This document shows positions 1 to 64,000 of a stretch of DNA of 64,000 bases, piece after piece. The DNA lies in the NCBI RefSeq assembly GCF_004803795.1, contig NZ_CP012543.1, positions 682,001 to 746,000 on the forward strand, in the 5' to 3' direction. Each line of letters opens with the position of its first letter. Position 1 is the stretch's first letter. The position numbers and the translations under genes are program-made. A model generated the notes under the pieces. The model saw only the letters and a program-made list of their open reading frames with translations, was not told the origin of the DNA and searched no databases. Source of the stretch: Campylobacter rectus. Lineage in GTDB: Bacteria > Campylobacterota > Campylobacteria > Campylobacterales > Campylobacteraceae.

Positions 1-1040
1 ACGAGGCGGCGCAAAAGGTCGGTATCGACTTTATCGGCGGCTTTTCGGCGCTAGTGCAAAAGGGCTACGCAAAGGGCGATAAAATTTTAATCGACTCCAT
101 CCCCGCCGCACTCGCCGCGACGCAGAAGGTCTGCTCGTCGGTAAATATCGGCTCGACCAAAACGGGCATAAATATGAGCGCGGTCGCCGACATGGGGCGC
201 GTGATCAAAGAGACGGCGCGACTTTCCGATCTTGGCGCCGCTAAACTCGTCGTATTTGCCAACGCCGTCGAGGATAATCCCTTCATGGCGGGTGCATTTC
301 ACGGCGTGGGCGAGGCCGAAGTCGTCATAAACGTGGGCGTATCGGGCCCCGGCGTCGTTAAGCGCGCGCTTGAGAAGGTGCGCCAAGCGAGCTTTGACGT
401 GGTCGCAGAAACCGTGAAAAAGACGGCGTTTAAGATCACGCGCATCGGACAGCTCGTCGGACAAATGGCGTCCGAGCGCCTAGGCGTGAAATTTGGCATC
501 GTTGATCTCTCGCTGGCTCCGACTCCGGCGGTGGGCGATTCGGTCGCGCGCGTGCTTGAGGAGATGGGGCTAGAGCGCGTCGGCACGCACGGCACGACGG
601 CTGCGCTTGCGCTGCTAAACGATGCGGTCAAAAAGGGCGGAGTGATGGCGTGCAACCAAGTAGGCGGGCTTAGCGGCGCGTTTATCCCCGTCTCCGAAGA
701 CGAGGGCATGATCGCCGCGGTGCGCGCAGGCTCGCTAAATTTGGAAAAGCTTGAAGCGATGACCGCGATCTGCTCGGTGGGGCTCGATATGATCGCGATC
801 CCCGAGGATACGCCCGAGCAGACGATCGCCGCGATCATAGCCGACGAGGCCGCGATCGGCGTGATAAATCAAAAAACGACCGCCGTGCGCATAATCCCAA
901 AGGGCAAAGAGGGCGACACGCTGGAGTTTGGCGGGCTTCTGGGCAGCGCGCCCGTGATGAGCGTAAATAAAAACTCATCGGCAGACTTCATCGCCCGCGG
1001 CGGCCAGATACCGGCTCCTATTCATAGTTTTAAAAACTAA
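1..1040 (+). CDS. UPF0210/DUF711 (PFL) family protein, 5' truncated by window edge
   Basis: The reading frame is open from base 3 to the stop at 1040, giving 345 visible residues; the true start lies before the window. An internal GTG at 54 is not a credible start because upstream residues ([16 protein letters not shown]) continue the family pattern. The repeated Gly/Ala-rich segments, the run [13 protein letters not shown] and the C-terminal GLLGSAPVM are typical of the UPF0210 (DUF711) family, which is about 450 residues long and related in fold to pyruvate formate-lyase-like proteins. The biochemical role is not established; an ACT-domain protein often precedes it, but that region is outside the window. 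Confidence 0.85.
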
Positions 1041-1045
1041 ATTTG

Positions 1046-1079
1046 CAAAGTCCGCTATGAGCGTAAACGGCGGACTTTG
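1046..1079 (+). terminator. Possible stem-loop terminator after the DUF711 gene
   Basis: A perfect 10-bp inverted repeat (CAAAGTCCGC at 1046-1055, GCGGACTTTG at 1070-1079) has a 14-nt loop and starts 6 bases after the stop codon. The T-tract that follows is weak (TTAAATTTTGTTG), so termination is inferred from the stem and position. Confidence 0.5.
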
Positions 1080-1137
1080 GAGTTAAATTTTGTTGTTAAG
1101 ATAAATTTTGACGATCGATAAATATAAAAGAAATTTT

Positions 1138-2067
1138 ATGACTGCGCTCGAAGTAGCCAAAAAAGTTTTAGAAATCAAAAAGCAACCGCTAAATCCGAAT
1201 AGAATTTATAAAATAGCCGATGAACTTGATCTTACAAAAGAGCTAAATTTAAGCGGCAAAACGCCGTGAGATAGTTTTTCGGCTCAAATTTACTCGGATT
1301 TAAAAGAAAATGATAATTCTATTTTTGAAAAAATTTCCGAAAAACCGATTTTGATAAAATTAAAAAGTCAAAATTTAAGTTTTAGCGACGCCGTAAGCGA
1401 TACAAAGCAAGTTAAAAACGCATTTGACGAGCGCGATTTGTATCCGCTTTTGGCAAGCTTTGTCGAGCTTAGTCCGAATTTCAACGCCAGAGTCAAAACG
1501 ATCTTTCACGAAAGCAGCCTAAAAAGCAAAAAAGGACGCGATAAATGGCTTTATCCCGACATCGTCGGCGTTAGCTTCGAGCATGAAAGCTATGAGGATA
1601 GCGTGCTAAATTTCGCAGCTAAATTCGTAAAAATACCGCTTAAAATTTACTCGTTTGAAATGAAAAAATATTTAAGCATAGCAAATTTAAGAGAGTATTA
1701 TTTCCAGGCCGTTAGCAACTCCAGCTGGGCGAACGAGGGCTATTTGGTCGCTTTAGATATCGATGAGAGCGACGAGGAGCTAATGGAGCTGATCGGCAGC
1801 CTAAACTCAAGCTTTGGTATAGGCGTTTTGAGCCTAGATAGCGAGAATTTAGCACAGAGCAGGATCTTGGCTCAGCCGAAATTTAGGGCGAATTTAGACT
1901 TTAATATCATAAATGAGCTTTGCAAGAAAAATCCGCATTTTAATAAATTTCTAGAAACGGTAAAAGACTACGACAGCAAAAATAAAAAGCGCTTTGACGG
2001 CGAATTCGATCGAATTTTGACGGATGACGAAATGCAAAAATATCTAAAAAATAAAAAGATAGTATAA
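1138..2067 (+). pseudogene. hrgA: HrgA-like (COG2958) protein interrupted by an in-frame TGA
   Basis: An ATG at 1138 opens a frame encoding a HARE-type helix-turn-helix (TALEVAKKVLEIKKQPLNP...SGKTP). It stops at TGA 1267-1269 and continues in the same frame without a shift to 2067. The family pattern at this point is G-K-T-P-W-x-x-x-x-A-x-I-Y-x-D, so TGA replaces the conserved Trp codon TGG by one base. The downstream part (W-L-Y-P-D-I-V-G-V, then S-F-E-M-K, LREYYFQAVSNSSWANEGYL) matches HrgA proteins, known in Helicobacter as occupants of restriction-modification loci. The ORF from 1351 begins at an internal TTG and would lack the HARE domain. It is probably inactive or a shortened product; a sequencing error is possible. 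Confidence 0.75.
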
Positions 2068-2824
2068 ATTTACCGCCATTCCGGCACTCGCGGCATCCAT
2101 CGACCGGATCTGCTCGCGCGCGATGCGGATGCGGGTTTATTTACCTACCAAAACCACGCCATATACATCGCAAACTAAAAAACATACTCGCGCTAAGAGT
2201 ATCCAAAGCGGCGGCATAAGGCCTAAAATCGGCAGCGAGAACGCGCACGGCGATATTTACGAGGACACTTGCCGTCTAGCCTTGCGGCACCGGGATTTTT
2301 TGGAATTTTCTCCGCAAATACGCAATATCCGACCGCAAAGTGCGTTATCATCGCGTAGTTAAACGCGTCTCGCAAACTCGCAGATCGCAGCATTTGGATC
2401 GGCGACACCTAAGTAATCTCTCAAAAATACATACGGCGGATTTAAGAAATTCCTCAAACAGCTAATCTAATCAGCCGCTCCGACGAGGCCGTGGCCGCAA
2501 GCGGCGTCGGACGTATCTCGCAAACCGTGCGGCGGCAAAAACTCCCGACCTCATTTGACAAAGCCGACATAATGCCGACAGGAATGTCTAACAATGCGGC
2601 CAAACCGAAACGCTCTTTAGTTTGCGAATTTGTCATTAAAACATCCTAAAAATAAGTGCGTATTTTTTGGCTTTAATTAACATTAACTATCTTAAATTTT
2701 ATACAAAAATTTAAGATACGGTTATAACGGATAAATCGCGCAAAGTCATTCATAAAAATTTTTAAACCTAAATTTTAATTCTTTTTTGCTAAACTAACCC
2801 AGTCAAAAAAGTGCAGGCGAAACA
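2068..2824. other. Gene-free stretch with possible decayed coding remnants
   Basis: This 757-bp stretch has no intact gene. Several short overlapping frames on the minus strand (2223-2408, 2454-2636) have amino-acid runs that look protein-like but are cut by stops in every frame, as expected of an old pseudogene. I could not assign a family. The last 180 bases become AT-rich and carry the promoter region of the Fic gene. Confidence 0.4.
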
Positions 2825-3907
2825 ATGACCCAAAAAATAGAATTTATACCCCAAGAGCTTCCGCTGGATTTTAAGCCTACCGAGCAAATTTATAAAGCGC
2901 TAAATAGAGCCTCAAGAAAACTCGGCGAACTAAACGGCTTTATAAAAACCATTCCAAACCATAATATTTTGATAAATTCTCTCGTATTGCAAGAGGCAAA
3001 AGATTCAAGCGCGATCGAAAACATTATCACGACGCACGATGAGCTATTTTTAGCGCAAATAGACGAAACCAAAATCGCACAAAGCGCAAAAGAGGTTATG
3101 AACTACGAAAACGCCTTAAAAAAAGGCTACTCGCTTATAAAAAAAGATAATCTATTCTTAACTCGTCATATACTGGAGATTCAAAAACGCTTGCAGCGTA
3201 GTAACGCCGGATTTCGCACCCAAAGCGGAACTATGCTTAAAAATCCCGCCACGGGCGAGATAAAACATATACCGCCGCAACACATAGACGATATAAATAG
3301 ATTGATGGCAAATTTAGAAAAGTACATAAACGATGACTTGGACGGGCTTGATCCGTTAATTAGACTAGCAGTGATCCACTATCAGTTTGAAACCATACAT
3401 CCGTTTTACGACGGAAACGGTAGAACCGGACGCATCATAAACGTCTTATATCTAACGCACAAAAAGCTGCTTGATCTGCCGATTTTATATCTAAGCGCCT
3501 ATATCATAAAAAACAAATCCAGATACTACGAACTTTTAGAAAACGTAAGCAAAAACGGCAAATGGAGCGAATGGATAGAGTATATGCTAAACGGTATAGA
3601 GCGCACCGCAGAGGCGTCCGTCACGCTCATAAAAGAGATAGACGACGCTATGCGTAAATTTAGCGAGCTTTTGCAGACAAAACAGCGCGGCATATACGGC
3701 AAAGACTTTGTGGAACTGCTTTTTTCATATCCTTATACGAAGATAGAATCGGTAGAGAAAAAACTAAATATCTCTAGGCAAACCGCTTCTAAATATCTTA
3801 AAATTTGCGAAAAATTAGGAGCGTTTAGATGCATAAAGCTCGGTCGTATAAATTACTTTGTAAATTTAAAGTTGTTTGAAATATTGCAACGCGGACTAGT
3901 ACTATAA
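2825..3907 (+). CDS. Fic family protein (putative AMP-transferase) with C-terminal winged helix
   Basis: The 360-residue protein has the full Fic motif HPFYDGNGRTGR (residues 192-203), with the catalytic His and the anion-binding GNGR loop intact. An upstream SSAIEN (61-66) matches the (S/T)xxxE(G/N) inhibitory helix, which normally keeps Fic enzymes autoinhibited through its Glu. The C-terminal ~70 residues (KIESVEKKLNISRQTASKYL) form a winged helix, as in chromosomal Fic proteins with DNA-binding tails. Fic enzymes usually transfer AMP to Ser/Thr/Tyr hydroxyls of a target protein; the target here is unknown. ATG 2825 follows a modest purine-rich site. The gene stands alone and is AT-richer than the DUF711 gene, consistent with accessory status. 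Confidence 0.9.
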   Translation: MTQKIEFIPQELPLDFKPTEQIYKALNRASRKLGELNGFIKTIPNHNILINSLVLQEAKDSSAIENIITTHDELFLAQIDETKIAQSAKEVMNYENALKKGYSLIKKDNLFLTRHILEIQKRLQRSNAGFRTQSGTMLKNPATGEIKHIPPQHIDDINRLMANLEKYINDDLDGLDPLIRLAVIHYQFETIHPFYDGNGRTGRIINVLYLTHKKLLDLPILYLSAYIIKNKSRYYELLENVSKNGKWSEWIEYMLNGIERTAEASVTLIKEIDDAMRKFSELLQTKQRGIYGKDFVELLFSYPYTKIESVEKKLNISRQTASKYLKICEKLGAFRCIKLGRINYFVNLKLFEILQRGLVL

Positions 3908-3923
3908 CGCACAAGATCCTACA

Positions 3924-3997
3924 ATATGTTAATAAAATACTAAATTTTTAACATATCGGCGGCAATGCGTTAAAAATTTTAGGATTTTTTAACATAT
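3924..3997. repeat. Three copies of TTAACATAT (one inverted) after the Fic gene
   Basis: ATATGTTAA at 3924-3932 is the reverse complement of TTAACATAT at 3948-3956 and at 3989-3997. The first pair could fold as a 9-bp stem and act as the terminator of the Fic gene; the third copy is unexplained. Confidence 0.45.
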
Positions 3998-4038
3998 TTT
4001 ATGCGATTTGCAAAGCGTTAAGCGAGTGAAAATGCACC

Positions 4039-5025
4039 TTACTCGCCAAGCTTCTGCGCTAATTTTTCCCAAAGCTCGCTTAGGCCTAAGATATCGTTGT
4101 GGCTGGCGTTTAGCTCATAAATTTTATCTCCGGATTTTAGAAATTTAAGCAACCTGCGCGAGTTATCCACGCCGATTAACTCGTCATACTCGCCGTGAAA
4201 TATCGTCACCGGCCCGCCAAAACCGCCGACAAATTCAAAAGTAGGGATTTTGTATTTGATCAAAAATTTAGGCACAAAGGGCATTTTCTCTCTCGCCAGC
4301 TCCTCCAAGCTAAAATAAGGCGCGATCAAAATCAGCCGCTTGGCGCCGTATTTCTGCGCCGCGCGTGCCGCCAGCCCGCTGCCTAACGAGTAGCCTACTA
4401 CCGCGATCTCGCCCGCGTCACAGTCTCGCAAAACCCACTGCATCATCGCGTCCGCATCCGCGTAAAGCCGCTCTTGCGAGCCTATCTCGCCGCCGCTCTT
4501 GCCGTAGCCTCGGTAGTCAAACAGGTAAAAATCATAGCCCAAATCGGTAAAATATCGCGCATACTTGCCCCAACCTTGCAGATTGCCGGCGTTACCGTGG
4601 AAAAATATCGCCGCGCCCTTTTTACCGCACATTTTACCGCCCCGCCCTTGTGATGCCTGGACGTCTCGCTCGTTTTGAGGGATTTGTTCGCCGTCCGAGC
4701 TTTGCCTCGTCCGCTCGCTTTTGGTTCGCTCGCCGTTTTTATCGCTAGTTTTTATTTCTTGCGCGCCCGTTTTATTCGGCTCGCTGCGCACGTCGCCGTA
4801 AATTTGCCCGCCGTCCTTGCTATCTGCTAAAAATTTTAGCCCGCTTATCCACGTGCCCTCCGCGTCCAATCTTATCTCCTCAAACGGCCGATCAAAGCTA
4901 AAATCATAGTTTGGCTCAAGCTTGCTCGGGAAAAATATTAGCCTCTCTTGAAAAAAATAAAGCAGCGCCAAAAGCGCGATATATAGGACCAAAACCACTA
5001 TACAAAGCCGCAAAATTACGTTCAT
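4039..5025 (-). CDS. Membrane-anchored alpha/beta hydrolase (Bem46/YfhR-like)
   Basis: This 328-residue protein has an N-terminal membrane segment (about 5-25). The hydrolase fold shows the oxyanion-hole run FFHGNAGN (141-148), the nucleophile elbow GYSLGSG with Ser213, and the probable acid and base Asp281 and His309 (in ASHND), so the triad is complete. This is the ABHD13/Bem46/YfhR type; the substrate is unknown. Residues about 66-137 form a long hydrophilic, charged insertion not expected in this family, placed before the oxyanion strand. The start overlaps the stop of the upstream radical SAM gene by 4 bp (ATGA), so the two are co-transcribed. Confidence 0.85.
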   Translation of the reverse strand: MNVILRLCIVVLVLYIALLALLYFFQERLIFFPSKLEPNYDFSFDRPFEEIRLDAEGTWISGLKFLADSKDGGQIYGDVRSEPNKTGAQEIKTSDKNGERTKSERTRQSSDGEQIPQNERDVQASQGRGGKMCGKKGAAIFFHGNAGNLQGWGKYARYFTDLGYDFYLFDYRGYGKSGGEIGSQERLYADADAMMQWVLRDCDAGEIAVVGYSLGSGLAARAAQKYGAKRLILIAPYFSLEELAREKMPFVPKFLIKYKIPTFEFVGGFGGPVTIFHGEYDELIGVDNSRRLLKFLKSGDKIYELNASHNDILGLSELWEKLAQKLGE

Positions 5026-5879
5026 CTTCGCCTTTCAAATTTACCTGCGCAGGACTTTCTCTGTCCGAAAAATATCCTAACCCTCTCGCCGCTCTCGCTT
5101 CCGAATTTCTCCCGCGCCGCAAGCCTGATCTCATCCGCTAGCCGCTCAAAATAGTCGTCCTCGCCGAAAAGATAAATTTGCTTATAAAGCGGCAAAAGCG
5201 CGGGGAAATTTCGCCCGATGAAGGATAAAATTTTATATCTAAAATTCGGATAGAGATTTAGCCTATCGAACCAAATTTCATCCGCCGCGTCGCCGTAGCG
5301 GGACATGATATCAAAAACGGGCGTGATCTGCGGAAAAATCGGCGCGACGAAGATATAGGTTTTCACTCCCGCGGCGCGTAGCTTTTTTATCGCTGCGATC
5401 CTTGCGGCTACGGAGCTTGCGCGAGGCTCCAGCGTGCGGCGCAAGCTTTCGTCTATCACGCTCAAACTCACGCTCACTCGGACGTTTGGCATGGTTTGCA
5501 GCAAATCCATATCGCGTGTTACGAGGCTTGATTTGGTTAAAATTTGCAGGTTTATATCCGAGCCCGCAAGCGCCTCAAGGACTTTGCGCGTAGCTCCAAA
5601 TCGCGCCTCGTACGAGTTGTAGCAGTCCGTAACCGAGCTCATAAATACGCGTTCGCCGCCGTGCAAGCCCGCAAATTTAACTAGGCTCGCCGCATCAAAA
5701 TCCTTCACGTCCAAAAACTCGCCCCAGGCCTCCTCGTGCCCGGTGACGCCGCGCATAAACTCGGCGTAACAGTAGATACAACCGTGCGGGCAACCTACGT
5801 ACGGGTTGATCGCGTAGCCTCCGCTGCCGATTTTGGAGCGCGAGAGGATATTTTTGGCGCGGATTTTTGCGATTTGCAT
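5022..5879 (-). CDS. SPL-family radical SAM protein
   Basis: The 285-residue protein has the radical SAM cluster motif C30-x3-C34-x2-C37 in the context NPYVGCPHGCIYCYAE. That context is typical of the family related to spore photoproduct lyase and Rv2578c-type proteins, found in many non-sporulating bacteria. It would bind a 4Fe-4S cluster and cleave S-adenosylmethionine in the cytoplasm. The downstream run (NLQILTKSSLVTRDMDLL) also fits the family. The substrate is unknown; spore photoproduct repair is not implied. It lies directly upstream of, and overlaps by 4 bp, the alpha/beta hydrolase gene. Confidence 0.87.
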   Translation of the reverse strand: MQIAKIRAKNILSRSKIGSGGYAINPYVGCPHGCIYCYAEFMRGVTGHEEAWGEFLDVKDFDAASLVKFAGLHGGERVFMSSVTDCYNSYEARFGATRKVLEALAGSDINLQILTKSSLVTRDMDLLQTMPNVRVSVSLSVIDESLRRTLEPRASSVAARIAAIKKLRAAGVKTYIFVAPIFPQITPVFDIMSRYGDAADEIWFDRLNLYPNFRYKILSFIGRNFPALLPLYKQIYLFGEDDYFERLADEIRLAAREKFGSESGERVRIFFGQRKSCAGKFERRR

Positions 5880-6084
5880 TTGATTTTGCCTTTGATTGCC
5901 CGGATTTTAGGGAAGATTTTAGCGAAAATTTATACGGCAGGCTCTAAATTTAGATAAATTCGAGCTGCTAAAAAGACTTTATCGTAGATTTTAAACGCGA
6001 GAAATTTTGCTTTTTGCGGTTAAATTTGAGCTCGTCAAATTTCACTTTATGCGCTAAAATTTAACTCAAATCAACAAGTAAAAT

Positions 6085-7152
6085 TTACGACATCTTGTCG
6101 TCAAAAGTCTGCGCAACGACTTTGTTTTTGCCGCTCTTTTTGCCGTTGTAAAGCAAAATATCGGCCTGCTTTATCGCAGCCTCGACGTCTTTTAGGGCTT
6201 TTGGATTAAAATTAACCAGCCCGAAAGTCGCAGACGTTTTTGCGCTTTTACCGTCAAATTTTAGCTCCGTTTCGGCGATCTTGCGCCTGATACGCTCGAA
6301 AATCCGCCGCGAGTTTTCTAAATTTATCCCGGATAAAAATATCAAAAACTCCTCCCCGCCCCAGCGATACACCAGATCGCCCTCGCGCAGGCTGTTTTTG
6401 ATCGTAAGCGCCACAGTCTTTAGCGCCTCATCGCCAAAAGCGTGGCCGTAGGTGTCGTTTAGCTTTTTAAAGTCGTCGATGTCACACAACACAACGCTAA
6501 CCTCCTTTTCCAGGAGATTTATGTGTGGCGAGACTTGCACGTGAAAGGCGTTTCTGTTTAAAAGTCCCGTGAGCGGGTCTTTGTTGGCTAGCTCGTTTAG
6601 GCTTTCTTGGCGCTCGAGCATATCTTGGCGTATCTTCGCGCTAAAGGTTTTAACGAAATCCACGACCAAAATGACGATAACGGCAATGACGATAGCGAAA
6701 TTTAAAAAATAAAAACACTCCGCTCTTTCGCCGGCGAGCTCCGGCGGGGTCTTTGCGTAAAAATACAAAAACAGATACGCCGCGCCTTGAACGTAAGCGA
6801 AAAAGTTGTTTACGCCCTTAGTCGCAAGGCTTGAGAAAAACACGATGGACATAACTCCTAAGATGATATTTTGAAATCCGTAATCCCAGCCTAAAATCAG
6901 CGCGCAGATAAAAGCGTGTGCGAATATCTCGATCCTCACGGCCATTATCGCGCGAGCGGACGTTTTTAGATCTCTCGTAAAGTATGCGCAAGCGGCGTAA
7001 AGAATAGTGCTAAAGATGTTTAAAAGAACCAAAAAAGACTGGTTTATGTAGATAAACAGCACCAAATACAATACGTGAAAGAGCCCCAGCACCACAAACA
7101 TCGCGCGAAGCTTGACGTAAAAGTCGTATTTGGTAAAGAGATTAAGCAGCAT
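6085..7152 (-). CDS. Membrane-bound diguanylate cyclase (GGDEF), with I-site
   Basis: The 355-residue protein has an N-terminal block of about five to six membrane helices (residues 15-170) followed by a GGDEF domain (about 185-350). The active-site motif is GGEEF (265-269), a functional variant. The product-inhibition I-site RxxD is present as REGD (256-259), exactly five residues before GGEEF. It should make cyclic di-GMP from two GTP at the inner membrane. Its start overlaps the end of the upstream GGDEF gene by 11 bp, so the pair is one operon and probably a tandem duplication. The sensed signal is unknown. Confidence 0.9.
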   Translation of the reverse strand: MLLNLFTKYDFYVKLRAMFVVLGLFHVLYLVLFIYINQSFLVLLNIFSTILYAACAYFTRDLKTSARAIMAVRIEIFAHAFICALILGWDYGFQNIILGVMSIVFFSSLATKGVNNFFAYVQGAAYLFLYFYAKTPPELAGERAECFYFLNFAIVIAVIVILVVDFVKTFSAKIRQDMLERQESLNELANKDPLTGLLNRNAFHVQVSPHINLLEKEVSVVLCDIDDFKKLNDTYGHAFGDEALKTVALTIKNSLREGDLVYRWGGEEFLIFLSGINLENSRRIFERIRRKIAETELKFDGKSAKTSATFGLVNFNPKALKDVEAAIKQADILLYNGKKSGKNKVVAQTFDDKMS

Positions 7153-8308
7153 CGCCGTATCCTTTAAAATTTATGCGGTTTTTGCCGCTCCTTTTGCCCT
7201 CGTACAAAAGCTCGTCCGCAACGTCCGCCATCTCGCCCAGCGTCGTTACTCGCGCGTTATCAAACATTGCGGCGCCAAAGGTTATGCCTATTTTTTTACC
7301 GTCCGGAGAGCTTAGAGTATTTACTTTTTTAAGCGCTCTTTTTAGTATCGCTTGCGCCGAAATTTCGTCATTTACCAAGGCTAAAAGCAAAAACTCCTCT
7401 CCGCCCCAGCGGCATACGATATCCTTTTCGTCGCGCGAGTTTTCGCGTAAAATCCGCCCGATAGCCCTTATCGTCTCGTCTCCCGTTTTATGCCCGAACG
7501 TATCGTTTATAGCCTTAAAATCGTCTATGTCGCCGAGCGCGACAAGCACCTTTTGGTGCGGAAAATGCGCGGCTATCTCGTCAAACTGCTCCTGTGCGTA
7601 TCGGCGGTTATCAAGACCTGTTAAAAAGTCAAATTTGGACGCGGACTCGAGCTTGTCGTTTTGCAGGGCCAGCTCGTTTATGCTCTTGGCATAAACCGAG
7701 TTTAGCGTGCTTGTGCGACGCAAAAACGATACGAATATACATATAAATACCGTAATAAACACGACATGGTCATAGGGGCTCAAATTTACGACGCCGAAAT
7801 TTTCTCTAAAAAGATATAAAAGCACATAGGCGACGGCTTCAAGGATGATGACGGTAAGGACGGTGCGGTTTTTGCCGATAAAAATCAAATAACTAGTCGC
7901 GATACCCCAGATGAGAAAATTTTCGCATCCGCAGTTCCAACCGTATAAAATTACGCCGAAAATTCCATGAAATATAACGACGGCATGAATATAATTCGCA
8001 ACGAATTGGTAATTGTTTTCGTATCTAAGATTTATATAGGCGCTAAGTGCGGCTAAAAAAATATAAACGGCTAAATATCTAGTCGGTATACCGGCATACG
8101 CCGCAAAAATCGTAAAAAAAATCTGCGCACAGGTAAAAAATCTAAACAGCGGGATAGTGATCGCTGCAAGTGCCGTCTGCTCGGCACTTTGTTCAAATTT
8201 TGCCATCTGCGCCCTAGTTTTTAGCTCTTTAAATTTACTATCTTTTTCCTCGCGTCGCCGCTCGATCTGCGGCTCTTTTTGCGAGACTTCTTGTGTCGTT
8301 TCGGACAT
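7142..8308 (-). CDS. Membrane-bound diguanylate cyclase (GGDEF), I-site not conserved
   Basis: The 388-residue protein starts with about 45 hydrophilic charged residues, then five to six membrane helices (about 46-200), then a GGDEF domain (225-380). The catalytic motif is GGEEF (302-306). At the I-site position the sequence is DEKD (293-296) rather than RxxD, so it may lack product inhibition, unlike its downstream neighbour. Membrane architecture and overlap by 11 bp with the next gene indicate a duplicated, co-transcribed pair. Cyclic di-GMP synthesis is inferred from the intact motif. Confidence 0.9.
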   Translation of the reverse strand: MSETTQEVSQKEPQIERRREEKDSKFKELKTRAQMAKFEQSAEQTALAAITIPLFRFFTCAQIFFTIFAAYAGIPTRYLAVYIFLAALSAYINLRYENNYQFVANYIHAVVIFHGIFGVILYGWNCGCENFLIWGIATSYLIFIGKNRTVLTVIILEAVAYVLLYLFRENFGVVNLSPYDHVVFITVFICIFVSFLRRTSTLNSVYAKSINELALQNDKLESASKFDFLTGLDNRRYAQEQFDEIAAHFPHQKVLVALGDIDDFKAINDTFGHKTGDETIRAIGRILRENSRDEKDIVCRWGGEEFLLLALVNDEISAQAILKRALKKVNTLSSPDGKKIGITFGAAMFDNARVTTLGEMADVADELLYEGKRSGKNRINFKGYGDAA

Positions 8309-8457
8309 AAGTATAAAAACTCCGTTTCTCTAAAATTCAAATCATTTTATCACATTTTTGTTTAAAATAGTTTTTGTCCTTTCGCAAACGTTTATACTGA
8401 TTTTAAACGATTTTTTGGCACAATCGGGGATTTTAAAAGTAAAATTTAAGGATAAAT

Positions 8458-10047
8458 ATGCTTGAAGTAAAAAATTTGTTGATGAGATTTAACGTGCAGC
8501 TACTCTTTGAGGACGTAAATTTAAAGCTCACGCGCGGCAACCGTTACGGACTCATCGGCGCAAACGGCGCGGGAAAATCGACGTTTCTAAAAATCCTTGC
8601 AGGCGAGATAGAGGCAAACAGCGGCGAGATCGTCATCGAAAATGGGCTAAGGGTGGGCGTGCTAGGACAAGATCAGTTCGCGTTTGAAAACTTTAGCGTC
8701 AAGGACGCCGTGCTATACGGCAACAAACGCCTCTATGACGCAGTCAAAGAAAAAGAAAAACTCTATATGAGTGAAGAATTCACAGATGCCGTAAATGACC
8801 GCCTAGCGCAGCTTGAGATGATAAACGCAGAGGAGGATCCTAGCTACGAGTATGAGGTGCGCATCGAAAAAATCCTAAGCTCGCTTGGCTTTAGCGACTT
8901 TGAAAAGCCGATGAGCGAGGTCGAAAACTCGGATAAATTTAAAGTCCTGCTCGCTCAAGTGCTATTTCCAAAGCCGGATATACTATTTCTCGACGAGCCC
9001 ACCAACAACCTTGATATCGATAGCATAAAGTGGCTGGAAAACGAGCTGAACCGCCACGAGGGCACGATGGTGCTAATCAGCCACGACCGCCACTTCTTAA
9101 ACGCGGTTTGCACGCACATCCTAGACGTGGATTTTAAGAAAATCAGGCAGTTTGCGGGCAACTACGACGACTGGTACATCGCCTCGACGCTCGTAGCCAA
9201 ACAGCACGAGATGGAGCGCGACAAAAAGCTAAAAGAAAAAGAGGAGTTGGAGAAATTTATCGCACGATTCTCGGCAAACGCAAGCAAAGCCCGCCAAGCC
9301 ACGAGCCGCCAAAAGCAGCTAAACAAACTCGACATCGAGGAGATCAAGGTATCAAGCAGACGCGATCCTAGCATACTTTTCCGCACCAAACGCGACATCG
9401 GCAACGAGATCCTGGAAGTGCGCGGCATCAGTAAAACATACGACAAGGTTTTGTTTGAAAATTTTAGCTTCAAACTCGAAAAGAACGACAAAGTCGCCAT
9501 CATCGGCGCAAACGGCGTAGGCAAAAGCACGCTGGCTAAAATCATCATCGGCGAGGTCGCTCCGGATAGCGGCGACGTGCACGTGGGCGCGACGATAGAG
9601 CCTAGCTATTTCGCGCAGGACACGACAAACAAAATCACCGGCGAGCTGAGGCTCTACGAGTGGCTGCAAGACGAAAACAACAAGGACCTGGACGAGATCC
9701 GCAAGTGCCTGGGCAGGATGCTATTTAGCGGCGCCGAGCAGGAAAAATCAGTCGGCAGCCTAAGCGGCGGCGAGAAACACCGCCTGATGCTAAGCCGCCT
9801 GATGCTAGAGCGCGGCAACCTGCTCGTGCTAGACGAGCCAAACAACCACCTAGACCTCGAAGCCATCATCGCTCTAGGCGAGGCGCTGTATAAATTCGTC
9901 GGCAACGTCATCTGCGTGAGCCACGACAGGGAGCTCATCGACGCCTTCGCTAACCGCATCATCCACCTCAAAGGAAACGGCGAGGTCGTCGATTTTAAGG
10001 GAACCTTTGAGGAATACGCCGCGATGAACGAGGGAGCGACGGCTTAA
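8458..10047 (+). CDS. ABC-F family ATPase (YbiT-like)
   Basis: The 529-residue soluble protein has two ATP-binding cassettes and no membrane segment, as in ABC-F translation factors acting at the ribosome. The first Walker A is GANGAGKST (34-42) and the second GANGVGKST (about 350). Walker B runs are LDEPTNNLD and LDEPNNHLD. The second signature is canonical (LSGGEKHRL). The first is degenerate (MSEVENSDKF before VLLAQ), a feature of the YbiT subgroup. The linker between the domains is charged, lysine/glutamate-rich. ATG 8458 has an AAGGA site. A role in rescuing or tuning ribosomes follows from family knowledge only. Confidence 0.9.
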   Translation: MLEVKNLLMRFNVQLLFEDVNLKLTRGNRYGLIGANGAGKSTFLKILAGEIEANSGEIVIENGLRVGVLGQDQFAFENFSVKDAVLYGNKRLYDAVKEKEKLYMSEEFTDAVNDRLAQLEMINAEEDPSYEYEVRIEKILSSLGFSDFEKPMSEVENSDKFKVLLAQVLFPKPDILFLDEPTNNLDIDSIKWLENELNRHEGTMVLISHDRHFLNAVCTHILDVDFKKIRQFAGNYDDWYIASTLVAKQHEMERDKKLKEKEELEKFIARFSANASKARQATSRQKQLNKLDIEEIKVSSRRDPSILFRTKRDIGNEILEVRGISKTYDKVLFENFSFKLEKNDKVAIIGANGVGKSTLAKIIIGEVAPDSGDVHVGATIEPSYFAQDTTNKITGELRLYEWLQDENNKDLDEIRKCLGRMLFSGAEQEKSVGSLSGGEKHRLMLSRLMLERGNLLVLDEPNNHLDLEAIIALGEALYKFVGNVICVSHDRELIDAFANRIIHLKGNGEVVDFKGTFEEYAAMNEGATA

Positions 10048-10423
10048 ATTTTGATTTTAGTTTTTGATTTGGCGGGCAAATTTGACGTCCGCCGAATTTA
10101 AGCGGCAAATTTAACTCGGTTTGACTTACTTAAATTTGAATAAATTTTTGTCGCTTATCTTTTTTAGCAGCTGTTTAAATTTGCTCGCAAAGGTTCGTGC
10201 TACGAAAATGCCGACATATTTTTCAATTTTACTGCTGCATATTGTTTCTTAAGAATGAGATAAATATTTCTATGATAATATTTATCCATATCATTCACTA
10301 CTGTGAAAAAATAGCTCAATATAAAAGCAAATAGATGCGAATGTAGCAGTATGAGGAGCGAATGCTAATGAGAGAAGTTATTTTAAATAATTTACTACAA
10401 AAAACGATGAACTGATAGTAAAT
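10048..10423. other. Gene-free stretch downstream of the ABC-F gene
   Basis: The first 50 bases include GGCGG (10071-10075) pairing with CCGCC (10089-10093), a possible weak terminator. The rest is AT-rich. A short frame from about 10368 has a reasonable start but ends at 10414, just before the next small ORF, and may be its broken N-terminus. I see no other feature. Confidence 0.35.
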
Positions 10424-10618
10424 ATGGTAAAAGAGGCGGGCAAGCTGGTTAAAAATTTTATCGAGATGTCAAAAAGCGACCCCATTTTTAAGGATTATTA
10501 CCGCGATTTTACCGACGTCGGCGTACAAATTTTTAAAATCCACGAAAAACTACACGCCGATTTTGCAGAACTAAAAGAGTGCGAAGGGATAAAGGCGCTA
10601 AAAGAGCATAAAGAATAA
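10424..10618 (+). CDS. Small hypothetical protein (64 aa), possibly a gene fragment
   Basis: The 64-residue frame MVKEAGKLVKNFIEM...LKECEGIKALKEHKE is acidic/basic, helical and lacks a membrane segment. It is preceded by in-frame sense codons back to a TAA at 10388-10390, without a clear ribosome binding site. A different frame upstream ends at 10414, so this may be the 3' part of a frameshifted gene. I do not recognise a family. Composition is gene-like, so it is retained at low confidence. Confidence 0.4.
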   Translation: MVKEAGKLVKNFIEMSKSDPIFKDYYRDFTDVGVQIFKIHEKLHADFAELKECEGIKALKEHKE

Positions 10619-10702
10619 ATTTCAACCGAATTTAAATCTCTCAAATTCCTTTTTAGGGGGACAAGGACTTCTGATTACACCCTGCCGACATATGCAAAGC
10701 AG

Positions 10703-10712
10703 CCCCCCCCCC
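10703..10712. repeat. Poly-C tract (C10), potential slippage site
   Basis: Ten consecutive C residues lie between GCAG and GCAAG. Campylobacter genomes use C/G tracts of 8 or more as phase-variation switches. On the minus strand, frames entering the tract (context SFFRGVGWEFLR) change exit frame with tract length: at 11 G one frame would stay open into LLCICRQGVIRSPCPP, at 10 it soon stops. No confident gene contains it. Confidence 0.55.
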
Positions 10713-10961
10713 GCAAGAATTCCCACCCCACACCACGAAAGAAACTGCCGTGTTTCGCGCAGATTTAAATTTGCCTTAATAAATTTGAATAAATTTTTAA
10801 ATTTGACGCTCCGAGACCAGAACCTTTAAGGGCTAAAATTTGGCTTCATCAAATTTTAGCCCTATGTATTTTGACTTCTCAAAAATTTAAGCTTTTTCTT
10901 GTGCGACCTAAAACCCCCTTCTATGTCCACTTTTCTCTTTTTCTTTGGGAGAGGAAGGGGC

Positions 10962-11230
10962 TTTGCTTCGCCTACGGCTCGCAGCTTTTGGGGAAGCAGC
11001 TATGAGCGAAGCGGTCTTAAGCCCGTAGGGCGACGGTAGCGAACGTAGTGAAGCTAAAGTTAAGCAGGTGCGATAGCGCTTACGCGCCGCACGTTTTTAA
11101 ATTCACGTTTTCAAGATGCGGGTCTCGGTGCGTAAAATTTGAAGTCAAATTTACAAATTTAGCCAAATTTGACTTCAAATTTGAACGTAAAAAATTAAGG
11201 CGAAGTATTTTTTCTTTAGACGAGGCGGAT
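10962..11230 (-). repeat. Dispersed mosaic repeat, copy 1 (inverted)
   Basis: Read on the minus strand, this copy has in order: the block TTCGCCTTA...ACGTTCAAATTTGA, the block ACGCACCGAGACCCGCATCT, the block AACGTGCGGC...GCGCTATCGCACCTG, then AGCTTCACTACGTTCGCTAC (at 11035-11056 on the plus strand) and GACCGCTTCGCTC. The same blocks recur near 26.6, 49.7 and 52.4 kb. It looks non-coding. Confidence 0.65.
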
Positions 11231-11314
11231 TTAAATTTAAGGGCGGGAGCTACCTTGTCGGTAGTGACCGAGTAAAATTTAAATCCAACGATGTATAAAG
11301 GAAAAAGGCAAGCC

Positions 11315-12439
11315 TTATTTAGCAGCATACTGTGCGTCTAGATATGGGATCAGATACTCGTATCCTTTCGCCGCCATCTCTTCTTTAGGCACAAATTTGA
11401 GCGCAGCACCGTTTACGCAGTATCTCATTCCGCCTTTATCTTTCGGACCGTCGTTAAAAATGTGCCCCAAGTGCGAATCGGACATCTTGGACTTGATCTC
11501 GGTTCTGACCATTCCGTGCGACAGATCGATCTTTTCATTGACCAAACTCATATCGATAGGCTTAGTAAAGCTCGGCCAGCCGCAGCCCGCATCATACTTA
11601 TCGTAAGAGCTAAAAAGCGGTTGTCCGTTTGTGATATCGACATAAATTCCCACTCTATCCTCATCGTTTAGTTCGCTGCTGTAAGGACGCTCGGTAGCGG
11701 CGTTTTTCACGACGTCATAGGACATCGCGCTTAGTTCGCTTTTTAGCGTCTTATCGTCTTTGTTCGTATAATTTTGCAAATTTTGTTTCATTTCATCTCT
11801 CGGGCGTTTTTTATCGCTTAAAATTTCACCTTTTTTCGGCAAGCTGTCAAAGGTTACATGGCAGTAACCGTTTGGATTTTTATCCAAATAATCCTGATGA
11901 TATTCTTCGGCCTTATACATATTCTCAAGGGCCATTACTTCGGTAACTATTGGTTTTTTATAGTTTTTTTGCTGCTCTTTGACAAAAGCAAGTATCTCGG
12001 CTTCGTCGGCCTTATCGGTAAAATATATCCCGCTTCTATATTGGCTTCCCCTGTCGTTGCCCTGCTTGTTTATACTGGTCGGATCGATTGTTTTGAAAAA
12101 ATATGTTAGCAAATGCTTTAAATCAATCGTGTATTCGTCATACTCGACATAAACGGCTTCGGCGGCATTCGTATCGCCGTAGCTCACGTCTTTGTAGCTT
12201 GGATTTACTTGCTTTGAGTTTGCATACACTACCTCGGTTTTAAGCACACCCGGAAGCTGTTTTAAATAAGCCTGCGTCCCCCAAAAGCACCCTCCCGCGA
12301 GCACGATAGTTTTCTTTCCCATCGTATCTTTCGCTTGGTTTTTCGTATCCATCTGTTCCCCTTGTAAATTGAAAAACAATCCCAAAAACACCGCCAAAAC
12401 TCCGGCTATCGCCGTTTTCTTAAAAATGCCTTTTGTCAT
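11315..12439 (-). CDS. msrAB: Peptide methionine sulfoxide reductase MsrA/MsrB fusion
   Basis: The 374-residue protein begins with a signal-anchor or signal peptide (residues 5-25), implying periplasmic action. The MsrA domain (about 43-200) has the catalytic GGCFWG with Cys51. The MsrB domain (about 215-365) has GCGWPSF and the catalytic RYCVN with Cys341. MsrA reduces the S- and MsrB the R-epimer of methionine sulfoxide, so the fusion repairs both forms of oxidised methionine. No lipobox is seen. The gene stands alone with an AAAGGA site before ATG 12439. Confidence 0.95.
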   Translation of the reverse strand: MTKGIFKKTAIAGVLAVFLGLFFNLQGEQMDTKNQAKDTMGKKTIVLAGGCFWGTQAYLKQLPGVLKTEVVYANSKQVNPSYKDVSYGDTNAAEAVYVEYDEYTIDLKHLLTYFFKTIDPTSINKQGNDRGSQYRSGIYFTDKADEAEILAFVKEQQKNYKKPIVTEVMALENMYKAEEYHQDYLDKNPNGYCHVTFDSLPKKGEILSDKKRPRDEMKQNLQNYTNKDDKTLKSELSAMSYDVVKNAATERPYSSELNDEDRVGIYVDITNGQPLFSSYDKYDAGCGWPSFTKPIDMSLVNEKIDLSHGMVRTEIKSKMSDSHLGHIFNDGPKDKGGMRYCVNGAALKFVPKEEMAAKGYEYLIPYLDAQYAAK

Positions 12440-12747
12440 TTTTATCCTTTGAACTAAATTTTGACGGCATTATAAAGTTTTAGTATAAATTCAGCGTGAA
12501 ATATCTCTAGGCAAATTTGGTATATCCGAAAAAACGGCCTTGACGCCGCTAAAATTTAACGCCTGGGCCGTAAAACAATCCGAGAAAACCATAAAAATTT
12601 TACTTTCGAAAAAGTGAAATTTTAAAACCGCCGTATTTTAAAATTTCGTCCCTCGCGCTTTTAAAGATAGCTTTGGATGAACTCAAAATTCCTGCGATCA
12701 CGTTCGCAAAGCCGCTTTTCATACCTGCAAATTTGCACATATTTATC
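12440..12747. other. Gene-free stretch between msrAB and the IMPACT gene
   Basis: About 308 bp without a convincing gene. A minus-strand frame (12600-12851) overlaps the start of the next gene and could encode about 45 residues from an internal Met (MKSGFANVIAGIL...), but it has no clear ribosome binding site and I could not place it. Confidence 0.3.
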
Positions 12748-13389
12748 TTAAAACGTTTCGTTATAAATTTCGCCTTTTGCAGATAACGCAATGGCGTAAA
12801 ATTTAAAACCCTCCCGCTCAAACGCGTTTGCAAATGCATAAAATTCGTCAAATTCTCCGCCGTTAAACTTCGCTCGCCAGATCGCGCCTTCTTCGTTAAA
12901 TTCGCGCAAAAACGCTAAATTTCGCTTTTCAAAATAGTGCTCAAAGCGCGCGTTTAAGACAAACGGCACGAAAAATATGCAAGGCGATTTTATCTCGAAT
13001 TTAACCAGTCGCCCGCTCAGCTGTGCCGCGCCGATCGCCGCATTTACCGCCGCTGCGTATGCTCGCACGAGGCCTCCTGTGCCTAGCTTTATCCCGCCGA
13101 AATATCGCACGATAAGTACGCCCGCATCTATGAGCTCGACACCTCTAAGCGCGTTTAGCGAGGGCTGCCCGCTAGTGCCCTTTGGCTCGCCGTCGTCGCT
13201 TTGATTTTCGACGACCTGGCCGTAGCCGTTTAGCTCCCTATATGCCCACACTACGTGCGCGGCCTTCGGATGCTCCGCTTTTAGCCGCTCGTGCAGGGCT
13301 TTAAACTCGGAGACGGGGCATAAAAAGCTTAAAAAGGTCGATTTTTTGATCTCGTAAGTAGCGGTAATAATTTCATCGATCGTTTGCAC
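12748..13389 (-). CDS. YigZ/IMPACT family protein (UPF0029)
   Basis: The 213-residue protein shows the family hallmarks DDGEPKGTSGQP and VRYFGGIKLGTGGLVRAY in the N-terminal IMPACT domain, with a shorter C-terminal DUF1949-like part. GTG 13389 is preceded by AAGGA and fits the family N-terminus (E-I-x-K-S-x-F-L). In eukaryotes IMPACT modulates a translation kinase; in bacteria the role of YigZ is unclear. Length matches the family. There is no operon partner. Confidence 0.9.
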   Translation of the reverse strand: MQTIDEIITATYEIKKSTFLSFLCPVSEFKALHERLKAEHPKAAHVVWAYRELNGYGQVVENQSDDGEPKGTSGQPSLNALRGVELIDAGVLIVRYFGGIKLGTGGLVRAYAAAVNAAIGAAQLSGRLVKFEIKSPCIFFVPFVLNARFEHYFEKRNLAFLREFNEEGAIWRAKFNGGEFDEFYAFANAFEREGFKFYAIALSAKGEIYNETF

Positions 13390-13506
13390 ATGTGTCCTTA
13401 AATAAAAATTTTATTTTAGCGCAATTTAAAAAATATGCCAATAAATTTAAAATTTATAAAACAATCGGTATCATAATCAAATTTGATTTTAGAATAAGAG
13501 ATTGCT

Positions 13507-15087
13507 ATGTTAAAAAAAATATCGAAAAAAATGATTTTGCAAATCGCAGCAATGATCGCCTCGAGCGTTATATACAGCGGTTCGAGCATACTCATACTTG
13601 CTTTTATCAATAAATATCTTTTAAGTTTAAAAGAGCAAAATGTCCAAATCCTGCTCTGGTTTTTTGTGCTTTTGGCGCTATTTTTAGGCTTTTCCATCTT
13701 ATCTCGCATCGCGCTTTCGGTCATCGGAAACGACTTTATCTTCGAGCTTAGAGCAAAGATTATAAAAAGAATTTTAGACACCTCGAACCAGCAAATAAAC
13801 ACTATCGGTAAATCAAAACTCATCGCTTCTTTATCAAGCGATATAAACAGTCTGACAAACGGTTTTATGCAAGTTCCAAGCATCATCCAAGGCGGACTGA
13901 TCGTCATCGCCGCCTGTTTATATATAGGCTATATCTCGTATGAAATTTGCTTATTTTTGATCGTTTGGATGGCTATAGGAGTAGTCATTTGCCGAAAATC
14001 GATCAAAAATATCAATAAATACTACGAACTTTATAGAAAAGACGAAGATACGCTCTACAAAGACTATCAAACAAGCATCGAAGGCCATAGGGAGCTTAGC
14101 TTAAATCTCATAAGAGCGCGAGAGCTTTATGAAAACCGCTTTCTTCCAAACGCCTTGGATCTGCGCAAAAATATTATAAAGGCGGAAATTTATCAATCGT
14201 TTATGAGCAACTGGCTTAACTCCATTATGCTCGGAGCTATCGGCGTGGTGTTATATTTTTGTTTAGCATACGATATGGCAAATTTACAAGATGCCATCAC
14301 CGTAGCTTTAGCGATCTTGTTTTTGCGTGCGCCGCTAATGATGCTGCTTTATTCGGTTCCGAGCATTTTTCGCTCACGCATAGCCTATGAGCGCATCAAA
14401 AAGCTTGATTTGACGGAATACAAAAAAGAATTTGAGCTCGGCGAGACGGTGCCGCAAATGTGGCAAAAGCTAAGCCTTAAAAATATCAATTTCGCTTACG
14501 ATGAAACCGGCGATTTCAAACTCGAAGACATCAATCTGGAAATAAACAGAGGCGAAACGGTATTTTTGATAGGGAAAAACGGGAGCGGAAAATCGACGCT
14601 TTTTATGATTTTAGCAGGGCTTTTGCAAACCAAAAACGGAGAGATGTTTGTAGATGACGTGCGGATAACAAAAGACAATCTAAGAAGCTATGCCAATACG
14701 ATAAGTGCGGTATTTAGCGATTTTTATCTATTTGACGAGGTGCTTAGCGACGACGACGAACTCATAGACGAACTACTCAAAAAAATGGTTCTGGATAAAA
14801 AAGTCAGCGTCAAAGATGGAATTTTTAGCACGCTAAATTTATCTCAAGGGCAAAAAAAACGTCTTGCGATGGTGGCGGCCTTGCTTGAAAAACGTAAATT
14901 TTTGATACTTGACGAGTGGGCGGCGGATCAAGACCCCGAATTTAGAAAACTCTTTTACGAAAAATTTCTTGGCGAACTCAAGCAGCAAGGATATACGATA
15001 TTTGCCATCAGCCACGATGATGCGTATTTTGACGCAGCGGATAAAATTTACGAAATACGAAACGGGCGTTTGAGTAAAATAAAATGA
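13507..15087 (+). CDS. YojI/PvdE-like ABC exporter (cyclic peptide exporter family)
   Basis: The 526-residue half-transporter has about six membrane helices (residues 10-290) and a C-terminal ATPase. Walker A is GKNGSGKST (about 356-364), the signature is LSQGQKKR (about 445), and Walker B runs into LDEWAADQDPEFRKLFY, the hallmark of the cyclic-peptide exporter family that includes YojI, SyrD and the pyoverdine exporter PvdE. It should export a peptide or peptide-like compound to the periplasm. It lies 286 bp before a TonB-dependent receptor on the same strand, an arrangement often seen with siderophore systems, but no peptide synthetase is in the window. Confidence 0.88.
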   Translation: MLKKISKKMILQIAAMIASSVIYSGSSILILAFINKYLLSLKEQNVQILLWFFVLLALFLGFSILSRIALSVIGNDFIFELRAKIIKRILDTSNQQINTIGKSKLIASLSSDINSLTNGFMQVPSIIQGGLIVIAACLYIGYISYEICLFLIVWMAIGVVICRKSIKNINKYYELYRKDEDTLYKDYQTSIEGHRELSLNLIRARELYENRFLPNALDLRKNIIKAEIYQSFMSNWLNSIMLGAIGVVLYFCLAYDMANLQDAITVALAILFLRAPLMMLLYSVPSIFRSRIAYERIKKLDLTEYKKEFELGETVPQMWQKLSLKNINFAYDETGDFKLEDINLEINRGETVFLIGKNGSGKSTLFMILAGLLQTKNGEMFVDDVRITKDNLRSYANTISAVFSDFYLFDEVLSDDDELIDELLKKMVLDKKVSVKDGIFSTLNLSQGQKKRLAMVAALLEKRKFLILDEWAADQDPEFRKLFYEKFLGELKQQGYTIFAISHDDAYFDAADKIYEIRNGRLSKIK

Positions 15088-15092
15088 TTAAT

Positions 15093-15109
15093 TGTTACTA
15101 TTTGTAACA
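15093..15109. promoter_or_regulatory. Perfect dyad TGTTAC-N5-GTAACA
   Basis: A 6-bp perfect inverted repeat with a 5-nt spacer lies 6 bases after the exporter's stop. It is short for a terminator and may be an operator upstream of the receptor gene. Confidence 0.3.
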
Positions 15110-15297
15110 TAAAAATACTAGTTACTCATAAATTGCAACATAAAGCAGCTGCAAAAAGTTATTTTTAGAATTTCGAATTTTAAAAGGCTGGCTTATCTTT
15201 ATCGATTATTTGTCGGTTGTTTTATGTTTATTTTATATTACTTGGATATCAATTTTAATTATCGATTAAGGAATAAAATTATAACATTTCAGCATAT

Positions 15298-15303
15298 TAT
15301 AAT
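15298..15303 (+). promoter_or_regulatory. Probable -10 element of the receptor gene
   Basis: TATAAT occurs about 70 bases before ATG 15374, in a strongly AT-rich stretch with ATCGATTA and TTATC half-sites that could bind Fur. No clear -35 is seen, as is usual in Campylobacter. Confidence 0.4.
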
Positions 15304-15373
15304 CTGTATTTATATGTGTGTATTCGCGCTTACTAATTTCGTATATGAAGCAAATATTTTTTAAGGAGTAAAG

Positions 15374-17404
15374 ATGAAGAAAAATCCATGGAGTAGACAT
15401 CAAAGTGCAGCTTGCATCCTGTCTTTAATTGTTGCTGTAAATTTATATGCAGCCGATGAAGAAAACACAAAGCTTGAAAAGACCGTCATAACTTCGACAG
15501 GTTTTGAAACACCTCTAAAAGACGAAGTCAAAAACGTCTATATAATAACCTCGGAAGAGATCAAGGATCGCGGCTATACGAGCGTGACGGAAGTTCTTGA
15601 AAGAACGCCCGGCATTTATATAAGAAATTCCGGAGAATTCGGCGCCGAAGAAATAGACCTGAGGGGGCAGGGCAGCTATGCTAAAACAAATGTCAGGACG
15701 CTGATAAACGGAATGGATTTAAACGTATTAAAAGCCGGCCATGGCAACATTACGACGCCTTTTAACCTCATCGCAGTTGAAGATATCGAGAGAATAGAGA
15801 TAATCCCCGGCGGCGGATCGGTGCTTTACGGCGGCGGAACGACCGGCGGCGTGATAAATATCATCACAAAGAAAAAGCCGAGCAAATTTTATGTAAACGC
15901 TTCAAGCAAACTTGCATCGTATGATTACCGCGATGTCGCTTTTAGCATAGGCGGACCCGTTAGAGAAGATCTGTTTTTAAGATTTAGCGCAAAAGGCTTT
16001 GACTCGAAAAGTTACAGAAAAGAAGAAAAAAATACGGGACACTATTTTAGCGGAGCGTTAAATTATCAAATAAACGATAAACAAAATATCGCCATTACTC
16101 CTAGTTATTATTCTCAAAAAACTAAAAACCAAAGCGGTCCGCTCACATTGCGACAAGTCGAGCAAGACAGAAGGCAGTCCGGCAAAACTCAAGATCCGCA
16201 AAAATATACCAAAACCGATCTTAGTATCGACTATTCGATCGATTTTAGCGACAACTTTCAAACGCGCATAATGCCGTATTATTTAAAAACGAAATATATT
16301 CAAAAAGGCGAACTCGCATTACCGGGCGGCAAAAAGCGACCTTATCAAACCAAATTTAGCGACAGAAAATACGGAACGAATTTGAAAAATAGGTTCAAAT
16401 ACGGCAGTGGAGAATTAGTATTCGGGTATGATTACGAAGATATATTCGATAAATTGTCCCAAGGCGATGAGCTCGGCAAAACGATACACTCTATCTACCT
16501 TGTCGAAAAACACAATTTTACCGATTGGTTCTCTCTTAGCGGCGGAGCTAGATACGAAAGGGCTTTATACGACGTAAAAAGACCCGAAAGCAAAGCCAAC
16601 AAAAGACCTGCTTTTAATCAAAGCAAACATACTAACAGTCACGCCTTTGATGTGATTCCGAATTTTCAATATTCCGATACCGGAAATATTTATCTTAAAT
16701 TTGAAAAAGGCTTTGTATCTCCGTCCCCTCAAGAGCTTGTCGACGTCGTAAAAGTAGGCAACCATACCGAATTTAAATTTAACGACCTAAAGCCGGAGAC
16801 TTTTAGAAGTTACGAAATAGGCATAAAAGACACTATTTTCGATCAATTCTTTAGCGCTACGGTATTTAAAACCTATACCAAAGATATGATATTTTTAAAA
16901 TGGAAAGAACCTGAACACGGGCTTAATCAAAGGATATTCGAACGAGAATATATAAATTTAGACAGAGCCAAACGTAGCGGATTAGAGCTTTACGCAGAGC
17001 AAATTTTATTTGACGACAAGCTAAAACTCACCGAGTCTTTCAGCTACGTAAACTCAAAAGCCACATTTAACAGGAAAGGTAAAGAAGTAACGTTAGCGAT
17101 ACCTTACGTAGCGAAAAGAAAAATCGTTTTGGGCGTCGATTATGCACCGATCAAGGCTCTTAACTTATATGCGAGCCTAAGAAACTATTCTAAAGTTTTA
17201 AACAACAACTATGAATATATGAGCGCAAAGACCCTGGTAGATATCTCTGCAAAATATAAATTTACCAAAAATTTCTCCGTATCCGGCGGCATCAAAAACC
17301 TCTTTGATAAAAAATACTATTCATATTATGATAGTAGGGCAAAGGGTGTTTATTATCCGTCTCCGGAAAGAAATTTCTACGTAGAGTTTAAATATACCTA
17401 TTAA
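15374..17404 (+). CDS. TonB-dependent outer membrane receptor (FepA/CirA type)
   Basis: The 676-residue protein has a signal peptide ending around ADEEN, a plug domain (about 30-160; VITSTGFETPLKDEV, then IEIIPGGGSVLYGGGTTGGVINIIT) and a beta-barrel with the C-terminal aromatic residue of outer membrane proteins (FKYTY). It should import a ligand, probably an iron chelate or heme, using TonB energy. It is paralogous to the receptor at 18997 over the plug. The mid-barrel segment GFVSPSPQEL...NDLKPE occupies the FRAP/NPxL position of heme receptors but is diverged. ATG 15374 has an AAGGAG site. A terminator follows; the gene sits between the peptide exporter and the exbB operon. Confidence 0.92.
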   Translation: MKKNPWSRHQSAACILSLIVAVNLYAADEENTKLEKTVITSTGFETPLKDEVKNVYIITSEEIKDRGYTSVTEVLERTPGIYIRNSGEFGAEEIDLRGQGSYAKTNVRTLINGMDLNVLKAGHGNITTPFNLIAVEDIERIEIIPGGGSVLYGGGTTGGVINIITKKKPSKFYVNASSKLASYDYRDVAFSIGGPVREDLFLRFSAKGFDSKSYRKEEKNTGHYFSGALNYQINDKQNIAITPSYYSQKTKNQSGPLTLRQVEQDRRQSGKTQDPQKYTKTDLSIDYSIDFSDNFQTRIMPYYLKTKYIQKGELALPGGKKRPYQTKFSDRKYGTNLKNRFKYGSGELVFGYDYEDIFDKLSQGDELGKTIHSIYLVEKHNFTDWFSLSGGARYERALYDVKRPESKANKRPAFNQSKHTNSHAFDVIPNFQYSDTGNIYLKFEKGFVSPSPQELVDVVKVGNHTEFKFNDLKPETFRSYEIGIKDTIFDQFFSATVFKTYTKDMIFLKWKEPEHGLNQRIFEREYINLDRAKRSGLELYAEQILFDDKLKLTESFSYVNSKATFNRKGKEVTLAIPYVAKRKIVLGVDYAPIKALNLYASLRNYSKVLNNNYEYMSAKTLVDISAKYKFTKNFSVSGGIKNLFDKKYYSYYDSRAKGVYYPSPERNFYVEFKYTY

Positions 17405-17412
17405 AATTTTAC

Positions 17413-17438
17413 AAACCGGCTTTTATTAAGGCCGGTTT
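17413..17438 (+). terminator. Terminator after the first receptor gene
   Basis: AAACCGGC (17413-17420) pairs with GCCGGTTT (17431-17438) over a 10-nt loop, 9 bases after the stop, followed by ACCTTAAATTTT. Confidence 0.65.
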
Positions 17439-17917
17439 ACCTTAAATTTTATCGCCATCCTTGCTTGTTTTCTTTATTTAGAACGCAAGCATCTTTTGGC
17501 GGTAAGATATGCGATCTTTACTGCCGGACGGACGATATGTATTTGATGCGACAATAAAATTCGCCGGATACGAAACGCAAAATCGCTCTTATTAAGGGCC
17601 AAAATTCATTCAAACAAGCAAGAAAGTAATAAAAAGAAAAACCGGGGTGAGGTTTTATATTATTTTACAAAAGCGCAAACGGTATCTCGTGGCCTGAAAA
17701 ACGTGGTTATCAATGCAGTAATAATATCGATTTATCCGCGCTTTACCGCATACCGAGTTCTACTTAACTCGATAAAAATAGCGCGCATCGATAACGATAA
17801 TGGAAAAAATATTAAAATTTTATTTTAAAATATTAAAAAAATGCTCTAAATTTTATCATTAATTAATAATTATATCTGTATAATAAATCGCTTTTGATAA
17901 TTAATATTAGGACTAAA
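17439..17917. other. Gene-free stretch upstream of exbB
   Basis: No gene is supported here. A hairpin-like inverted repeat is visible at 17498-17525 (GGCGGTAAGAT / ATCTTTACTGCC, one mismatch bulge). The final 100 bases are strongly AT-rich and hold the exbB promoter. Confidence 0.4.
17852..17884 (+). promoter_or_regulatory. exbB operon promoter with possible Fur site
   Basis: TATAAT at 17879-17884 is a good -10, 34 bases before ATG 17918. Directly upstream the run TATCATTAATTAATAATTA (about 17855-17873) is a partial dyad resembling an ATTATC-type Fur box. Iron regulation is inferred from this and from operon content. Confidence 0.45.
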
Positions 17918-18547
17918 ATGTTTGAGTATATAGAAGTCGGCGGTATCTTTATGTGGCCGATATTTTTCCTGTCGGTGCTTGGCGTTGCGGTGTTGCTTGA
18001 AAAGGGCGTGTATTTTTTATTTATCGAAATAGACGCTACCAGCTCGTTTAAGATCAAGCTTTGTAATCTGATTTTAGAGGGCGATTACGAAAAAATCAAG
18101 GAATTTTGCAAAAGATACAAAAACTCGCTTGCTAAAACCGCGCTTTTCGTGGCCCAAAATTTAGGCGAGGGCGCGAGTAAAACGCAGATCGACTACATCG
18201 CCGAGGAGGCCGTATCTATGCAGCTAACCTCGCTTGAGAAGCGCACGTGGATACTAGGGCTTTGCGCGAGCGCGAGTCCGCAGCTAGGCCTGCTTGGCAC
18301 GATAGTGGGTATGATAAAGGCCTTTAGCGGACTTAGCGGCGGAGTGGACGCGCCGCTCGTGGCAGTCGGCATCTCGGAGGCGCTTTACACTACGGCTTTC
18401 GGGCTTATCGTAGCGATACCTTGCGTGATATTTTATCTGATGATCAGCAAGAAGATAGATTTCATCCTAAACGATCTAAACCGCATTATGAGCCTGTTTG
18501 GACGCAGTTTTGAAAGGAGAAGCTGTGAGATATGTCCGCAGGGATAA
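17918..18547 (+). CDS. exbB: ExbB, TonB-system inner membrane protein
   Basis: ATG 17918 (MFEYIEVGG) with a TAGGAC site gives 209 residues; the open frame extends upstream to 17894 without a better start. Three membrane segments are visible (N-terminal FMWPIFFLSVLGVAVLL; then around GLLGTIVGMIKAF and LIVAIPCVIFYLM). The Ala/Gly-rich core matches MotA/TolQ/ExbB proton-channel proteins. With ExbD it uses the proton motive force to energise TonB. It is the first gene of an apparent nine-gene operon; the next gene starts 23 bases before its stop. Confidence 0.92.
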   Translation: MFEYIEVGGIFMWPIFFLSVLGVAVLLEKGVYFLFIEIDATSSFKIKLCNLILEGDYEKIKEFCKRYKNSLAKTALFVAQNLGEGASKTQIDYIAEEAVSMQLTSLEKRTWILGLCASASPQLGLLGTIVGMIKAFSGLSGGVDAPLVAVGISEALYTTAFGLIVAIPCVIFYLMISKKIDFILNDLNRIMSLFGRSFERRSCEICPQG

Positions 18548-18947
18548 GGGCAAACATACCGGCATCTCGATGCTAAATTTGATCGATGTTATATTTGTGC
18601 TTTTGCTGTTTTTTATGCTTACTACTTCTTTTAACAAATTCGCCCACATCGACATCGCCCTACCTCAAAGCGCATCAAATTTAAACGAAGAAGATAAGAA
18701 AAACGTTGAGGTTTTTTATCTGCTTAACGGCGAAGTACTTTTGAGTATAAACGGCGAGCAAAAAAGCTTAAATTTGACGAATCTAAGCGAAGAAATCGCA
18801 AATTTAACCCCGAAACAAAAAGAGAGCATAAAACTAAACGCGGATGAAGCGATAAACTACGGCGAGGTTGTAAATTTGATCTCTATCTTAAAAGATAGCG
18901 GCACGCAAAACGTCGAGCTAAACATCAAGAAAAAACCCAAAGGATAA
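18525..18947 (+). CDS. exbD: ExbD, TonB-system accessory protein
   Basis: GTG 18525 has AAAGGAG at a proper distance and gives 140 residues; the frame also opens at a TTG at 18498, which lacks a site. A single membrane helix (IDVIFVLLLFFMLTTSF, about residues 20-37) carries the conserved Asp of the ExbD/TolR proton path, followed by a periplasmic domain. It partners ExbB, whose 3' end it overlaps by 23 bp, and the TonB encoded five genes downstream. Confidence 0.92.
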   Translation: MRYVRRDKGKHTGISMLNLIDVIFVLLLFFMLTTSFNKFAHIDIALPQSASNLNEEDKKNVEVFYLLNGEVLLSINGEQKSLNLTNLSEEIANLTPKQKESIKLNADEAINYGEVVNLISILKDSGTQNVELNIKKKPKG

Positions 18948-18996
18948 AAATGAATCGAATTTTATCCTTCTACAAATTTAACCCAAGGAGAAAACG

Positions 18997-20961
18997 ATGA
19001 TTGTTAAATCAGGTCTAAAGGCTATCGCGCTTTCGCTGATAGCAAGCCTGAATCTCTGTGCAGCAGACAATAACGCCACGAGACTGGACGCCACGGTCGT
19101 AACGACAACTGGCTTTGAAAGCGCGCTAAAAGACGAGGCTAGAAACGTGACGGTCATAACTCAAGAGGACGTGAAAAACCGCGGATACCGCGATTTGGAG
19201 GAAATTTTAGATAAAGCTGCCGGAGTTAGCTTTATAAACTGGGGCGCGGGCGCTACGGTAGATATGCGCGGCCAAGGCAATCAATCCAACATCGCCGTCA
19301 AAGTGCTGGTTAACGGCGTAGGCGCGATGAATATGATCGACTCTACGCCAAACCCCGTGCGAGTAAATCTAATCCCTATCGAAGACATCGAGCGAGTGGA
19401 GATAATCCCGGGCGGCGGAGCCGTGCTCTACGGCAACGGCACTAGGGGCGGTGTCATAAACATTATCACGAAGACCAAGCCTAGAGATTTTTACGCGGGT
19501 GTCTCGAGTAAATTCGGCTCCTACGGCTATAAAGACTTAAATTTAAACGTAGGCGGCACTATAGCCGAACGACTATTTTTAAAAGCTAACATAAAAGGTT
19601 TTGAAGAAAATACCTATAGATACGGCGGCGAGATCGACGGCAAATACGCAAGTCTGGGTCTAACCTATAAAATTTCGGATTTTCAAAGCATATCAATAAA
19701 TCCAAGCTACTACAAAGAAAAGCAAAGCATCTCTCCAAGTCCGACCAAGGCCCAACTGGCTCAAAATAGAAGAAGCGCGGGCAAGGGCTCAAACTCCTCG
19801 AACCTACTAAAAAGAGTAGGGGTTAGCGGGGATTACAGCGTAAATTTCGAAAAAATAGAAGCCAGCGTTACGCCGTTTTATCAAAAAATAGAAACGACGC
19901 TGGACGACTCTAAATTTAACGATAAAAAATACGGAGCGAATTTCAAGGCCAAATATAAATACGGTAGCGGAAATTTTATCGGCGGCTACGACTATCAAAA
20001 AAACACGGGCGATAGATTTTTAGACTTTGCAACCGGACCTATGAGATTTAACTATATCTACGATATCGAAAAAATAACGCACTCGTTTTATTTTTTAGAA
20101 ACGCATGATTTTACCGACATTTTCTCGCTTAGCGCCGGGGCCAGATACGAGAACGCGAACTACGATATCTTTAGCAATCAAAAAAGAATAAGAGGCAGGA
20201 AGGTTTTTCAGGTAGCGGGTATGCCTATGCGAGGAAATAAGAAAAACAACAACTACGCTTACGAAATAACGCCGAATTTTAAATATTCGGATAGCGGAAA
20301 TTTGTATTTTAAATTTGAACGCGGCTTCATATCTCCTACGCCGGTGCAGCTAATAGACAAGATAAACCGCACGACATACCGTATAAATAATCTAAAATCG
20401 GAAGTTTATCAGACCTACGAAACCGGCGTTAAAGATTTAATTTGGGGTCAATTTATCAGCGCGACGCTATTTTTAACCGACACCAAAGACGAAATAGGCA
20501 GACAAACCCTAGGGCCGAATATCGGCGACGGCTGGAGATACTACAACCTAACCAAAACCAGACGCTACGGCGCGGAGCTATATGCGGAGCAATACCTGTT
20601 AGATAGCCTAAGGCTTAGTCAGACTTTTTCTTACGTAAAGGCTAAAATTTCCTCCGGCGCAGACAAAGGCAAAGAAATTCCTTACGTGCAAAAGAGTAAA
20701 TTTATACTGGGCATAGATTATGAGCCGATTAGTAAATTTAAAATTTTGACCGATATAAAATACGGCTCCAGTCACAAGACGGCTTCGTATAAAAAAGTAA
20801 ATAGCAAAACCACGGTCGATCTAGGCGTTAGCTACGGGCCGCTAAAAGGCTTTACCGTGGCTGCGGGCGTGAAAAATTTGATGGATAAAAAATACGACAT
20901 CGACATAAACGTTCCCGCGCGCGACAGAAATTACTACGTAGAGTTTAAGTATGCTTACTAA
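18997..20961 (+). CDS. TonB-dependent receptor of the heme-type operon
   Basis: The 654-residue protein has a signal peptide (ending near LCAADNN), a plug (TVVTTTGFESALKDEA, then VEIIPGGGAVLYGNGTRGGVINIIT) and a beta-barrel ending FKYAY. The plug is closely similar to that of the 15374 receptor. The segment GFISPTPVQL...NNLKSE lies at the FRAP/NPxL position of heme receptors but is diverged, so heme as ligand is inferred mainly from the downstream radical SAM and flavodoxin genes. ATG 18997 follows AAGGAG. Its 3' end overlaps the permease gene by 11 bp. Confidence 0.9.
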   Translation: MIVKSGLKAIALSLIASLNLCAADNNATRLDATVVTTTGFESALKDEARNVTVITQEDVKNRGYRDLEEILDKAAGVSFINWGAGATVDMRGQGNQSNIAVKVLVNGVGAMNMIDSTPNPVRVNLIPIEDIERVEIIPGGGAVLYGNGTRGGVINIITKTKPRDFYAGVSSKFGSYGYKDLNLNVGGTIAERLFLKANIKGFEENTYRYGGEIDGKYASLGLTYKISDFQSISINPSYYKEKQSISPSPTKAQLAQNRRSAGKGSNSSNLLKRVGVSGDYSVNFEKIEASVTPFYQKIETTLDDSKFNDKKYGANFKAKYKYGSGNFIGGYDYQKNTGDRFLDFATGPMRFNYIYDIEKITHSFYFLETHDFTDIFSLSAGARYENANYDIFSNQKRIRGRKVFQVAGMPMRGNKKNNNYAYEITPNFKYSDSGNLYFKFERGFISPTPVQLIDKINRTTYRINNLKSEVYQTYETGVKDLIWGQFISATLFLTDTKDEIGRQTLGPNIGDGWRYYNLTKTRRYGAELYAEQYLLDSLRLSQTFSYVKAKISSGADKGKEIPYVQKSKFILGIDYEPISKFKILTDIKYGSSHKTASYKKVNSKTTVDLGVSYGPLKGFTVAAGVKNLMDKKYDIDINVPARDRNYYVEFKYAY

Positions 20962-21931
20962 AAATAGAGTCGGGGTAGTTTTAGCGGCGCTGACCGTATC
21001 GCTTTTTATATTTTCGCTTAGTCTTGGCGGGGCCGATATCTCGTGGCAAGATATAATCAAATTTGCAAGCGGCGGCGAGATAGACGAGATAAAAGAGACG
21101 ATCTTGCTTGAGATTCGCTTGCCGCGCGTCATAATGGCCTTTTTAATCGGCATGCTTTTGGCAAGCTCGGGCGTCGTCGTGCAAAGCGTATTTTTAAACC
21201 CGCTAGCAGACCCTTACATCATCGGTATCGCCTCCGCCGCGACCTTTGGCGCCGTGGCGGCTTATCTTTTAAAATTGCCCGATTTTTACTACGGAGTGTT
21301 TGCTTTTTTTAGCGCGGCGATACTCTCCGTGCTCATTTTTAAGCTCTCTAAAAAAGGCAAATCCATCGCCACGCTTCTTATCATCGGTATCGCATTTTCA
21401 TCGTTTTTGGGCGCATTTACGAGCTTTGCGACCTACCTCATCGGCGAGGATAGCTTTAAGATAGTAGCATGGATGATGGGTTACGTGGGCTCGGCAAACT
21501 GGGGGAAAATCACCTACATCAGCGTTCCTCTCGTGCTATCTATGGCGTATTTTTACTTTAAACGTTTTGAGCTAAACGTCATCCTAAGCGGCGACGAAGA
21601 GGCTCAAAGCCTGGGCGTGGACGTAGAAAAGATAAAAAAACGCCTGCTCATCGTTTCATCTTTAGCCGTAGCGTTTTCGGTCGCGTTTACGGGTATGATA
21701 GGCTTTGTGGGACTCATCATCCCGCATACGCTGCGCATGATACTAAAAACCTCGAGCAACATCGTTTTGATACCCATTAGCGCCTTTGCGGGCGGGTTTT
21801 TCTTGCTGGCCTGTGACACGATAGGCAAAAGCGTCCTAAGCCCTACGGAAGTGCCTATCGGCGTAGTTACGGCGTTTTTCGGAGCTCCGTTTTTTCTATT
21901 TTTAGCTATCCGTTCAAGCAGGAGCATATAA
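20951..21931 (+). CDS. BtuC/FecCD-type ABC permease
   Basis: The 326-residue protein is almost wholly hydrophobic with about ten membrane helices, matching FecCD/BtuC/HmuU permeases. Family runs are LEIRLPRVIMAFLIG, ADPYIIGIASAATFGA and GMIGFVGLIIPHTLRM, the last being the coupling region that contacts the ATPase. It would carry a heme or iron-chelate across the inner membrane as a homodimer. ATG 20951 lies inside the receptor's 3' end, and the ATPase follows after one base, so it is translationally coupled on both sides. Confidence 0.93.
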   Translation: MLTKNRVGVVLAALTVSLFIFSLSLGGADISWQDIIKFASGGEIDEIKETILLEIRLPRVIMAFLIGMLLASSGVVVQSVFLNPLADPYIIGIASAATFGAVAAYLLKLPDFYYGVFAFFSAAILSVLIFKLSKKGKSIATLLIIGIAFSSFLGAFTSFATYLIGEDSFKIVAWMMGYVGSANWGKITYISVPLVLSMAYFYFKRFELNVILSGDEEAQSLGVDVEKIKKRLLIVSSLAVAFSVAFTGMIGFVGLIIPHTLRMILKTSSNIVLIPISAFAGGFFLLACDTIGKSVLSPTEVPIGVVTAFFGAPFFLFLAIRSSRSI

Positions 21932-21932
21932 A

Positions 21933-22697
21933 GTGAAAATAAACGAACTATGCTTTAGCTACGGCAAAAAAGAGATACTGAAAAATATAGATTTAAACTT
22001 TAAAAATGGCGAATTCGTAGGGATTTTAGGCCCAAACGGCTGCGGTAAATCCACGCTTTTAAAAAATATCCTAAAAATTTTATCCCCAAATAGCGGCATA
22101 ATAACGCTGAAAAACAAAAAACTGGAGGATTATTCGCTAAAAGAGCTAGCCAAAATTTTAGGCTTCGTGCCGCAAAAAACGATTTTAAATATGCCTCTTA
22201 CGGTCGAGGATATCGTGCTGATGGGTAGATTTTGCCATCTAAAAAGCCAGTTTAGCGGATATGACGCAAACGACGTCGAAAAGACATACGAGATCATGCG
22301 CCTGCTTGACGTAGAAAAATTTGCAAAACGCAGCGCCCACTCTTTAAGCGGCGGCGAATTTCAGCGGGTATTGCTGGCTAGAGCCCTTGTTAGCGAGCCT
22401 AAAATTTTGCTTCTTGACGAGCCTACTAGCGCGCTGGATCTAAGCTACGGAGTTCAGATGCTAAAAATCTGCGAAAATTTAACCAGGGAGCTAAAATTAC
22501 TCTCAGTAGCCGTGCTGCACGATCTAAATTTAGCCGCTATGTTTTGCGACAAACTTATAATGCTAAAAGACGGCGAGATACGCCACGCAGGAGCGGCAAA
22601 AGAGCTTTTTACGAAAGAAATTTTATATGAAATTTACGGATTAAACTGCGAAATTTTAGAACATAACGGAACGCCTTTCGTAGCGCCCACAAGATGA
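21933..22697 (+). CDS. ABC importer ATPase (FecE/HmuV-type)
   Basis: The 254-residue ATPase has Walker A GPNGCGKST (33-41), signature LSGGEFQR (about 138), Walker B LLLDEPTSALD and the switch His in AVLHDLNLA. The start is GTG 21933, one base after the permease stop. It powers the permease encoded just upstream. Family (FecE/BtuD/HmuV) is certain from the motifs; the substrate is inferred from the operon. Confidence 0.93.
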   Translation: MKINELCFSYGKKEILKNIDLNFKNGEFVGILGPNGCGKSTLLKNILKILSPNSGIITLKNKKLEDYSLKELAKILGFVPQKTILNMPLTVEDIVLMGRFCHLKSQFSGYDANDVEKTYEIMRLLDVEKFAKRSAHSLSGGEFQRVLLARALVSEPKILLLDEPTSALDLSYGVQMLKICENLTRELKLLSVAVLHDLNLAAMFCDKLIMLKDGEIRHAGAAKELFTKEILYEIYGLNCEILEHNGTPFVAPTR

Positions 22698-22739
22698 TAA
22701 GGTTACTGAATCAAAAATCAAAATTTGAAAGGATTTTCT

Positions 22740-23564
22740 ATGAAAAAAATCGTTGCATTTTTGCTTACCCTTAGTTGTCTTTTGACGAATTTGACCGCTC
22801 AAAACGCGCCCAAAAGACTAGTCGTGCTAGACCCTTCCGTCGTTGAGATGGTTTATATGGTAGGTGCGCAAGATCAGCTGGTTGCGATCTCCACGCTTCA
22901 GTTTTCTAAAATTTGGCCCGAGGATCAGACCGTAAAGCTAAAAAGCGTAGGAACCTATACAAAGCCCAACATCGAGCAAATCTTCGAGCTAAAACCGGAT
23001 CTTGTGGTCACGAGCTTCCATTCGGCAAACGTAAACGAAAGCCTTGCTAAATTTAACCTAAAAACGCTATCTCTAAAAGCCGATAAGGTTGAGGATATAT
23101 ACAAAAATATCGAAGAAATCGGTAAAATAACCGGCAAAGAACAAAAAGCAAGCGAGGTCGTAAGCGAGATAAAATCAAAAATCGACTCTTTTGCAAACAG
23201 CGAAGTAAAAGGCAAAAAGATACTGGGCGTATTTTCCTCGACGCCGCTTACGGGCTTTAGCTCAAAGACGCTCCCCGGCGACATCTTTAACAAACTCGGA
23301 CTAAAAAACATCGCCGACAATCTAGAGGGCTCGACTCCGATAGTCTCGACCGAGTTTATCTTGACGCAAGATCCGGACTACATCATCGTTGTCGGCGGTA
23401 TGGGCGGCGACGGTGAAAATTTCTTAAAACAAAATCCGGTGCTTAAAAAAACGACCGCCGCGAAAAACGACAAAATACTCATCGTGCCATCCTCGTTGCT
23501 ACTTCGAGGAACGCCTCGCATAGGCGAAGCCATAGATAAATTTTACGAGATGCTGAACAAATAA
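22740..23564 (+). CDS. Periplasmic binding protein of the heme-type importer
   Basis: ATG 22740, preceded by GAAAGGA, gives 274 residues (the open frame begins at a TTG at 22725, which overlaps that site). A signal peptide ends near LTAQNAP; there is no lipobox. The two-lobe class III fold is shown by RLVVLDPSVVEMVYMVGA, VGTYTKPNIEQIFELKPDLVV and DPDYIIVVGG. The Tyr in SVGTY is at a position where HmuT/ShuT-type proteins use Tyr to ligate heme iron, a suggestive rather than decisive point. It delivers ligand to the preceding permease/ATPase. Confidence 0.9.
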   Translation: MKKIVAFLLTLSCLLTNLTAQNAPKRLVVLDPSVVEMVYMVGAQDQLVAISTLQFSKIWPEDQTVKLKSVGTYTKPNIEQIFELKPDLVVTSFHSANVNESLAKFNLKTLSLKADKVEDIYKNIEEIGKITGKEQKASEVVSEIKSKIDSFANSEVKGKKILGVFSSTPLTGFSSKTLPGDIFNKLGLKNIADNLEGSTPIVSTEFILTQDPDYIIVVGGMGGDGENFLKQNPVLKKTTAAKNDKILIVPSSLLLRGTPRIGEAIDKFYEMLNK

Positions 23565-24340
23565 TGCGCTATTTTCTAGTCTCGTTAATCTTAAATTTGG
23601 CTCTACTTTTCTTGCCGTTAAACTCTCGCCAGATAGAGAGCGAGAAGCCTCAAGAGACAATAAGCATAAAGCTAAATTTGACGCGAGACGAGCCTAGCAA
23701 AGAGATGAGGGAATACATCCCGCCTCAAAGCGCCGAGCCGCTTGAAATACCGCAAGAGACGCCGCCCGAGCCGGTTAAATTTGAGCCCGAGCCCGAAGAA
23801 CCGATGCCCGAGGAGCCTGAAATTTTAGAGCCGGAGCCCAAACCCGAGCCGATAGAGCCCAAAAAACCAAAGGAGCAAAAAAAACAACCGCCAAAGCCGA
23901 AAACAAAAAAGCAAATCTCGCCAAAGCCGGTGCAAGTTGTTAAAGAGGAGCCTAAATTTGAGCCCGTTCCTGTGCCGACTCAAATTTTACCCGCCGAGCA
24001 ACCCAGCTCAATTCCGGCTCCCGCAAAAGAAACCAATCAGCAAAGTAGCGACGGAGCCAGAGACGCAAGCGTATGTAAAGACGGCGTAGGATTTAAGGTA
24101 GTGCGCGAACCTGAAGCCAAGTATCCGAAAAAGGCGTTGATGTTGCGGCTAAACGGGACATTTAAAGTCGAAGTGGATTTTAAATTTGACGGCGAAATAA
24201 AAATAATCGCCGTGCGCGGAGAAAATAAAATTTTTAAAGACGAAGCGGTAAAAATAACAAAAGAGTTAGAAATTAAAGTGTTAAAAAATATTTCACATTG
24301 TATAATAACCAAACCTTACGAATTTAAAACGGAGAAATAA
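23564..24340 (+). CDS. tonB: TonB energy-transducing protein
   Basis: The 258-residue protein has an N-terminal membrane anchor (ILNLALLFLPL), a long Pro/Glu then Pro/Lys-rich spacer (about residues 55-150) that spans the periplasm, and a C-terminal TonB domain (about 175-258; EAKYPKKALMLRLNGTFKVEVDF). It couples ExbBD to outer membrane receptors, probably serving the five receptors in this window. ATG 23564 overlaps the stop of the binding protein gene by one base. Confidence 0.93.
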   Translation: MRYFLVSLILNLALLFLPLNSRQIESEKPQETISIKLNLTRDEPSKEMREYIPPQSAEPLEIPQETPPEPVKFEPEPEEPMPEEPEILEPEPKPEPIEPKKPKEQKKQPPKPKTKKQISPKPVQVVKEEPKFEPVPVPTQILPAEQPSSIPAPAKETNQQSSDGARDASVCKDGVGFKVVREPEAKYPKKALMLRLNGTFKVEVDFKFDGEIKIIAVRGENKIFKDEAVKITKELEIKVLKNISHCIITKPYEFKTEK

Positions 24341-24341
24341 A

Positions 24342-25565
24342 ATGTTTAAAACCAGACAAAAAGGACATGCGGGGCCTGCTCGCTCCAGAAAAGTAGAGAT
24401 GGCGACCAGCGCCGAAGTGGAGAAATTTTTAGAAGAAGAACTGCCTACGCAAAAAGACGGCGTGATCTATATTCACGTGCCGTTTTGCGATAATATCTGT
24501 TCGTTTTGCTCGATGTATCGCACCAAGCTGGAAGACGAACTGGACGATTACACGAAATATCTTTTAGGCGAGATAGAAAAATACGGAAAATTTCAGTATC
24601 TAAAAGCAAAAAATATCCGCAGCGTATATTTTGGCGGCGGAACTCCGACGATATTAAAAGAGCGTCACCTAGAACCCATCATTAATGCGATTAGATCAAA
24701 ATTTAACATCGCGGCGGATTGCGAATTTAGCTTGGAGAGCACGCTGCATAATCTAAATTTAAGCAAATTGCGGCTATTAGAGAGCTTAGGCGTAAATCGT
24801 TTCAGTATCGGTGTGCAGACGTTTTCCGATAGAGGCCGCAAGCTGCTAAACCGCGTCCAAGGCAAAAAAGGCGCTATAGAACACTTGCAAATGATCAGGC
24901 AAAATTTTAGCGGTATGGTCTGTACCGACATCATCTTTAACTACCCCGAGCAGACGCTGGAAGAGGTGCTGGAAGACGCACGACTCGTAGATGAGCTAAG
25001 CATTGATAGCACTAGCTTTTATTCGCTTCAGCTCTTTGACAAATCCGAACTCGCAAAGAGCATTTCGCAGGATTATTACGACGTAGAGCACGAACACAAA
25101 CTACACAACGCATTCGTCGAAAAGCTACTGGGAACCGGCAACTATGAGGTGTTAGAATACACCAAATTTAACCGTATCGGGCGTGACCGCTATCAATACA
25201 TCCGCCTCAGTCACGAGGGCGCAGATATCTTGCCTCTAGGCAAGGGCGCAGGCGGACACCTTGGCTGTTATGGCATTTATAACGCTAAAGAGAATATGCA
25301 AATGATAAGCAAAACAAACGACAAACAGCGCGCCGAAGGACGGCTAAAGAGCCTCTTTCAATACCCTAAAATCGAGCTTGCGCGCGTAAAAAGCTTTGTT
25401 AGCGACGCGACCTTTGACGAGCTTACGGAATTTTTCAAAAAATGTGAAAACAAGGGCTATATGAGCATAGAAAACGGCTTTTTAAACTATACGACGGACG
25501 GCGTATTTTGGGGCAACTCGATCGCTACCGAAGTAGGAAATATCGCACATAAGGATTTTGAATGA
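24342..25565 (+). CDS. chuW: HemN-like radical SAM enzyme, ChuW/HutW/HmuW type (putative anaerobic heme degradation)
   Basis: The 407-residue protein has the radical SAM motif C49-x3-C53-x2-C56 (HVPFCDNICSFCSM) and the HemN-type run VYFGGGTPTIL. It lies one base after tonB and overlaps the next gene, a flavodoxin, by 4 bp. HemN-like proteins encoded with heme receptors and importers (ChuW in E. coli O157, HutW in Vibrio, HmuW in Fusobacterium) open the heme ring without oxygen, giving a linear tetrapyrrole (anaerobilin) and free iron. This assignment comes from family plus context; a plain coproporphyrinogen dehydrogenase is the alternative but would not explain the operon. Confidence 0.8.
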   Translation: MFKTRQKGHAGPARSRKVEMATSAEVEKFLEEELPTQKDGVIYIHVPFCDNICSFCSMYRTKLEDELDDYTKYLLGEIEKYGKFQYLKAKNIRSVYFGGGTPTILKERHLEPIINAIRSKFNIAADCEFSLESTLHNLNLSKLRLLESLGVNRFSIGVQTFSDRGRKLLNRVQGKKGAIEHLQMIRQNFSGMVCTDIIFNYPEQTLEEVLEDARLVDELSIDSTSFYSLQLFDKSELAKSISQDYYDVEHEHKLHNAFVEKLLGTGNYEVLEYTKFNRIGRDRYQYIRLSHEGADILPLGKGAGGHLGCYGIYNAKENMQMISKTNDKQRAEGRLKSLFQYPKIELARVKSFVSDATFDELTEFFKKCENKGYMSIENGFLNYTTDGVFWGNSIATEVGNIAHKDFE

Positions 25566-26071
25566 AAAAAATAGTTATTTACTCAAGCTTGACGGGCAAC
25601 ACTGCCAAAGTCGGGCATGCTATCGCACAGGAGCTTGGCTGTGAGGCGGTTAAATTTGACGAAAATTTTAGCCTAAATTTAGACGAATACGACTTTATTG
25701 TAGTTGGATTTTATGTCGATAAAGGCGATGCGGAACCTAATTTCAAGCACTTTTTAAGTCAGATAAAAGATAAAAAAACGGGCGTTTTTATGACGCTTGG
25801 TATGGATCCCCAGCATGAGCATGCGGCAAACTGTCTAGAAAAAGTCAAAGTCGTCTTGCGAGAGGGAGGCAATGAGATTTTACGCGAGTTTTACTGCCAA
25901 GGTGCGATCGATCCTAAAATCATTGAGCAGCTTAGAAAAATGGGCGAGACGATGCCAAACGATCCGCGTTATACCATAACGCCGGAGCGCGAAGCCAGAT
26001 GGGCCAGAGCCGCGAGTCACCCGGACGAAAACGATCTGGAAAAGGCAAAAACGGCGTTTAGGGGGATATAA
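25562..26071 (+). CDS. Flavodoxin-like protein of heme catabolism (HmuF-like)
   Basis: The 169-residue protein has the flavodoxin phosphate-binding loop SLTGNTAKVG (8-17) and the alternating fold of short FMN proteins. It is the last gene of the operon, overlapping the radical SAM gene by 4 bp. In Fusobacterium a flavodoxin (HmuF) encoded with HmuW handles and reduces anaerobilin; the same role, or electron supply to the radical SAM enzyme, is inferred here. The C-terminal third (RYTITPEREARWARAASHPDE) is conserved-looking and longer than minimal flavodoxins. Confidence 0.82.
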   Translation: MKKIVIYSSLTGNTAKVGHAIAQELGCEAVKFDENFSLNLDEYDFIVVGFYVDKGDAEPNFKHFLSQIKDKKTGVFMTLGMDPQHEHAANCLEKVKVVLREGGNEILREFYCQGAIDPKIIEQLRKMGETMPNDPRYTITPEREARWARAASHPDENDLEKAKTAFRGI

Positions 26072-27443
26072 ATTTGTCGCCGCCGGGCGGTGTCAAATTT
26101 ACGCAAGCGGTATAAATTTAAGCGATAAATTGGGCGCATTTTAAATTTGTAAAATTTGCGCCATATTTTTAGCTTTATTTTAAATTTAGATCGCCCGAAC
26201 CCGCACCGCAAAAACTCTAAATTTGATTCGGTCAAATTTAGAGTTTTGTATTTTGGCTTGTTTGCGTAAAAGCAACCGTTTGAAGTTGTTTTTTGCTTTA
26301 TTATAAGGAAATGGGATTAAATTACGCTCCGCCGGCGCTCTCTTTGAGAGTTGCAAGCACAAAGCGAGCAACGATACAAAAAGAGCTCCCCGCTCCCTTT
26401 ATCTCTTTCATTGACGATACTTTTACGGTTGTGAGATAGCTTTGCTTATTGTCAAGCAAAGTGCCTCGGACTTGGAAATAAATTTCTAAATTTAGCCCTG
26501 CCGAATTTAAAAACGTGCGGCACATTAGCGCTATCGCACCTGTTTAACTTTAAACTTTAGCTTCACTACGTTCGCTACCATCGCTCTATCGAGCTTGAGA
26601 CCGCTTCACTCGTTACGAGATAGCGACAGGTCGCTCTCATAAAACGTGCAGTAGAGTTAGAAGCCGGGGATAGCTCTGCCGCTAAGCGGCTAGGCGTTTT
26701 TTGAAAAAGCTGCTAACGCATAATGTGAGGCGAAGCAAAACTACTTACGCTCTGTTTGTAACCACGGAGCGAAGCGTCGGTAGCAATTGCAGTAAAACTA
26801 AAGTAGAGCGTCGCCTTTTTTACTTCATATTTTGCGGCTACCTTGCGCTTAGATGCGCCGTATTTGCCACTACTGGATTTATTTTCTTTAAGAGCTGCCA
26901 AAGGCAGACCCGCACCTTTGTCTGCTTTGCTTCGCAGGCTAGCGTATTTTAAGAAGCGGCTACTAGAGCGGCAGACGCCCAAATCCACATCATTCACTGC
27001 ACGTTTAAGGTAGCGACACTGCTTTGCTTATTACCAAGCAAAGCGTCGCAGACTGCGGCAATATCAATAATATAAAAATTTGAGAAAGTAAATTTGACGA
27101 TACGGCACGGCGTTGCTGTGAATTTTAAATTTATACACACGATAAAATCGGCAAATTCGTATTGCAGCTTGGAAAATTTAGTCCAAATTTGCCGCGATGA
27201 TTGCCTTGCAAGAGCTTAACTATAAATTTGAGAGCCGAAAAAGACAAAGTAAAATTTGCAGTTTGGGTTTGTAAAATCTAACAAATTTAACGATTTGTGC
27301 CGTCAAATTTGAAAATATCCGAACTCGGCACAAATTTAGCGTCCGAATTTTGATATTTGCAAGCTAAATTTGCTAAAATCGCACTAAAAATCGGCGAGTG
27401 AAAATGCGCCGATCGTGATTTAAATTTGATTGCAAGGAAAATT
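26072..27443. other. Long gene-free stretch with dispersed repeat
   Basis: About 1.37 kb without an intact gene. AAATTT-rich filler occupies 26072-26280 and 27060-27440. The middle carries a copy of the mosaic dispersed repeat (26516-26960). Short frames on both strands have no family resemblance and are interrupted. Confidence 0.5.
26516..26960 (+). repeat. Dispersed mosaic repeat, copy 2
   Basis: Contains AACGTGCGGC...GCGCTATCGCACCTG, TAGCTTCACTACGTTCGCTACC at 26558-26579 and GAGACCGCTTCACTCG, in the same order as minus-strand copy 1. Further along (about 26795-26820) CTAAAGTAGAGCGTCGCC is an inverted copy of a block from copy 4, so the element is internally rearranged. Confidence 0.6.
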
Positions 27444-27941
27444 ATGCAAAGGTTATTTTTAACGTTTTTTGGCGCCGGGTTAAGCCCCAAAGCTCCGGGC
27501 ACCGCGGGTTCGCTGGCAGGCGCGGTCGCAGCCTACGGGATTTTGATGTTTTTGCCCGCTTCCACGCTGTTTTTGGCGTCGATTTGCCTTTTTTTGTTTA
27601 GTATCAGGGTCATCGACGACTACGAGGCTAAAACCGGCGTGCATGATCACGGCAGTATCGTGATAGACGAGGTTGCGGGTGTTTGGCTGGCGATTTCTAT
27701 CAGCGGCGCTACGGCGGTGCAGTTTGTGCTCTCGGTCCTGTTTTTTAGGGTGTTTGATATCCTGAAGCCATCCGTGATCGGGCGAATCGACAAAAATGTA
27801 AAAGGCGGGCTTGGCGTGATGGGCGACGATATGGTCGCGGGGCTTTTTGCGGGGCTTCTTAGCGCGATTTGCTACGAGGCGTTAGTGAGATTCGGGCTTG
27901 ACTACGAGTGGGTTAAATTTGAGTTGCCGTTTATGAAGTAG
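27444..27941 (+). CDS. pgpA: Phosphatidylglycerophosphatase A
   Basis: ATG 27444 with AAGGA gives 165 residues; the frame is open to a TTG at 27426. Family hallmarks are FGAGLSPKAPGTAGSLAG near the N-terminus, DHGSIVIDEVAGVW and RVFDILKP with GVMGDDMVAG. PgpA removes phosphate from phosphatidylglycerol phosphate to make phosphatidylglycerol in the inner membrane. Three to four membrane helices and the length fit. It stands alone. Confidence 0.95.
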   Translation: MQRLFLTFFGAGLSPKAPGTAGSLAGAVAAYGILMFLPASTLFLASICLFLFSIRVIDDYEAKTGVHDHGSIVIDEVAGVWLAISISGATAVQFVLSVLFFRVFDILKPSVIGRIDKNVKGGLGVMGDDMVAGLFAGLLSAICYEALVRFGLDYEWVKFELPFMK

Positions 27942-28135
27942 GCCGCCACGACGCTTTCAAAGCAGCTTTAAATTTTAGCTTGCGTTTATCCGTCCAAGCG
28001 TCGCTTTCGGTTAAGTAAATTTTACGGATACGAATTTTTATTGTTTTGATTTTGGCGTCAAATTTAACGTCGCCGCTTGCTTTGAAAACAAATGGCGACG
28101 AAGAAAATTTGTGAAATTTGGATTTGACGCCGAAT

Positions 28136-28570
28136 TTACTTCTTTCTTTGCGAGGTTCCAAGCTGCTCGTGATAGTCTATTTCGGCTATGTATTCGGGAT
28201 TTTTCTTTTTTAGCTCGTTGCTCATAAAGGCGATCAGCTTTGCGTCGGCATTTTTGTGGGAAGCTAAAAGCGTGATGAAATTCAGGTGAGCTTTTGCGTC
28301 GTTTGCGGACTTGCCGTTTTGTTTGGACGGGATATTAAACGAGGCGGCAAATGTCTTTAAGGCAGCTAAAAGATCGTCTTTATCGCTTTTTTGATCGCTA
28401 ACGATGCCGATAAGATCTTGTAGGGTGAGTTCTTTTTCTTCTTGTTTTGCAGGCGCATTTTGGGCGGTTTTGCCGCCGAGTTTAAATTTTACGACGAGAA
28501 AAATCAGCGCGGCGACGATTATTAAGAAAATCACCGCCAAGATCGCTATTATCAGAGTTTGATTCATCAC
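28136..28570 (-). CDS. Small membrane-anchored protein downstream of ccsBA
   Basis: The 144-residue protein has one N-terminal membrane helix (IIAILAVIFLIIVAALIFLVV), a basic/Ala-rich linker and a soluble helical domain (LTLQDLIGIVSDQKSDKDDLLAALKTF, then FITLLASHKNADAKLIAFMSNELKKKNPEYIAEIDYHE). I do not recognise a named family. Its start overlaps the ccsBA stop by 4 bp, so it is co-translated with the cytochrome c biogenesis protein and may be functionally tied to it. Confidence 0.75.
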   Translation of the reverse strand: MMNQTLIIAILAVIFLIIVAALIFLVVKFKLGGKTAQNAPAKQEEKELTLQDLIGIVSDQKSDKDDLLAALKTFAASFNIPSKQNGKSANDAKAHLNFITLLASHKNADAKLIAFMSNELKKKNPEYIAEIDYHEQLGTSQRKK

Positions 28571-31500
28571 AGTTTTACCGTTTTGGCAGGCTTTCTAAAA
28601 TACGCCAAAACCGCGATCAAGATCATCAAAATCGCGCCCATCCATACGAAAGTCGGCACCGGTATCGGCTCGCCTGCGGCGTATGAGTGCATGCCGCTTA
28701 GGTAGAAATTTACGCCAAAATAGGTCATTATGATCGACCAGTAGGCGAACATAGAGGTTACGGCAAATGCGTATTGGCTGTTTAGCTTAGGAACAAATCT
28801 GATGTGTAAAACCGCTGCGTAAACTAAAATGGAAACCAGCGCCCACGTCTCCTTGCTATCCCAGCCCCAGTAGCGACCCCAGCTCTCGTTCGCCCAGACG
28901 CCGCCGAGGAAATTTCCCATCGTAAGCAGGCTAAGCCCCAGTATCATCGCCATTTCGTTTATGCGCGTGGCTTCTAGGATATTTCGCGAAATTTCTTTGT
29001 GCTCCTTGCCGCCTTGCAGGGCGAAAAGCACGAGCGTAAACATACCAAGCAGCGAGCAAAGTCCCAAAAATCCGTAACTAGCCGTGATAACCGATACGTG
29101 GATCGTTAGCCAGTAGCTCTGAAGTACCGGCACTAGAGTGGTGATCTGCGGATCCATCCAGCTAAGGTGCGCTACAAATAGCGTAACGCCCGCTAAAATC
29201 GAGGTTAGCGCCATAGCTATCGGGCTTTGGCGCGAGAATACGATACCCGATAAGCTAAGCGCCCAAGCTATATAAATCATCGACTCGTAGGCGTTGCTCC
29301 ACGGCGCGTGTTCGGCGATATACCAACGCACGCCGATGCCGAAAGTATGTAGTAAAAACGCCAAAATATTTACGCCGTAGACGATGCTAAAAAGCCATTT
29401 GATGTTAAATTTAGGCCTTGCCATCTTGGCAAACACGAAGCATAAAAGTCCAAATCCCGCCAAAAGATATATCGGCGTGAGCGACTCGAAGATTTTATAT
29501 TCGTTAAAAAATAGCTCCATCTCTACGCGTTTTTCGGTAGGTATGACCGCTTTGCCGTGTTCTTGTTGGTAGGTTTTTATCTCGGCTAGAGCTTGATTTG
29601 CTCGGCGCCAGTTATTGTTTTCGCTAGCTTCCGCTACGCCGGCGAAATAATCTCTTAGCATCCTGCCGATAGGCTCGCTCTCGTTTTTAGGAAAATACAT
29701 CATAGCCGAAGCCGGCGCATACCAGGCGTTGTTTGGATCGTCCATCTTCGGAAACATAGTAAAGACTTCGCCGACAAACACCATATAAAGGATATTTAGA
29801 CGTTCGTCCACTTTTTGCAAGTCTTTGTCGAAGGTGCCTCGCTCGCCCGGCATTTTGCGGTTTGCGGCTTCGGCAAATTTGGCCAGTTTATAGACGCTTT
29901 TGCCGTTTTCTTCGCTGGAGAAAAAGTCATTAAAGCTCGCGTATTTGGCCTTTTCGTCTATGCCGATTAGCTTTTTTAGCTCTTTATTACTGACGTAGAT
30001 GATCGGCACTTCGCGCCAGTACGGGGCGTTTACCATCATCGAAAGTATGGCTTGATTTGCGTTTAGGCCGTCAAGAGTGTCGCTGCGGTGGATTTTGTTT
30101 AAAATTTCTCTTGCAACCGTATCAAAAGGCTTCATTCTACCGTCGGCGCTTTGGATGATCAGCGTGGAGAGCTCTTTGGCGTGATTTACGTCTATGTTTC
30201 TAGCGTTATCAAGCGCGTAGGTTTTGCTCGGTGCAAATGCGGTAAGACAGGTTACCAGCGCAAAGCCCGCGACTTTTTTCACGGCGTCTTCGTTTATCAT
30301 TTTTGATAGTTTTCTAAAACGCGAGCGAGGATTTACGATATTAAAAAACAGCCCCAGCCCCAGCAAAAAGTAGCCGACATAGGTCGGAATTTTACCCGGA
30401 TCGCGGTTTACCGACAGCACGGTGCCAAGCTCGTCTTGGTCGTAACTGCTTTGGAAAAATCTATATCCGTCGTGATCTAACACGTGGTTCATATAAATTT
30501 TATAAGGATAATCCTTGCTCCTGGCATCCTCGACGATGATGTCGCTTGAGTAACTCATCGGCGAATTTGAGCCCGGGTAGCGCTTGAGCTCGAAGTCGTT
30601 TAGCTTGAGCGAAAAAGGAAGCTCGACCATCTTCGCGCCCCAATAAACGTTAAAAAGCACGCCGTCAATCCTGGCTTTGGCGGGGATATAGCTGTTTTCG
30701 TATAGCATAAGCTGCTGCGTTTGGCCTTCAAAGGTCAAATTTGCCACGAGCGCGTCAAATTCGCCGTTTTTGCTCACGACTCGCTTGGCGGCCTTTGTCA
30801 GCAAGGATTTCGGGACGAAATTTATATCCGTAACCGTATAAAGCTGCATCGGCAAAAACTCAATCTCTTTGTCCTTTGGATACTCGCCTTTTTCGTTGGT
30901 CGTCATCGTGAAGTATTCGATATTTCGGTTTGAGTTGATGTAAAATTTACCGTCTTTTAGCTCGATTTTGACGAAATTTTCAAGTAAAGGCTGCGCGTCA
31001 AATGCAAAGCTAACGCCGCCTACTTCGCGAGTTTCGCCCGCTTGCAGGCTTATCTCCTCTTTTGAATCGCTGCTAGAAACGGTCAGCCGCACCAAAGGAT
31101 CGCCCTTGTCCGCTTCGTAGTACTCGGTTTGGGCTTTTTTGTAATATCCTTCAAAGCTTAAATTTGCCTTTTTGCCGTCGATTTCAAGCGGCAAATTAAA
31201 GTCGTTTGAACCCAAAGAAGTGATTTGTTTAGGGATAGAATTTGAGTAAATTTGACCGTCTTTTTCAGCGGCGATTTCTATTCTCGCGATAGACTCGAAA
31301 ACGGCGTTTGAGGTTTCGTTTTCTCTGATGTGGATAGTCCCTTCAAAGCCCATATATCTGGTCATCGCGGCCCCAAGAAGCATAAACAAAAAGCTAAGGT
31401 GAAATATCAAAACGGGTAGTTTTTCGTTTCTAAAGAGATTGTATCTGAAGATATTATAAACTAAATTTATGCCCAAAAGCACCTGCACCAGAGCAAACCA

Positions 31501-31644
31501 ACTCGCTCCGTAAACCGCCGCCCACGCGCTTTTGGTGTCGTAGTAGCTTTCTATTATCGTCGCCGCGCCGCTGCCGATCGCAAATATAACGAGTAACACG
31601 ACGGCCGAAGTCATACTGAAAAATAGGGACTTTATCTCGCTCAC
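28567..31644 (-). CDS. ccsBA: CcsBA, fused cytochrome c synthase (ResB-CcsA)
   Basis: The 1025-residue protein joins a ResB-like part (N-terminal helices plus a large periplasmic domain, about 1-450) to a CcsA part (about 720-1025). The heme-handling WWD signature reads WANESWGRYWGWDSKETW (around 915-935), with flanking conserved His residues. It transports heme across the inner membrane and attaches it to apocytochrome c (system II). A single fused protein of this length is characteristic of Campylobacter, Helicobacter and Wolinella. The start is GTG 31644 with an AAGGA site. The small membrane gene overlaps its end. Confidence 0.96.
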   Translation of the reverse strand: MSEIKSLFFSMTSAVVLLVIFAIGSGAATIIESYYDTKSAWAAVYGASWFALVQVLLGINLVYNIFRYNLFRNEKLPVLIFHLSFLFMLLGAAMTRYMGFEGTIHIRENETSNAVFESIARIEIAAEKDGQIYSNSIPKQITSLGSNDFNLPLEIDGKKANLSFEGYYKKAQTEYYEADKGDPLVRLTVSSSDSKEEISLQAGETREVGGVSFAFDAQPLLENFVKIELKDGKFYINSNRNIEYFTMTTNEKGEYPKDKEIEFLPMQLYTVTDINFVPKSLLTKAAKRVVSKNGEFDALVANLTFEGQTQQLMLYENSYIPAKARIDGVLFNVYWGAKMVELPFSLKLNDFELKRYPGSNSPMSYSSDIIVEDARSKDYPYKIYMNHVLDHDGYRFFQSSYDQDELGTVLSVNRDPGKIPTYVGYFLLGLGLFFNIVNPRSRFRKLSKMINEDAVKKVAGFALVTCLTAFAPSKTYALDNARNIDVNHAKELSTLIIQSADGRMKPFDTVAREILNKIHRSDTLDGLNANQAILSMMVNAPYWREVPIIYVSNKELKKLIGIDEKAKYASFNDFFSSEENGKSVYKLAKFAEAANRKMPGERGTFDKDLQKVDERLNILYMVFVGEVFTMFPKMDDPNNAWYAPASAMMYFPKNESEPIGRMLRDYFAGVAEASENNNWRRANQALAEIKTYQQEHGKAVIPTEKRVEMELFFNEYKIFESLTPIYLLAGFGLLCFVFAKMARPKFNIKWLFSIVYGVNILAFLLHTFGIGVRWYIAEHAPWSNAYESMIYIAWALSLSGIVFSRQSPIAMALTSILAGVTLFVAHLSWMDPQITTLVPVLQSYWLTIHVSVITASYGFLGLCSLLGMFTLVLFALQGGKEHKEISRNILEATRINEMAMILGLSLLTMGNFLGGVWANESWGRYWGWDSKETWALVSILVYAAVLHIRFVPKLNSQYAFAVTSMFAYWSIIMTYFGVNFYLSGMHSYAAGEPIPVPTFVWMGAILMILIAVLAYFRKPAKTVKL

Positions 31645-32212
31645 AATAGATCCTTAAACATAAATTTACAAAATAAAATGGCTATTATAGTAATTTTTTT
31701 TAAATAATCTTACTTTTTAGTTATTATTTGATGATATTTTTTAGTCTTTATTTTTAATAAATTTAAAAAGAAATTATAAACAAAATCTTAATACACTAAA
31801 CATACGAACTCGTAAGTCAAATGAAATAAAGCGTTTTATCGTATCAAATAACCAATGAATTGCGCAATTTATATAAAAGCACTATCCAAGGATATATTTA
31901 TAATTTTTATATAAAGTCGCAGTCGGCGCAAAGGCTAGACAAAAGCCGATAGGGCGCAGTAAATGAAACCGATGTGAATCGGCCGTCAAACGCGGCAAAC
32001 TCTCCTGCAAGCGAGCCCGTCGAAACCTCGCCGCCAAGCTCGTCCGAGTTTGGTGCAGAGCGGCAATTTAAATTTCATTTTAAAAACTTCGATTTTAAGT
32101 TAAATTTAACCATTTATAAAATAAAATTATCTTTTTATATTTTAATAATATTAATTCCGTTAAAAACGTAATTTCACAAAATATAAAATAAAAACTTAAT
32201 CCTAAAGGAGTT
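31645..32212. other. Divergent intergenic region between ccsBA and the second receptor cluster
   Basis: The first 270 bases are very AT-rich and must hold both promoters. 31930-32040 is abruptly GC-richer and carries the riboswitch candidate listed separately. The last 100 bases are again AT-rich and lead to the receptor's AAAGGAG site. No gene is seen. Confidence 0.5.
31930..32040 (+). promoter_or_regulatory. Candidate cobalamin riboswitch in the leader of the 32213 receptor
   Basis: In order the stretch shows ATAGGG (31949-31954), a hairpin ACCGATGTGAATCGG with the loop TGTGAAT close to the canonical TGCGAAT, a CGCGGCAAACT stretch at the place of CCCGCnACTGT, and GAGCCCG...ACCTCGCC close to the B12 box AGYCAG...ACCTGCC. 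The CCCGC core is not well matched and the spacing after AGGG is long, so it may be a variant or decayed. It sits about 180 bases before the receptor start, on its strand. Confidence 0.45.
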
Positions 32213-34210
32213 ATGATGAAAAGGATTAGCTTGATCGCATGTTGTGCCGCTATAGCGCTACACGGCGAGGTTTTTACGCTAGGACAAGTCGAGGTCGTAG
32301 AAAACGTCAGCGGCGCGCAAAAAAGCGATACGAACGTCGTCATCATAGACGAGGAAAATATGCAGAAAAACGAGATCAAGCGCCTCTCGGAGGTCGCTTA
32401 TAGTACGCCCGGCCTGCAAATAAGCAAAGGCGGCGGCGGAAGAGCCGAGCAGACCTTTTACGTTCGCGGCTTTAACGCCAGAAGAGTGCCCGTCTTTATC
32501 GACGGCATCCCCGTTTATATCCCTTACGACGGCTATATCGATTACGGACGATTTACAACGTTTGATCTGTCGCGCATCGTAATCTCTAAAGGCGCCAGCT
32601 CCGTGCTTTACGGACCGAACACTATGGGCGGCGCGATAAATCTGGTCACCAAAAAGCCTAGCAAAGAGCTTGAGGGTGAGATCGGCTATGGATTTGAAGC
32701 TGGCAAGAGCAGTAAAACCGTCGGCAACAACATAGATTTTAATATCGGAACCAAGCAGGAGCTGTTTTATCTGCAAGCCGGCGGCAGCTTTTTTGAAGAT
32801 CGCGGTCAGCAGCTTTCGTCTAAATTTAATATGCCTATCAACGACGATGAAGACGGCGGCAGACGCGACAACTCCGTGCAGCGAGATAAAAAATTTAACT
32901 TCAAAATAGGCTTTACTCCGAACGAAACCGACGAATACGCGATCGCTTACAACAATCAAAAAGGCAGAAAACAAGCCCCTCGTTATGCGGGCCGCTACAA
33001 AGCTTATAGTCGCTACTGGGACTGGCCGATGTGGGACAAAGAAAGCGTCTATTTCCTCTCGCATACGCAAATTTTAAATAGTTTATACGTAAATACGAAA
33101 GCGTATTACGATAAATTTAAAAACGACTTAAGATCGTTCGACGACAAAAACTACAACACGCAAAAGAAAAGATATGCATTTAATAGCCATTATAGAGACC
33201 ACTCCTATGGCTTCGGCGCGGAAGTAGGCGGCGACGTGAGCGATCAAGATACGTTGAAATTTGCGGCAAATTATAAATTTGACGAGCACAAGGAGCACAA
33301 CGACGGCGAGCCGGTCCAAACGACCAAAGACGCTATGTATAGCTTCGCTTTGGAAAATACGTATAAATTTACCGATTATAACAAACTCATTTTAGGCGTC
33401 GACTACGATATCAGAGATTCGAAAAAGGCCGAAAAATACGGCTCTATTTTAGCCAAAAAACCGCATTTTTACAGCTTTACGGATCTGAAAAAGGAGACGG
33501 CTTTCAACTACCAAGTGGCGTATAAGCACAGTTTTGACGGCAACGACGAGCTTAGCTTAAGCTACGCGAAAAAGACCTATTTTCCGAGTATGAAAGACAG
33601 ATATAGCGAGAGATTCGGCCGAACATTCGCAAATCCCGCACTTCGTCCGGAGGTAGCGAACCACTACGAAATAGATTATCAAAGAATTTTCGGCGAAACG
33701 TTAAAGATCGAAACGGCAATATTTTATTCGAGGGTAAAAGACGCTTTCGGCCTTAGAAAAGAGACGCGAAACGGTCAAACCAGAGATATGTTTGTAAATA
33801 TAAATCGAGCGACTCATAAAGGCTTTGAGTTTAGTACGGGATATTTTGCGACGAAGGACCTTGAGCTGGGCGGTAACTACTCATATATCGTAGTCACAAA
33901 CGACAAAAGCGACGCCAAGGTGTATAATCTGCCCAAGCACAAGGCTTTTCTATACGCAGATTACAAGATCACGCCTAAGCTTTCCGCTTACGTATCGCAA
34001 GAAATCTCTTCCGGAAAATACGTCCTATCCGAAAAGGAGACTAGGCTGGCGGGCTTTGGCGTAACCAATCTAAAACTAACGTATAAACCAATCGAAAGCT
34101 TGAGCATAGAAGCGGGAGTGTCAAATCTGTTTAATAAAAACTACGAGTACGACGAGGGCTATCCCGAGGAAGGTCGCGTATTTTTCTCGAATATCAGATA
34201 TAAATTTTAA
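32213..34210 (+). CDS. TonB-dependent receptor, possibly for cobalamin or another chelate
   Basis: The 665-residue protein has a short signal peptide (ending near LHGEV), a plug (VEVVENVSGAQ, VPVFIDGIPVYIPYDGYIDY, ISKGASSVLYGPNTMGGAINLVT) and a barrel ending in IRYKF. ATG 32213 follows AAAGGAG. It is followed on the same strand by a binding protein, permease and ATPase, making a full outer-to-inner membrane import route. Vitamin B12 as ligand is suggested only by the riboswitch candidate upstream; iron siderophores or metal chelates remain possible. Confidence 0.9.
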   Translation: MMKRISLIACCAAIALHGEVFTLGQVEVVENVSGAQKSDTNVVIIDEENMQKNEIKRLSEVAYSTPGLQISKGGGGRAEQTFYVRGFNARRVPVFIDGIPVYIPYDGYIDYGRFTTFDLSRIVISKGASSVLYGPNTMGGAINLVTKKPSKELEGEIGYGFEAGKSSKTVGNNIDFNIGTKQELFYLQAGGSFFEDRGQQLSSKFNMPINDDEDGGRRDNSVQRDKKFNFKIGFTPNETDEYAIAYNNQKGRKQAPRYAGRYKAYSRYWDWPMWDKESVYFLSHTQILNSLYVNTKAYYDKFKNDLRSFDDKNYNTQKKRYAFNSHYRDHSYGFGAEVGGDVSDQDTLKFAANYKFDEHKEHNDGEPVQTTKDAMYSFALENTYKFTDYNKLILGVDYDIRDSKKAEKYGSILAKKPHFYSFTDLKKETAFNYQVAYKHSFDGNDELSLSYAKKTYFPSMKDRYSERFGRTFANPALRPEVANHYEIDYQRIFGETLKIETAIFYSRVKDAFGLRKETRNGQTRDMFVNINRATHKGFEFSTGYFATKDLELGGNYSYIVVTNDKSDAKVYNLPKHKAFLYADYKITPKLSAYVSQEISSGKYVLSEKETRLAGFGVTNLKLTYKPIESLSIEAGVSNLFNKNYEYDEGYPEEGRVFFSNIRYKF

Positions 34211-34458
34211 CAGGTTTTAGACGGTTGCATCTTGCCTAATATTTCATACAACTTGCGTGCGGTTTTGGGTTTCATCTCGGGCCGCTCGCCTCTTTAAATT
34301 TAAATTCAAATTTTAAAATTAAATTTGCGTCCCGCGGTTTAAAATAGCCTTTTCTAAATTTTAAAATTTAGCGACTAAAAGGCGTCTAGCGAAGATAAAT
34401 CTGTTTTAAAATTTCTTTTGCTATACTTGTAAAATAAAAAATTTTAAAAGGAAAAACG

Positions 34459-35508
34459 GTGAAAAAAATATTTCTATTTCTCTGTGCCGCGAGCATGCTT
34501 TTTGCTCTAAGCGAAGCGCAGATCAAGGACTACATCGCTCAAAACAGCGAAAACATAGAGCAGCTGCAGGGTATTCCGTCTAAAATTTACGCGAGCTCGC
34601 CGCCGCTTTTATATATGCTTTACGCGCTTGATCCCGCTAAAATCAGCGGCGTAAATTTCGAGTGGAACGATTACGAGCGGCCCTACGTCAAAAAAGAGGT
34701 GCAAGAGCAGCCCGTCGTGGGCGGCTTTTTCGGCCAGGGTAAAATTCCAAACGTCGAGATGCTGCTGCGCCTAAACCCCGAGCTCATCCTCGTAAACGCA
34801 AGCTCGCGCAACACTAAAAAGATGAGCGAGGTCTTCGGCTCGATTAAAAAGCCGATGCTCTATCTAAGCGCGGTGCAGCTTGAGGATTATCTGGACGGGT
34901 TTGAAATTTTAGGCGAAGTGACGGGCAAGCAGGAGCGCGCCGCGCAACTCATAAATTATGCGCGCGAATCGCTAAATTTAACCGCGCAGATCGAGGAATA
35001 CATCAGGAAAAATAATCTGCAAAAGGTGAAAATTTACTACGCGCAGGGCGGCGACGGGCTAGCCACCGAGTGCGAGGGCTCCTGGCACGCGACGCTCATC
35101 GAGCGAGCCGGCGCGCAGAACGTGCATAAATGTAGCGAGGATCCAAACGCCAAATCCTTCGGACGCGTAAAAATCAGCTTCGAGCAGCTAGTAAAATACG
35201 ACCCGGATATCATCCTCATCTACGAAAAAGAGCTGTTTGATAAAATTTACGGCGACCCGAAGTGGCAGCTGCTAAGCGCGGTGAAAAACAAAAAGGCCTA
35301 CTACATCCCGCGCGAGCCCTTTTCGTGGTTTGACCGCCCGCCTTCGTTTATGAGGTTTTTGGGGCTAAAATGGCTGATAAGCTTAACCTATCCCGAGGCG
35401 TTTAAATTTGACATGGTTAAAGAGACGCGCGAGTTTTACAAGCTATTTTTAGATCTTGAGCTCACAGACGAGCAAATTTATAAAATTTTAGGACGGGGCG
35501 CCGAGTGA
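34459..35508 (+). CDS. Periplasmic binding protein (class III, COG0614)
   Basis: The 349-residue protein starts at GTG 34459 with an AAAGGAA site and a signal peptide (FLFLCAASMLFALSEA). The fold is shown by VEMLLRLNPELILVNASS, the long central helix, and the C-terminal run SWFDRPPSFMRFLGLKWL...YPEAF. That last pattern is frequent in the branch of siderophore/cobalamin/MolA-type binding proteins encoded with FecCD permeases. The ligand cannot be read from sequence. The permease gene starts 10 bases after its stop. Confidence 0.88.
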   Translation: MKKIFLFLCAASMLFALSEAQIKDYIAQNSENIEQLQGIPSKIYASSPPLLYMLYALDPAKISGVNFEWNDYERPYVKKEVQEQPVVGGFFGQGKIPNVEMLLRLNPELILVNASSRNTKKMSEVFGSIKKPMLYLSAVQLEDYLDGFEILGEVTGKQERAAQLINYARESLNLTAQIEEYIRKNNLQKVKIYYAQGGDGLATECEGSWHATLIERAGAQNVHKCSEDPNAKSFGRVKISFEQLVKYDPDIILIYEKELFDKIYGDPKWQLLSAVKNKKAYYIPREPFSWFDRPPSFMRFLGLKWLISLTYPEAFKFDMVKETREFYKLFLDLELTDEQIYKILGRGAE

Positions 35509-35518
35509 GTAAAGAAAA

Positions 35519-36520
35519 ATGAGCAAAAAGGCGTTTGCGTTTTTGTCCATCCTGCTGACGCTTTGCGTCGCGGGCTCGATGTTACTTGGCAAATACGGCT
35601 TTAGCGCAGAGGACTACGCGCGCTACGCCCTGGCGCTGCTACGGGGTGAAAGCTTAAAAGATTTCGAGGTCATGCACACGCTCTTGCTTGAAATTCGCCT
35701 GCCGCGCATACTTGCGTGCGTGCTCATCGGCGCTAGCCTCGCGATCAGCGGTGCGGCATATCAGGCGATGTTCGTAAACCCGCTCGTTAGCCCCTCGATC
35801 CTGGGCGTGCTAAGCGGCGCGGGATTTGGCGCGGCGGTCGGGATGTTTTTCAAATTTAACGAGTATCTCATCCAGCTTAGCACCTTTGGCTTCGGCTTTC
35901 TTGCCGTGGCTGTGGCGCTCGGCATCTCGGCGCTGTATTCGCGTAGCGGTAGCGTCATCGTGCTGGTTCTGGGCGGCGTCATCAGCGGCTCGCTCTTTAC
36001 CTCGCTGCTCTCGGTACTAAAATACGCCGCAGACCCCAACGACGCGCTTCCTGCGATCACATATTTTTTGATGGGAAGCCTCGGCTTTGCGTCCAAAAGC
36101 TTTATCCAAATTTCGATCCTGCCGATGTGCGCAGGCGTTTTACTGCTGGCGCTTAGCGGCAAATACCTAAATGCGCTAAGCCTTGGCGAAGAGGAGGCAA
36201 AGAGCCTGGGCGTAAACGTGGCGCGAGTTAAAATTTTCATCATCCTAGTTGCGACCTTCGTTAGCGCGCTTAGCGTGACGATCGCGGGCATCATCGGCTG
36301 GATCGGGCTTATCGTGCCGCACATCTCGCGCTTTATCTTCGGCGCCGACAACCGCGCGGTTCTGGCTAGCTCGGCGATGATCGGCGCGATATTTTTGCTC
36401 TTTTGCGACAGCTTCTCGCGGCTCATTTTTACCTTTGAGATCCCTATCGGCATCGTGACCTCGCTATTTGGCATACCGATGTTTATCATCGTGCTGCGCC
36501 GTGCCAAGAGGAGCTTTTGA
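35519..36520 (+). CDS. BtuC/FecCD-type ABC permease
   Basis: The 333-residue protein has about ten membrane helices and the family runs LEIRLPRILACVLIGASLAISG, NPLVSPSILGVLSGAGFGAA and GIIGWIGLIVPHISR. It follows the binding protein by 10 bases, and its stop overlaps the ATPase start. It is clearly distinct in sequence from the other two permeases of this window, so the three systems probably carry different ligands. Confidence 0.93.
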   Translation: MSKKAFAFLSILLTLCVAGSMLLGKYGFSAEDYARYALALLRGESLKDFEVMHTLLLEIRLPRILACVLIGASLAISGAAYQAMFVNPLVSPSILGVLSGAGFGAAVGMFFKFNEYLIQLSTFGFGFLAVAVALGISALYSRSGSVIVLVLGGVISGSLFTSLLSVLKYAADPNDALPAITYFLMGSLGFASKSFIQISILPMCAGVLLLALSGKYLNALSLGEEEAKSLGVNVARVKIFIILVATFVSALSVTIAGIIGWIGLIVPHISRFIFGADNRAVLASSAMIGAIFLLFCDSFSRLIFTFEIPIGIVTSLFGIPMFIIVLRRAKRSF

Positions 36521-37266
36521 TGCAAGAAAATTTGATAGAAGTGCGAAATTTGCGCTTTGCCTACCGTGACAAGCCCGTGCTAAAGGACATCAGCTTTGAC
36601 GTCGCGACGGGCGATACGCTAAGTATCCTAGGCGCCAACGGCAGCGGCAAAAGCACCCTGCTTCGCATAATGCTCGGATTTTTAAAATTTGAGGGCGAGG
36701 TGCTAATCGGCGGCAAAAGCGTGCGCGACTACGGCAAACGCGAGCTCGCATCCCTCGTCGCCTACGTGCCGCAGACGCACGCGCCGTCCTATGACTACAG
36801 CGTCTTTGACGTCGCGCTGATGGGTGCGCTGTGCAGGACGCCGCTGTTTTCTAGCTTTAGCGCAGCGGATAAAAAGCTAGCCGAGCAGGCGCTGGAAAAA
36901 ATGGGCATCGCGCATCTAAAAAACGCGCCCTACACGAGGGTTAGCGGCGGCGAGCGGCAGCTGGCGTACATCGCGCGCACGCTGGTTCAGGGCGCGAAAG
37001 TGATCTTTATGGACGAACCGACAAACGGACTGGACTTCGGCAATCAAATCAAACTGCTCGAGATGATAAAAGCGCTGGGGGACGAGGGTTATACCTTCGT
37101 GCAGACGACGCACTACCCGCGCCACGCGAAGTTTGTTTCAAATTTGACGCTGTTTATAAAAGACGGCGAAATTTTAGCATTCGGGCGCAGTGAGCAGCTC
37201 ATAAACGCCGAAAATATCGATAAAATTTACGGCATAAACTACGAAAGATACGAGGATAGGTTGTAA
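36520..37266 (+). CDS. ABC importer ATPase (BtuD/FecE type)
   Basis: ATG 36520 overlaps the permease TGA (TGATG) and has an AGGAGC site, giving 248 residues. Walker A is GANGSGKST, the signature VSGGERQLAYIARTL, Walker B IFMDEPTNGLD, and the switch His lies in QTTHYPRHA. It powers the permease encoded just upstream. It is the last gene of this cluster; base composition falls sharply immediately after it. Confidence 0.92.
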   Translation: MQENLIEVRNLRFAYRDKPVLKDISFDVATGDTLSILGANGSGKSTLLRIMLGFLKFEGEVLIGGKSVRDYGKRELASLVAYVPQTHAPSYDYSVFDVALMGALCRTPLFSSFSAADKKLAEQALEKMGIAHLKNAPYTRVSGGERQLAYIARTLVQGAKVIFMDEPTNGLDFGNQIKLLEMIKALGDEGYTFVQTTHYPRHAKFVSNLTLFIKDGEILAFGRSEQLINAENIDKIYGINYERYEDRL

Positions 37267-37369
37267 GCATAAAGCAATTGATTTCTATATCTTAGTATAA
37301 TATATAAAGTTACAAATAGTTTTTTGAAAAATAATAAATATTCATATATTATTTAACTTCAATATGTGG

Positions 37370-37421
37370 TATACTTTCAAAAGTCAATAGTATTACCATC
37401 AAATAAAGTGTATGGTACTAT
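37370..37421 (+). promoter_or_regulatory. Promoter and dyad operator of the ParB-Dam pair
   Basis: TATACT at 37370-37375 is a probable -10. Just downstream ATAGTATTACCAT (37387-37399) faces ATGGTACTAT (37412-37421) across 12 nt, an inverted repeat with a 3-nt bulge. Its place between the -10 and the start suggests autoregulation. Confidence 0.45.
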
Positions 37422-37436
37422 CAACAAAGGAAAAAT

Positions 37437-38900
37437 ATGGACAATAAATATGAATGGTTAAATAAACGTTATTTGCGTAGCGTTGATCAGCTTAGATTGT
37501 GGGATGAAAATCCTCGTTTAAATCCAGATGAAAAGCATCTTACTATAGTTGATTTTGTAGAAGACTTGATTGCGGATGAAGCAGATAAAAGTAGTTTTTT
37601 TGATTTACTGCAATCTATCTCCGAAGGGTTTGTGCCGGCTGATCCTATTGTTGTTTGGCGCCAAGAAAATAATGGTAAATATTATGTAGCAGAAGGGAAT
37701 AGACGCGTTATAGCTTTAAAGCTACTAAGAAATCCCGATAAAGCGCCTAAAAGCATCAGGCGATATGTGCGCAAGCTGGCTAATTCTGTGCATAGAGAAG
37801 ATATCGAAAAAATATCAGTTAATATAGCTCCTACATTTGAGGATGCCGAATGGTATATCAATCAACGAAACAACGCGTCTTCATTACAACGCCCATGGTC
37901 AAGAATTCAACAACAAAAATGGATAACTGATTTATATAATAAATATTCAGGAGATATTAATAAAATTTATTCTGTCACGAAAATGACAAAAGGAGAACTT
38001 GAAAATTTTATAAGAGTGTTGCATTTATTGGATCTGATAAAAACTGATGAAGTAAAAAGCGTGCTATCTAAGCAAGAGTATAGGGAAGCCATATCGCACA
38101 AATTTCCCGTTACTATACTAGAAAGATTTTTTAGCAATAAATCTGTAAAGGAGCGATGGGGAATAGAATTTGAAAATACTGATTTAAAATTAAAGAATAA
38201 AAAAGAGTTTTTAATTGCCTATAGCGCACTTATTAAAAATATTATTAGTACCAGCGATTCAAAAATAGATATAAATACACGAACAATTACAACCAACCTA
38301 GATGAAATACTGGAAAAATTACCCAAAGTAAATTTGGGAGAAAAGGACGAATGTATCATTAGAGGGAAAATAAAAGAAGAAAATACCGTTTCTATTGATA
38401 ATAGCAACGAAAAAGAAACTAATAAAAATATAGTAAAAAATGATCCACATAGAAACAAACTAATACCTTCAATATATCAACTAGATAGTTCCGATTATAG
38501 ATTAAACGGATTGTTTGAAGAATTAAAAGCAATAGGCAAAAAATATTTAAATGTAAAGGCTGCATCATTAAGGGTATTTTTAGATTTGGCGGTGTTACAT
38601 TACATTCAATCAAAAAATATTGAGGAAGATATCAGAAAGTACTATGGTAATAAGTTTTGCGAAATCGTTCTTACCAAGCGTTTAAGTTATATCCAAGAAC
38701 GAGAATTGTCGTCGAGACACACTAAAAGAATAGTGGCTAAATTATTAGATGATAGTTCTACTTATTCATTGGCAATATTAAATGGTTATATTCATGAAGA
38801 AAATACTTGTTATTTACACAATGATTTTGTCAATAGCTTTTGGGACTTTTTGTTTCCATTATTCAAAGAGTTATTAGATATCAAAGAAGATAAAAAGTGA
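37437..38900 (+). CDS. ParB-like N-terminal domain protein (487 aa)
   Basis: The N-terminal ~110 residues match the ParB/Srx fold: a Leu-Arg-x-W-x-E-N-P start (20-26) and the nucleotide-site run VAEGNRRVIALKLL with GNRR at 87-90. The remaining 370 residues are helical, Lys/Asn/Ile-rich and unrecognised, with no obvious nuclease or helicase motif. ParB-fold proteins bind CTP or cleave DNA, but this is not a chromosome-partition ParB: no ParA gene or HTH is evident. ATG 37437 has AAAGGA. Its stop overlaps the DNA methylase start (GTGA). Codon use is strikingly AT-rich compared with both sides, indicating transfer. Confidence 0.75.
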   Translation: MDNKYEWLNKRYLRSVDQLRLWDENPRLNPDEKHLTIVDFVEDLIADEADKSSFFDLLQSISEGFVPADPIVVWRQENNGKYYVAEGNRRVIALKLLRNPDKAPKSIRRYVRKLANSVHREDIEKISVNIAPTFEDAEWYINQRNNASSLQRPWSRIQQQKWITDLYNKYSGDINKIYSVTKMTKGELENFIRVLHLLDLIKTDEVKSVLSKQEYREAISHKFPVTILERFFSNKSVKERWGIEFENTDLKLKNKKEFLIAYSALIKNIISTSDSKIDINTRTITTNLDEILEKLPKVNLGEKDECIIRGKIKEENTVSIDNSNEKETNKNIVKNDPHRNKLIPSIYQLDSSDYRLNGLFEELKAIGKKYLNVKAASLRVFLDLAVLHYIQSKNIEEDIRKYYGNKFCEIVLTKRLSYIQERELSSRHTKRIVAKLLDDSSTYSLAILNGYIHEENTCYLHNDFVNSFWDFLFPLFKELLDIKEDKK

Positions 38901-39766
38901 TATATTCTCCATTGCGTTACCCAGGGGGAAAAAATAGGCTAGCTCCTTTTATTGCACAAATTTGTTATGATAATGAAATAAAAAACCACTATGTGGAACC
39001 ATATTCGGGCGGGGCATCTGTAGCCTTATTTTTATTGTTAGAAAATTTTGTGCAAAGAGTTACTATTAATGATAAAGACCGCTCTATATACGCATTTTGG
39101 TATTCCGTACTATATCAAACAGAAGCCTTATGCAGATTAATTAAAGATACGCCAATAACATTAGAAGAGTGGAAAAGGCAAAAAGATATCCAAGCGATAA
39201 AGGAAAGTGCAAATTTGCTTGATCTTGGATTCTCAACATTCTTTTTAAATAGGACAAATAGATCCGGGATAATCAAGGCTGGAATTATAGGGGGTTATAA
39301 ACAAAATGGAATATACAAAATGGACTGTAGATTTAACAAAAATACCCTAATAGAGCGCATTTGTAAGATATCAGAAAAAAGAAGTGCTATAGATTTACAT
39401 AATAATGATGCGCTTGTTTTGATTGATAAAATAATAAATAAAAATAAAAACTATAATGATACATTATTGTATTTTGATCCACCTTATTATAACAAAAGCG
39501 ATTCCTTATATATGAATCATTATAAAAAATTTCATCACCTAACAGTTGGAGAAAGAATTAAAAATTTGATAAACGTAAAATGGATAGTTTCATATGATGA
39601 CACACCTGAGATTGAAAAGCTATATGACGGCTGTAAAAATATAAAATACTCTCTTAAACACACGGCAGCAACTTCAAGAGAAGGAAAAGAAATATTATTT
39701 TTTAGTGCAAATATAAAATTAAAAGAATGTATGAATCCATTAAAATGCACTTTAAAAAAGCTCTAA
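38897..39766 (+). CDS. D12-class DNA adenine methylase (Dam-like)
   Basis: The 289-residue protein carries the D12-class motifs in order: PLRYPGGKNRLAP (motif X/I, residues 5-17), VEPYSGGASVAL (motif I), and the catalytic DPPYY near residue 195. It should methylate N6 of adenine in a short DNA site. It starts at GTG 38897 overlapping the ParB-like gene. No restriction endonuclease is recognisable, so it is an orphan methylase, part of a two-gene system with the ParB-like protein, or the self-protection arm of a defence module. It shares the low GC of its partner. Confidence 0.9.
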   Translation: MIYSPLRYPGGKNRLAPFIAQICYDNEIKNHYVEPYSGGASVALFLLLENFVQRVTINDKDRSIYAFWYSVLYQTEALCRLIKDTPITLEEWKRQKDIQAIKESANLLDLGFSTFFLNRTNRSGIIKAGIIGGYKQNGIYKMDCRFNKNTLIERICKISEKRSAIDLHNNDALVLIDKIINKNKNYNDTLLYFDPPYYNKSDSLYMNHYKKFHHLTVGERIKNLINVKWIVSYDDTPEIEKLYDGCKNIKYSLKHTAATSREGKEILFFSANIKLKECMNPLKCTLKKL

Positions 39767-39877
39767 CAATACTTGCATTATTTATAATAATGTAATTTTA
39801 AAATATGTAAAATATTATATAGTAGATTTATATTTTACCATTATAAATGAGAATAGTCTTTCAATAAGGAAGTATAA

Positions 39878-40560
39878 AAACTTTACAGGGAGCAAAATTT
39901 AAACGGCTGCAATGAGATCGCGGCAAATTTTGCGTACTTCAAGCCCACGCAAAAGGGACAAAAACTAACGAAGCTCGCAAGCGACAAAGATATTTCGTTT
40001 GAAATTTATTTCAGCTCCAGCATGCGCAACTACGCCGGCAGCGTGAGCATCCTACCGCAGGTCGCGATCTACTGCAAGCGCCTAAAAAAGCTGATGCAAG
40101 AGGAGCTGTCCTACTCGACCGATCTTGTTTTCGTATCGCACCTGGGCTATCTCGCGCCGCGCAAACAGTTTCGCGACCGGCACTCGCGGGCGCTAGCTTT
40201 GAACCCAGCGTGCGGGAGATTAGCGCGGCTATCAAGGACTACGCACTGCCTATTTTTGAGCTTTTTGAGGATAAACAAAAAGCGGTGGAGTTTATGATGC
40301 GACGCGGGGCTAAATTTAACAAAAATCTAAGCGCTTTCGATCTGCGCCCGATCTACTTTGTCTATTATTTCGGCGGCAGGGACACGGCGGAGGCGTTTTT
40401 CAACATCTGCCTAAGCAATTGCACGCACAAAGGGCGATTTTATAAGCTTTATGAGGAGCTTGCAAACGGCGCGGAGGCGGATTTTAGCAAAAGTTCGTTT
40501 GTGGGCGATACGGAGGCGAAATTTGCATTTGTAAAAGGACTTAGAATTTTAAATGGCTGA
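39878..40560 (+). pseudogene. Frameshifted, 5'-truncated unrecognised gene at the island boundary
   Basis: A coding frame runs from about 39878 (no start codon, after TAA 39875-39877) through YREQNLNGCNEIAANFAYFKPTQ to about 40180. It then resumes in another frame (ALAGASFEPSVREISAAIKDYALPIF) and stops at 40560. A one-base change near 40175-40190 explains this. GC content and codon use are host-like, unlike the adjoining ParB-Dam pair, so the 5' end may have been lost at the insertion. I do not recognise the family. The following gene overlaps its end by 8 bp. Confidence 0.6.
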
Positions 40561-41038
40561 AATTTTAATTCAAATTTTAATCGTAATTTTTAGCGTCTTG
40601 CTTCTGGGCGGGATTATTTGGGCGCTCATTCGGCGTAATACTCGCAAGCTTAGCCCGCGCCGGCTTGCCGCGATAAATGAGATAAGCGAGACAAGAGCGA
40701 TAAAAAGGCTTTCCGTGAGGCCGTTTTTGTTCTGGCTGGAGCGATTTTTTATCTCGTGCGAGAGCCTTTGGTTTGATCAGGATTTCATCTACGTTTTTAA
40801 CGGACAGAAGCTCGCGGCGAGGTATAAATTTGAGCAAATTTTAGCGTTTGAGGTTACAAAAATACGGATAAATCATGCTAGGATTTGGCGGATCCGCTTT
40901 GCGGACGGCGCGAGCGAGTATAAATTTGCGCCCGCCGCTTCGATTTTTACGCCAAACTTTAAAGAATTTTTGCAAATTTTGCGCGAGAAAAACCGAGGAG
41001 CGATCAAGACGGAGCCGAGATTTTGGGAGACCGTTTAG
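40553..41038 (+). CDS. Hypothetical membrane-anchored protein (161 aa)
   Basis: An N-terminal membrane helix (LIQILIVIFSVLLLGGIIWALI) is followed by a basic stretch and a soluble domain rich in beta-strand signals (ARYKFEQILAFEVTKIRINHARIWRIRFADG). It overlaps the damaged upstream gene by 8 bp and was probably in an operon with it. No family recognised; the strand pattern is PH-domain-like, which is only a guess. Confidence 0.65.
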   Translation: MAEILIQILIVIFSVLLLGGIIWALIRRNTRKLSPRRLAAINEISETRAIKRLSVRPFLFWLERFFISCESLWFDQDFIYVFNGQKLAARYKFEQILAFEVTKIRINHARIWRIRFADGASEYKFAPAASIFTPNFKEFLQILREKNRGAIKTEPRFWETV

Positions 41039-41171
41039 CGCGGCAGAATTTTACAAAGCGGATTTGCAAAAAATAGAAAAGGCGCGCAGCTTTCAGGCGC
41101 GATCATCGCAAAGGGCGGCAAAAGCTACGCGCGAAACCGCAAGAGGCGATAAATAGATAATGGGAGGCAAA

Positions 41172-41633
41172 ATGAAACGCTGGAGCAAGCTTCAAAAACG
41201 GCTTTACGAGCTCGTGGATGAAAGCATTGATTTTAAGCTCCACTGCACGGTTTATAGGATGCAAAGCAGGTGCGGCAGCACGGATTTGCCGCGATATTTT
41301 ATCACGCTTGCGGGCGAGATTATTTTTGATTACCCGAAGGATTTCGTGCTAAAAAGCGGCGGCGTAAAAAGCCTAGCACAGGGCGCTCTAACGAAAATTT
41401 ATCCGTATGGTAACGACATAAGCGACATCGGCGAGCTTATCCGCGAATATATCGACACGCCAAAAGAGGAGCTGTTTGCAAAGCACTTCGATGCCGATAA
41501 ATGGGGGCTCGCAAATATCCTAAAGGCTGCCGACAAACGCATCGGCAAAAGGAGGCTACAAATTTTAGCCAAAAACAAGAAAAATCAAGCGATGCAAAAG
41601 GTGATAGCGTCTAGATTGGAGGCTTTGCAATAA
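41172..41633 (+). CDS. SF0329-family-like protein
   Basis: ATG 41172 has GGGAGG at ideal spacing, so it is preferred over ATG 41160; the product is 153 residues. The N-terminal RWSKLQKRLYELVDES, then CTVYRMQSRCGSTDLPRYFITLAGEIIFDYP, resembles the SF0329 family of small uncharacterised proteins often encoded near immunity-like genes. No membrane segment is seen. Function unknown. Confidence 0.6.
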   Translation: MKRWSKLQKRLYELVDESIDFKLHCTVYRMQSRCGSTDLPRYFITLAGEIIFDYPKDFVLKSGGVKSLAQGALTKIYPYGNDISDIGELIREYIDTPKEELFAKHFDADKWGLANILKAADKRIGKRRLQILAKNKKNQAMQKVIASRLEALQ

Positions 41634-41685
41634 GTCCAAAGCGGCGATTTAAGCAAGGGGCAAATAAGCGCGAGCGTTTTGATTT

Positions 41686-41808
41686 ATGAACAGGCTTTTT
41701 AAAATTTATCCGCGATTGTTCGGTGAAAATTTAAAGGATTATGGGCAGGCAAAGTATTTAAAAAGCGAGTATGCTCCGCCGCTTTTGCTCGACGGTTTAA
41801 AATTTTAA
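41686..41808 (+). CDS. Possible small ORF or fragment (40 aa)
   Basis: The frame MNRLFKIYPRLFGENLK...LLLDGLKF uses host-like codons but has no strong ribosome binding site. It may be a fragment of a decayed gene. Family unknown. Confidence 0.25.
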   Translation: MNRLFKIYPRLFGENLKDYGQAKYLKSEYAPPLLLDGLKF

Positions 41809-41893
41809 GCAGTTTGAGTACGATATGAAAATTTACGCTAAAATATAGTAAAAAGTCAGTGCGATTTGCTACTAAATTTAAAAAAGGACAATT

Positions 41894-42703
41894 ATGATTT
41901 TACCTTCAAACTACGACGAGATCGACTTTGACGCACTTTATAAGGCGCAAAAGGCGAGAAGCTCGTTCGGCAAAAAAATTGCCGCAGACTGGGACAAAAA
42001 GGCGCCCAGCTTTAACGAGGGCGTGATGAAAAGCGCCTATGCGCGAGAATTTATAGACAAGGTTGATTTTACGGGCGTTTCTACGCTGCTTGACTTTGCG
42101 TGCGGTGCGGGCGCGCTAAGCGTGCTGGCGGCTAAAAAAGTAGATCAAATTTACGGCTACGATTTTTCGCCTAAGATGCTAGAGTTTGCCCGCGGGAACG
42201 CTCAAACTTACGGCGCGAAAAACGTGAAATTTGCGCAAAAAGCTTTTGAAGATGACTGGTCGGACGTGCCCGAGTGCGACGTGGTTTTCGCCTCGCGCTG
42301 CCTTGAAGTGGACGATTTAAAAACCGCGCTTGGCAAGCTTCTTTCAAAGACCAAAAAATCGCTTTATATCACGTTTAAGGTGGGCGGCAGCTTCGTAGAC
42401 GAGGAAATTTTAGACGCGATAGGGCGCAAGGTGGAGCAAAAGCCCGACTTCGTCTATCTTTTAAACATCTTGTTTCAAATGGGTTATCTGCCGAGCCTTA
42501 GCTATATCAAAAGCCCATGCAGTGCGGGTCCTGCGACGAGCGCCGAAGAGTTTGTGCAAAAAACTCGCTGGGGGCTTGGCGGCGAGCTAAGCAGCACGGA
42601 GGAAGCGCGGCTGGCGGAGTATTTTAATAGCGGCAAATGTGCGCCTAAGCAGGAGTTTATGCACTGGGCGTTCGTGCGGGTGGATAAAACGGATAAATTT
42701 TAG
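41894..42703 (+). CDS. Class I SAM-dependent methyltransferase
   Basis: The 269-residue protein has motif I LLDFACGAGALSVLA (about 65-79), the post-I acidic residue in IYGYDFS, and CDVVFASRCLEVDDL as motif IV. ATG 41894 has AAAAGGA. Substrate unknown. It is the upstream member of two methyltransferases that flank the tandem receptors at 44007 and 46551 (the other is at 48546; both share an ASR(C/S) motif after motif IV). This suggests they modify a small chelator or intermediate used by that system. A 1.3-kb non-coding gap separates it from the first receptor. Confidence 0.85.
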   Translation: MILPSNYDEIDFDALYKAQKARSSFGKKIAADWDKKAPSFNEGVMKSAYAREFIDKVDFTGVSTLLDFACGAGALSVLAAKKVDQIYGYDFSPKMLEFARGNAQTYGAKNVKFAQKAFEDDWSDVPECDVVFASRCLEVDDLKTALGKLLSKTKKSLYITFKVGGSFVDEEILDAIGRKVEQKPDFVYLLNILFQMGYLPSLSYIKSPCSAGPATSAEEFVQKTRWGLGGELSSTEEARLAEYFNSGKCAPKQEFMHWAFVRVDKTDKF

Positions 42704-43452
42704 ATTGATTTAGTTTTTGCGGTTTTTACAAATTAAATTGAGATAAAATAAAGAGTTAAAATTGAGTAAAAAATAATCATAATTTAGTATCTGTAAAACA
42801 AAACGCACAAGTGCGATTTAGATAAAGCGGGATTTGCGTAGCTTTCAGGAACCCTGCTTAAATTTACTTAAGCGAAGTGTAAATTTATTAAAGCCGTTGC
42901 TAAAATTTATCCAAGCAAAGCTTAAATTTGCATACCAAATCTAAAGCAAAATTTAGCCAAGCAAGCTTTTTAATCGCACTCGGCAGTCTTTTGCTTAATT
43001 TAACAAGTAAAGCAAGCAAAGCCGTCAAAGCAAACGGCTAAATTTGATGCGTCGGTTAAATACCGGCTTTAAATCCAATGGATCTGCGATATGATATAAA
43101 TCAAATCAGCGGACAAGGTTAAATCTCAAGCCGGCTTTAAATTTATGGGCAAGCCTGAAAATCGGATCAAATTTAATGAATAAGCCTTCTAATTTAGCCG
43201 TTTGATTTATCTAAATCGGCAAACTGGCAAGAGATCAACCAGGGTTATCCATCCAAATTCGAGCGAGCAAGCCAAATTTAGCCTGCTTTGTTCAGCCGAG
43301 TAAATTGCCCAGAACGGCTCTTGCTCGGCAAAATTTAGTAAGCAAATCGTTCAAATTTAGCGGACGCCGGCTTATTCAAATTTGGCTTTGCAAGCTGCCG
43401 TAAAACATTCGATAGTCAAATTTAACGAACGCTCTGCTTTAAATTTAACAAA

Positions 43453-43576
43453 CAAATAAGCAAAAATAGACAAAGCCCGCCAGCTAAAAGAGCGAGCCGA
43501 CTTACTTATCAAATCACGCCCCGACGATGATTTGAGTAGCTTTGATGATAGCAGTTACTTCATCCATCTGCTTTTA
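43453..43576 (-). pseudogene. Duplicated fragment of the mop 3' end plus terminator
   Basis: This stretch is nearly identical to 53908-54030, which is the mop terminator and the last ~20 codons of mop (KAGDEVTAIIKATQIIVGA on the minus strand). Differences are a few substitutions and one inserted base (ATCCATCTGC versus ATCGCCTGC), which shifts the frame. No remainder of mop is found beyond 43576. It is a relic of duplication or recombination. Confidence 0.85.
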
Positions 43577-43957
43577 GCATCAAAATGATAATAAAATTGA
43601 CATATATTTTAATATCGTTATCGAGTGGATCTCAAGCGTTTTTTATAGGCTCCAAAAAATAACTATAAGTTTTTGCGCTATTTGTATAATGCTGTTCGGA
43701 TGCTGCACAATATCGAAATTTAAAAGCTGTTTTCATTAACTATGACTTATAAAAATGCTAATCCATAAATTTGAGCTTGTATATCCGAGCTCAAATTTGG
43801 TCCCTCTATTGCCTCGTCACCACTTTTGTTTGTTCAAATTTTAGTAAAACTTAAATTTAAATCGAATGAGCCATAAAAGTAAATATAAATTCATCAAATT
43901 CTAAAAATATATTATGGATAAAATTGAATATTAAGCAAATAAGATATAACATCGGCC

Positions 43958-43987
43958 TATTAAAATATAAAAATAAATATTTTAATA
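43958..43987 (+). promoter_or_regulatory. Dyad TATTAAAATAT-N8-ATATTTTAATA upstream of the first tandem receptor
   Basis: A perfect 11-bp inverted repeat with an 8-nt spacer (43958-43968, 43977-43987 with AAAAATA between) ends 19 bases before ATG 44007, just ahead of AAAGGAG. The same core TTAAAATAT-N8-ATATTTTAA lies in the same place before the second receptor, suggesting a common repressor site. Confidence 0.6.
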
Positions 43988-44006
43988 TACAACAAAAGGA
44001 GCCTAA

Positions 44007-46199
44007 ATGAAATTTAAAATTTTAGTTTCGGCTTGTGCCGTTTTTGCAATATTTGCCGCTCAAGCAAACGCCAAGGAGTCCGTCAATACCGCCCCCGTTA
44101 AGTTAGAAGCCGTCGAGGTAAATAGCGTCGGTGATAATATCAGTAACAGCGGTATCGACGAGGGCTTTTTGAGCAAAAACGTGCAAAACGGCATTTTGGC
44201 GGGCAAGCGCGCTCTGGACGTGCCGTATCAGATAAATACTATCACCAAAGAGACGATGGGCAATCAAGGCGTAAACGGCTTTGAGGACGTCATCAAATAC
44301 TTCCCGTCCGCTTCGATCACGATGTTCGGCGGCTCGGTTGCCGGTCGTCCGCAGACGCGCGGCTTTGGCGCAAACGTTGTTGGCAACGTCTTTTGGGACG
44401 GCTTTTACGCCGTAGCCACTACTGCGACGCCGATGGCGATGTTTGAGAGCCTTCAGGTACAAAACGGTCTCGCAGGCTCCCTCTACGGCGCACAAAATCC
44501 CGTCGGCATCTTTAGCTACACTAAAAAGCGTCCCGTGGATAATGAGCATACGATCTGGGGTGATTACGTAAGCCGCAAAAATTTTGGGCTCGGACTTGAT
44601 AGCTCGATGAAATTTGAAAAATTCGGCTACCGCACCGTGTTTTACGGCAGCGATGGCGCGCGGCACAGATACGGAAATTTGCAGCGCCGTTTGGCTTCGG
44701 GGGTATTTGAGTTTTACCCGACGGATGCGCTTACGATAGAGACGGCCGCGAGCTACTACGAGCACCGTTCGCACGGCTTTGCAGGGCTATTTTACATCCC
44801 CGTAACGGGCGGCGCGATGAAGTATAAAATTCCAAAAGCCAGGAGGGACGACGTAGCCGGCATGGGGCAGCCTTTCGGCGGAATGAATCTAAAAAAAACG
44901 ATGCTAAGCGCCAAGCTTAGATATGCGCCGACCGATCGCTGGTATTTTGAGGGCGGCTTTGCGTGGCAGCGCGTCGATCGCGATACGCATCGCATCATAA
45001 ACGACATCTACAGCAATAACGGCGACTTTAACGTATATCACGTTGGCGGCATCCCAAATTACCGTTATGAACTACCAAGCGGCTATTTAAAGGCCGTGAC
45101 GGACGTTGAGACATTCGGACTAAAGCACGATCTTAGCCTTCAGGCAAATGGCTATAGCTGGAATACGTTTAGATTTGCCAACTCGCCCGTTAGCGGCTAC
45201 GCGAACTCCGGCGGCAATAGTATGAGCGATCCGCATGTTTTCGCTCGTCCAAACACTCGCAACGGCTCGAATCTTTTCAAAGTGACGCAAACGCAGATGA
45301 AAAATTTAACGGCTTTGGACGACATTACTATAAATGAAAATTTTAGCATCCTACTAAGCCTCTCAAATGCGTGGATAAAAACCAGATCCCGTGCCGGCAA
45401 CAACCGCGCCAATCCGCTTGAAACGAGATACGACGAATCGGGGCTTAGCTACGGAGCAAGCTTTATCTACCGACCTATCGAGGATGTGAGTTTATATTTC
45501 ACCTATGCGGATAGCTTGCAAAAAGGCGATCAGGGCGTAAACGCCGACGGTACGATCGTAGTTTTAAAGCCGTATCGCTCCAAACAATATGAAATCGGCG
45601 CAAAGGCTCGCATAAGCGAACTTGATCTAAGTGCGGCGCTATTTAGGATACAGCGTCCGATCGCATACGTTAGCAACGGCACCTTTGCCGAGCAAGGCGA
45701 GCAGATTAATCAAGGCTTGGAGCTAATGGCTGGCGGCAAGCTAGTACAAAATTTGAGCGTGTTCGGCGGCGTGACTTTTATCGATTCTAAGCTTAAAAAT
45801 CCGAAGCTTGCTGGTGCGGATAATAAAAACGTAACGGGCGTCTCAAAGATCAAGTCGAATTTACTCTTTGATTATCTCGTGCCGGGCACCGATAAGCTTG
45901 CGTTTAGCGCAAATTTCCACTACAACAGCGGATTTTACACCGATGATCTAAATACGCAAAAGACGTCCGCATTTTTTACGACCGACCTTGGTGCGCGCTA
46001 TACTAGCCGCACGATGCTTGGTAAACAGACCACTTTGCGATTTAACGTAAATAACGTGTTTAATAAAAAATATTGGGCGGGAATTTCGCCTGCGAGTATG
46101 GACGGCGCGGCTACCGGCAGCACGAGAGTGGCGGGCACCACGGGGTTAAGCCTTGGCGAGAGTAGGACGTTTATATTATCTGCCGAAGTCAAATTTTAG
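44007..46199 (+). CDS. TonB-dependent receptor, tandem paralogue 1
   Basis: The 730-residue protein has a clear signal peptide (KILVSACAVFAIFAAQANA), a plug with PYQINTITKETMGNQGV, GRPQTRGFGANVVGNVFWDG, QNGLAGSLYGAQNPVGIF, and a barrel ending in SAEVKF. It is of the siderophore-receptor (FhuA/FpvA-like) type. The plug is highly similar to that of the next receptor, so they arose by tandem duplication, but barrel loops differ, implying different or broadened ligand use. The neighbourhood (methyltransferases, FecCD importer, mop) hints at a metal or oxyanion chelate, perhaps molybdenum or tungsten; iron remains the default alternative. Confidence 0.92.
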   Translation: MKFKILVSACAVFAIFAAQANAKESVNTAPVKLEAVEVNSVGDNISNSGIDEGFLSKNVQNGILAGKRALDVPYQINTITKETMGNQGVNGFEDVIKYFPSASITMFGGSVAGRPQTRGFGANVVGNVFWDGFYAVATTATPMAMFESLQVQNGLAGSLYGAQNPVGIFSYTKKRPVDNEHTIWGDYVSRKNFGLGLDSSMKFEKFGYRTVFYGSDGARHRYGNLQRRLASGVFEFYPTDALTIETAASYYEHRSHGFAGLFYIPVTGGAMKYKIPKARRDDVAGMGQPFGGMNLKKTMLSAKLRYAPTDRWYFEGGFAWQRVDRDTHRIINDIYSNNGDFNVYHVGGIPNYRYELPSGYLKAVTDVETFGLKHDLSLQANGYSWNTFRFANSPVSGYANSGGNSMSDPHVFARPNTRNGSNLFKVTQTQMKNLTALDDITINENFSILLSLSNAWIKTRSRAGNNRANPLETRYDESGLSYGASFIYRPIEDVSLYFTYADSLQKGDQGVNADGTIVVLKPYRSKQYEIGAKARISELDLSAALFRIQRPIAYVSNGTFAEQGEQINQGLELMAGGKLVQNLSVFGGVTFIDSKLKNPKLAGADNKNVTGVSKIKSNLLFDYLVPGTDKLAFSANFHYNSGFYTDDLNTQKTSAFFTTDLGARYTSRTMLGKQTTLRFNVNNVFNKKYWAGISPASMDGAATGSTRVAGTTGLSLGESRTFILSAEVKF

Positions 46200-46550
46200 A
46201 ATTTAAAGCGGCTTGTTTTGTGAGCGCTTTAACGGAGCTAGTAAAAATCTAGTTAGGTGAACTATGTGTCCATTCTAAACTAAATTTTTACTTCTCTTGT
46301 GTTTTGCATTCGTAGTACTTAAAAAGCAATTCAAGTTCGATTAAAGCATAAATTTAGCATCTTTGCCCGCTTTTTTCACTCAAATTTTATGAAAATCGAT
46401 TTTAACCGAACGCCCCAATAAAGTAAATGTAAATTTTATAAAATTATAAAAATATATTGTTTCTAAATTACATATTAAGGAAATAATGTGTAATATCCTT
46501 ACATTAAAATATAAAAATAGATATTTTAACATATCATAAAAGGAGTCCAA
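46200..46550. other. Intergenic region between tandem receptors
   Basis: A possible terminator stem TTAAAGCG (46203-46210) / CGCTTTAA (46225-46232) follows the first receptor. The rest mirrors the leader of the first receptor (AAAAATATATT, then a dyad before AAAGGAG), so the promoter region was duplicated with the gene. Confidence 0.5.
46504..46529 (+). promoter_or_regulatory. Dyad TTAAAATAT-N8-ATATTTTAA upstream of the second tandem receptor
   Basis: A perfect 9-bp inverted repeat (46504-46512, 46521-46529) with an 8-nt spacer, 21 bases before ATG 46551, equivalent in sequence and place to the dyad before 44007. Confidence 0.6.
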
Positions 46551-48530
46551 ATGAAATTTAAAATTTCAGTCGCTGTATGTGCTGTTTTAGCGCTATTTGC
46601 AGCGCAGGCAAACGCAGCTGAAACGGTCAGGCTTCAAGCGGTCGAGGTAAATAGTATCGGTGACAACATCAGCGAAAGCGGTATTGATGAGGGAATCTTA
46701 AACAAAAAAGTCGCTAGTGGACCATTAGCAGATAAAAAAGTTTTTGATATGCCTTATCAGGTAAATACGATCTCTAAAGAAGTGCTCGACAATCAAGGCG
46801 TGCAGGCCTTCGACGAAGCGGTCAAGTATTTTCCGTCCGCGCAGCTTCAGTATAGAGGCGGCGGCGAGATGGGGCGCCCGCAAACTCGCGGTTTTCAAGG
46901 AAGCGTCGTAGGTAACGTGCTTTGGGATGGATTTTACGCAGTTTCTACGACAGCCATACCGATGACGATGTTTGAAAGCCTTCAGGTGCAAAACGGCCTT
47001 GCCGGTTCGCTTTACGGCGGACAAAGTCCCGCAGGTATCTTTAGCTACTCTCGCAAACGCCCTATGGCCGATTATAACGCTGTTTGGGGCGATTATATCT
47101 CAAGGGGAAATTTGGGTATCGGCCTAGATACTTCGGATAAATTTGAAAAAGTCGGCTACCGTGGAGTATTTTACTACACTGCAGGCGAAAGAGAGCCTAA
47201 ACACAGTCGCACCTCACGCCGTCTGGCTTCAGTGGCGCTTGATTTTTATCCGACCGATGATCTTACTTTCGAGACAAACTTCAGCTACTATAAGCACACT
47301 ATGGGCGGCTACTATAACAGCGCGCGCATAACTAGCAGAAACGGTATCGCCATGGGAAATATCCCGGACGTCTCGAGCGTGATCGCATCCATCGGTAAGG
47401 AAAGGTTTATGAGAACGATAACGGCTAGCGGTAAATTTAAATACGCGCCGACCGATGCTTGGTATTTCGAAGGTGGCTATCAGTGGCAAAAGGCCATCAG
47501 AAGCAGAAGTGGCGATAGCGTATTTACCGTACCTAGCGCATTTTTAAAGGCTCAAGCGGACTTTAACACCGGTAGCGTTAAGCATAACTTCGCCACCGCC
47601 TTAAACGGCTACAAATGGTCAAGCGGCAAAGGCAGATCGCTGCTAACCGATATGAAAAACATCTCTATCGTCGATGACATCGCCTTTGGCGAGAGCTGGA
47701 ACGTCATACTCTCGGCCTCAAATACTTGGTTTAAAAAAAATGGCTATAAAAAAGACGGTGTCAGCTGGGCCGGAAGCGTCGTATATAAGATAACGCCGGA
47801 TTTAAACGTCTATTTCACTTATGCCGACAGTTTGCAAGACGGCACTAGCAAATTTTACGACCCGTCCGTTTATCGGCCTACTCACCCGCTATATGGTCAA
47901 ACCATCAGTTTTAAGCCCTATAGAAGCGAGCAGTATGAGCTCGGCGTAAAGGCTCGAGTTGCGGAGTTTGACCTTAGTGCGGCGGTATTTCAGATCACTA
48001 GACCGACTTATTATGAGGTGGATGGGATATTTGGCGAACAAGGAGAGCAGAGAAATAGAGGTCTAGAGCTAACCAGCGGCGGCAAACTCACTTCAAATTT
48101 GAGCGCTTACGGCGGCGTGACATTCCTCGATCCTAAGATGAACAAGTCTGCAAAAAGCTCGGTTGAGGGTAAAACGATGATCGGAGAGCCAAAAGTGCAG
48201 GCTAACGTACTCTTTGACTTTGTCGTGCCAAATACCGAAAAACTCGCCTTTACGACAAATTTTCACTACACGGGCAAACGCTATGTGGATGAATTGAATA
48301 CAAAAAGCGTGGACGGCTACTTCACGATGGATCTGGGCGCTAGATACACGACTAAAGCGTGGCTAGGCAAGGAAACAACGATAAGATTTAATGTAAATAA
48401 CGTCTTTGATAAAAAATACTGGGTAGGTATGTTCCCTGGTTCGCTTGACGGAGAGGTCAAAAACTCAGGCACAAATTTGTTTAGGAGCTATGATAGAACG
48501 TTTATGCTATCGGCTCAAGTCAAATTTTAA
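46551..48530 (+). CDS. TonB-dependent receptor, tandem paralogue 2
   Basis: The 659-residue protein has a signal peptide (VCAVLALFAAQANA), a plug very similar to paralogue 1 (VEVNSIGDNISESGIDEG, GRPQTRGFQGSVVGNVLWDG, LAGSLYGGQSPAGIF) and a barrel ending SAQVKF. It is about 70 residues shorter, mostly in mid-barrel loops. ATG 46551 has AAAGGAG. A methyltransferase starts 15 bases after its stop, so the two are probably co-transcribed. Confidence 0.92.
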   Translation: MKFKISVAVCAVLALFAAQANAAETVRLQAVEVNSIGDNISESGIDEGILNKKVASGPLADKKVFDMPYQVNTISKEVLDNQGVQAFDEAVKYFPSAQLQYRGGGEMGRPQTRGFQGSVVGNVLWDGFYAVSTTAIPMTMFESLQVQNGLAGSLYGGQSPAGIFSYSRKRPMADYNAVWGDYISRGNLGIGLDTSDKFEKVGYRGVFYYTAGEREPKHSRTSRRLASVALDFYPTDDLTFETNFSYYKHTMGGYYNSARITSRNGIAMGNIPDVSSVIASIGKERFMRTITASGKFKYAPTDAWYFEGGYQWQKAIRSRSGDSVFTVPSAFLKAQADFNTGSVKHNFATALNGYKWSSGKGRSLLTDMKNISIVDDIAFGESWNVILSASNTWFKKNGYKKDGVSWAGSVVYKITPDLNVYFTYADSLQDGTSKFYDPSVYRPTHPLYGQTISFKPYRSEQYELGVKARVAEFDLSAAVFQITRPTYYEVDGIFGEQGEQRNRGLELTSGGKLTSNLSAYGGVTFLDPKMNKSAKSSVEGKTMIGEPKVQANVLFDFVVPNTEKLAFTTNFHYTGKRYVDELNTKSVDGYFTMDLGARYTTKAWLGKETTIRFNVNNVFDKKYWVGMFPGSLDGEVKNSGTNLFRSYDRTFMLSAQVKF

Positions 48531-48545
48531 AATTTTGGAGAGTCA

Positions 48546-49472
48546 ATGCAGGGGCTAGTGAATTGGAAAGTGCTTCGCGATCTTAAATTTGCGTCGCTAA
48601 TGAGGCGCTTGCCGCAAGAAAAGGGCGGCGATAAAAAAGCTAGGGGCGGCGGCGTAAACTGGGATGAAGTCGCCAATATGTACAACGAGATGACGCGTAT
48701 GGAGGCGCGCTCGACGGCGCAAGCGATATCGCTACTGCCGATTGGACCGGAAGATAGCGTGCTGGATGTGGGCTGCGGACCGGGCAGGCTGATCGTGCCT
48801 CTCGCAAAGATCGCTCGCAGCGTAACCGGCGTTGACGCATTCGCGCAGATGCTAAGCTTCGCCCGCCAAAACGCGCAAAACGCAGGGCTAAAAAATATAA
48901 AATTTTTGCAAAAAAGCTGGCTTGACGATGACGCGCTAGAGGCGATCGGCAAGCACGACGTCATCATCGCATCACGCTCGGTAGGGCTCGGCAATATCGA
49001 AAAGCTAAACAAAACCGCTAAAAAATACGTAGTTTTAATGTGTTTTTTTGAAAGTAGCCTGCGCGAAATTTGGCAGGGATTTTTGCAAGGCGTCGCGGAT
49101 GAGCAGCCGCAGGAGGCCGGCGAGAGCGAGCGGCGAGCTTGCGCGTCCGAGACTTGCGAGCGAAAGAGACGCGAAGAGGCGCGCGAAAACGATAGAATGT
49201 TCGGCTACAACGTGACCTTTAATATGCTCTACGACATGGGCGCAAACCCCAATGTGCATATCATGCAGGACATCTACGAAAAGGAGTTCGCAAGCCGCGA
49301 GGAGGCGTACGAGCATTTTAGATTTGCAGGTGAAATTCCTACTTCGAAGGAGAAAATTTACCGTGCAAACGTGGATAAATATTTGACGCAAACGGCGAGC
49401 GGGTGGAGGTTTGAAAGAAGGGCGAGGAGCTACGTAATGTGGTGGGACGTACGAGAAATTTCGCAAATTTAG
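48546..49472 (+). CDS. Class I SAM-dependent methyltransferase (receptor operon)
   Basis: The 308-residue protein has motif I VLDVGCGPGRL (72-82), a post-I Asp in VTGVDAFAQM and DVIIASRSVGLGN. It follows the second receptor by 15 bases with a GGAG site. Residues about 183-220 are a charged, Glu/Arg-rich insertion containing two Cys, unlike the methyltransferase at 41894, with which it otherwise shares layout. Position suggests it modifies a ligand released by, or made for, the receptor system. Substrate unknown. Confidence 0.85.
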   Translation: MQGLVNWKVLRDLKFASLMRRLPQEKGGDKKARGGGVNWDEVANMYNEMTRMEARSTAQAISLLPIGPEDSVLDVGCGPGRLIVPLAKIARSVTGVDAFAQMLSFARQNAQNAGLKNIKFLQKSWLDDDALEAIGKHDVIIASRSVGLGNIEKLNKTAKKYVVLMCFFESSLREIWQGFLQGVADEQPQEAGESERRACASETCERKRREEARENDRMFGYNVTFNMLYDMGANPNVHIMQDIYEKEFASREEAYEHFRFAGEIPTSKEKIYRANVDKYLTQTASGWRFERRARSYVMWWDVREISQI

Positions 49473-49492
49473 GCGGCTTGTCTTTTTCCTTT

Positions 49493-50030
49493 ATACTTCG
49501 CTTTGCTTCGTTGCATTCGCAACTGCAAGCAGAAGGAAATTTCGCCGAGGCTCGGTTACATACTATATGTATGCGCCCTCGCTCGGCTCATTTCCGCCTC
49601 GCTCCCCCCCCCTCGTAGCGAAGTTTAGCTTCACTGCGTTCGCTACTGCAAGCAGAGCGTTACGAGCGCTTGTGCGAAGTAAAAAGAAAAATACTTCGCC
49701 TTATCGTTTTACATTCAAATTTAGGGGTCAAATTTGCAAAATTCGGTTTCAAATTTTACGCACCGAGACCCGCACGTTGAAAATGCAAATTTAACCTGCA
49801 CGCAGTGCAGCAACCGCTCACGTGCAATGGGGTTGGAGAGGGCATAGGAGAGGGTCTGCCTTTAGCAGCTCTCAAAGAGAGTGCGTCTTAACAGTAGCAA
49901 ACGAAGTGCAGCTAAGCACAAGGCGAGTGCATAGCACGACGCAAAGAAAAGGGCGCTCTACTTAGTTTCGCTACGTTCGCTACTGTCGCTTTGCTCTGCT
50001 AAAGCAGCTTGCAAGCAAGAAGAGGCCGAA
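49493..50030 (+). repeat. Dispersed mosaic repeat, copy 3
   Basis: Blocks in order include TAGCTTCACTGCGTTCGCTACT (49625-49646), CTTCGCCTTATCGTTTTACA, ACGCACCGAGACCCGCACGT, CACGTGCAATGGGGTTGG, AGTGCATAGCACGACGCAAAG, and GGGCGCTCTACTTAGTTTCGCTACGTTCGC. The second half matches copy 4 block for block. Confidence 0.65.
49604..49612. repeat. Poly-C tract (C9) inside repeat copy 3
   Basis: Nine consecutive C residues between GCT and TCGTAG. Long enough for slippage, but no convincing gene reads through it. Confidence 0.5.
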
Positions 50031-50287
50031 CTGCAGAGCAGAACATAATTTAAGCCCCCAACATAAAAACAAATAGCGTAAAATTTTACGGTCAAATTTT
50101 AGCATTCTCGCCGTGTGGGTCCGGATGCTAAAATTTAACCGGTAAAATTTGAGGCATTTTAAACGCTTGTGTAAATTTGACGAAATCGTCATTTTAAACA
50201 TCCCCGTAAATCGGTAAAATTTACAGTGGTGAATGCCAAAATAAATTTAACAAAATCGGATTTAAAACCAAACAAAAGAGGAAAGCA

Positions 50288-51298
50288 TTGAGCAACTCAA
50301 AAATCATAATTCTACTAGCCGTAGCGGTCGCGCTCGCGGCATTTGCGGCGCTTGGCGTAGGGCGTTTCGAGCTTAGCTATGTGCAGATTTTGGCGCATTT
50401 TAAGGCGGCAATCTCTGGCGAGCAACCAAGCGAGCCGCAAAGCTACGCTGTACTGATGCTTATCCGCCTGCCGCGCGTGCTCTTTGCAGTGCTCGTTGGC
50501 GCCGCGCTTGCGAGCTCGGGCGCGGTGTATCAGGGGCTCTTTCGCAACCCTCTGGTCTCGCCTGATATCCTTGGCGTCAGTAGCGGCTCATCGGTCGGAG
50601 CCAGCATCGCTATCATCTTAAATTTTAATTATATCGGCGTGCAGTTAAGCGCGTTTGGCTTTGGGCTTGCGGCGGTGTTCGCGGTCGTTTTTATCAGCGG
50701 CGTGATAGCAAAGGGGCGCATAAATTTGCTCGTGATGGTGCTAACGGGCATCGTCATCTCATCGCTTTTCGGCGCCGTGAGCTCGCTGATGAAATTTCTA
50801 GCCGATAGCGAGGATAAGCTGCCCGAGATCACCTTTTGGCTGATGGGCAGCCTCGCTCGCACTGGCGGGTATCAAAATTTAGCCGTCCTGCTTGCAGTCG
50901 TCGCTATCTCGCTGGTGCCGCTATTTATGCTGCGCTACAAGCTAAACGCGCTTAGCTTTGGCGAAGAGGAAGCCCGCGCGATGGGGCTAAATGTCAAAAT
51001 TTATAATATCATCATCATCGCTGCATCTACGCTGCTGACCGCCACGTGCGTGTCCTTTTGCGGTATCGTAGGCTGGATAGGGCTTGTCATCCCGCACATC
51101 GTGCGCTTTGCCGTGGGGGCGAATTTTACTACGCTCTTGCCCGCCTCGATGCTTAGCGGCGCGCTGTTTTTGCTCATCGTCGATACCGCCGCGCGCAGCA
51201 TAATGGCGAGCGAAATACCGCTGGGCGTCATCACCTCTCTCATCGGCGCGCCGGTGTTCGTGTATCTGCTCTATAAGAGCAAAAGGGGCTTTTCGTGA
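50288..51298 (+). CDS. BtuC/FecCD-type ABC permease (MolB-like position)
   Basis: The 336-residue protein starts at TTG 50288 with AGAGGAAA and has about ten membrane helices. Family runs are LIRLPRVLFAVLVGAALASSG, NPLVSPDILGVSSGSSVGAS and GIVGWIGLVIPHIVRF. Its stop overlaps the ATPase GTG by 4 bp. The fold family imports iron chelates, heme, cobalamin and, in the case of Haemophilus MolBC, molybdate/tungstate. Location between the tandem receptors and mop makes molybdate or tungstate a serious candidate, though sequence alone cannot decide. Confidence 0.92.
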   Translation: MSNSKIIILLAVAVALAAFAALGVGRFELSYVQILAHFKAAISGEQPSEPQSYAVLMLIRLPRVLFAVLVGAALASSGAVYQGLFRNPLVSPDILGVSSGSSVGASIAIILNFNYIGVQLSAFGFGLAAVFAVVFISGVIAKGRINLLVMVLTGIVISSLFGAVSSLMKFLADSEDKLPEITFWLMGSLARTGGYQNLAVLLAVVAISLVPLFMLRYKLNALSFGEEEARAMGLNVKIYNIIIIAASTLLTATCVSFCGIVGWIGLVIPHIVRFAVGANFTTLLPASMLSGALFLLIVDTAARSIMASEIPLGVITSLIGAPVFVYLLYKSKRGFS

Positions 51299-52071
51299 GA
51301 CTTGAGATCAAGAATTTAAGCTGCGGTTACAATGATCGCACCGTGATAGAAAATTTTAACGCTAGCCTCGCGGACGGCGACGTATTTTGCCTACTCGGTA
51401 GCAACGGCGTGGGCAAAACGACGACGTTTAAGACGATTTTGGGTTTTTTAAAGCCTCTTGGCGGCGAAATTTTAGCGGACGGCGAAAACGTGCTAGCTAT
51501 GAGCGACAAACAGCGCGCGCAACTCATCAGCTATGTGCCGCAAGCGCACGTGCCGCCCTTTGCCTTTAGCGTGTTTGACGTCGTGATGATGAGTGCAAAC
51601 GCGCGGCTTGGAATGTTTGAGCGACCGAGCAAGGAGGACGAGGGCGTAGCTTTGGGCGCGCTTGAAACGTTAAAAATGGGTGATTTTAAGGATAAAATTT
51701 ACACCGATCTAAGCGGCGGCGAGCGGCAAATGGTGCTGATCGCGCGAGCTTTGGCGCAGCGCTCGAAGGTCATCTTGCTTGACGAGCCCACGGCCAATCT
51801 AGACTTTGGTAATCAAATGCGCGTCCTGCGCCAGATAAAGGAGCTTGCCGCGCACGGATACATCGTCGTGATGACCTCGCATCAGCCCGAGCAGGTCTTT
51901 TATGTAGGTGCGAAAGTTGCGATGCTGGGGCGCGATAAGAGCTACATCTACGGCGCGGCAAAAGATGTGGTTACGAGCGAAAATCTGCGCGAGATCTACG
52001 GGACGGATATAAGGGTGGTGAGAAACGAGATAGAGGGGGAGGAGCATTATTCCTGCGTCGCTATATTGTGA
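51295..52071 (+). CDS. ABC importer ATPase (MolC/FecE type)
   Basis: The 258-residue ATPase starts at GTG 51295, overlapping the permease. Walker A is GSNGVGKTT, the signature LSGGERQMVLIARAL, Walker B LLDEPTANLDF, and the switch His lies in MTSHQPEQ. It is clearly homologous to the ATPase at 36520 (both have NQ(M/I) after FG, and a VPQ(A/T)HxPxxxxSVFDV run), so the two importers are sister systems. A dispersed repeat copy separates it from its probable binding protein gene at 52777. Confidence 0.92.
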   Translation: MRLEIKNLSCGYNDRTVIENFNASLADGDVFCLLGSNGVGKTTTFKTILGFLKPLGGEILADGENVLAMSDKQRAQLISYVPQAHVPPFAFSVFDVVMMSANARLGMFERPSKEDEGVALGALETLKMGDFKDKIYTDLSGGERQMVLIARALAQRSKVILLDEPTANLDFGNQMRVLRQIKELAAHGYIVVMTSHQPEQVFYVGAKVAMLGRDKSYIYGAAKDVVTSENLREIYGTDIRVVRNEIEGEEHYSCVAIL

Positions 52072-52776
52072 CTTTATAGATTGAGACGGCTTGTCTTTTT
52101 AAAAAATGGCTCGTCTCGCGAGCGCTTTTAAATGATTTCGTAAATTTCGCCCTGCGATAGGCTATATGCCTTATCTTGGGACGAAATTTACTTCAAAACA
52201 TTTAAAATCATCTCGCGATACTTCGCCTTATCGTTTTGCGTTCAAATTTGAAGGCGAATTTGCAAATTTTATACGTTGAGATACACATCTTGAAAACGTT
52301 AAATTTGACGAGATTAAATTTGCAAATTTAGGCGTGATAGGGCCAATAAATTTAAACTTGCGCGCAGCAACCTCTAACGTGCAGTGGGGTAGGTGGGGGT
52401 TTCTGCTTCGCAAGCTCGCAGCTGCAAGCAGACGGGGGCGGGTCTGCTTCTGGCAGTTGCGAGTGCGTAGCACGACGCAAAGGAAGGCGACGCTCTACTT
52501 TAGCTTCACTACGTTCGCTACCGTCGCCCTACGGGTTTGAGACCGCTTCGCTCGTAGCTGTAAACAGAGCGTAAGTAGGTCTGCTCTGCTTCGCATTCTG
52601 CTCGCAGCTTTTCAAGAAGCAGTTACGAGCCGCAGGCGAAGTAAAGCTCCTTTTACCCCCAAGAAAGGAATTTCAAAAGATGGAATTTGCCGAGTAGTCG
52701 TTTTGTGCGAGTAAAATTTTAAAATTTCATAAAGCGCTAAAATTTACGATAAATTTAGAAAAACAAAGGAGCGAAA
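52072..52776. other. Gene-free stretch with dispersed repeat inside the third importer cluster
   Basis: About 705 bp between the ATPase and binding protein genes, mostly occupied by repeat copy 4 (52205-52640). The final 100 bases are AT-rich and carry the start signals of the binding protein. No gene is seen. Confidence 0.5.
52205..52640 (+). repeat. Dispersed mosaic repeat, copy 4
   Basis: Blocks in order: CTTCGCCTTATCGTTTTGCG, a run like GAGATACACATCTTGAAAACG, ACGTGCAGTGGGGTAGG, GAGTGCGTAGCACGACGCAAAG, GGCGACGCTCTACTTTAGC, TAGCTTCACTACGTTCGCTACC (52501-52522), CGTCGCCCTACGGG and GAGACCGCTTCGCTCG. It is the reverse-orientation match to copy 1 and a near full match to copy 3. Confidence 0.65.
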
Positions 52777-53784
52777 ATGTTTAAAAAAATTCTATTTTTG
52801 GCCGCGATGGCGGTTATTTTGCAGGCTAGGGTCGTGCTTGATAGCGACGGCAAGGAGGTTCAGGTTCCGGATGTCATAGAGCGAGCTACGCCGATGATCG
52901 GGGCGTTCGTGCAGGTTAGCGCGATGCTGGGTAACGAAGATCGTATCATCTCAGGCGCGACGAGGCTGCCGCCGTTGATGGAGAAAATTTTCCCAAAAAT
53001 CCGCACGAGCGGCAATCAAAGCGGTATACTGGGTAGCAGCGTCGAGACTCTCATCGCCTCAAAAACGCAGGTGGTGTTCGGTCCCGTGGGGATGATGTTT
53101 GACGAAAACGCCAAAAAGCAGCTAGAGGCCGCAAGCATCGCGGTCGTGAAGGTTGATAAGATGTCAAACGTGAAGGAGATTCAGGATAGCTTTAGCAAGA
53201 TCGCGCAGATCTGGGGCGGGCAGAGCGTGCAGCGCGCAAAAGAATTTAACGCGTATTTCGACGAAAACGTGAAATTCGCAAGCGAACGCACGGCAAAGAT
53301 CGAGCCTAAAAAGCGCGTTTTGGTGCTAAATTTCAACTCCGGAAATTTTAGTACCATCAGCAGCTCGGACATCGGCGCGGAGTATATAAAAATCGCCGGC
53401 GGGATAAATTTGAGCTCAGAGATCAGCAAAGAGGATTTTAAAATTTCAAAGGCGCTAAACGAAGAGCAAGTTATCATTTTTAACCCAGATGTGATAATCA
53501 CAAACTCGCGTTCCAGCAAGGAGCAAATCGCTAAAAATCCGTCATTTACGCAGTTAAAAGCGGTACGGCAGGGGCAAATTTTCGTCGTGCCTAGCGGCGT
53601 GTATCTATGGAGTGTGCGCAGCGCCGAAGGCGCGCTATATCCGTTGTGGCTGGCAAAAGTCCTATATCCTGAAAATTTTACCGAGTTAAATTTAGAAGAC
53701 GAGGTAAAGAAATTTTATCTCAAATTTTACCGCTACGAACTAAGCGATGAAGAGCTGAGAGGGATACTAAATCCCGGGCTTTAA
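52777..53784 (+). CDS. Periplasmic binding protein of the third importer (MolA/CeuE-like)
   Basis: The 335-residue protein has a signal peptide (ILFLAAMAVILQA), then the class III fold: ERATPMIGAFVQVSAMLG, VETLIASKTQVVFGP and, near the C-terminus, VPSGVYLWSVRSAEGALYPLWLAKVLYP followed by KFYRYELSDEE. This C-terminal pattern is shared by binding proteins that serve metal-chelate and MolBC-type importers. ATG 52777 has AAAGGAG. The permease and ATPase lie upstream beyond a repeat element; mop lies just downstream on the other strand. Ligand unproven. Confidence 0.87.
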   Translation: MFKKILFLAAMAVILQARVVLDSDGKEVQVPDVIERATPMIGAFVQVSAMLGNEDRIISGATRLPPLMEKIFPKIRTSGNQSGILGSSVETLIASKTQVVFGPVGMMFDENAKKQLEAASIAVVKVDKMSNVKEIQDSFSKIAQIWGGQSVQRAKEFNAYFDENVKFASERTAKIEPKKRVLVLNFNSGNFSTISSSDIGAEYIKIAGGINLSSEISKEDFKISKALNEEQVIIFNPDVIITNSRSSKEQIAKNPSFTQLKAVRQGQIFVVPSGVYLWSVRSAEGALYPLWLAKVLYPENFTELNLEDEVKKFYLKFYRYELSDEELRGILNPGL

Positions 53785-53927
53785 CGCCTTTACGAGTGAT
53801 AGCTTGCGTTTGCAGATGCCAAACGTGCTTGTGACGCGGATAGCGGATTAAATTACGGCTTTAACTTTTTGCTTTAGTTAAAAGAGTCGTTTCGCCAAGT
53901 ATGCCTTCAAATAAGCAAAAATAGACA

Positions 53928-53958
53928 AAGCCCGCCAGCTAAAAGAGCAAGCAGGCTT
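53928..53958 (-). terminator. mop terminator
   Basis: On the minus strand AAGCCTGC (53958-53951) pairs with GCGGGCTT (53935-53928) with one G-U pair and is followed by TGTCTATTTTTG. It lies 10 bases after the mop stop and is copied, with mop's end, at 43453-43576. Confidence 0.65.
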
Positions 53959-53968
53959 ACTTATCAAA

Positions 53969-54388
53969 TCACGCCCCGACGATGATTTGAGTAGCTTTGA
54001 TGATAGCCGTTACTTCATCGCCTGCTTTTAAAGATAGGTTTTTAGCGGATTCGTTGGTAACGATAGCGCTTAGCTTATCTCCGCCGGCTATCTCTATATC
54101 TACTTCAGCGTTTACCGCACCTTCTACTACTCTTACCACCTTACCTTTTAGTTGGTTGGTAGCGCTTAACTTTAGTTTGTCTTCGCCCTTGGCTACTATG
54201 ATAGAAGAAGCTTTAAATAGATAAACCACCTTCTTACCTACCGCTAACTCCAAAGCCTTTTGGCTATCTACGGTTACGGTCGCTTTTACCGTCTCTCCGC
54301 CTTGTAGCTTTGCTACGATGAGCGAATTTACCGCTCCTTCTCTTACCTCCGTGATTTGAGCTTGTAGTTGATTTCTTGCGCTAAACAT
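53969..54388 (-). CDS. mop: Mop-type molybdate/molybdopterin-binding protein with two TOBE domains
   Basis: The 139-residue soluble protein is two tandem Mop/TOBE units: residues 1-70 (SARNQLQAQITEVREGAVNSLIV...KASSIIVAKG) and 71-139 (SATNQLKGKVVRVVEGAVNAEVDI...KATQIIVGA). Such di-Mop proteins assemble into rings or trimers that store or buffer molybdate/tungstate in the cytoplasm. ATG 54388 follows AAGGAG. It is divergent from fdhD, sharing a 465-bp regulatory region, and its 3' end is duplicated at 43453-43576. Confidence 0.93.
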   Translation of the reverse strand: MFSARNQLQAQITEVREGAVNSLIVAKLQGGETVKATVTVDSQKALELAVGKKVVYLFKASSIIVAKGEDKLKLSATNQLKGKVVRVVEGAVNAEVDIEIAGGDKLSAIVTNESAKNLSLKAGDEVTAIIKATQIIVGA

Positions 54389-54853
54389 TGCGTCTCCTTG
54401 TAAATAAATTTGATTTCGTATTAAAATCTTGACGAAATAGTAACGACTTAAACTTCGGCGAAACTTAAAATGAATATATGCAAAAATTTAACTTTATCAC
54501 TGAAAACGCATACATTAACGATTATCGGAATTTTAGGTATTTTGATAAATGAAGTAGAAAAATTTAATTTCGTAATTTTGAATTTGGGGTAGATGGGTTT
54601 TGGGTTAAATTTGAAAAGGGGTGGGAGGGAATGTAAAATTTGATGAGGTATGCCTGCGTAATATTATAGCGACAGCCCAAAAAACTATCTTTAAGATATA
54701 TGCTAAATTTGCATATATAAATCATCATAAAATACCGATTAAAACGTGGTAAAAAGCATTTAAGTTTTTGCTTGATTTAAGCAAGAATTCACTACAATCA
54801 AATCTTAAATTTAGATTTTCAAGCTATCATTTTGCAAAAATTTAAGGAAAATC
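54389..54853. other. Divergent regulatory region between mop and fdhD
   Basis: No gene. It contains the perfect dyad at 54696-54718 (listed) and a lone half-site ATATGC at 54476-54481 nearer mop. AT-rich stretches suggest promoters in both directions; none is clear enough to place. Confidence 0.45.
54696..54718. promoter_or_regulatory. Dyad ATATATGC-N7-GCATATAT upstream of fdhD
   Basis: A perfect 8-bp inverted repeat with spacer TAAATTT lies 136 bases before fdhD. The core ATATGC-N7-GCATAT recurs exactly upstream of the fdh operon (61513-61531), with one mismatch at 61463-61481 and two at 59559-59577 between tupA and tupB. It is probably the operator of a molybdenum/tungsten or formate regulator. 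Confidence 0.65.
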
Positions 54854-55636
54854 ATGCAACCGATTTTTACGACGCAAATCATCAAATTTAAAGGCGCGCA
54901 AAAAAGCGCCGTTGATGATATTTTGGTGCGCGAGATCAAGCTTGAGATCTACATAAACGGCAAGCGTTTCGGCGCGCTGATGGCGACTCCGACCGATCAG
55001 GAGGCGCTGGCTGCGGGCTATCTCATCAGTGAAAATTTGATCGCAAGCCCTGCGGATATCGAGAGCATAGAGCTCTCAGACGACGCTTTAAGCGTGCTGG
55101 TAAAGGCTAAAATCAACGAAAAACGCCTCGAGCAGTTTGACGAGGAAAAGGTGATAATCAGCGGCTGCGGACGCAGCTCTACGGCAAATATCGACCCTGA
55201 GGCTATGGCGGCGCGCGCTATAAAGGCCGAGGTCAAATTTAACAAAGACGAAATTTTGCGCCAGATGGGGCAGTTTTACACGCAGTGCGAGCTTTATGAG
55301 ATGACGGGCTGCGTGCACACGGCCAAGCTTTTCGTGAGCGGCGAGCAGTTTTATATCGGCGAGGATATCGCTCAGCACAACACGATAGATAAAGCCGTCG
55401 GCAAAGCTATACTAGCCGGCGCGCAGCTGCAAAATTCGTTTTTGATGGTGAGCGGCAGGCTAAGCTCTGAAATGGTCGCAAAAGCCGTCATGCACGGCAT
55501 CCCCGTGCTCGTCTCGCGCACGGCTCCGACTAGCCTCGGCGTCGTGATAGCGCGTAAATTTAACCTCACGCTGTGCGGCTTCGCGCGCGGCGAAAACATA
55601 AACGTATATAGCGGCGCGGAGAGAATCTATGAGTGA
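54854..55636 (+). CDS. fdhD: FdhD, sulfurtransferase for formate dehydrogenase
   Basis: The 260-residue protein matches FdhD: EVKLEI-like N-terminus (REIKLEIYINGKRF), TDQEALAAGYLISE, SGCGRSS (about 102-108) with the conserved Cys, MTGCVHTAKLF, and GRLSSEMVAKAVMHGIPVLVSRTAPTSL. FdhD moves sulfur from a cysteine desulfurase to the molybdenum/tungsten cofactor before insertion into formate dehydrogenase. ATG 54854 has AAGGAAA. The ModE-like gene starts 8 bases before its stop, so they are one operon. Confidence 0.95.
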   Translation: MQPIFTTQIIKFKGAQKSAVDDILVREIKLEIYINGKRFGALMATPTDQEALAAGYLISENLIASPADIESIELSDDALSVLVKAKINEKRLEQFDEEKVIISGCGRSSTANIDPEAMAARAIKAEVKFNKDEILRQMGQFYTQCELYEMTGCVHTAKLFVSGEQFYIGEDIAQHNTIDKAVGKAILAGAQLQNSFLMVSGRLSSEMVAKAVMHGIPVLVSRTAPTSLGVVIARKFNLTLCGFARGENINVYSGAERIYE

Positions 55637-56396
55637 GCAAATCCAGGGACTCATCGCAAAACTGTTAAATCCAAAGGGTAGGCTAGACTGCGGAGCGGCG
55701 TTTAAGATCGCCTCAAAGCTAGGCGTTCCGGTCGGCGAGGTTAGCGACGAAGCCGAAAAAATGGGCGTAAAGATCGACAACTGCGAGCTAGGGCAGTTTG
55801 GCGGGCTGGAAAACGGACGTGGCAAATACACCGTGATGACGCAGCTAAAACAGATGACCGACGAAAAGGGCAGAATACTGTGTAAAGACGCTAGAGACGC
55901 AGCTGCAGGCGTGGGACTAAAGACCATCCGCGGGGCGCTAAAAGACTATAAAATCGACGTAAAATACTGCCAGCTGGGGTGTTTTAAGGAGAAGAAAGGA
56001 AAAAAGATGAGAGTAAAAACCAAAACCTGGATAGAAAACGACGAGGGCGAGCTGATCTTCGGTAAGGGCAAAACCGAAGTCCTAGACGTCATCGCCGAGG
56101 TCGGCTCGATCTCAAAGGCCGCCGAAATCCTAGGTATGAACTATAAAAAATGCTGGAATCATCTGCAAATTTTGCAAAAAAATCTAAAAGAGGAGCTCTT
56201 TACCACCAAACAAGGCGGCGGCGAGAACGCCGGCACGACGCTAAACGAGCGCGCGCATGAGCTCATAAACGCCTATAGGCAGCTACAAAACGACATCGAG
56301 GACTTTGCCGATAAGCGCTTTAAGGAGCTGTTTTTGAAAAAAGACGGCGAGAAAAAGGACTCGGCCAAAGACGACGCAAACGATAAAAAGAAATAA
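55629..56396 (+). CDS. ModE-like regulator with a duplicated Cys-containing N-terminal domain
   Basis: The C-terminal part (about 125-235) is the ModE winged helix: VLDVIAEVGSISKAAEILGMNYKKCWNHLQIL, as in molybdate-responsive repressors. The usual C-terminal molybdate-binding TOBE domains are absent. Instead residues 17-58 and 81-119 are two repeats, GRLDC...NCELGQFG and GRILC...YCQLGCF, each with paired Cys (21/52, 85/114, plus 118). This suggests a metal or redox sensing domain. The gene overlaps fdhD by 8 bp. Regulation of the Mo/W/formate genes is inferred; the dyad ATATGC-N7-GCATAT is a candidate target. Confidence 0.85.
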   Translation: MSEQIQGLIAKLLNPKGRLDCGAAFKIASKLGVPVGEVSDEAEKMGVKIDNCELGQFGGLENGRGKYTVMTQLKQMTDEKGRILCKDARDAAAGVGLKTIRGALKDYKIDVKYCQLGCFKEKKGKKMRVKTKTWIENDEGELIFGKGKTEVLDVIAEVGSISKAAEILGMNYKKCWNHLQILQKNLKEELFTTKQGGGENAGTTLNERAHELINAYRQLQNDIEDFADKRFKELFLKKDGEKKDSAKDDANDKKK

Positions 56397-56423
56397 AACC
56401 ACATCAAATTTAAGGGAGAAAAA

Positions 56424-56612
56424 ATGTACGTAAAACTAAACGATAGGGTCTATCTAAACAAAGACAAGATCACTAGGATAAAGGTAGATAGCGTCCAAGA
56501 CGGTATCAGGATTCGCTTCTACGAGGGGCAAAATCAGGTCGCTAAAAGCGGACGCTTCGAGAGCGAAGCAAAAGCTATCGAGTGGCTAGAGAAAAATTTT
56601 ATAAATAAATAA
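56424..56612 (+). CDS. Small conserved-looking protein (62 aa)
   Basis: The protein MYVKLNDRVYLNKDKITRIKV... alternates strands and ends with a helix (SEAKAIEWLEKNF). No Cys or membrane segment. It has an excellent site (AAGGGAG) 7 bases before ATG 56424 and follows the ModE-like gene by 27 bp, so it is probably in the fdhD operon. Family unknown. Confidence 0.7.
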   Translation: MYVKLNDRVYLNKDKITRIKVDSVQDGIRIRFYEGQNQVAKSGRFESEAKAIEWLEKNFINK

Positions 56613-57168
56613 AAATTTCTACCTCTCGCAAAGGGTCGCGAGCCTCTGCGGCTAGCGTCTCTTTGTCTTAAAAACTCGCAACGAACGTTAAATTTGCCGC
56701 TTGGCGGTTAAAATTCTACTTTTTAAATTTAGCGCTTAAATTTCCTCCGCAGCGAAGTCGCCGCAAGCAAATATCCGCGCAGAAAATCAAAAATCGCTTT
56801 TAAAATTTCCGTTTTTGTTTTGTAAATTTTAAGCTCGCAAACGACGCGAGTAAATTTGACCGATAAATCAAAACGTGTCCTCATCGTTGCTCAAATTTGA
56901 CTGCGCCTCAAGGCTAAATTTATCTATTTTCCGCGCCAAATTTAGGGCAAAATTTAGCCGTAAATTTTAAAATCAGCCTACAAATTTGCCGCCAAATTTT
57001 ACGCGCAAATATCTTTTAAATTTGAGTAAATCGCCGCGCGGCAAGTTTTATACAGCTAAGCGCAAATTTAAAATAATAGCCCGCAAAATTAGCTTCAAAT
57101 TTCCCAAAAAAAGCCCTAAATTTGCGAAAATTTACTATAATTACCGCATCAAATTTAAAGAGTAAAAA
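56613..57168. other. Gene-free stretch upstream of the desulfurase-like gene
   Basis: About 556 bp dense in AAATTT motifs, no ORF with gene-like features. GAGTAAAAA precedes the next start. A possible weak hairpin (CTCGCAAAGGGTCGCGAG, about 56635-56652) follows the small gene. Confidence 0.4.
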
Positions 57169-58494
57169 ATGGCAAATTTAGACGAAATAAGAAAAAATAT
57201 CATACTAAAACCTGGCGTGCATTATTTTGATTTCGCGGCTTCGGGGCTTGCTTATGAGCCCGTAGAGCGCGAGATAGGCGAAATTTTAAAAACCTACGCC
57301 AACACCCACTCCGACAGTAGTTCGAGCGCCATCATCACGCAGCGTCGCTACGAGGGCGCGCGCGCGAGCCTAAAAAAGCTGCTGGGACTTGACGAGCGGT
57401 TTTATCTCATCGCTTGCGGACAGGGCGCGACGGCCGCGATCAAGAAATTTCAGGAGCTGCTTGGCATCTATCTACCGCCTGCGACCAGAAGCGCGATCGG
57501 CGAGGCAAATTTACGCGCCGCGCAGCTTCCGCTCGTGCTCGTTTCGCCATACGAACACCATTCAAACGAGCTTAGCTTTCGCGAGGGGCTTTGCGACTAC
57601 CTGCGCGTGCCGCTTAGCGAGGGCGGCGAGATCGATCTGATTGCGCTTGAGCGCATCCTAAAGCTTAACGCAACACGCCGTATCATCGGCTCGTTTAGCG
57701 CCGCCTCAAACGTCACGGGCGTCATTAGCGACTATAAAAAGATTAGCGAGCTAATCAGAGCCGCAGGCGGTATCGTGGCCTTTGACTGCGCGGCGCTTAG
57801 CTCGCACGCGAATTTAGATTGCGACTACTTTGACGCGATTTTCCTCTCGCCGCATAAGCTACTCGGAGGACCTGCTAGCTGCGGGCTTTTGGCGATCAAA
57901 AAGGAGCTGCTTAGCGGTGACGTGCCGACATTTGCCGCGGGCGGAACGGTCGCCTACGCTAACCGCGAAGGACACGTATTTTTGAAAAATCCCGAGCAGC
58001 TAGAGGAGGGCGGTACGCCGCCTATCACCGGGCTCATGCGAGCAAATTTGGCCTACGCGCTGCGAAACGAGGTCGGTTTTGAGAGGATAAAAAGTGCCGA
58101 GGACGAGCTAGCGCGGCTTTTTGAGAGCGAGCTAGCGGGCATTGACGAGATCATAAACTACGCTCCAAAGGGCGTGCCGCGGCTGCCGATAATTTCCTTT
58201 AACGTGCGCGGCGTCTCGGCGTATGATTTCGCCGCGAGCCTTAGCAACGACTTTGGCATCCAGACGCGCGCCGGCGTGATGTGCGCGGGTCCGTACGCTC
58301 ACGATCTGCTGGGTATCAAGGAGGGGCGCATGCCAGAAAGCAAGCCTGGCTTCGTGCGCGTGAGCCTGCACTACACGCACACCGAGCAGGACGTGTACTA
58401 TCTCGTGAACGCGATAAAATCCTGCATCAAAAAGCACCGCGAGCTTTGGGGTGAGGAAAAGGCGATGTATGAGATGTTTGGCGGGAAAATTTAA
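57169..58494 (+). CDS. Class V aminotransferase, cysteine desulfurase (SufS/CsdA-like)
   Basis: The 441-residue PLP enzyme has the cofactor Lys230 in SPHKLLGG, the His of VSPYEHHSNEL, and a possible catalytic Cys372 in TRAGVMCAGPYAHDLLGI, equivalent to the R-x-G-x-x-C-A motif of group II desulfurases. Such enzymes take sulfur from cysteine as a persulfide. Near fdhD, it could be the dedicated sulfur donor for cofactor sulfuration, the job done by IscS in E. coli; that is inference. It is longer than SufS because of inserts around residues 95-125. ATG 57169 has a weak site. Confidence 0.82.
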   Translation: MANLDEIRKNIILKPGVHYFDFAASGLAYEPVEREIGEILKTYANTHSDSSSSAIITQRRYEGARASLKKLLGLDERFYLIACGQGATAAIKKFQELLGIYLPPATRSAIGEANLRAAQLPLVLVSPYEHHSNELSFREGLCDYLRVPLSEGGEIDLIALERILKLNATRRIIGSFSAASNVTGVISDYKKISELIRAAGGIVAFDCAALSSHANLDCDYFDAIFLSPHKLLGGPASCGLLAIKKELLSGDVPTFAAGGTVAYANREGHVFLKNPEQLEEGGTPPITGLMRANLAYALRNEVGFERIKSAEDELARLFESELAGIDEIINYAPKGVPRLPIISFNVRGVSAYDFAASLSNDFGIQTRAGVMCAGPYAHDLLGIKEGRMPESKPGFVRVSLHYTHTEQDVYYLVNAIKSCIKKHRELWGEEKAMYEMFGGKI

Positions 58495-58649
58495 ATTTGA
58501 GCTGGTTAAATTTGGCTCGTGAAAAGGTCAAATTCGAGCAAATCAAAAATACGCGGTCAAATTTGAAATTTTACGCCGTAAAGATACGGGTTTGGGCGGT
58601 CAAATTTGATTAAATTTAAAAAATAAAAAGAGTAAATTTAAGAAAAAAA

Positions 58650-58668
58650 CGGGCGCAAAGCGCGCCCG
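58650..58668 (-). terminator. Strong intrinsic terminator of tupA (bidirectional stem)
   Basis: CGGGCGC (58650-58656) and GCGCCCG (58662-58668) form a GC-rich 7-bp stem with a 5-nt loop. On the minus strand it is followed by TTTTTTTCTT, making a textbook terminator for tupA, and may also stop the convergent desulfurase gene. Confidence 0.85.
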
Positions 58669-58720
58669 AATCACGCAAATTTAAGCCATAAATTCGACCC
58701 AAATTTGCGCGTAAATAAAA

Positions 58721-59539
58721 TTAGTTCTTGCGAGTATTCGCGTCAGGCGTAAAAAGCGGCTTATCTAGCAGCTTAAAGTCGCCGATAAATTTCTGACCCT
58801 CTTCGCTCGTCGCCCACTCGATAAATTTGTTTGCGTTTTCGATGTCGGCCTTAGCGCAGTGCTTCGGATTTACCGCGATTAGCGAGTAGAAGTTCTTTAG
58901 GTCGTTGTCGCCCTCGTTGATGATAACCATCTCAGGCACGCCTTTTTTGGTGTCCTCGTACTTGATGTAGGTGCCGCGGTCGGTGAACGTCACGCCCTTT
59001 TGCTCGGCTGCCGCGTTGATAGTAGCTAGCATGCCTTGGCCGGTTTGCATGTACCAGCCGTCTTTTTCAGGTACTTCGCCGTTGATTTTCTTCCAGATAC
59101 CTTTTTCTTTGTTGTCGGTACCTGATTTATCGCCGCGAGAGAAAAATTTGATATTCTCTTTTTTGATCAGCTCAAAGCTCTCTTTTATGTCTTTGCCTTT
59201 AAATTTATCCGCGATCGATTTATCGGCGATGACGACGAAGTCATTGTACATTACGGCTTTTCTCTCGACGCCAAAGCCCTTTTCTACGAATTCTTTCTCA
59301 ACTTTTGGCGAATGCACGAAAAGTATGTCCGCATCGCAGTTTTCGCCTAGTTTTAAAGCCGCTCCAGTGCCTACCGCCGTCCATTTGATATCGACGCCGG
59401 TTTTTGCCTTATACGCAGGATAGATCGCGTCTAGCAGCCCCGTGTTATCGGTGCTGGTCGTGGTTGCCATGATGAGTTCGCTATCGCCCGCAAACGCCAA
59501 AACGCTCGCAACTAGCGAGCCTAATATTACTTTTTTCAT
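58721..59539 (-). CDS. tupA: TupA, periplasmic tungstate-binding protein
   Basis: The 272-residue protein has a signal peptide (GSLVASVLAFAG) followed by ATTTSTDNTGLLDAIYPAY, the TTTS anion-binding segment of TupA proteins, then DADILFVHSPKVEKEFVEKGFG and NDFVVI. Tungstate (and weaker molybdate) is bound for delivery to TupBC. The gene is divergent from tupB across 73 bp, where a dyad overlaps the likely -10 sequence of tupA (TATAAT on the minus strand, about 59567-59572). Confidence 0.94.
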   Translation of the reverse strand: MKKVILGSLVASVLAFAGDSELIMATTTSTDNTGLLDAIYPAYKAKTGVDIKWTAVGTGAALKLGENCDADILFVHSPKVEKEFVEKGFGVERKAVMYNDFVVIADKSIADKFKGKDIKESFELIKKENIKFFSRGDKSGTDNKEKGIWKKINGEVPEKDGWYMQTGQGMLATINAAAEQKGVTFTDRGTYIKYEDTKKGVPEMVIINEGDNDLKNFYSLIAVNPKHCAKADIENANKFIEWATSEEGQKFIGDFKLLDKPLFTPDANTRKN

Positions 59540-59558
59540 TTTTCTCCTTTTTTAAAAA

Positions 59559-59577
59559 GTATGCTATTATAGCACAT
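59559..59577. promoter_or_regulatory. Imperfect dyad GTATGC-N7-GCACAT in the tupA-tupB divergent promoter
   Basis: Matches ATATGC-N7-GCATAT at 10 of 12 positions with the same spacing. On the minus strand the spacer supplies TATAAT, a likely tupA -10, so a bound protein would block tupA transcription. Confidence 0.5.
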
Positions 59578-59612
59578 TAAACTAACCTTAGAAATATGCG
59601 GAGAAAGAATAT

Positions 59613-60305
59613 TTGGATTTTTTACTAAACGGATTTTTGGAGGCCTTTAGGCTGCTCTTTAGCGGCGACGAGGAGACGTATTCGGCGATCAGGGCGACGC
59701 TTTACACTTCGAGCGTTTCGATATTTTTTGCGATTTTAGTCGGCTTTCCGCTTGGATTTACGCTGGGATTTTACGACTTTAGAGGGCGCAGGGCGCTTAG
59801 GCTGCTTAGCGATACGGCGCTTGCGATGCCGACTGTTGCGATCGGGCTTATTTTATACGCGTTTATCACGCGAAACGGCCCGTTTGGCGAGTTTGGACTA
59901 CTTTTTACTCTAAAGGCCGTTATGCTCGGGCAGTTCGTGCTGGCTCTGCCTATCATCATCTCGCTAAGCGCCAGCGTCGTGGAAAATATGGACAAAAAGC
60001 ACTATCTAACCATCCTAAATTTACGCCTGAGCGCGCCTAGGCTCGTTAGCTGCGTGCTTTACGAGCTAAGATACGCTTTGATGGTGGTCGTAGCGACGGC
60101 GTACGGGCGCATCGTGGCCGAGGTCGGCGTTGCGATGATGATCGGCGGAAATATCAAATACTTCACCCGCACGATCACGACCGCGGTGTCGCTGGAGACG
60201 AACAAAGGCGAGTTTGCTATGGGTATCGCGCTGGCTTTGGTGCTTATCTTTATCGCGTTTGCCGTAAATTTGGCGATACATGCGCTAAAAAGGCTTGATA
60301 GATGA
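59613..60305 (+). CDS. tupB: TupB, tungstate ABC permease
   Basis: The 230-residue protein has five to six membrane helices and the permease coupling motif EVGVAMMIGGNIKYFTRTITTA. It begins at TTG 59613 with GGAGAAAG. It forms the membrane channel for tungstate with TupC. Its stop overlaps the start of a 33-codon ORF that links it to tupC. Confidence 0.92.
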   Translation: MDFLLNGFLEAFRLLFSGDEETYSAIRATLYTSSVSIFFAILVGFPLGFTLGFYDFRGRRALRLLSDTALAMPTVAIGLILYAFITRNGPFGEFGLLFTLKAVMLGQFVLALPIIISLSASVVENMDKKHYLTILNLRLSAPRLVSCVLYELRYALMVVVATAYGRIVAEVGVAMMIGGNIKYFTRTITTAVSLETNKGEFAMGIALALVLIFIAFAVNLAIHALKRLDR

Positions 60306-60403
60306 AATTTGATAAATTTAAAAAATTTATGCTCGCAAAAAGCTGGCTAGGCGCGTCAAATTTGAGCCTTTTGTTTAAATTTAACGAGAAAGGCGCGCAG
60401 TGA
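60302..60403 (+). CDS. Small ORF (33 aa) bridging tupB and tupC
   Basis: ATG 60302 overlaps the tupB TGA (ATGA), and the ORF's own TGA (60401-60403) overlaps the GTG of tupC (GTGA). The product is MKFDKFKKFMLAKSWLGASN followed by LSLLFKFNEKGAQ, basic and amphipathic. The double overlap suggests a coupling leader or a real micro-protein. No family known. Confidence 0.5.
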   Translation: MKFDKFKKFMLAKSWLGASNLSLLFKFNEKGAQ

Positions 60404-61353
60404 TAAACGTTAGAGATTTACGCCTAAACTACGGCGCGAGCGAGATTTTAAACATCCCGCGCCTTGATATCGACGTTAGCAAAATCACCGCGCTAACGGG
60501 TAGCAACGGCAGCGGCAAAAGCACGCTAATGCGAGTGATGTCGTTTTTACAAAAGCCAACTAGCGGCGAGGTGCGGCTGTGGGGAAGCAGCGCGCCTAGT
60601 CTAAATTTGCTGCGCGATGTTAGCGTTTTGCTACCAGAACCCGCGCTTTTAAAACGCTCCGTGAGGGAAAATTTTAGAGCCGTTTTAAAAAGCCGCGGAG
60701 TACTGGGAGAATTTGACGAGCGAGCGAGCGAGGCGTTAAATTTGGTCGGGCTTGACGAGAGCTTTTTAAACAAGCGCCACTTTGAGCTTAGCTCGGGACA
60801 GACGCAGCGCGTTAGCTTTGCGTTAAATTTGGCGCTTAGATCGCGGCTTTATCTACTCGACGAGCCGACAAACAGCGTAGATGTGGGTACCTCAAAGCTT
60901 TTCGGCAAAGCGGTGCTTTATATGCGGCAAAGATACGGCTGCGGCTTTGTGATCGCTAGCCACGACGACAAATGGCTAAGCGCGGTCGCCGAAGAAAACG
61001 TCTTTTTGCACAAGGGTCGCGTGTGCGAATTCGAGTACAAAAATATATTTGACGCGCGGGACGGGGTTTTAAAATTTGACGAAAATGCGAGCGTAAATTT
61101 GCCGCAAAATTTACGTAACGCCGTAAAGATCGCCGTAAATCCAAGCAAAATAACGCTAAGCAAAACGCCGATAGAAGGCTACTTGGGCGGCATCTTGCAC
61201 TCGGTTTCGCTCTATCTTGGCAAAGATCTTTTGGTAAAAATCAAAATCGGCGACTTTTTGATAAAAACTCTGGCGCCCAATTCGCAAAAATTTAATATCG
61301 GCGAGAGTATTTATTTTAAATTTGACGAAGGAGCGTTTTTGGGGCTTGAATGA
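60400..61353 (+). CDS. tupC: TupC, tungstate ABC ATPase with C-terminal TOBE-like domain
   Basis: The 317-residue protein has Walker A GSNGSGKST, the signature LSSGQTQRVSFALNL (note SSG for SGG), Walker B LYLLDEPTNSVD and the switch His in ASHDDKW. Residues about 230-317 (LPQNLRNAVKIAVNPSKITLSKTPIEGYLGGILHSV...KIKIGDFLIKTL) form a TOBE-like regulatory domain typical of oxyanion importers. It powers TupB. GTG 60400 overlaps the small ORF before it. Confidence 0.92.
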   Translation: MINVRDLRLNYGASEILNIPRLDIDVSKITALTGSNGSGKSTLMRVMSFLQKPTSGEVRLWGSSAPSLNLLRDVSVLLPEPALLKRSVRENFRAVLKSRGVLGEFDERASEALNLVGLDESFLNKRHFELSSGQTQRVSFALNLALRSRLYLLDEPTNSVDVGTSKLFGKAVLYMRQRYGCGFVIASHDDKWLSAVAEENVFLHKGRVCEFEYKNIFDARDGVLKFDENASVNLPQNLRNAVKIAVNPSKITLSKTPIEGYLGGILHSVSLYLGKDLLVKIKIGDFLIKTLAPNSQKFNIGESIYFKFDEGAFLGLE

Positions 61354-61462
61354 GCCTCAAATTTTGCAAATTTCGCTCCTGATTTTAAATTTAGGCTCGT
61401 TTAACGCCCGTTAAAATAGCCGAGTTAAAAGTAAATATCAAAATGTGGCGCAAATGCGAGAT

Positions 61463-61481
61463 ATATGCGTAAATTTCATAT
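61463..61481. promoter_or_regulatory. Upstream dyad ATATGC-N7-TCATAT before the fdh operon
   Basis: One mismatch to the ATATGC-N7-GCATAT core; it lies exactly 50 bp (centre to centre) from the perfect copy at 61513, about five helical turns, on the same DNA face. Confidence 0.5.
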
Positions 61482-61512
61482 TTCTTTTACCCCCTAAAAT
61501 TCGCTACAAGTA

Positions 61513-61531
61513 ATATGCAATTAAGGCATAT
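61513..61531. promoter_or_regulatory. Dyad ATATGC-N7-GCATAT before the fdh operon
   Basis: Perfect 6-bp inverted repeat with spacer AATTAAG (core of TAATATGC...GCATATTTA), 122 bases before ATG 61654. Same core and spacing as the fdhD dyad. Confidence 0.6.
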
Positions 61532-61653
61532 TTAAGCGTATATTAATTTTTTTAATTTATTTTTTTTTAAGTATAAGAAATAAGCCAAAAAGTAGTATAG
61601 TTTCACAATCGAGAAAAATCTCAAAAAATAGACGAAAATGATAAAGGAAGGCG

Positions 61654-62379
61654 ATGACTAGCAAGGGCGAATTTGCGGCGGGACGCGGGCTTTACTACTC
61701 GCTATTTTCGCGTTTTTTCGTTTTTAGCCAAGACGCCGATAGATTTAGCGGCGTAAATGCGATGCTAGGCCTTGCCTCTGCGCACGCTCTAAACGAAGAA
61801 TCGGCCGCCGCGATAATGCGCATACAGGCAAGATTCGACGAGAAAAATCCGCAAAATTTAGCGGATGAATTCGATGAAATTTTCCACGCTCCGCCAAGTC
61901 CGCTTAGAAACTCGCTGTCGTACTACGACGAGGGCTACGAGGTTGGACACGCCTGCGCGAAAGTGCGTAAAATTTTAGCCCGCACAGACCTTAGACGCGA
62001 CGAGGCAAAATTTAAAGAAAACGAAGACAACGTGGGTTTCGTGTTTGCGCTGATGAGCGAATTTATCGCGCGCGAGGGCGAGCGTGAGCTATACGGCGAG
62101 CTTGAGGAGCAGCTTTTTAAAGAGATCATAAATCCAAACATCGACGAGTTTATAGAGGGCCTTTTTAATCACGAAAGCAGCGAAATTTACAAAGACGTCG
62201 CGGTATTGTTGCAAGGATTTATCGAGTTTGAACGCGTGGTTTTAAGCGCGCCGCGTCCTATAAATCAAGGCGAAAATAAAAAGACTTTGGACGGAGTTTC
62301 AAGATCTGAGGCCATAAGAAGGCAAAAAAACCGAGTGAGAAAGCTAAAAGCTATGGAGGAAGAAAATGCAAAAAAATAG
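61654..62379 (+). CDS. TorD/DmsD-family chaperone for formate dehydrogenase
   Basis: The 241-residue all-helical protein matches TorD-like redox enzyme maturation proteins: GRGLYYSLFSRFFVF at the N-terminus, the hallmark-like YYDEGYEVGHACAKVRKIL, then DNVGFVFALMSEFIARE. Such chaperones hold the Tat signal of a molybdoenzyme until cofactor insertion. The basic, charged C-terminal tail (RRQKNRVRKLKAMEEENAKK) is extra. It is first in the fdh operon and overlaps the small Tat gene by 14 bp. Confidence 0.85.
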   Translation: MTSKGEFAAGRGLYYSLFSRFFVFSQDADRFSGVNAMLGLASAHALNEESAAAIMRIQARFDEKNPQNLADEFDEIFHAPPSPLRNSLSYYDEGYEVGHACAKVRKILARTDLRRDEAKFKENEDNVGFVFALMSEFIAREGERELYGELEEQLFKEIINPNIDEFIEGLFNHESSEIYKDVAVLLQGFIEFERVVLSAPRPINQGENKKTLDGVSRSEAIRRQKNRVRKLKAMEEENAKK

Positions 62380-62542
62380 GCGAGAATTTCTAAAAAAAGC
62401 CGGCATCGCGGGAGCGGTAGCGGCTACGGCCGGAGCCATAACGGTTACGGCGTCAAACTTAAAATACGGCAAAAGCAAAAAGACCGAAGTGCTATACAAA
62501 AGAAGCAAAAGCTGGGATCTATACTACGAACAAGCGAAATAA
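62366..62542 (+). CDS. Formate dehydrogenase-region Tat-signal small protein (58 aa)
   Basis: ATG 62366, with GGAGGAAG before it and 14 bp overlap with the chaperone gene, encodes a 58-residue protein. It has a twin-arginine motif NRREFLKKAG, a hydrophobic stretch (GAVAATAGAITVTAS) and a short C-terminus ending SWDLYYEQAK. This is the FDH-region Tat-target family that precedes the catalytic subunit in many formate dehydrogenase operons. Its role is unclear; it may be a small subunit or assembly factor. Confidence 0.85.
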   Translation: MQKNRREFLKKAGIAGAVAATAGAITVTASNLKYGKSKKTEVLYKRSKSWDLYYEQAK

Positions 62543-62564
62543 TAAAATTTAAGAAAGGATAAAT

Positions 62565-64000
62565 ATGTCTGAGGCAAATTTACGTCTTATGCCCCACTCA
62601 AACGCAGTCGGGCGAAGATCGTTTTTAAAAATGGCCGCGCTAGCGGGCGTAGCGAGCGGTATGAGCGGACTGCATGCCAGCGGCGTAACCAGAAGCGCGA
62701 CTCAAGAAGAGAGGGCAAATCCGTTTCCAAACTCTAAAATCGTAAAAACCGTTTGCTCGGTTTGCTCCGTGGGATGCGGAGTGCTAGCCGAGGTAGAAAA
62801 CGGCGTTTGGGTACGCCAAGAAGTAGCCCAAGATCACCCGGTAAGCGCTGGTGGCCACTGCTGTAAGGGCAGCGACGTCATCGATATGGTGCGCTCTCAC
62901 TGCCGCGTGAAATATCCGATGAAAAAGGTGGGCGGCAAGTGGAAACGCATCAGTTACAAAGATGCGCTTGACGAGATCGGCGCCAAACTAAAAGCATATC
63001 GCGAGAAAAATCCCGAGCAAGTGATGTTTCTAGGCTCTGCAAAAGACAGCAACGAGCAAAGCTACTACATCAGCAAATTTACCGCGATGTTCGGGACGAA
63101 CAACCTAGATCACCAAGCTAGAATTTGACATAGCGCAACAGTCGCCGGTGTGGCGAATACGTGGGGTTATGGAGCTATGACGAACCACCTTGGAGATATC
63201 CAAAACGCGAAGTCTATCTTTATAATCGGCTCAAATCCGGCCGTAAACCACCCGGTAGGATTTAGACATTTTCTAAAAGCGAAGGAAAATAACGGCGCGA
63301 AGCTGATCGTGGTCGATCCAAGATACACGAGAACTGCGGCAAAGGCCGATTATTTCGCTCAAATTCGCCCAGGCACGGACATACCTTTTATTTACGGTAT
63401 GATAAATTTGATCTTTGAAAACGGCTGGGAAGATAAGAAATTTATAGATGACCGCACGTACGGTATCGACGAGATCCGCAAAGAGGCCGCAAAATGGACG
63501 CCCGAAGCGGTCGAAGATGTGACGGGAGTACCGGCTACGACGCTAAAAGAGATAACCGAAGTTTATGCTAAAAACCGCCCGGGATCGGTCGTCTGGGCGA
63601 TGGGTCTAACTCAGCACACCATAGGTAGCTCAAACACTCGTATCGCTCCGATCTTGCAACTAGTGCTAGGAAATATGGGCGTAAGCGGCGGCGGCTGTAA
63701 CATCCTGCGCGGTCACGACAACGTCCAAGGCGCCAGTGATATGGCAAACGCGCCCGATAGCTTGCCCGGATACTATCCTAAAAACGAAGCTACGTGGAAA
63801 TATTTCGCCAAAATGTGGCAGGTGGATTACGAGTGGCTGCAAGGAAATTTCGTAAAACCTGAATGGATGTTTAAGCCGGGATTTACGCTAGCTCGTTGGT
63901 GGGCGGGCGTGCTTGACGGCAAAAACGGCAATGACCCGGTTGAAAACGCAGGAGATAGCCTAAAAGCGCTAATCGTCATCGGTAACGGTATCACCTCGAC
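62565..64000 (+). CDS. fdhA: Formate dehydrogenase catalytic subunit, selenoprotein, 3' end outside window
   Basis: ATG 62565 (AAGGA site) starts a Tat-exported protein (signal AVGRRSFLKMAALAGVA). A 4Fe-4S site uses Cys64, 67, 71 and Cys99 or 100. The frame meets TGA at 63126-63128 (residue 188) in HQARI-U-HSATVAG, exactly where molybdenum/tungsten formate dehydrogenases place selenocysteine beside His. The frame continues open through SIFIIGSNPAVNHPVGFRH and VVDPRYTRTA to the window end. It oxidises formate to CO2 in the periplasm using a Mo/W-bis-pterin cofactor. Reading TGA as a stop would be wrong; a SECIS hairpin follows. Confidence 0.95.
63142..63156 (+). promoter_or_regulatory. Candidate SECIS element of fdhA
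   Basis: TCGCC (63142-63146) pairs with GGCGA (63152-63156) around loop GGTGT, 13 bases after the TGA. This distance, a GGU-bearing loop and in-frame position match bacterial SECIS hairpins that recruit SelB. Confidence 0.7.

Follow-up and report, generated by a model that had tools for sequence, protein, structure and literature searches.

Two TonB-linked, MolBCA-like importers with SAM methyltransferases in Campylobacter rectus, predicted to carry a molybdenum or tungsten compound

Introduction

Molybdate and tungstate uptake is not known to require a TonB receptor. A 64,000-nucleotide stretch of Campylobacter rectus DNA (NZ_CP012543.1, positions 682,001 to 746,000; the whole stretch is called the window here) places TonB-dependent receptors, FecCD-type importer genes and SAM-dependent methyltransferase genes beside mop, fdhD and tupABC, and raises the question of what these receptors and importers carry. 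An earlier note on the same DNA had proposed uptake of a molybdate or tungstate chelate by one unit of two receptors and two flanking methyltransferases. No report of a TonB-linked molybdenum or tungsten uptake system was found in the open-access literature searched.

Gene content of the window

All genes named in the earlier note are present where it had placed them. The grouping into one unit was dropped, as orthologue neighbourhoods reveal two adjoining systems. The window encodes two distinct members of a single importer family; both combine a TonB-dependent receptor with a type II ABC importer resembling MolBCA and a class I SAM methyltransferase. System B is TBDRc-BPc-FecCDc-ATPc plus MT1; its importer (32213-37266) lies upstream of the range covered by the earlier note. 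MT1 is parted from ATPc by 37437-41633 and is assigned to system B, not to TBDR1/2, because MT1 orthologues follow TBDRc-BPc-FecCDc-ATPc. System A, TBDR1/TBDR2-MT2-FecCD-ATPase-BP, spans about 43.5-53.9 kb and has been inserted next to mop.

System B
TBDRc, 32213-34210, + strand: TonB-dependent receptor, plug resembling Cir/BtuB; orthologues beside mop, modD and MT1
BPc, 34459-35508, + strand: binding protein; PDB matches 4pag (E=3e-60), then 4ovk and MolA
FecCDc, 35519-36520, + strand: permease within the MolB clade, c-type branch (100/100)
ATPc, 36517-37266, + strand: ATPase; operon order kept across the family
MT1, 41894-42703, + strand: SAM-dependent methyltransferase; orthologues after ATPc or ModC, or in TBDRc-MT1-ModD operons

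System A
Direct repeat, left copy, 43453-43564: 112 bp, left over from the 3' end of mop and the sequence beyond it; left edge of the block
TBDR1, 44007-46199, + strand: TonB-dependent receptor, siderophore-type barrel and plug (PF00593, PF07715); top PDB match FemA
TBDR2, 46551-48530, + strand: TonB-dependent receptor, tandem paralogue of TBDR1 (PF00593, PF07715)
MT2, 48546-49472, + strand: class I SAM-dependent methyltransferase (Methyltransf_31/25)
FecCD, 50288-51298, + strand: MolB-like permease (PF01032)
ATPase, 51295-52071, + strand: MolC-like ABC ATPase
BP, 52777-53784, + strand: MolA-like periplasmic binding protein (PF01497, Peripla_BP_2)
Direct repeat, right copy, 53908-54019: 112 bp, mop 3' end

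Neighbouring genes
mop, 53969-54388, - strand: molbindin with two TOBE domains (PF03459 twice); insertion target
fdhD, 54854-55636
ModE-like gene, 55629-56396
tupA, 58721-59539, - strand: NCBIfam TupA equivalog (500 bits, cut-off 400)
tupB, at 59613
tupC, at 60400

Insertion of system A beside mop

The block at about 43.5-53.9 kb is an insertion between MT1 and mop. It is absent from that place in two close relatives; in one of them (L159), MT1 (end equivalent to window position 42715) and mop (end equivalent to 53973) lie only 86 bp apart, and in the window the block is flanked by direct repeats with 96% identity over 112 bp (94% over 124 bp). Within the block, TBDR1 and TBDR2 are direct repeats of 72-79% identity, and spacers of 0.7-0.8 kb that bear repeats part MT2 from FecCD and ATPase from BP, pairs that overlap or abut in relatives. 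Since the block is a local insertion, its proximity to mop and tup says nothing about its function, and the adjacency used as a functional argument in the earlier note was discarded as evidence on system A.

Relationship to MolBCA

Outside the window, support for molybdenum or tungsten import was obtained from the nearest characterised PDB relatives, the permease tree and riboswitches in Bacillota. The permease of system A matches MolB (HI1471, PDB 2nq2_A) best, at 246 bits, the second-best entry scoring 182; MolC (HI1470, PDB 2nq2_C) is the only PDB match of the ATPase at 1e-40; and MolA is the best characterised PDB match of BP (phmmer E=6e-15). In a tree whose rows do not include the permeases of the characterised iron (Yiu) and nickel (H. 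pylori) relatives, a 38-row clade (97/92) unites MolB, both window systems, the riboswitch-bearing systems and paralogues adjacent to moeA/torA, and the haem/iron control permeases fall outside it. FecCD of system A groups with L206 and the riboswitch-bearing L207 (100/99).

The receptors and the fold of BP bring in two other cargoes. If system A imported a ferric siderophore such as a ferric catecholate, its receptors would take up a xenosiderophore and the methyltransferase would aid iron release. TBDR1 and TBDR2 indeed score 209 and 192 bits against the siderophore-receptor model TIGR01783, just under its cut-off of 223.5, and their best-scoring matches are the siderophore receptors FemA, FoxA and BauA. 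The AlphaFold model of BP (pLDDT 87) aligns with MolA over 294 residues (Z 28.9, rmsd 2.7), and also lies near YiuA, solved with iron (Z 26.6), and H. pylori CeuE, solved with nickel (Z 26.0); choice of ligand by fold comparison was set aside, all three falling at Z 26-29. A nickel, cobalt or corrinoid cargo would accord with the CeuE likeness, with the use of the FecCD/BtuC fold in B12 transport, and with the weak best family match of MT2, a corrinoid-protein-associated methyltransferase; the sequence of BP argues against it, scoring 27.8 bits with HP1561, far under the 58.3 bits with MolA. The control permeases outside the MolB clade speak against the siderophore.

Moco/tungsten riboswitches at orthologous operons

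In Syntrophomonadaceae and other Bacillota, the Moco/tungsten riboswitch (RF01055) precedes genes of MT-FecCD-ATPase-BP operons. Eight copies were found at six loci (three in L207; one each in L208, L209, L210, L215 and L216), scoring 55-77 bits where the cut-off is 36; those in L209 and L210 lie between MT and BP. The equivalent place in L206 holds a sub-threshold copy (20.5 bits), and the MT-FecCD-ATPase-BP order is common to system A, L206 and L207. The P3 stem is missing from all eight copies; the P3-less type has been tied to the tungsten cofactor (Regulski et al. 2008, PMC2408646). Such riboswitches are numerous, at 4-16 per genome, in most of these Bacillota.

RF01055 was found neither at the Sporomusa or Shewanella copies nor in the window or the rest of the C. 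rectus genome, and no cobalamin or NiCo riboswitch was found near any copy searched. The presence of the one riboswitch class and the lack of the others make a nickel, cobalt or corrinoid cargo very improbable; the siderophore reading is likewise opposed by Moco/tungsten riboswitches on orthologous operons. A further Rfam match in the window, to lactis-plasmid RNA at 43967 (27.8 against 70 bits), was taken as chance.

Candidate operators

Three perfect palindromes were recorded as candidate operators:

43960-43985: TTAAAATAT-N8-ATATTTTAA, upstream of TBDR1
46504-46529: TTAAAATAT-N8-ATATTTTAA, upstream of TBDR2
54696-54718: ATATATGC-N7-GCATATAT, upstream of fdhD, candidate Mo/W operator; perfect arms kept in L159 and L165

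The exact TTAAAATAT-N8-ATATTTTAA motif occurs at only these two sites in the genome, and copies with one mismatch stand upstream of TBDR2-type genes in the relatives L054 and L199. The fdhD motif, a putative ModE site, recurs with two mismatches at 61461 and was not found upstream of TBDR1/2 or TBDRc. A common regulator of TBDR1/2 and fdhD was dropped from the palindrome search, the motifs being different. Upstream of TBDR1/2, no match to a general Fur-box consensus beats shuffled sequence.

Genomic neighbourhoods of the two systems

MT2 orthologues adjoin FecCD or BP in Campylobacter, Sulfurospirillum, Shewanella and Bacillota. Genes of molybdenum metabolism are near system A orthologues at one of 20 Campylobacter loci (moaA, about 10 kb away) and at none of four Sulfurospirillum loci; molybdoenzyme genes neighbour the copies in Shewanella (L200, L211) and L216. 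The congener copies, many of them pseudogenes, adjoin fumarate reductase/oxoglutarate oxidoreductase, nifS/nifU-like or uvrD-like genes. The earlier note had named orthologues beside iron or nickel genes and away from molybdenum genes as contrary evidence: the molybdenum genes are indeed nearly absent, and metal-uptake genes do not adjoin the copies. The scarcity of molybdenum genes at congener loci fits a siderophore importer, which, weighed with the riboswitches and the permease clade, we consider unlikely. A phylogenetic profile of MoaC across the phylum was uninformative, MoaC being present in 382 of 397 genomes.

MT1 orthologues occur in 89 of 397 genomes. Molybdenum markers lie within about 10 kb of 12 of 30 loci with MT1 and importer, against three of 19 control FecCD loci (Fisher p=0.043, computed on nearly these counts). 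In several families the MT1-type systems are interleaved with modABC/modD/modE/mop, and L191 carries the same-strand run TBDRc-MT1-ModD-ModB-ModC.

Points that weigh against a molybdenum or tungsten reading of system A are the few such neighbours in Campylobacter and Sulfurospirillum, the many pseudogenes among congener copies, the absence of riboswitch and fdhD-type operator at TBDR1/2, the lack of a riboswitch at the Sporomusa and Shewanella copies, siderophore-like receptor scores, iron and nickel structural neighbours, and the abundance of the riboswitch in the Bacillota genomes.

Discussion

A molybdenum or tungsten compound is the most likely cargo of both systems in C. rectus, as judged from their relatives, and for system A tungsten is somewhat favoured over molybdenum. 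As MolBCA-like, TonB-linked importers, systems A and B probably carry it as follows. The compound, presumably a chelate, would be driven by TonB energy through the outer-membrane receptor and handed by the MolA-like protein to the MolBC-like transporter; once it is in the cytoplasm, its organic ligand may be modified by the methyltransferase so that the oxyanion is freed for cofactor synthesis.

The methyltransferase steps are where a variant of this explanation, overlapping with it in probability, departs: the importers would carry molybdenum or tungsten with no chelator, and the methyltransferase would be unrelated to the cargo, for instance a regulatory or cofactor-modifying enzyme of molybdenum metabolism. 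We regard this as less likely than not. MT1 orthologues do stand in modABC operons with neither TonB receptor nor MolBCA-like importer (L117, L120, L125, L126, L176, L190), about 24 MT1 loci lack a neighbouring importer, and Bacillota that have no outer-membrane receptor still keep MT2. Porins, on the other hand, should admit free molybdate and tungstate, and a TonB receptor therefore implies that the cargo is a larger complex; moreover, L212 is the only sampled lineage in which MT2 is parted from the importer.

Among known systems, Haemophilus influenzae MolBCA (HI1470-1472), a low-affinity molybdate/tungstate importer of BtuCD fold, is the nearest characterised PDB relative of all three importer proteins of system A, and its permease belongs to the same clade; it differs in that its report (PMC4031551) mentions neither TonB receptor nor methyltransferase, that permease identity is only moderate, and that the ligand of system A is a predicted one. 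Both window systems appear to be a variant within the MolBCA-type importers, distinguished by receptor and methyltransferase. TupABC and ModABC, the former encoded next to system A and the latter interleaved with system B elsewhere, belong to the type I importers; their binding proteins have the ModA/TupA fold, and they lack a receptor. The siderophore and haem importers Fhu, Yiu and Hmu share the layout of receptor, FecCD, ATPase and Peripla_BP_2 protein, but the haem/iron permeases tested lie apart in the tree and it is the orthologues of system A that are linked to Moco/tungsten riboswitches. HmuW/ChuW, a radical SAM methyltransferase of anaerobic haem uptake operons that dismantles the imported complex (PMC10404700), sets a precedent for a SAM enzyme whose gene accompanies an uptake system; the enzymes here are of class I, and the cargo there is haem.

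More tentatively, the family may represent a widespread, modular TonB-dependent uptake of molybdenum or tungsten chelates, in which receptor and MolBCA-like importer are joined by a SAM methyltransferase that modifies the ligand and frees the metal, spread among Campylobacterota, Shewanella and Bacillota by horizontal transfer and placed in Bacillota under a tungsten-cofactor riboswitch. If so, dedicated tungsten or molybdenum metallophores should exist, many FecCD transporters annotated for iron would be misannotated, and MolBCA, of low affinity for molybdate, would gain a plausible natural cargo. The riboswitch-linked operons of Bacillota would allow a direct test of the molybdenum or tungsten route.

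Gene content and arrangement

All genes named in the earlier note are present in the window, which belongs to a 2.57-Mb genome with relatives in Campylobacter. That note had read them as a single cluster of two receptors flanked by two methyltransferases; the window holds two importer systems of the clade of MolBCA (the Haemophilus influenzae HI1470–1472 molybdate/tungstate importer), each with receptor(s) and a methyltransferase.

32213–37266, system B: TonB-dependent receptor TBDRc, binding protein BPc, permease FecCDc and ATPase ATPc (c-type)
41894–42703, system B: SAM methyltransferase MT1
approximately 43.5–53.9 kb, system A: receptors TBDR1 and TBDR2, SAM methyltransferase MT2, FecCD, ATPase and binding protein (BP)

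MT1 is not the partner of TBDR1 and TBDR2: its orthologues, found in 89/397 genomes of the phylum, lie downstream of TBDRc-BPc-FecCDc-ATPc or within modABC/modD loci. The window's own c-type importer lies beyond the range considered in the earlier note, with genes that include a ParB-like and a Dam-like one now standing between it and MT1; in relative L163 the stretch from ATPc to MT1 lacks the ParB/Dam piece. These two genes (37437–39766; low-GC patch, 29% at 38–40 kb) are inserted between ATPc and the remainder of system B relative to L163.

The system A block has been inserted. Relative L159 has 86 bp between MT1 and mop, and, this block apart, its run TBDRc...MT1-mop-fdhD-modE-tup-fdh is collinear with the window; L165 has the same arrangement. 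The mop 3' end is repeated directly, over 112 bp, on both sides of the block. Two spacers inside system A (49473–50287 and 52072–52776) have repeat sequence in common, which also occurs between genes elsewhere in the genome; such spacers are missing from relatives.

Two further loci were noted. At 15374–26071, genes for TBDRa, ExbB-like, TBDRb, FecCDb, ATPb, BPb and TonB-like proteins, a ChuW/HutW-like radical SAM protein (257 bits; cut-off 400) and a BilS-like flavodoxin resemble an operon that takes up and degrades haem anaerobically. The formate dehydrogenase frame has one stop at ~63129 (between 62565–63128 and 63150 onwards), the pattern that a selenocysteine codon would give.

Kinship to MolBCA

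Among solved structures, the window permease best matches MolB HI1471 at 246 bits, the runner-up being a haem structure at 182; MolC HI1470 is the sole match of the ATPase at 1e-40, and for the binding protein the top characterised match is MolA HI_1472. In the permease tree, a 38-row clade (97/92) unites MolB, both window systems, the riboswitch-associated systems described below and Campylobacter paralogues located beside moeA (L062, own genome; L074) or TorA-like enzymes (L065, L069); haem/iron control permeases fall outside. L062 (7233–11361) encodes consecutively MoeA, a DUF4213/DUF364 heavy-metal-chelation protein, a BP paralogue and the MolB-clade permease. The AlphaFold model of BP (pLDDT 87) gave Z 28.9 vs MolA, 26.6 vs Fe-YiuA and 26.0 vs Ni-CeuE; because the latter two also fit, the predicted fold alone cannot name the ligand.

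Riboswitch linkage in other phyla

When the MT2 alignment was run against 84,980 species genomes, relatives outside the phylum turned up in Shewanella mangrovi, Sporomusa, Peptococcaceae, Syntrophomonas and Anaerovorax, with the methyltransferase joined to FecCD, ATPase and BP; the receptor is absent in Bacillota copies, Sporomusa excepted. Among these loci, orthologous Bacillota operons are linked to the Moco/tungsten riboswitch RF01055, which an Rfam search placed upstream of operon genes in L207, L208, L209, L210, L215 and L216 (between methyltransferase and BP in L209 and L210; three copies for three systems in L207). The window permease groups at 100/99 with its closest kin, L206 and riboswitch-bearing L207, and L206 has a sub-threshold copy at the expected place. 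On the single Syntrophomonas contig of L207 (9687–19658), each of three FecCD systems adjoins its own P3-less riboswitch. The P3 stem is missing from 8/8 copies at these operons, and Regulski et al. 2008 (PMC2408646) associated RNAs that lack P3 with organisms and genes of the tungsten cofactor. Riboswitch-bearing genomes mostly carry 4–16 RF01055 copies each. At that number, one of them could by accident lie a few hundred bases from an operon to which it has no relation, improbable as this is for each locus taken singly; across six loci, we estimate chance placement to be an unreasonable explanation. Xanthine-oxidase-type molybdenum hydroxylase genes come next in the Shewanella copies (L200, L211), and upstream of the L216 copy lies an operon that encodes a molybdopterin oxidoreductase together with NrfD and a TorD-type chaperone.

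Neighbourhood and regulation of system A

The earlier note took the position beside molybdenum genes as functional evidence, and for system A this fails. The order TBDR-MT2-FecCD-ATPase-BP, with MT2/FecCD overlap, is kept in ~20 congener loci, often as pseudogenes, next to fumarate reductase and oxoglutarate oxidoreductase, nifS/nifU-like or uvrD-like genes; a molybdenum marker was found near just 1/20. Position is thus uninformative on function. Molybdenum genes were also absent around TBDR-MT2-BP in all four Sulfurospirillum-like genomes carrying it. Frameshifts or stops in many congeners (L042, L045–L049, L051, L055–L060) suggest that use is dispensable or host-dependent.

A perfect palindrome, TTAAAATAT-N8-ATATTTTAA, occurs at both system A receptors, exact at these two genome sites only, with near copies in relatives. 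A separate palindrome, ATATATGC-N7-GCATATAT, lies upstream of fdhD (54696–54718), is conserved in L159 and L165 (three species), has a weaker copy before narJ-like/fdhA genes (61461–61483) and is a candidate Mo/W operator. One motif common to receptors and fdhD was rejected, the palindromes being different. No Fur-like box stood out upstream of TBDR1 and TBDR2; with the differing palindromes, Campylobacter regulation speaks neither for nor against Mo/W control.

System B and molybdenum genes

Molybdenum markers lie within ~10 kb of 12/30 MT1-type loci with an importer vs 3/19 FecCD control loci (Fisher p = 0.043 on 13/30 vs 3/19; weak, the loci not being independent). More telling are the same-strand runs: mop-TBDRc-MT1 (L116), TBDRc-MT1-ModD-ModB-ModC (L191) and BPc-FecCDc-ATPc-MT1-Oxidored_molyb-ModA-ModB-ModD (L183). 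MT1 also follows ModC in receptor-less modABC loci (L117, L120, L126, L176), and ~24 MT1 loci without a nearby importer may indicate a wider role. A luciferase-like monooxygenase gene recurs beside TBDRc/MT1 (L119, L183, L185, L191, L192), in some with a 242-aa protein without Pfam match; both are possible ligand-processing enzymes.

Proposed mechanism

The cargo in C. rectus is probably molybdenum or tungsten. Free oxyanions would need no TonB receptor, so a chelate is the proposed form. That Bacillota lacking an outer-membrane receptor still keep the methyltransferase suggests that it acts in the cytoplasm, where it would modify the ligand and free the metal. No chelator synthesis genes were found near the importer systems, which favours a ligand made elsewhere. 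The searchable literature, with most subscription papers outside it, held no description of such a system. MolBCA-type import itself is already known; new here is its extension by TonB receptors and methyltransferases.
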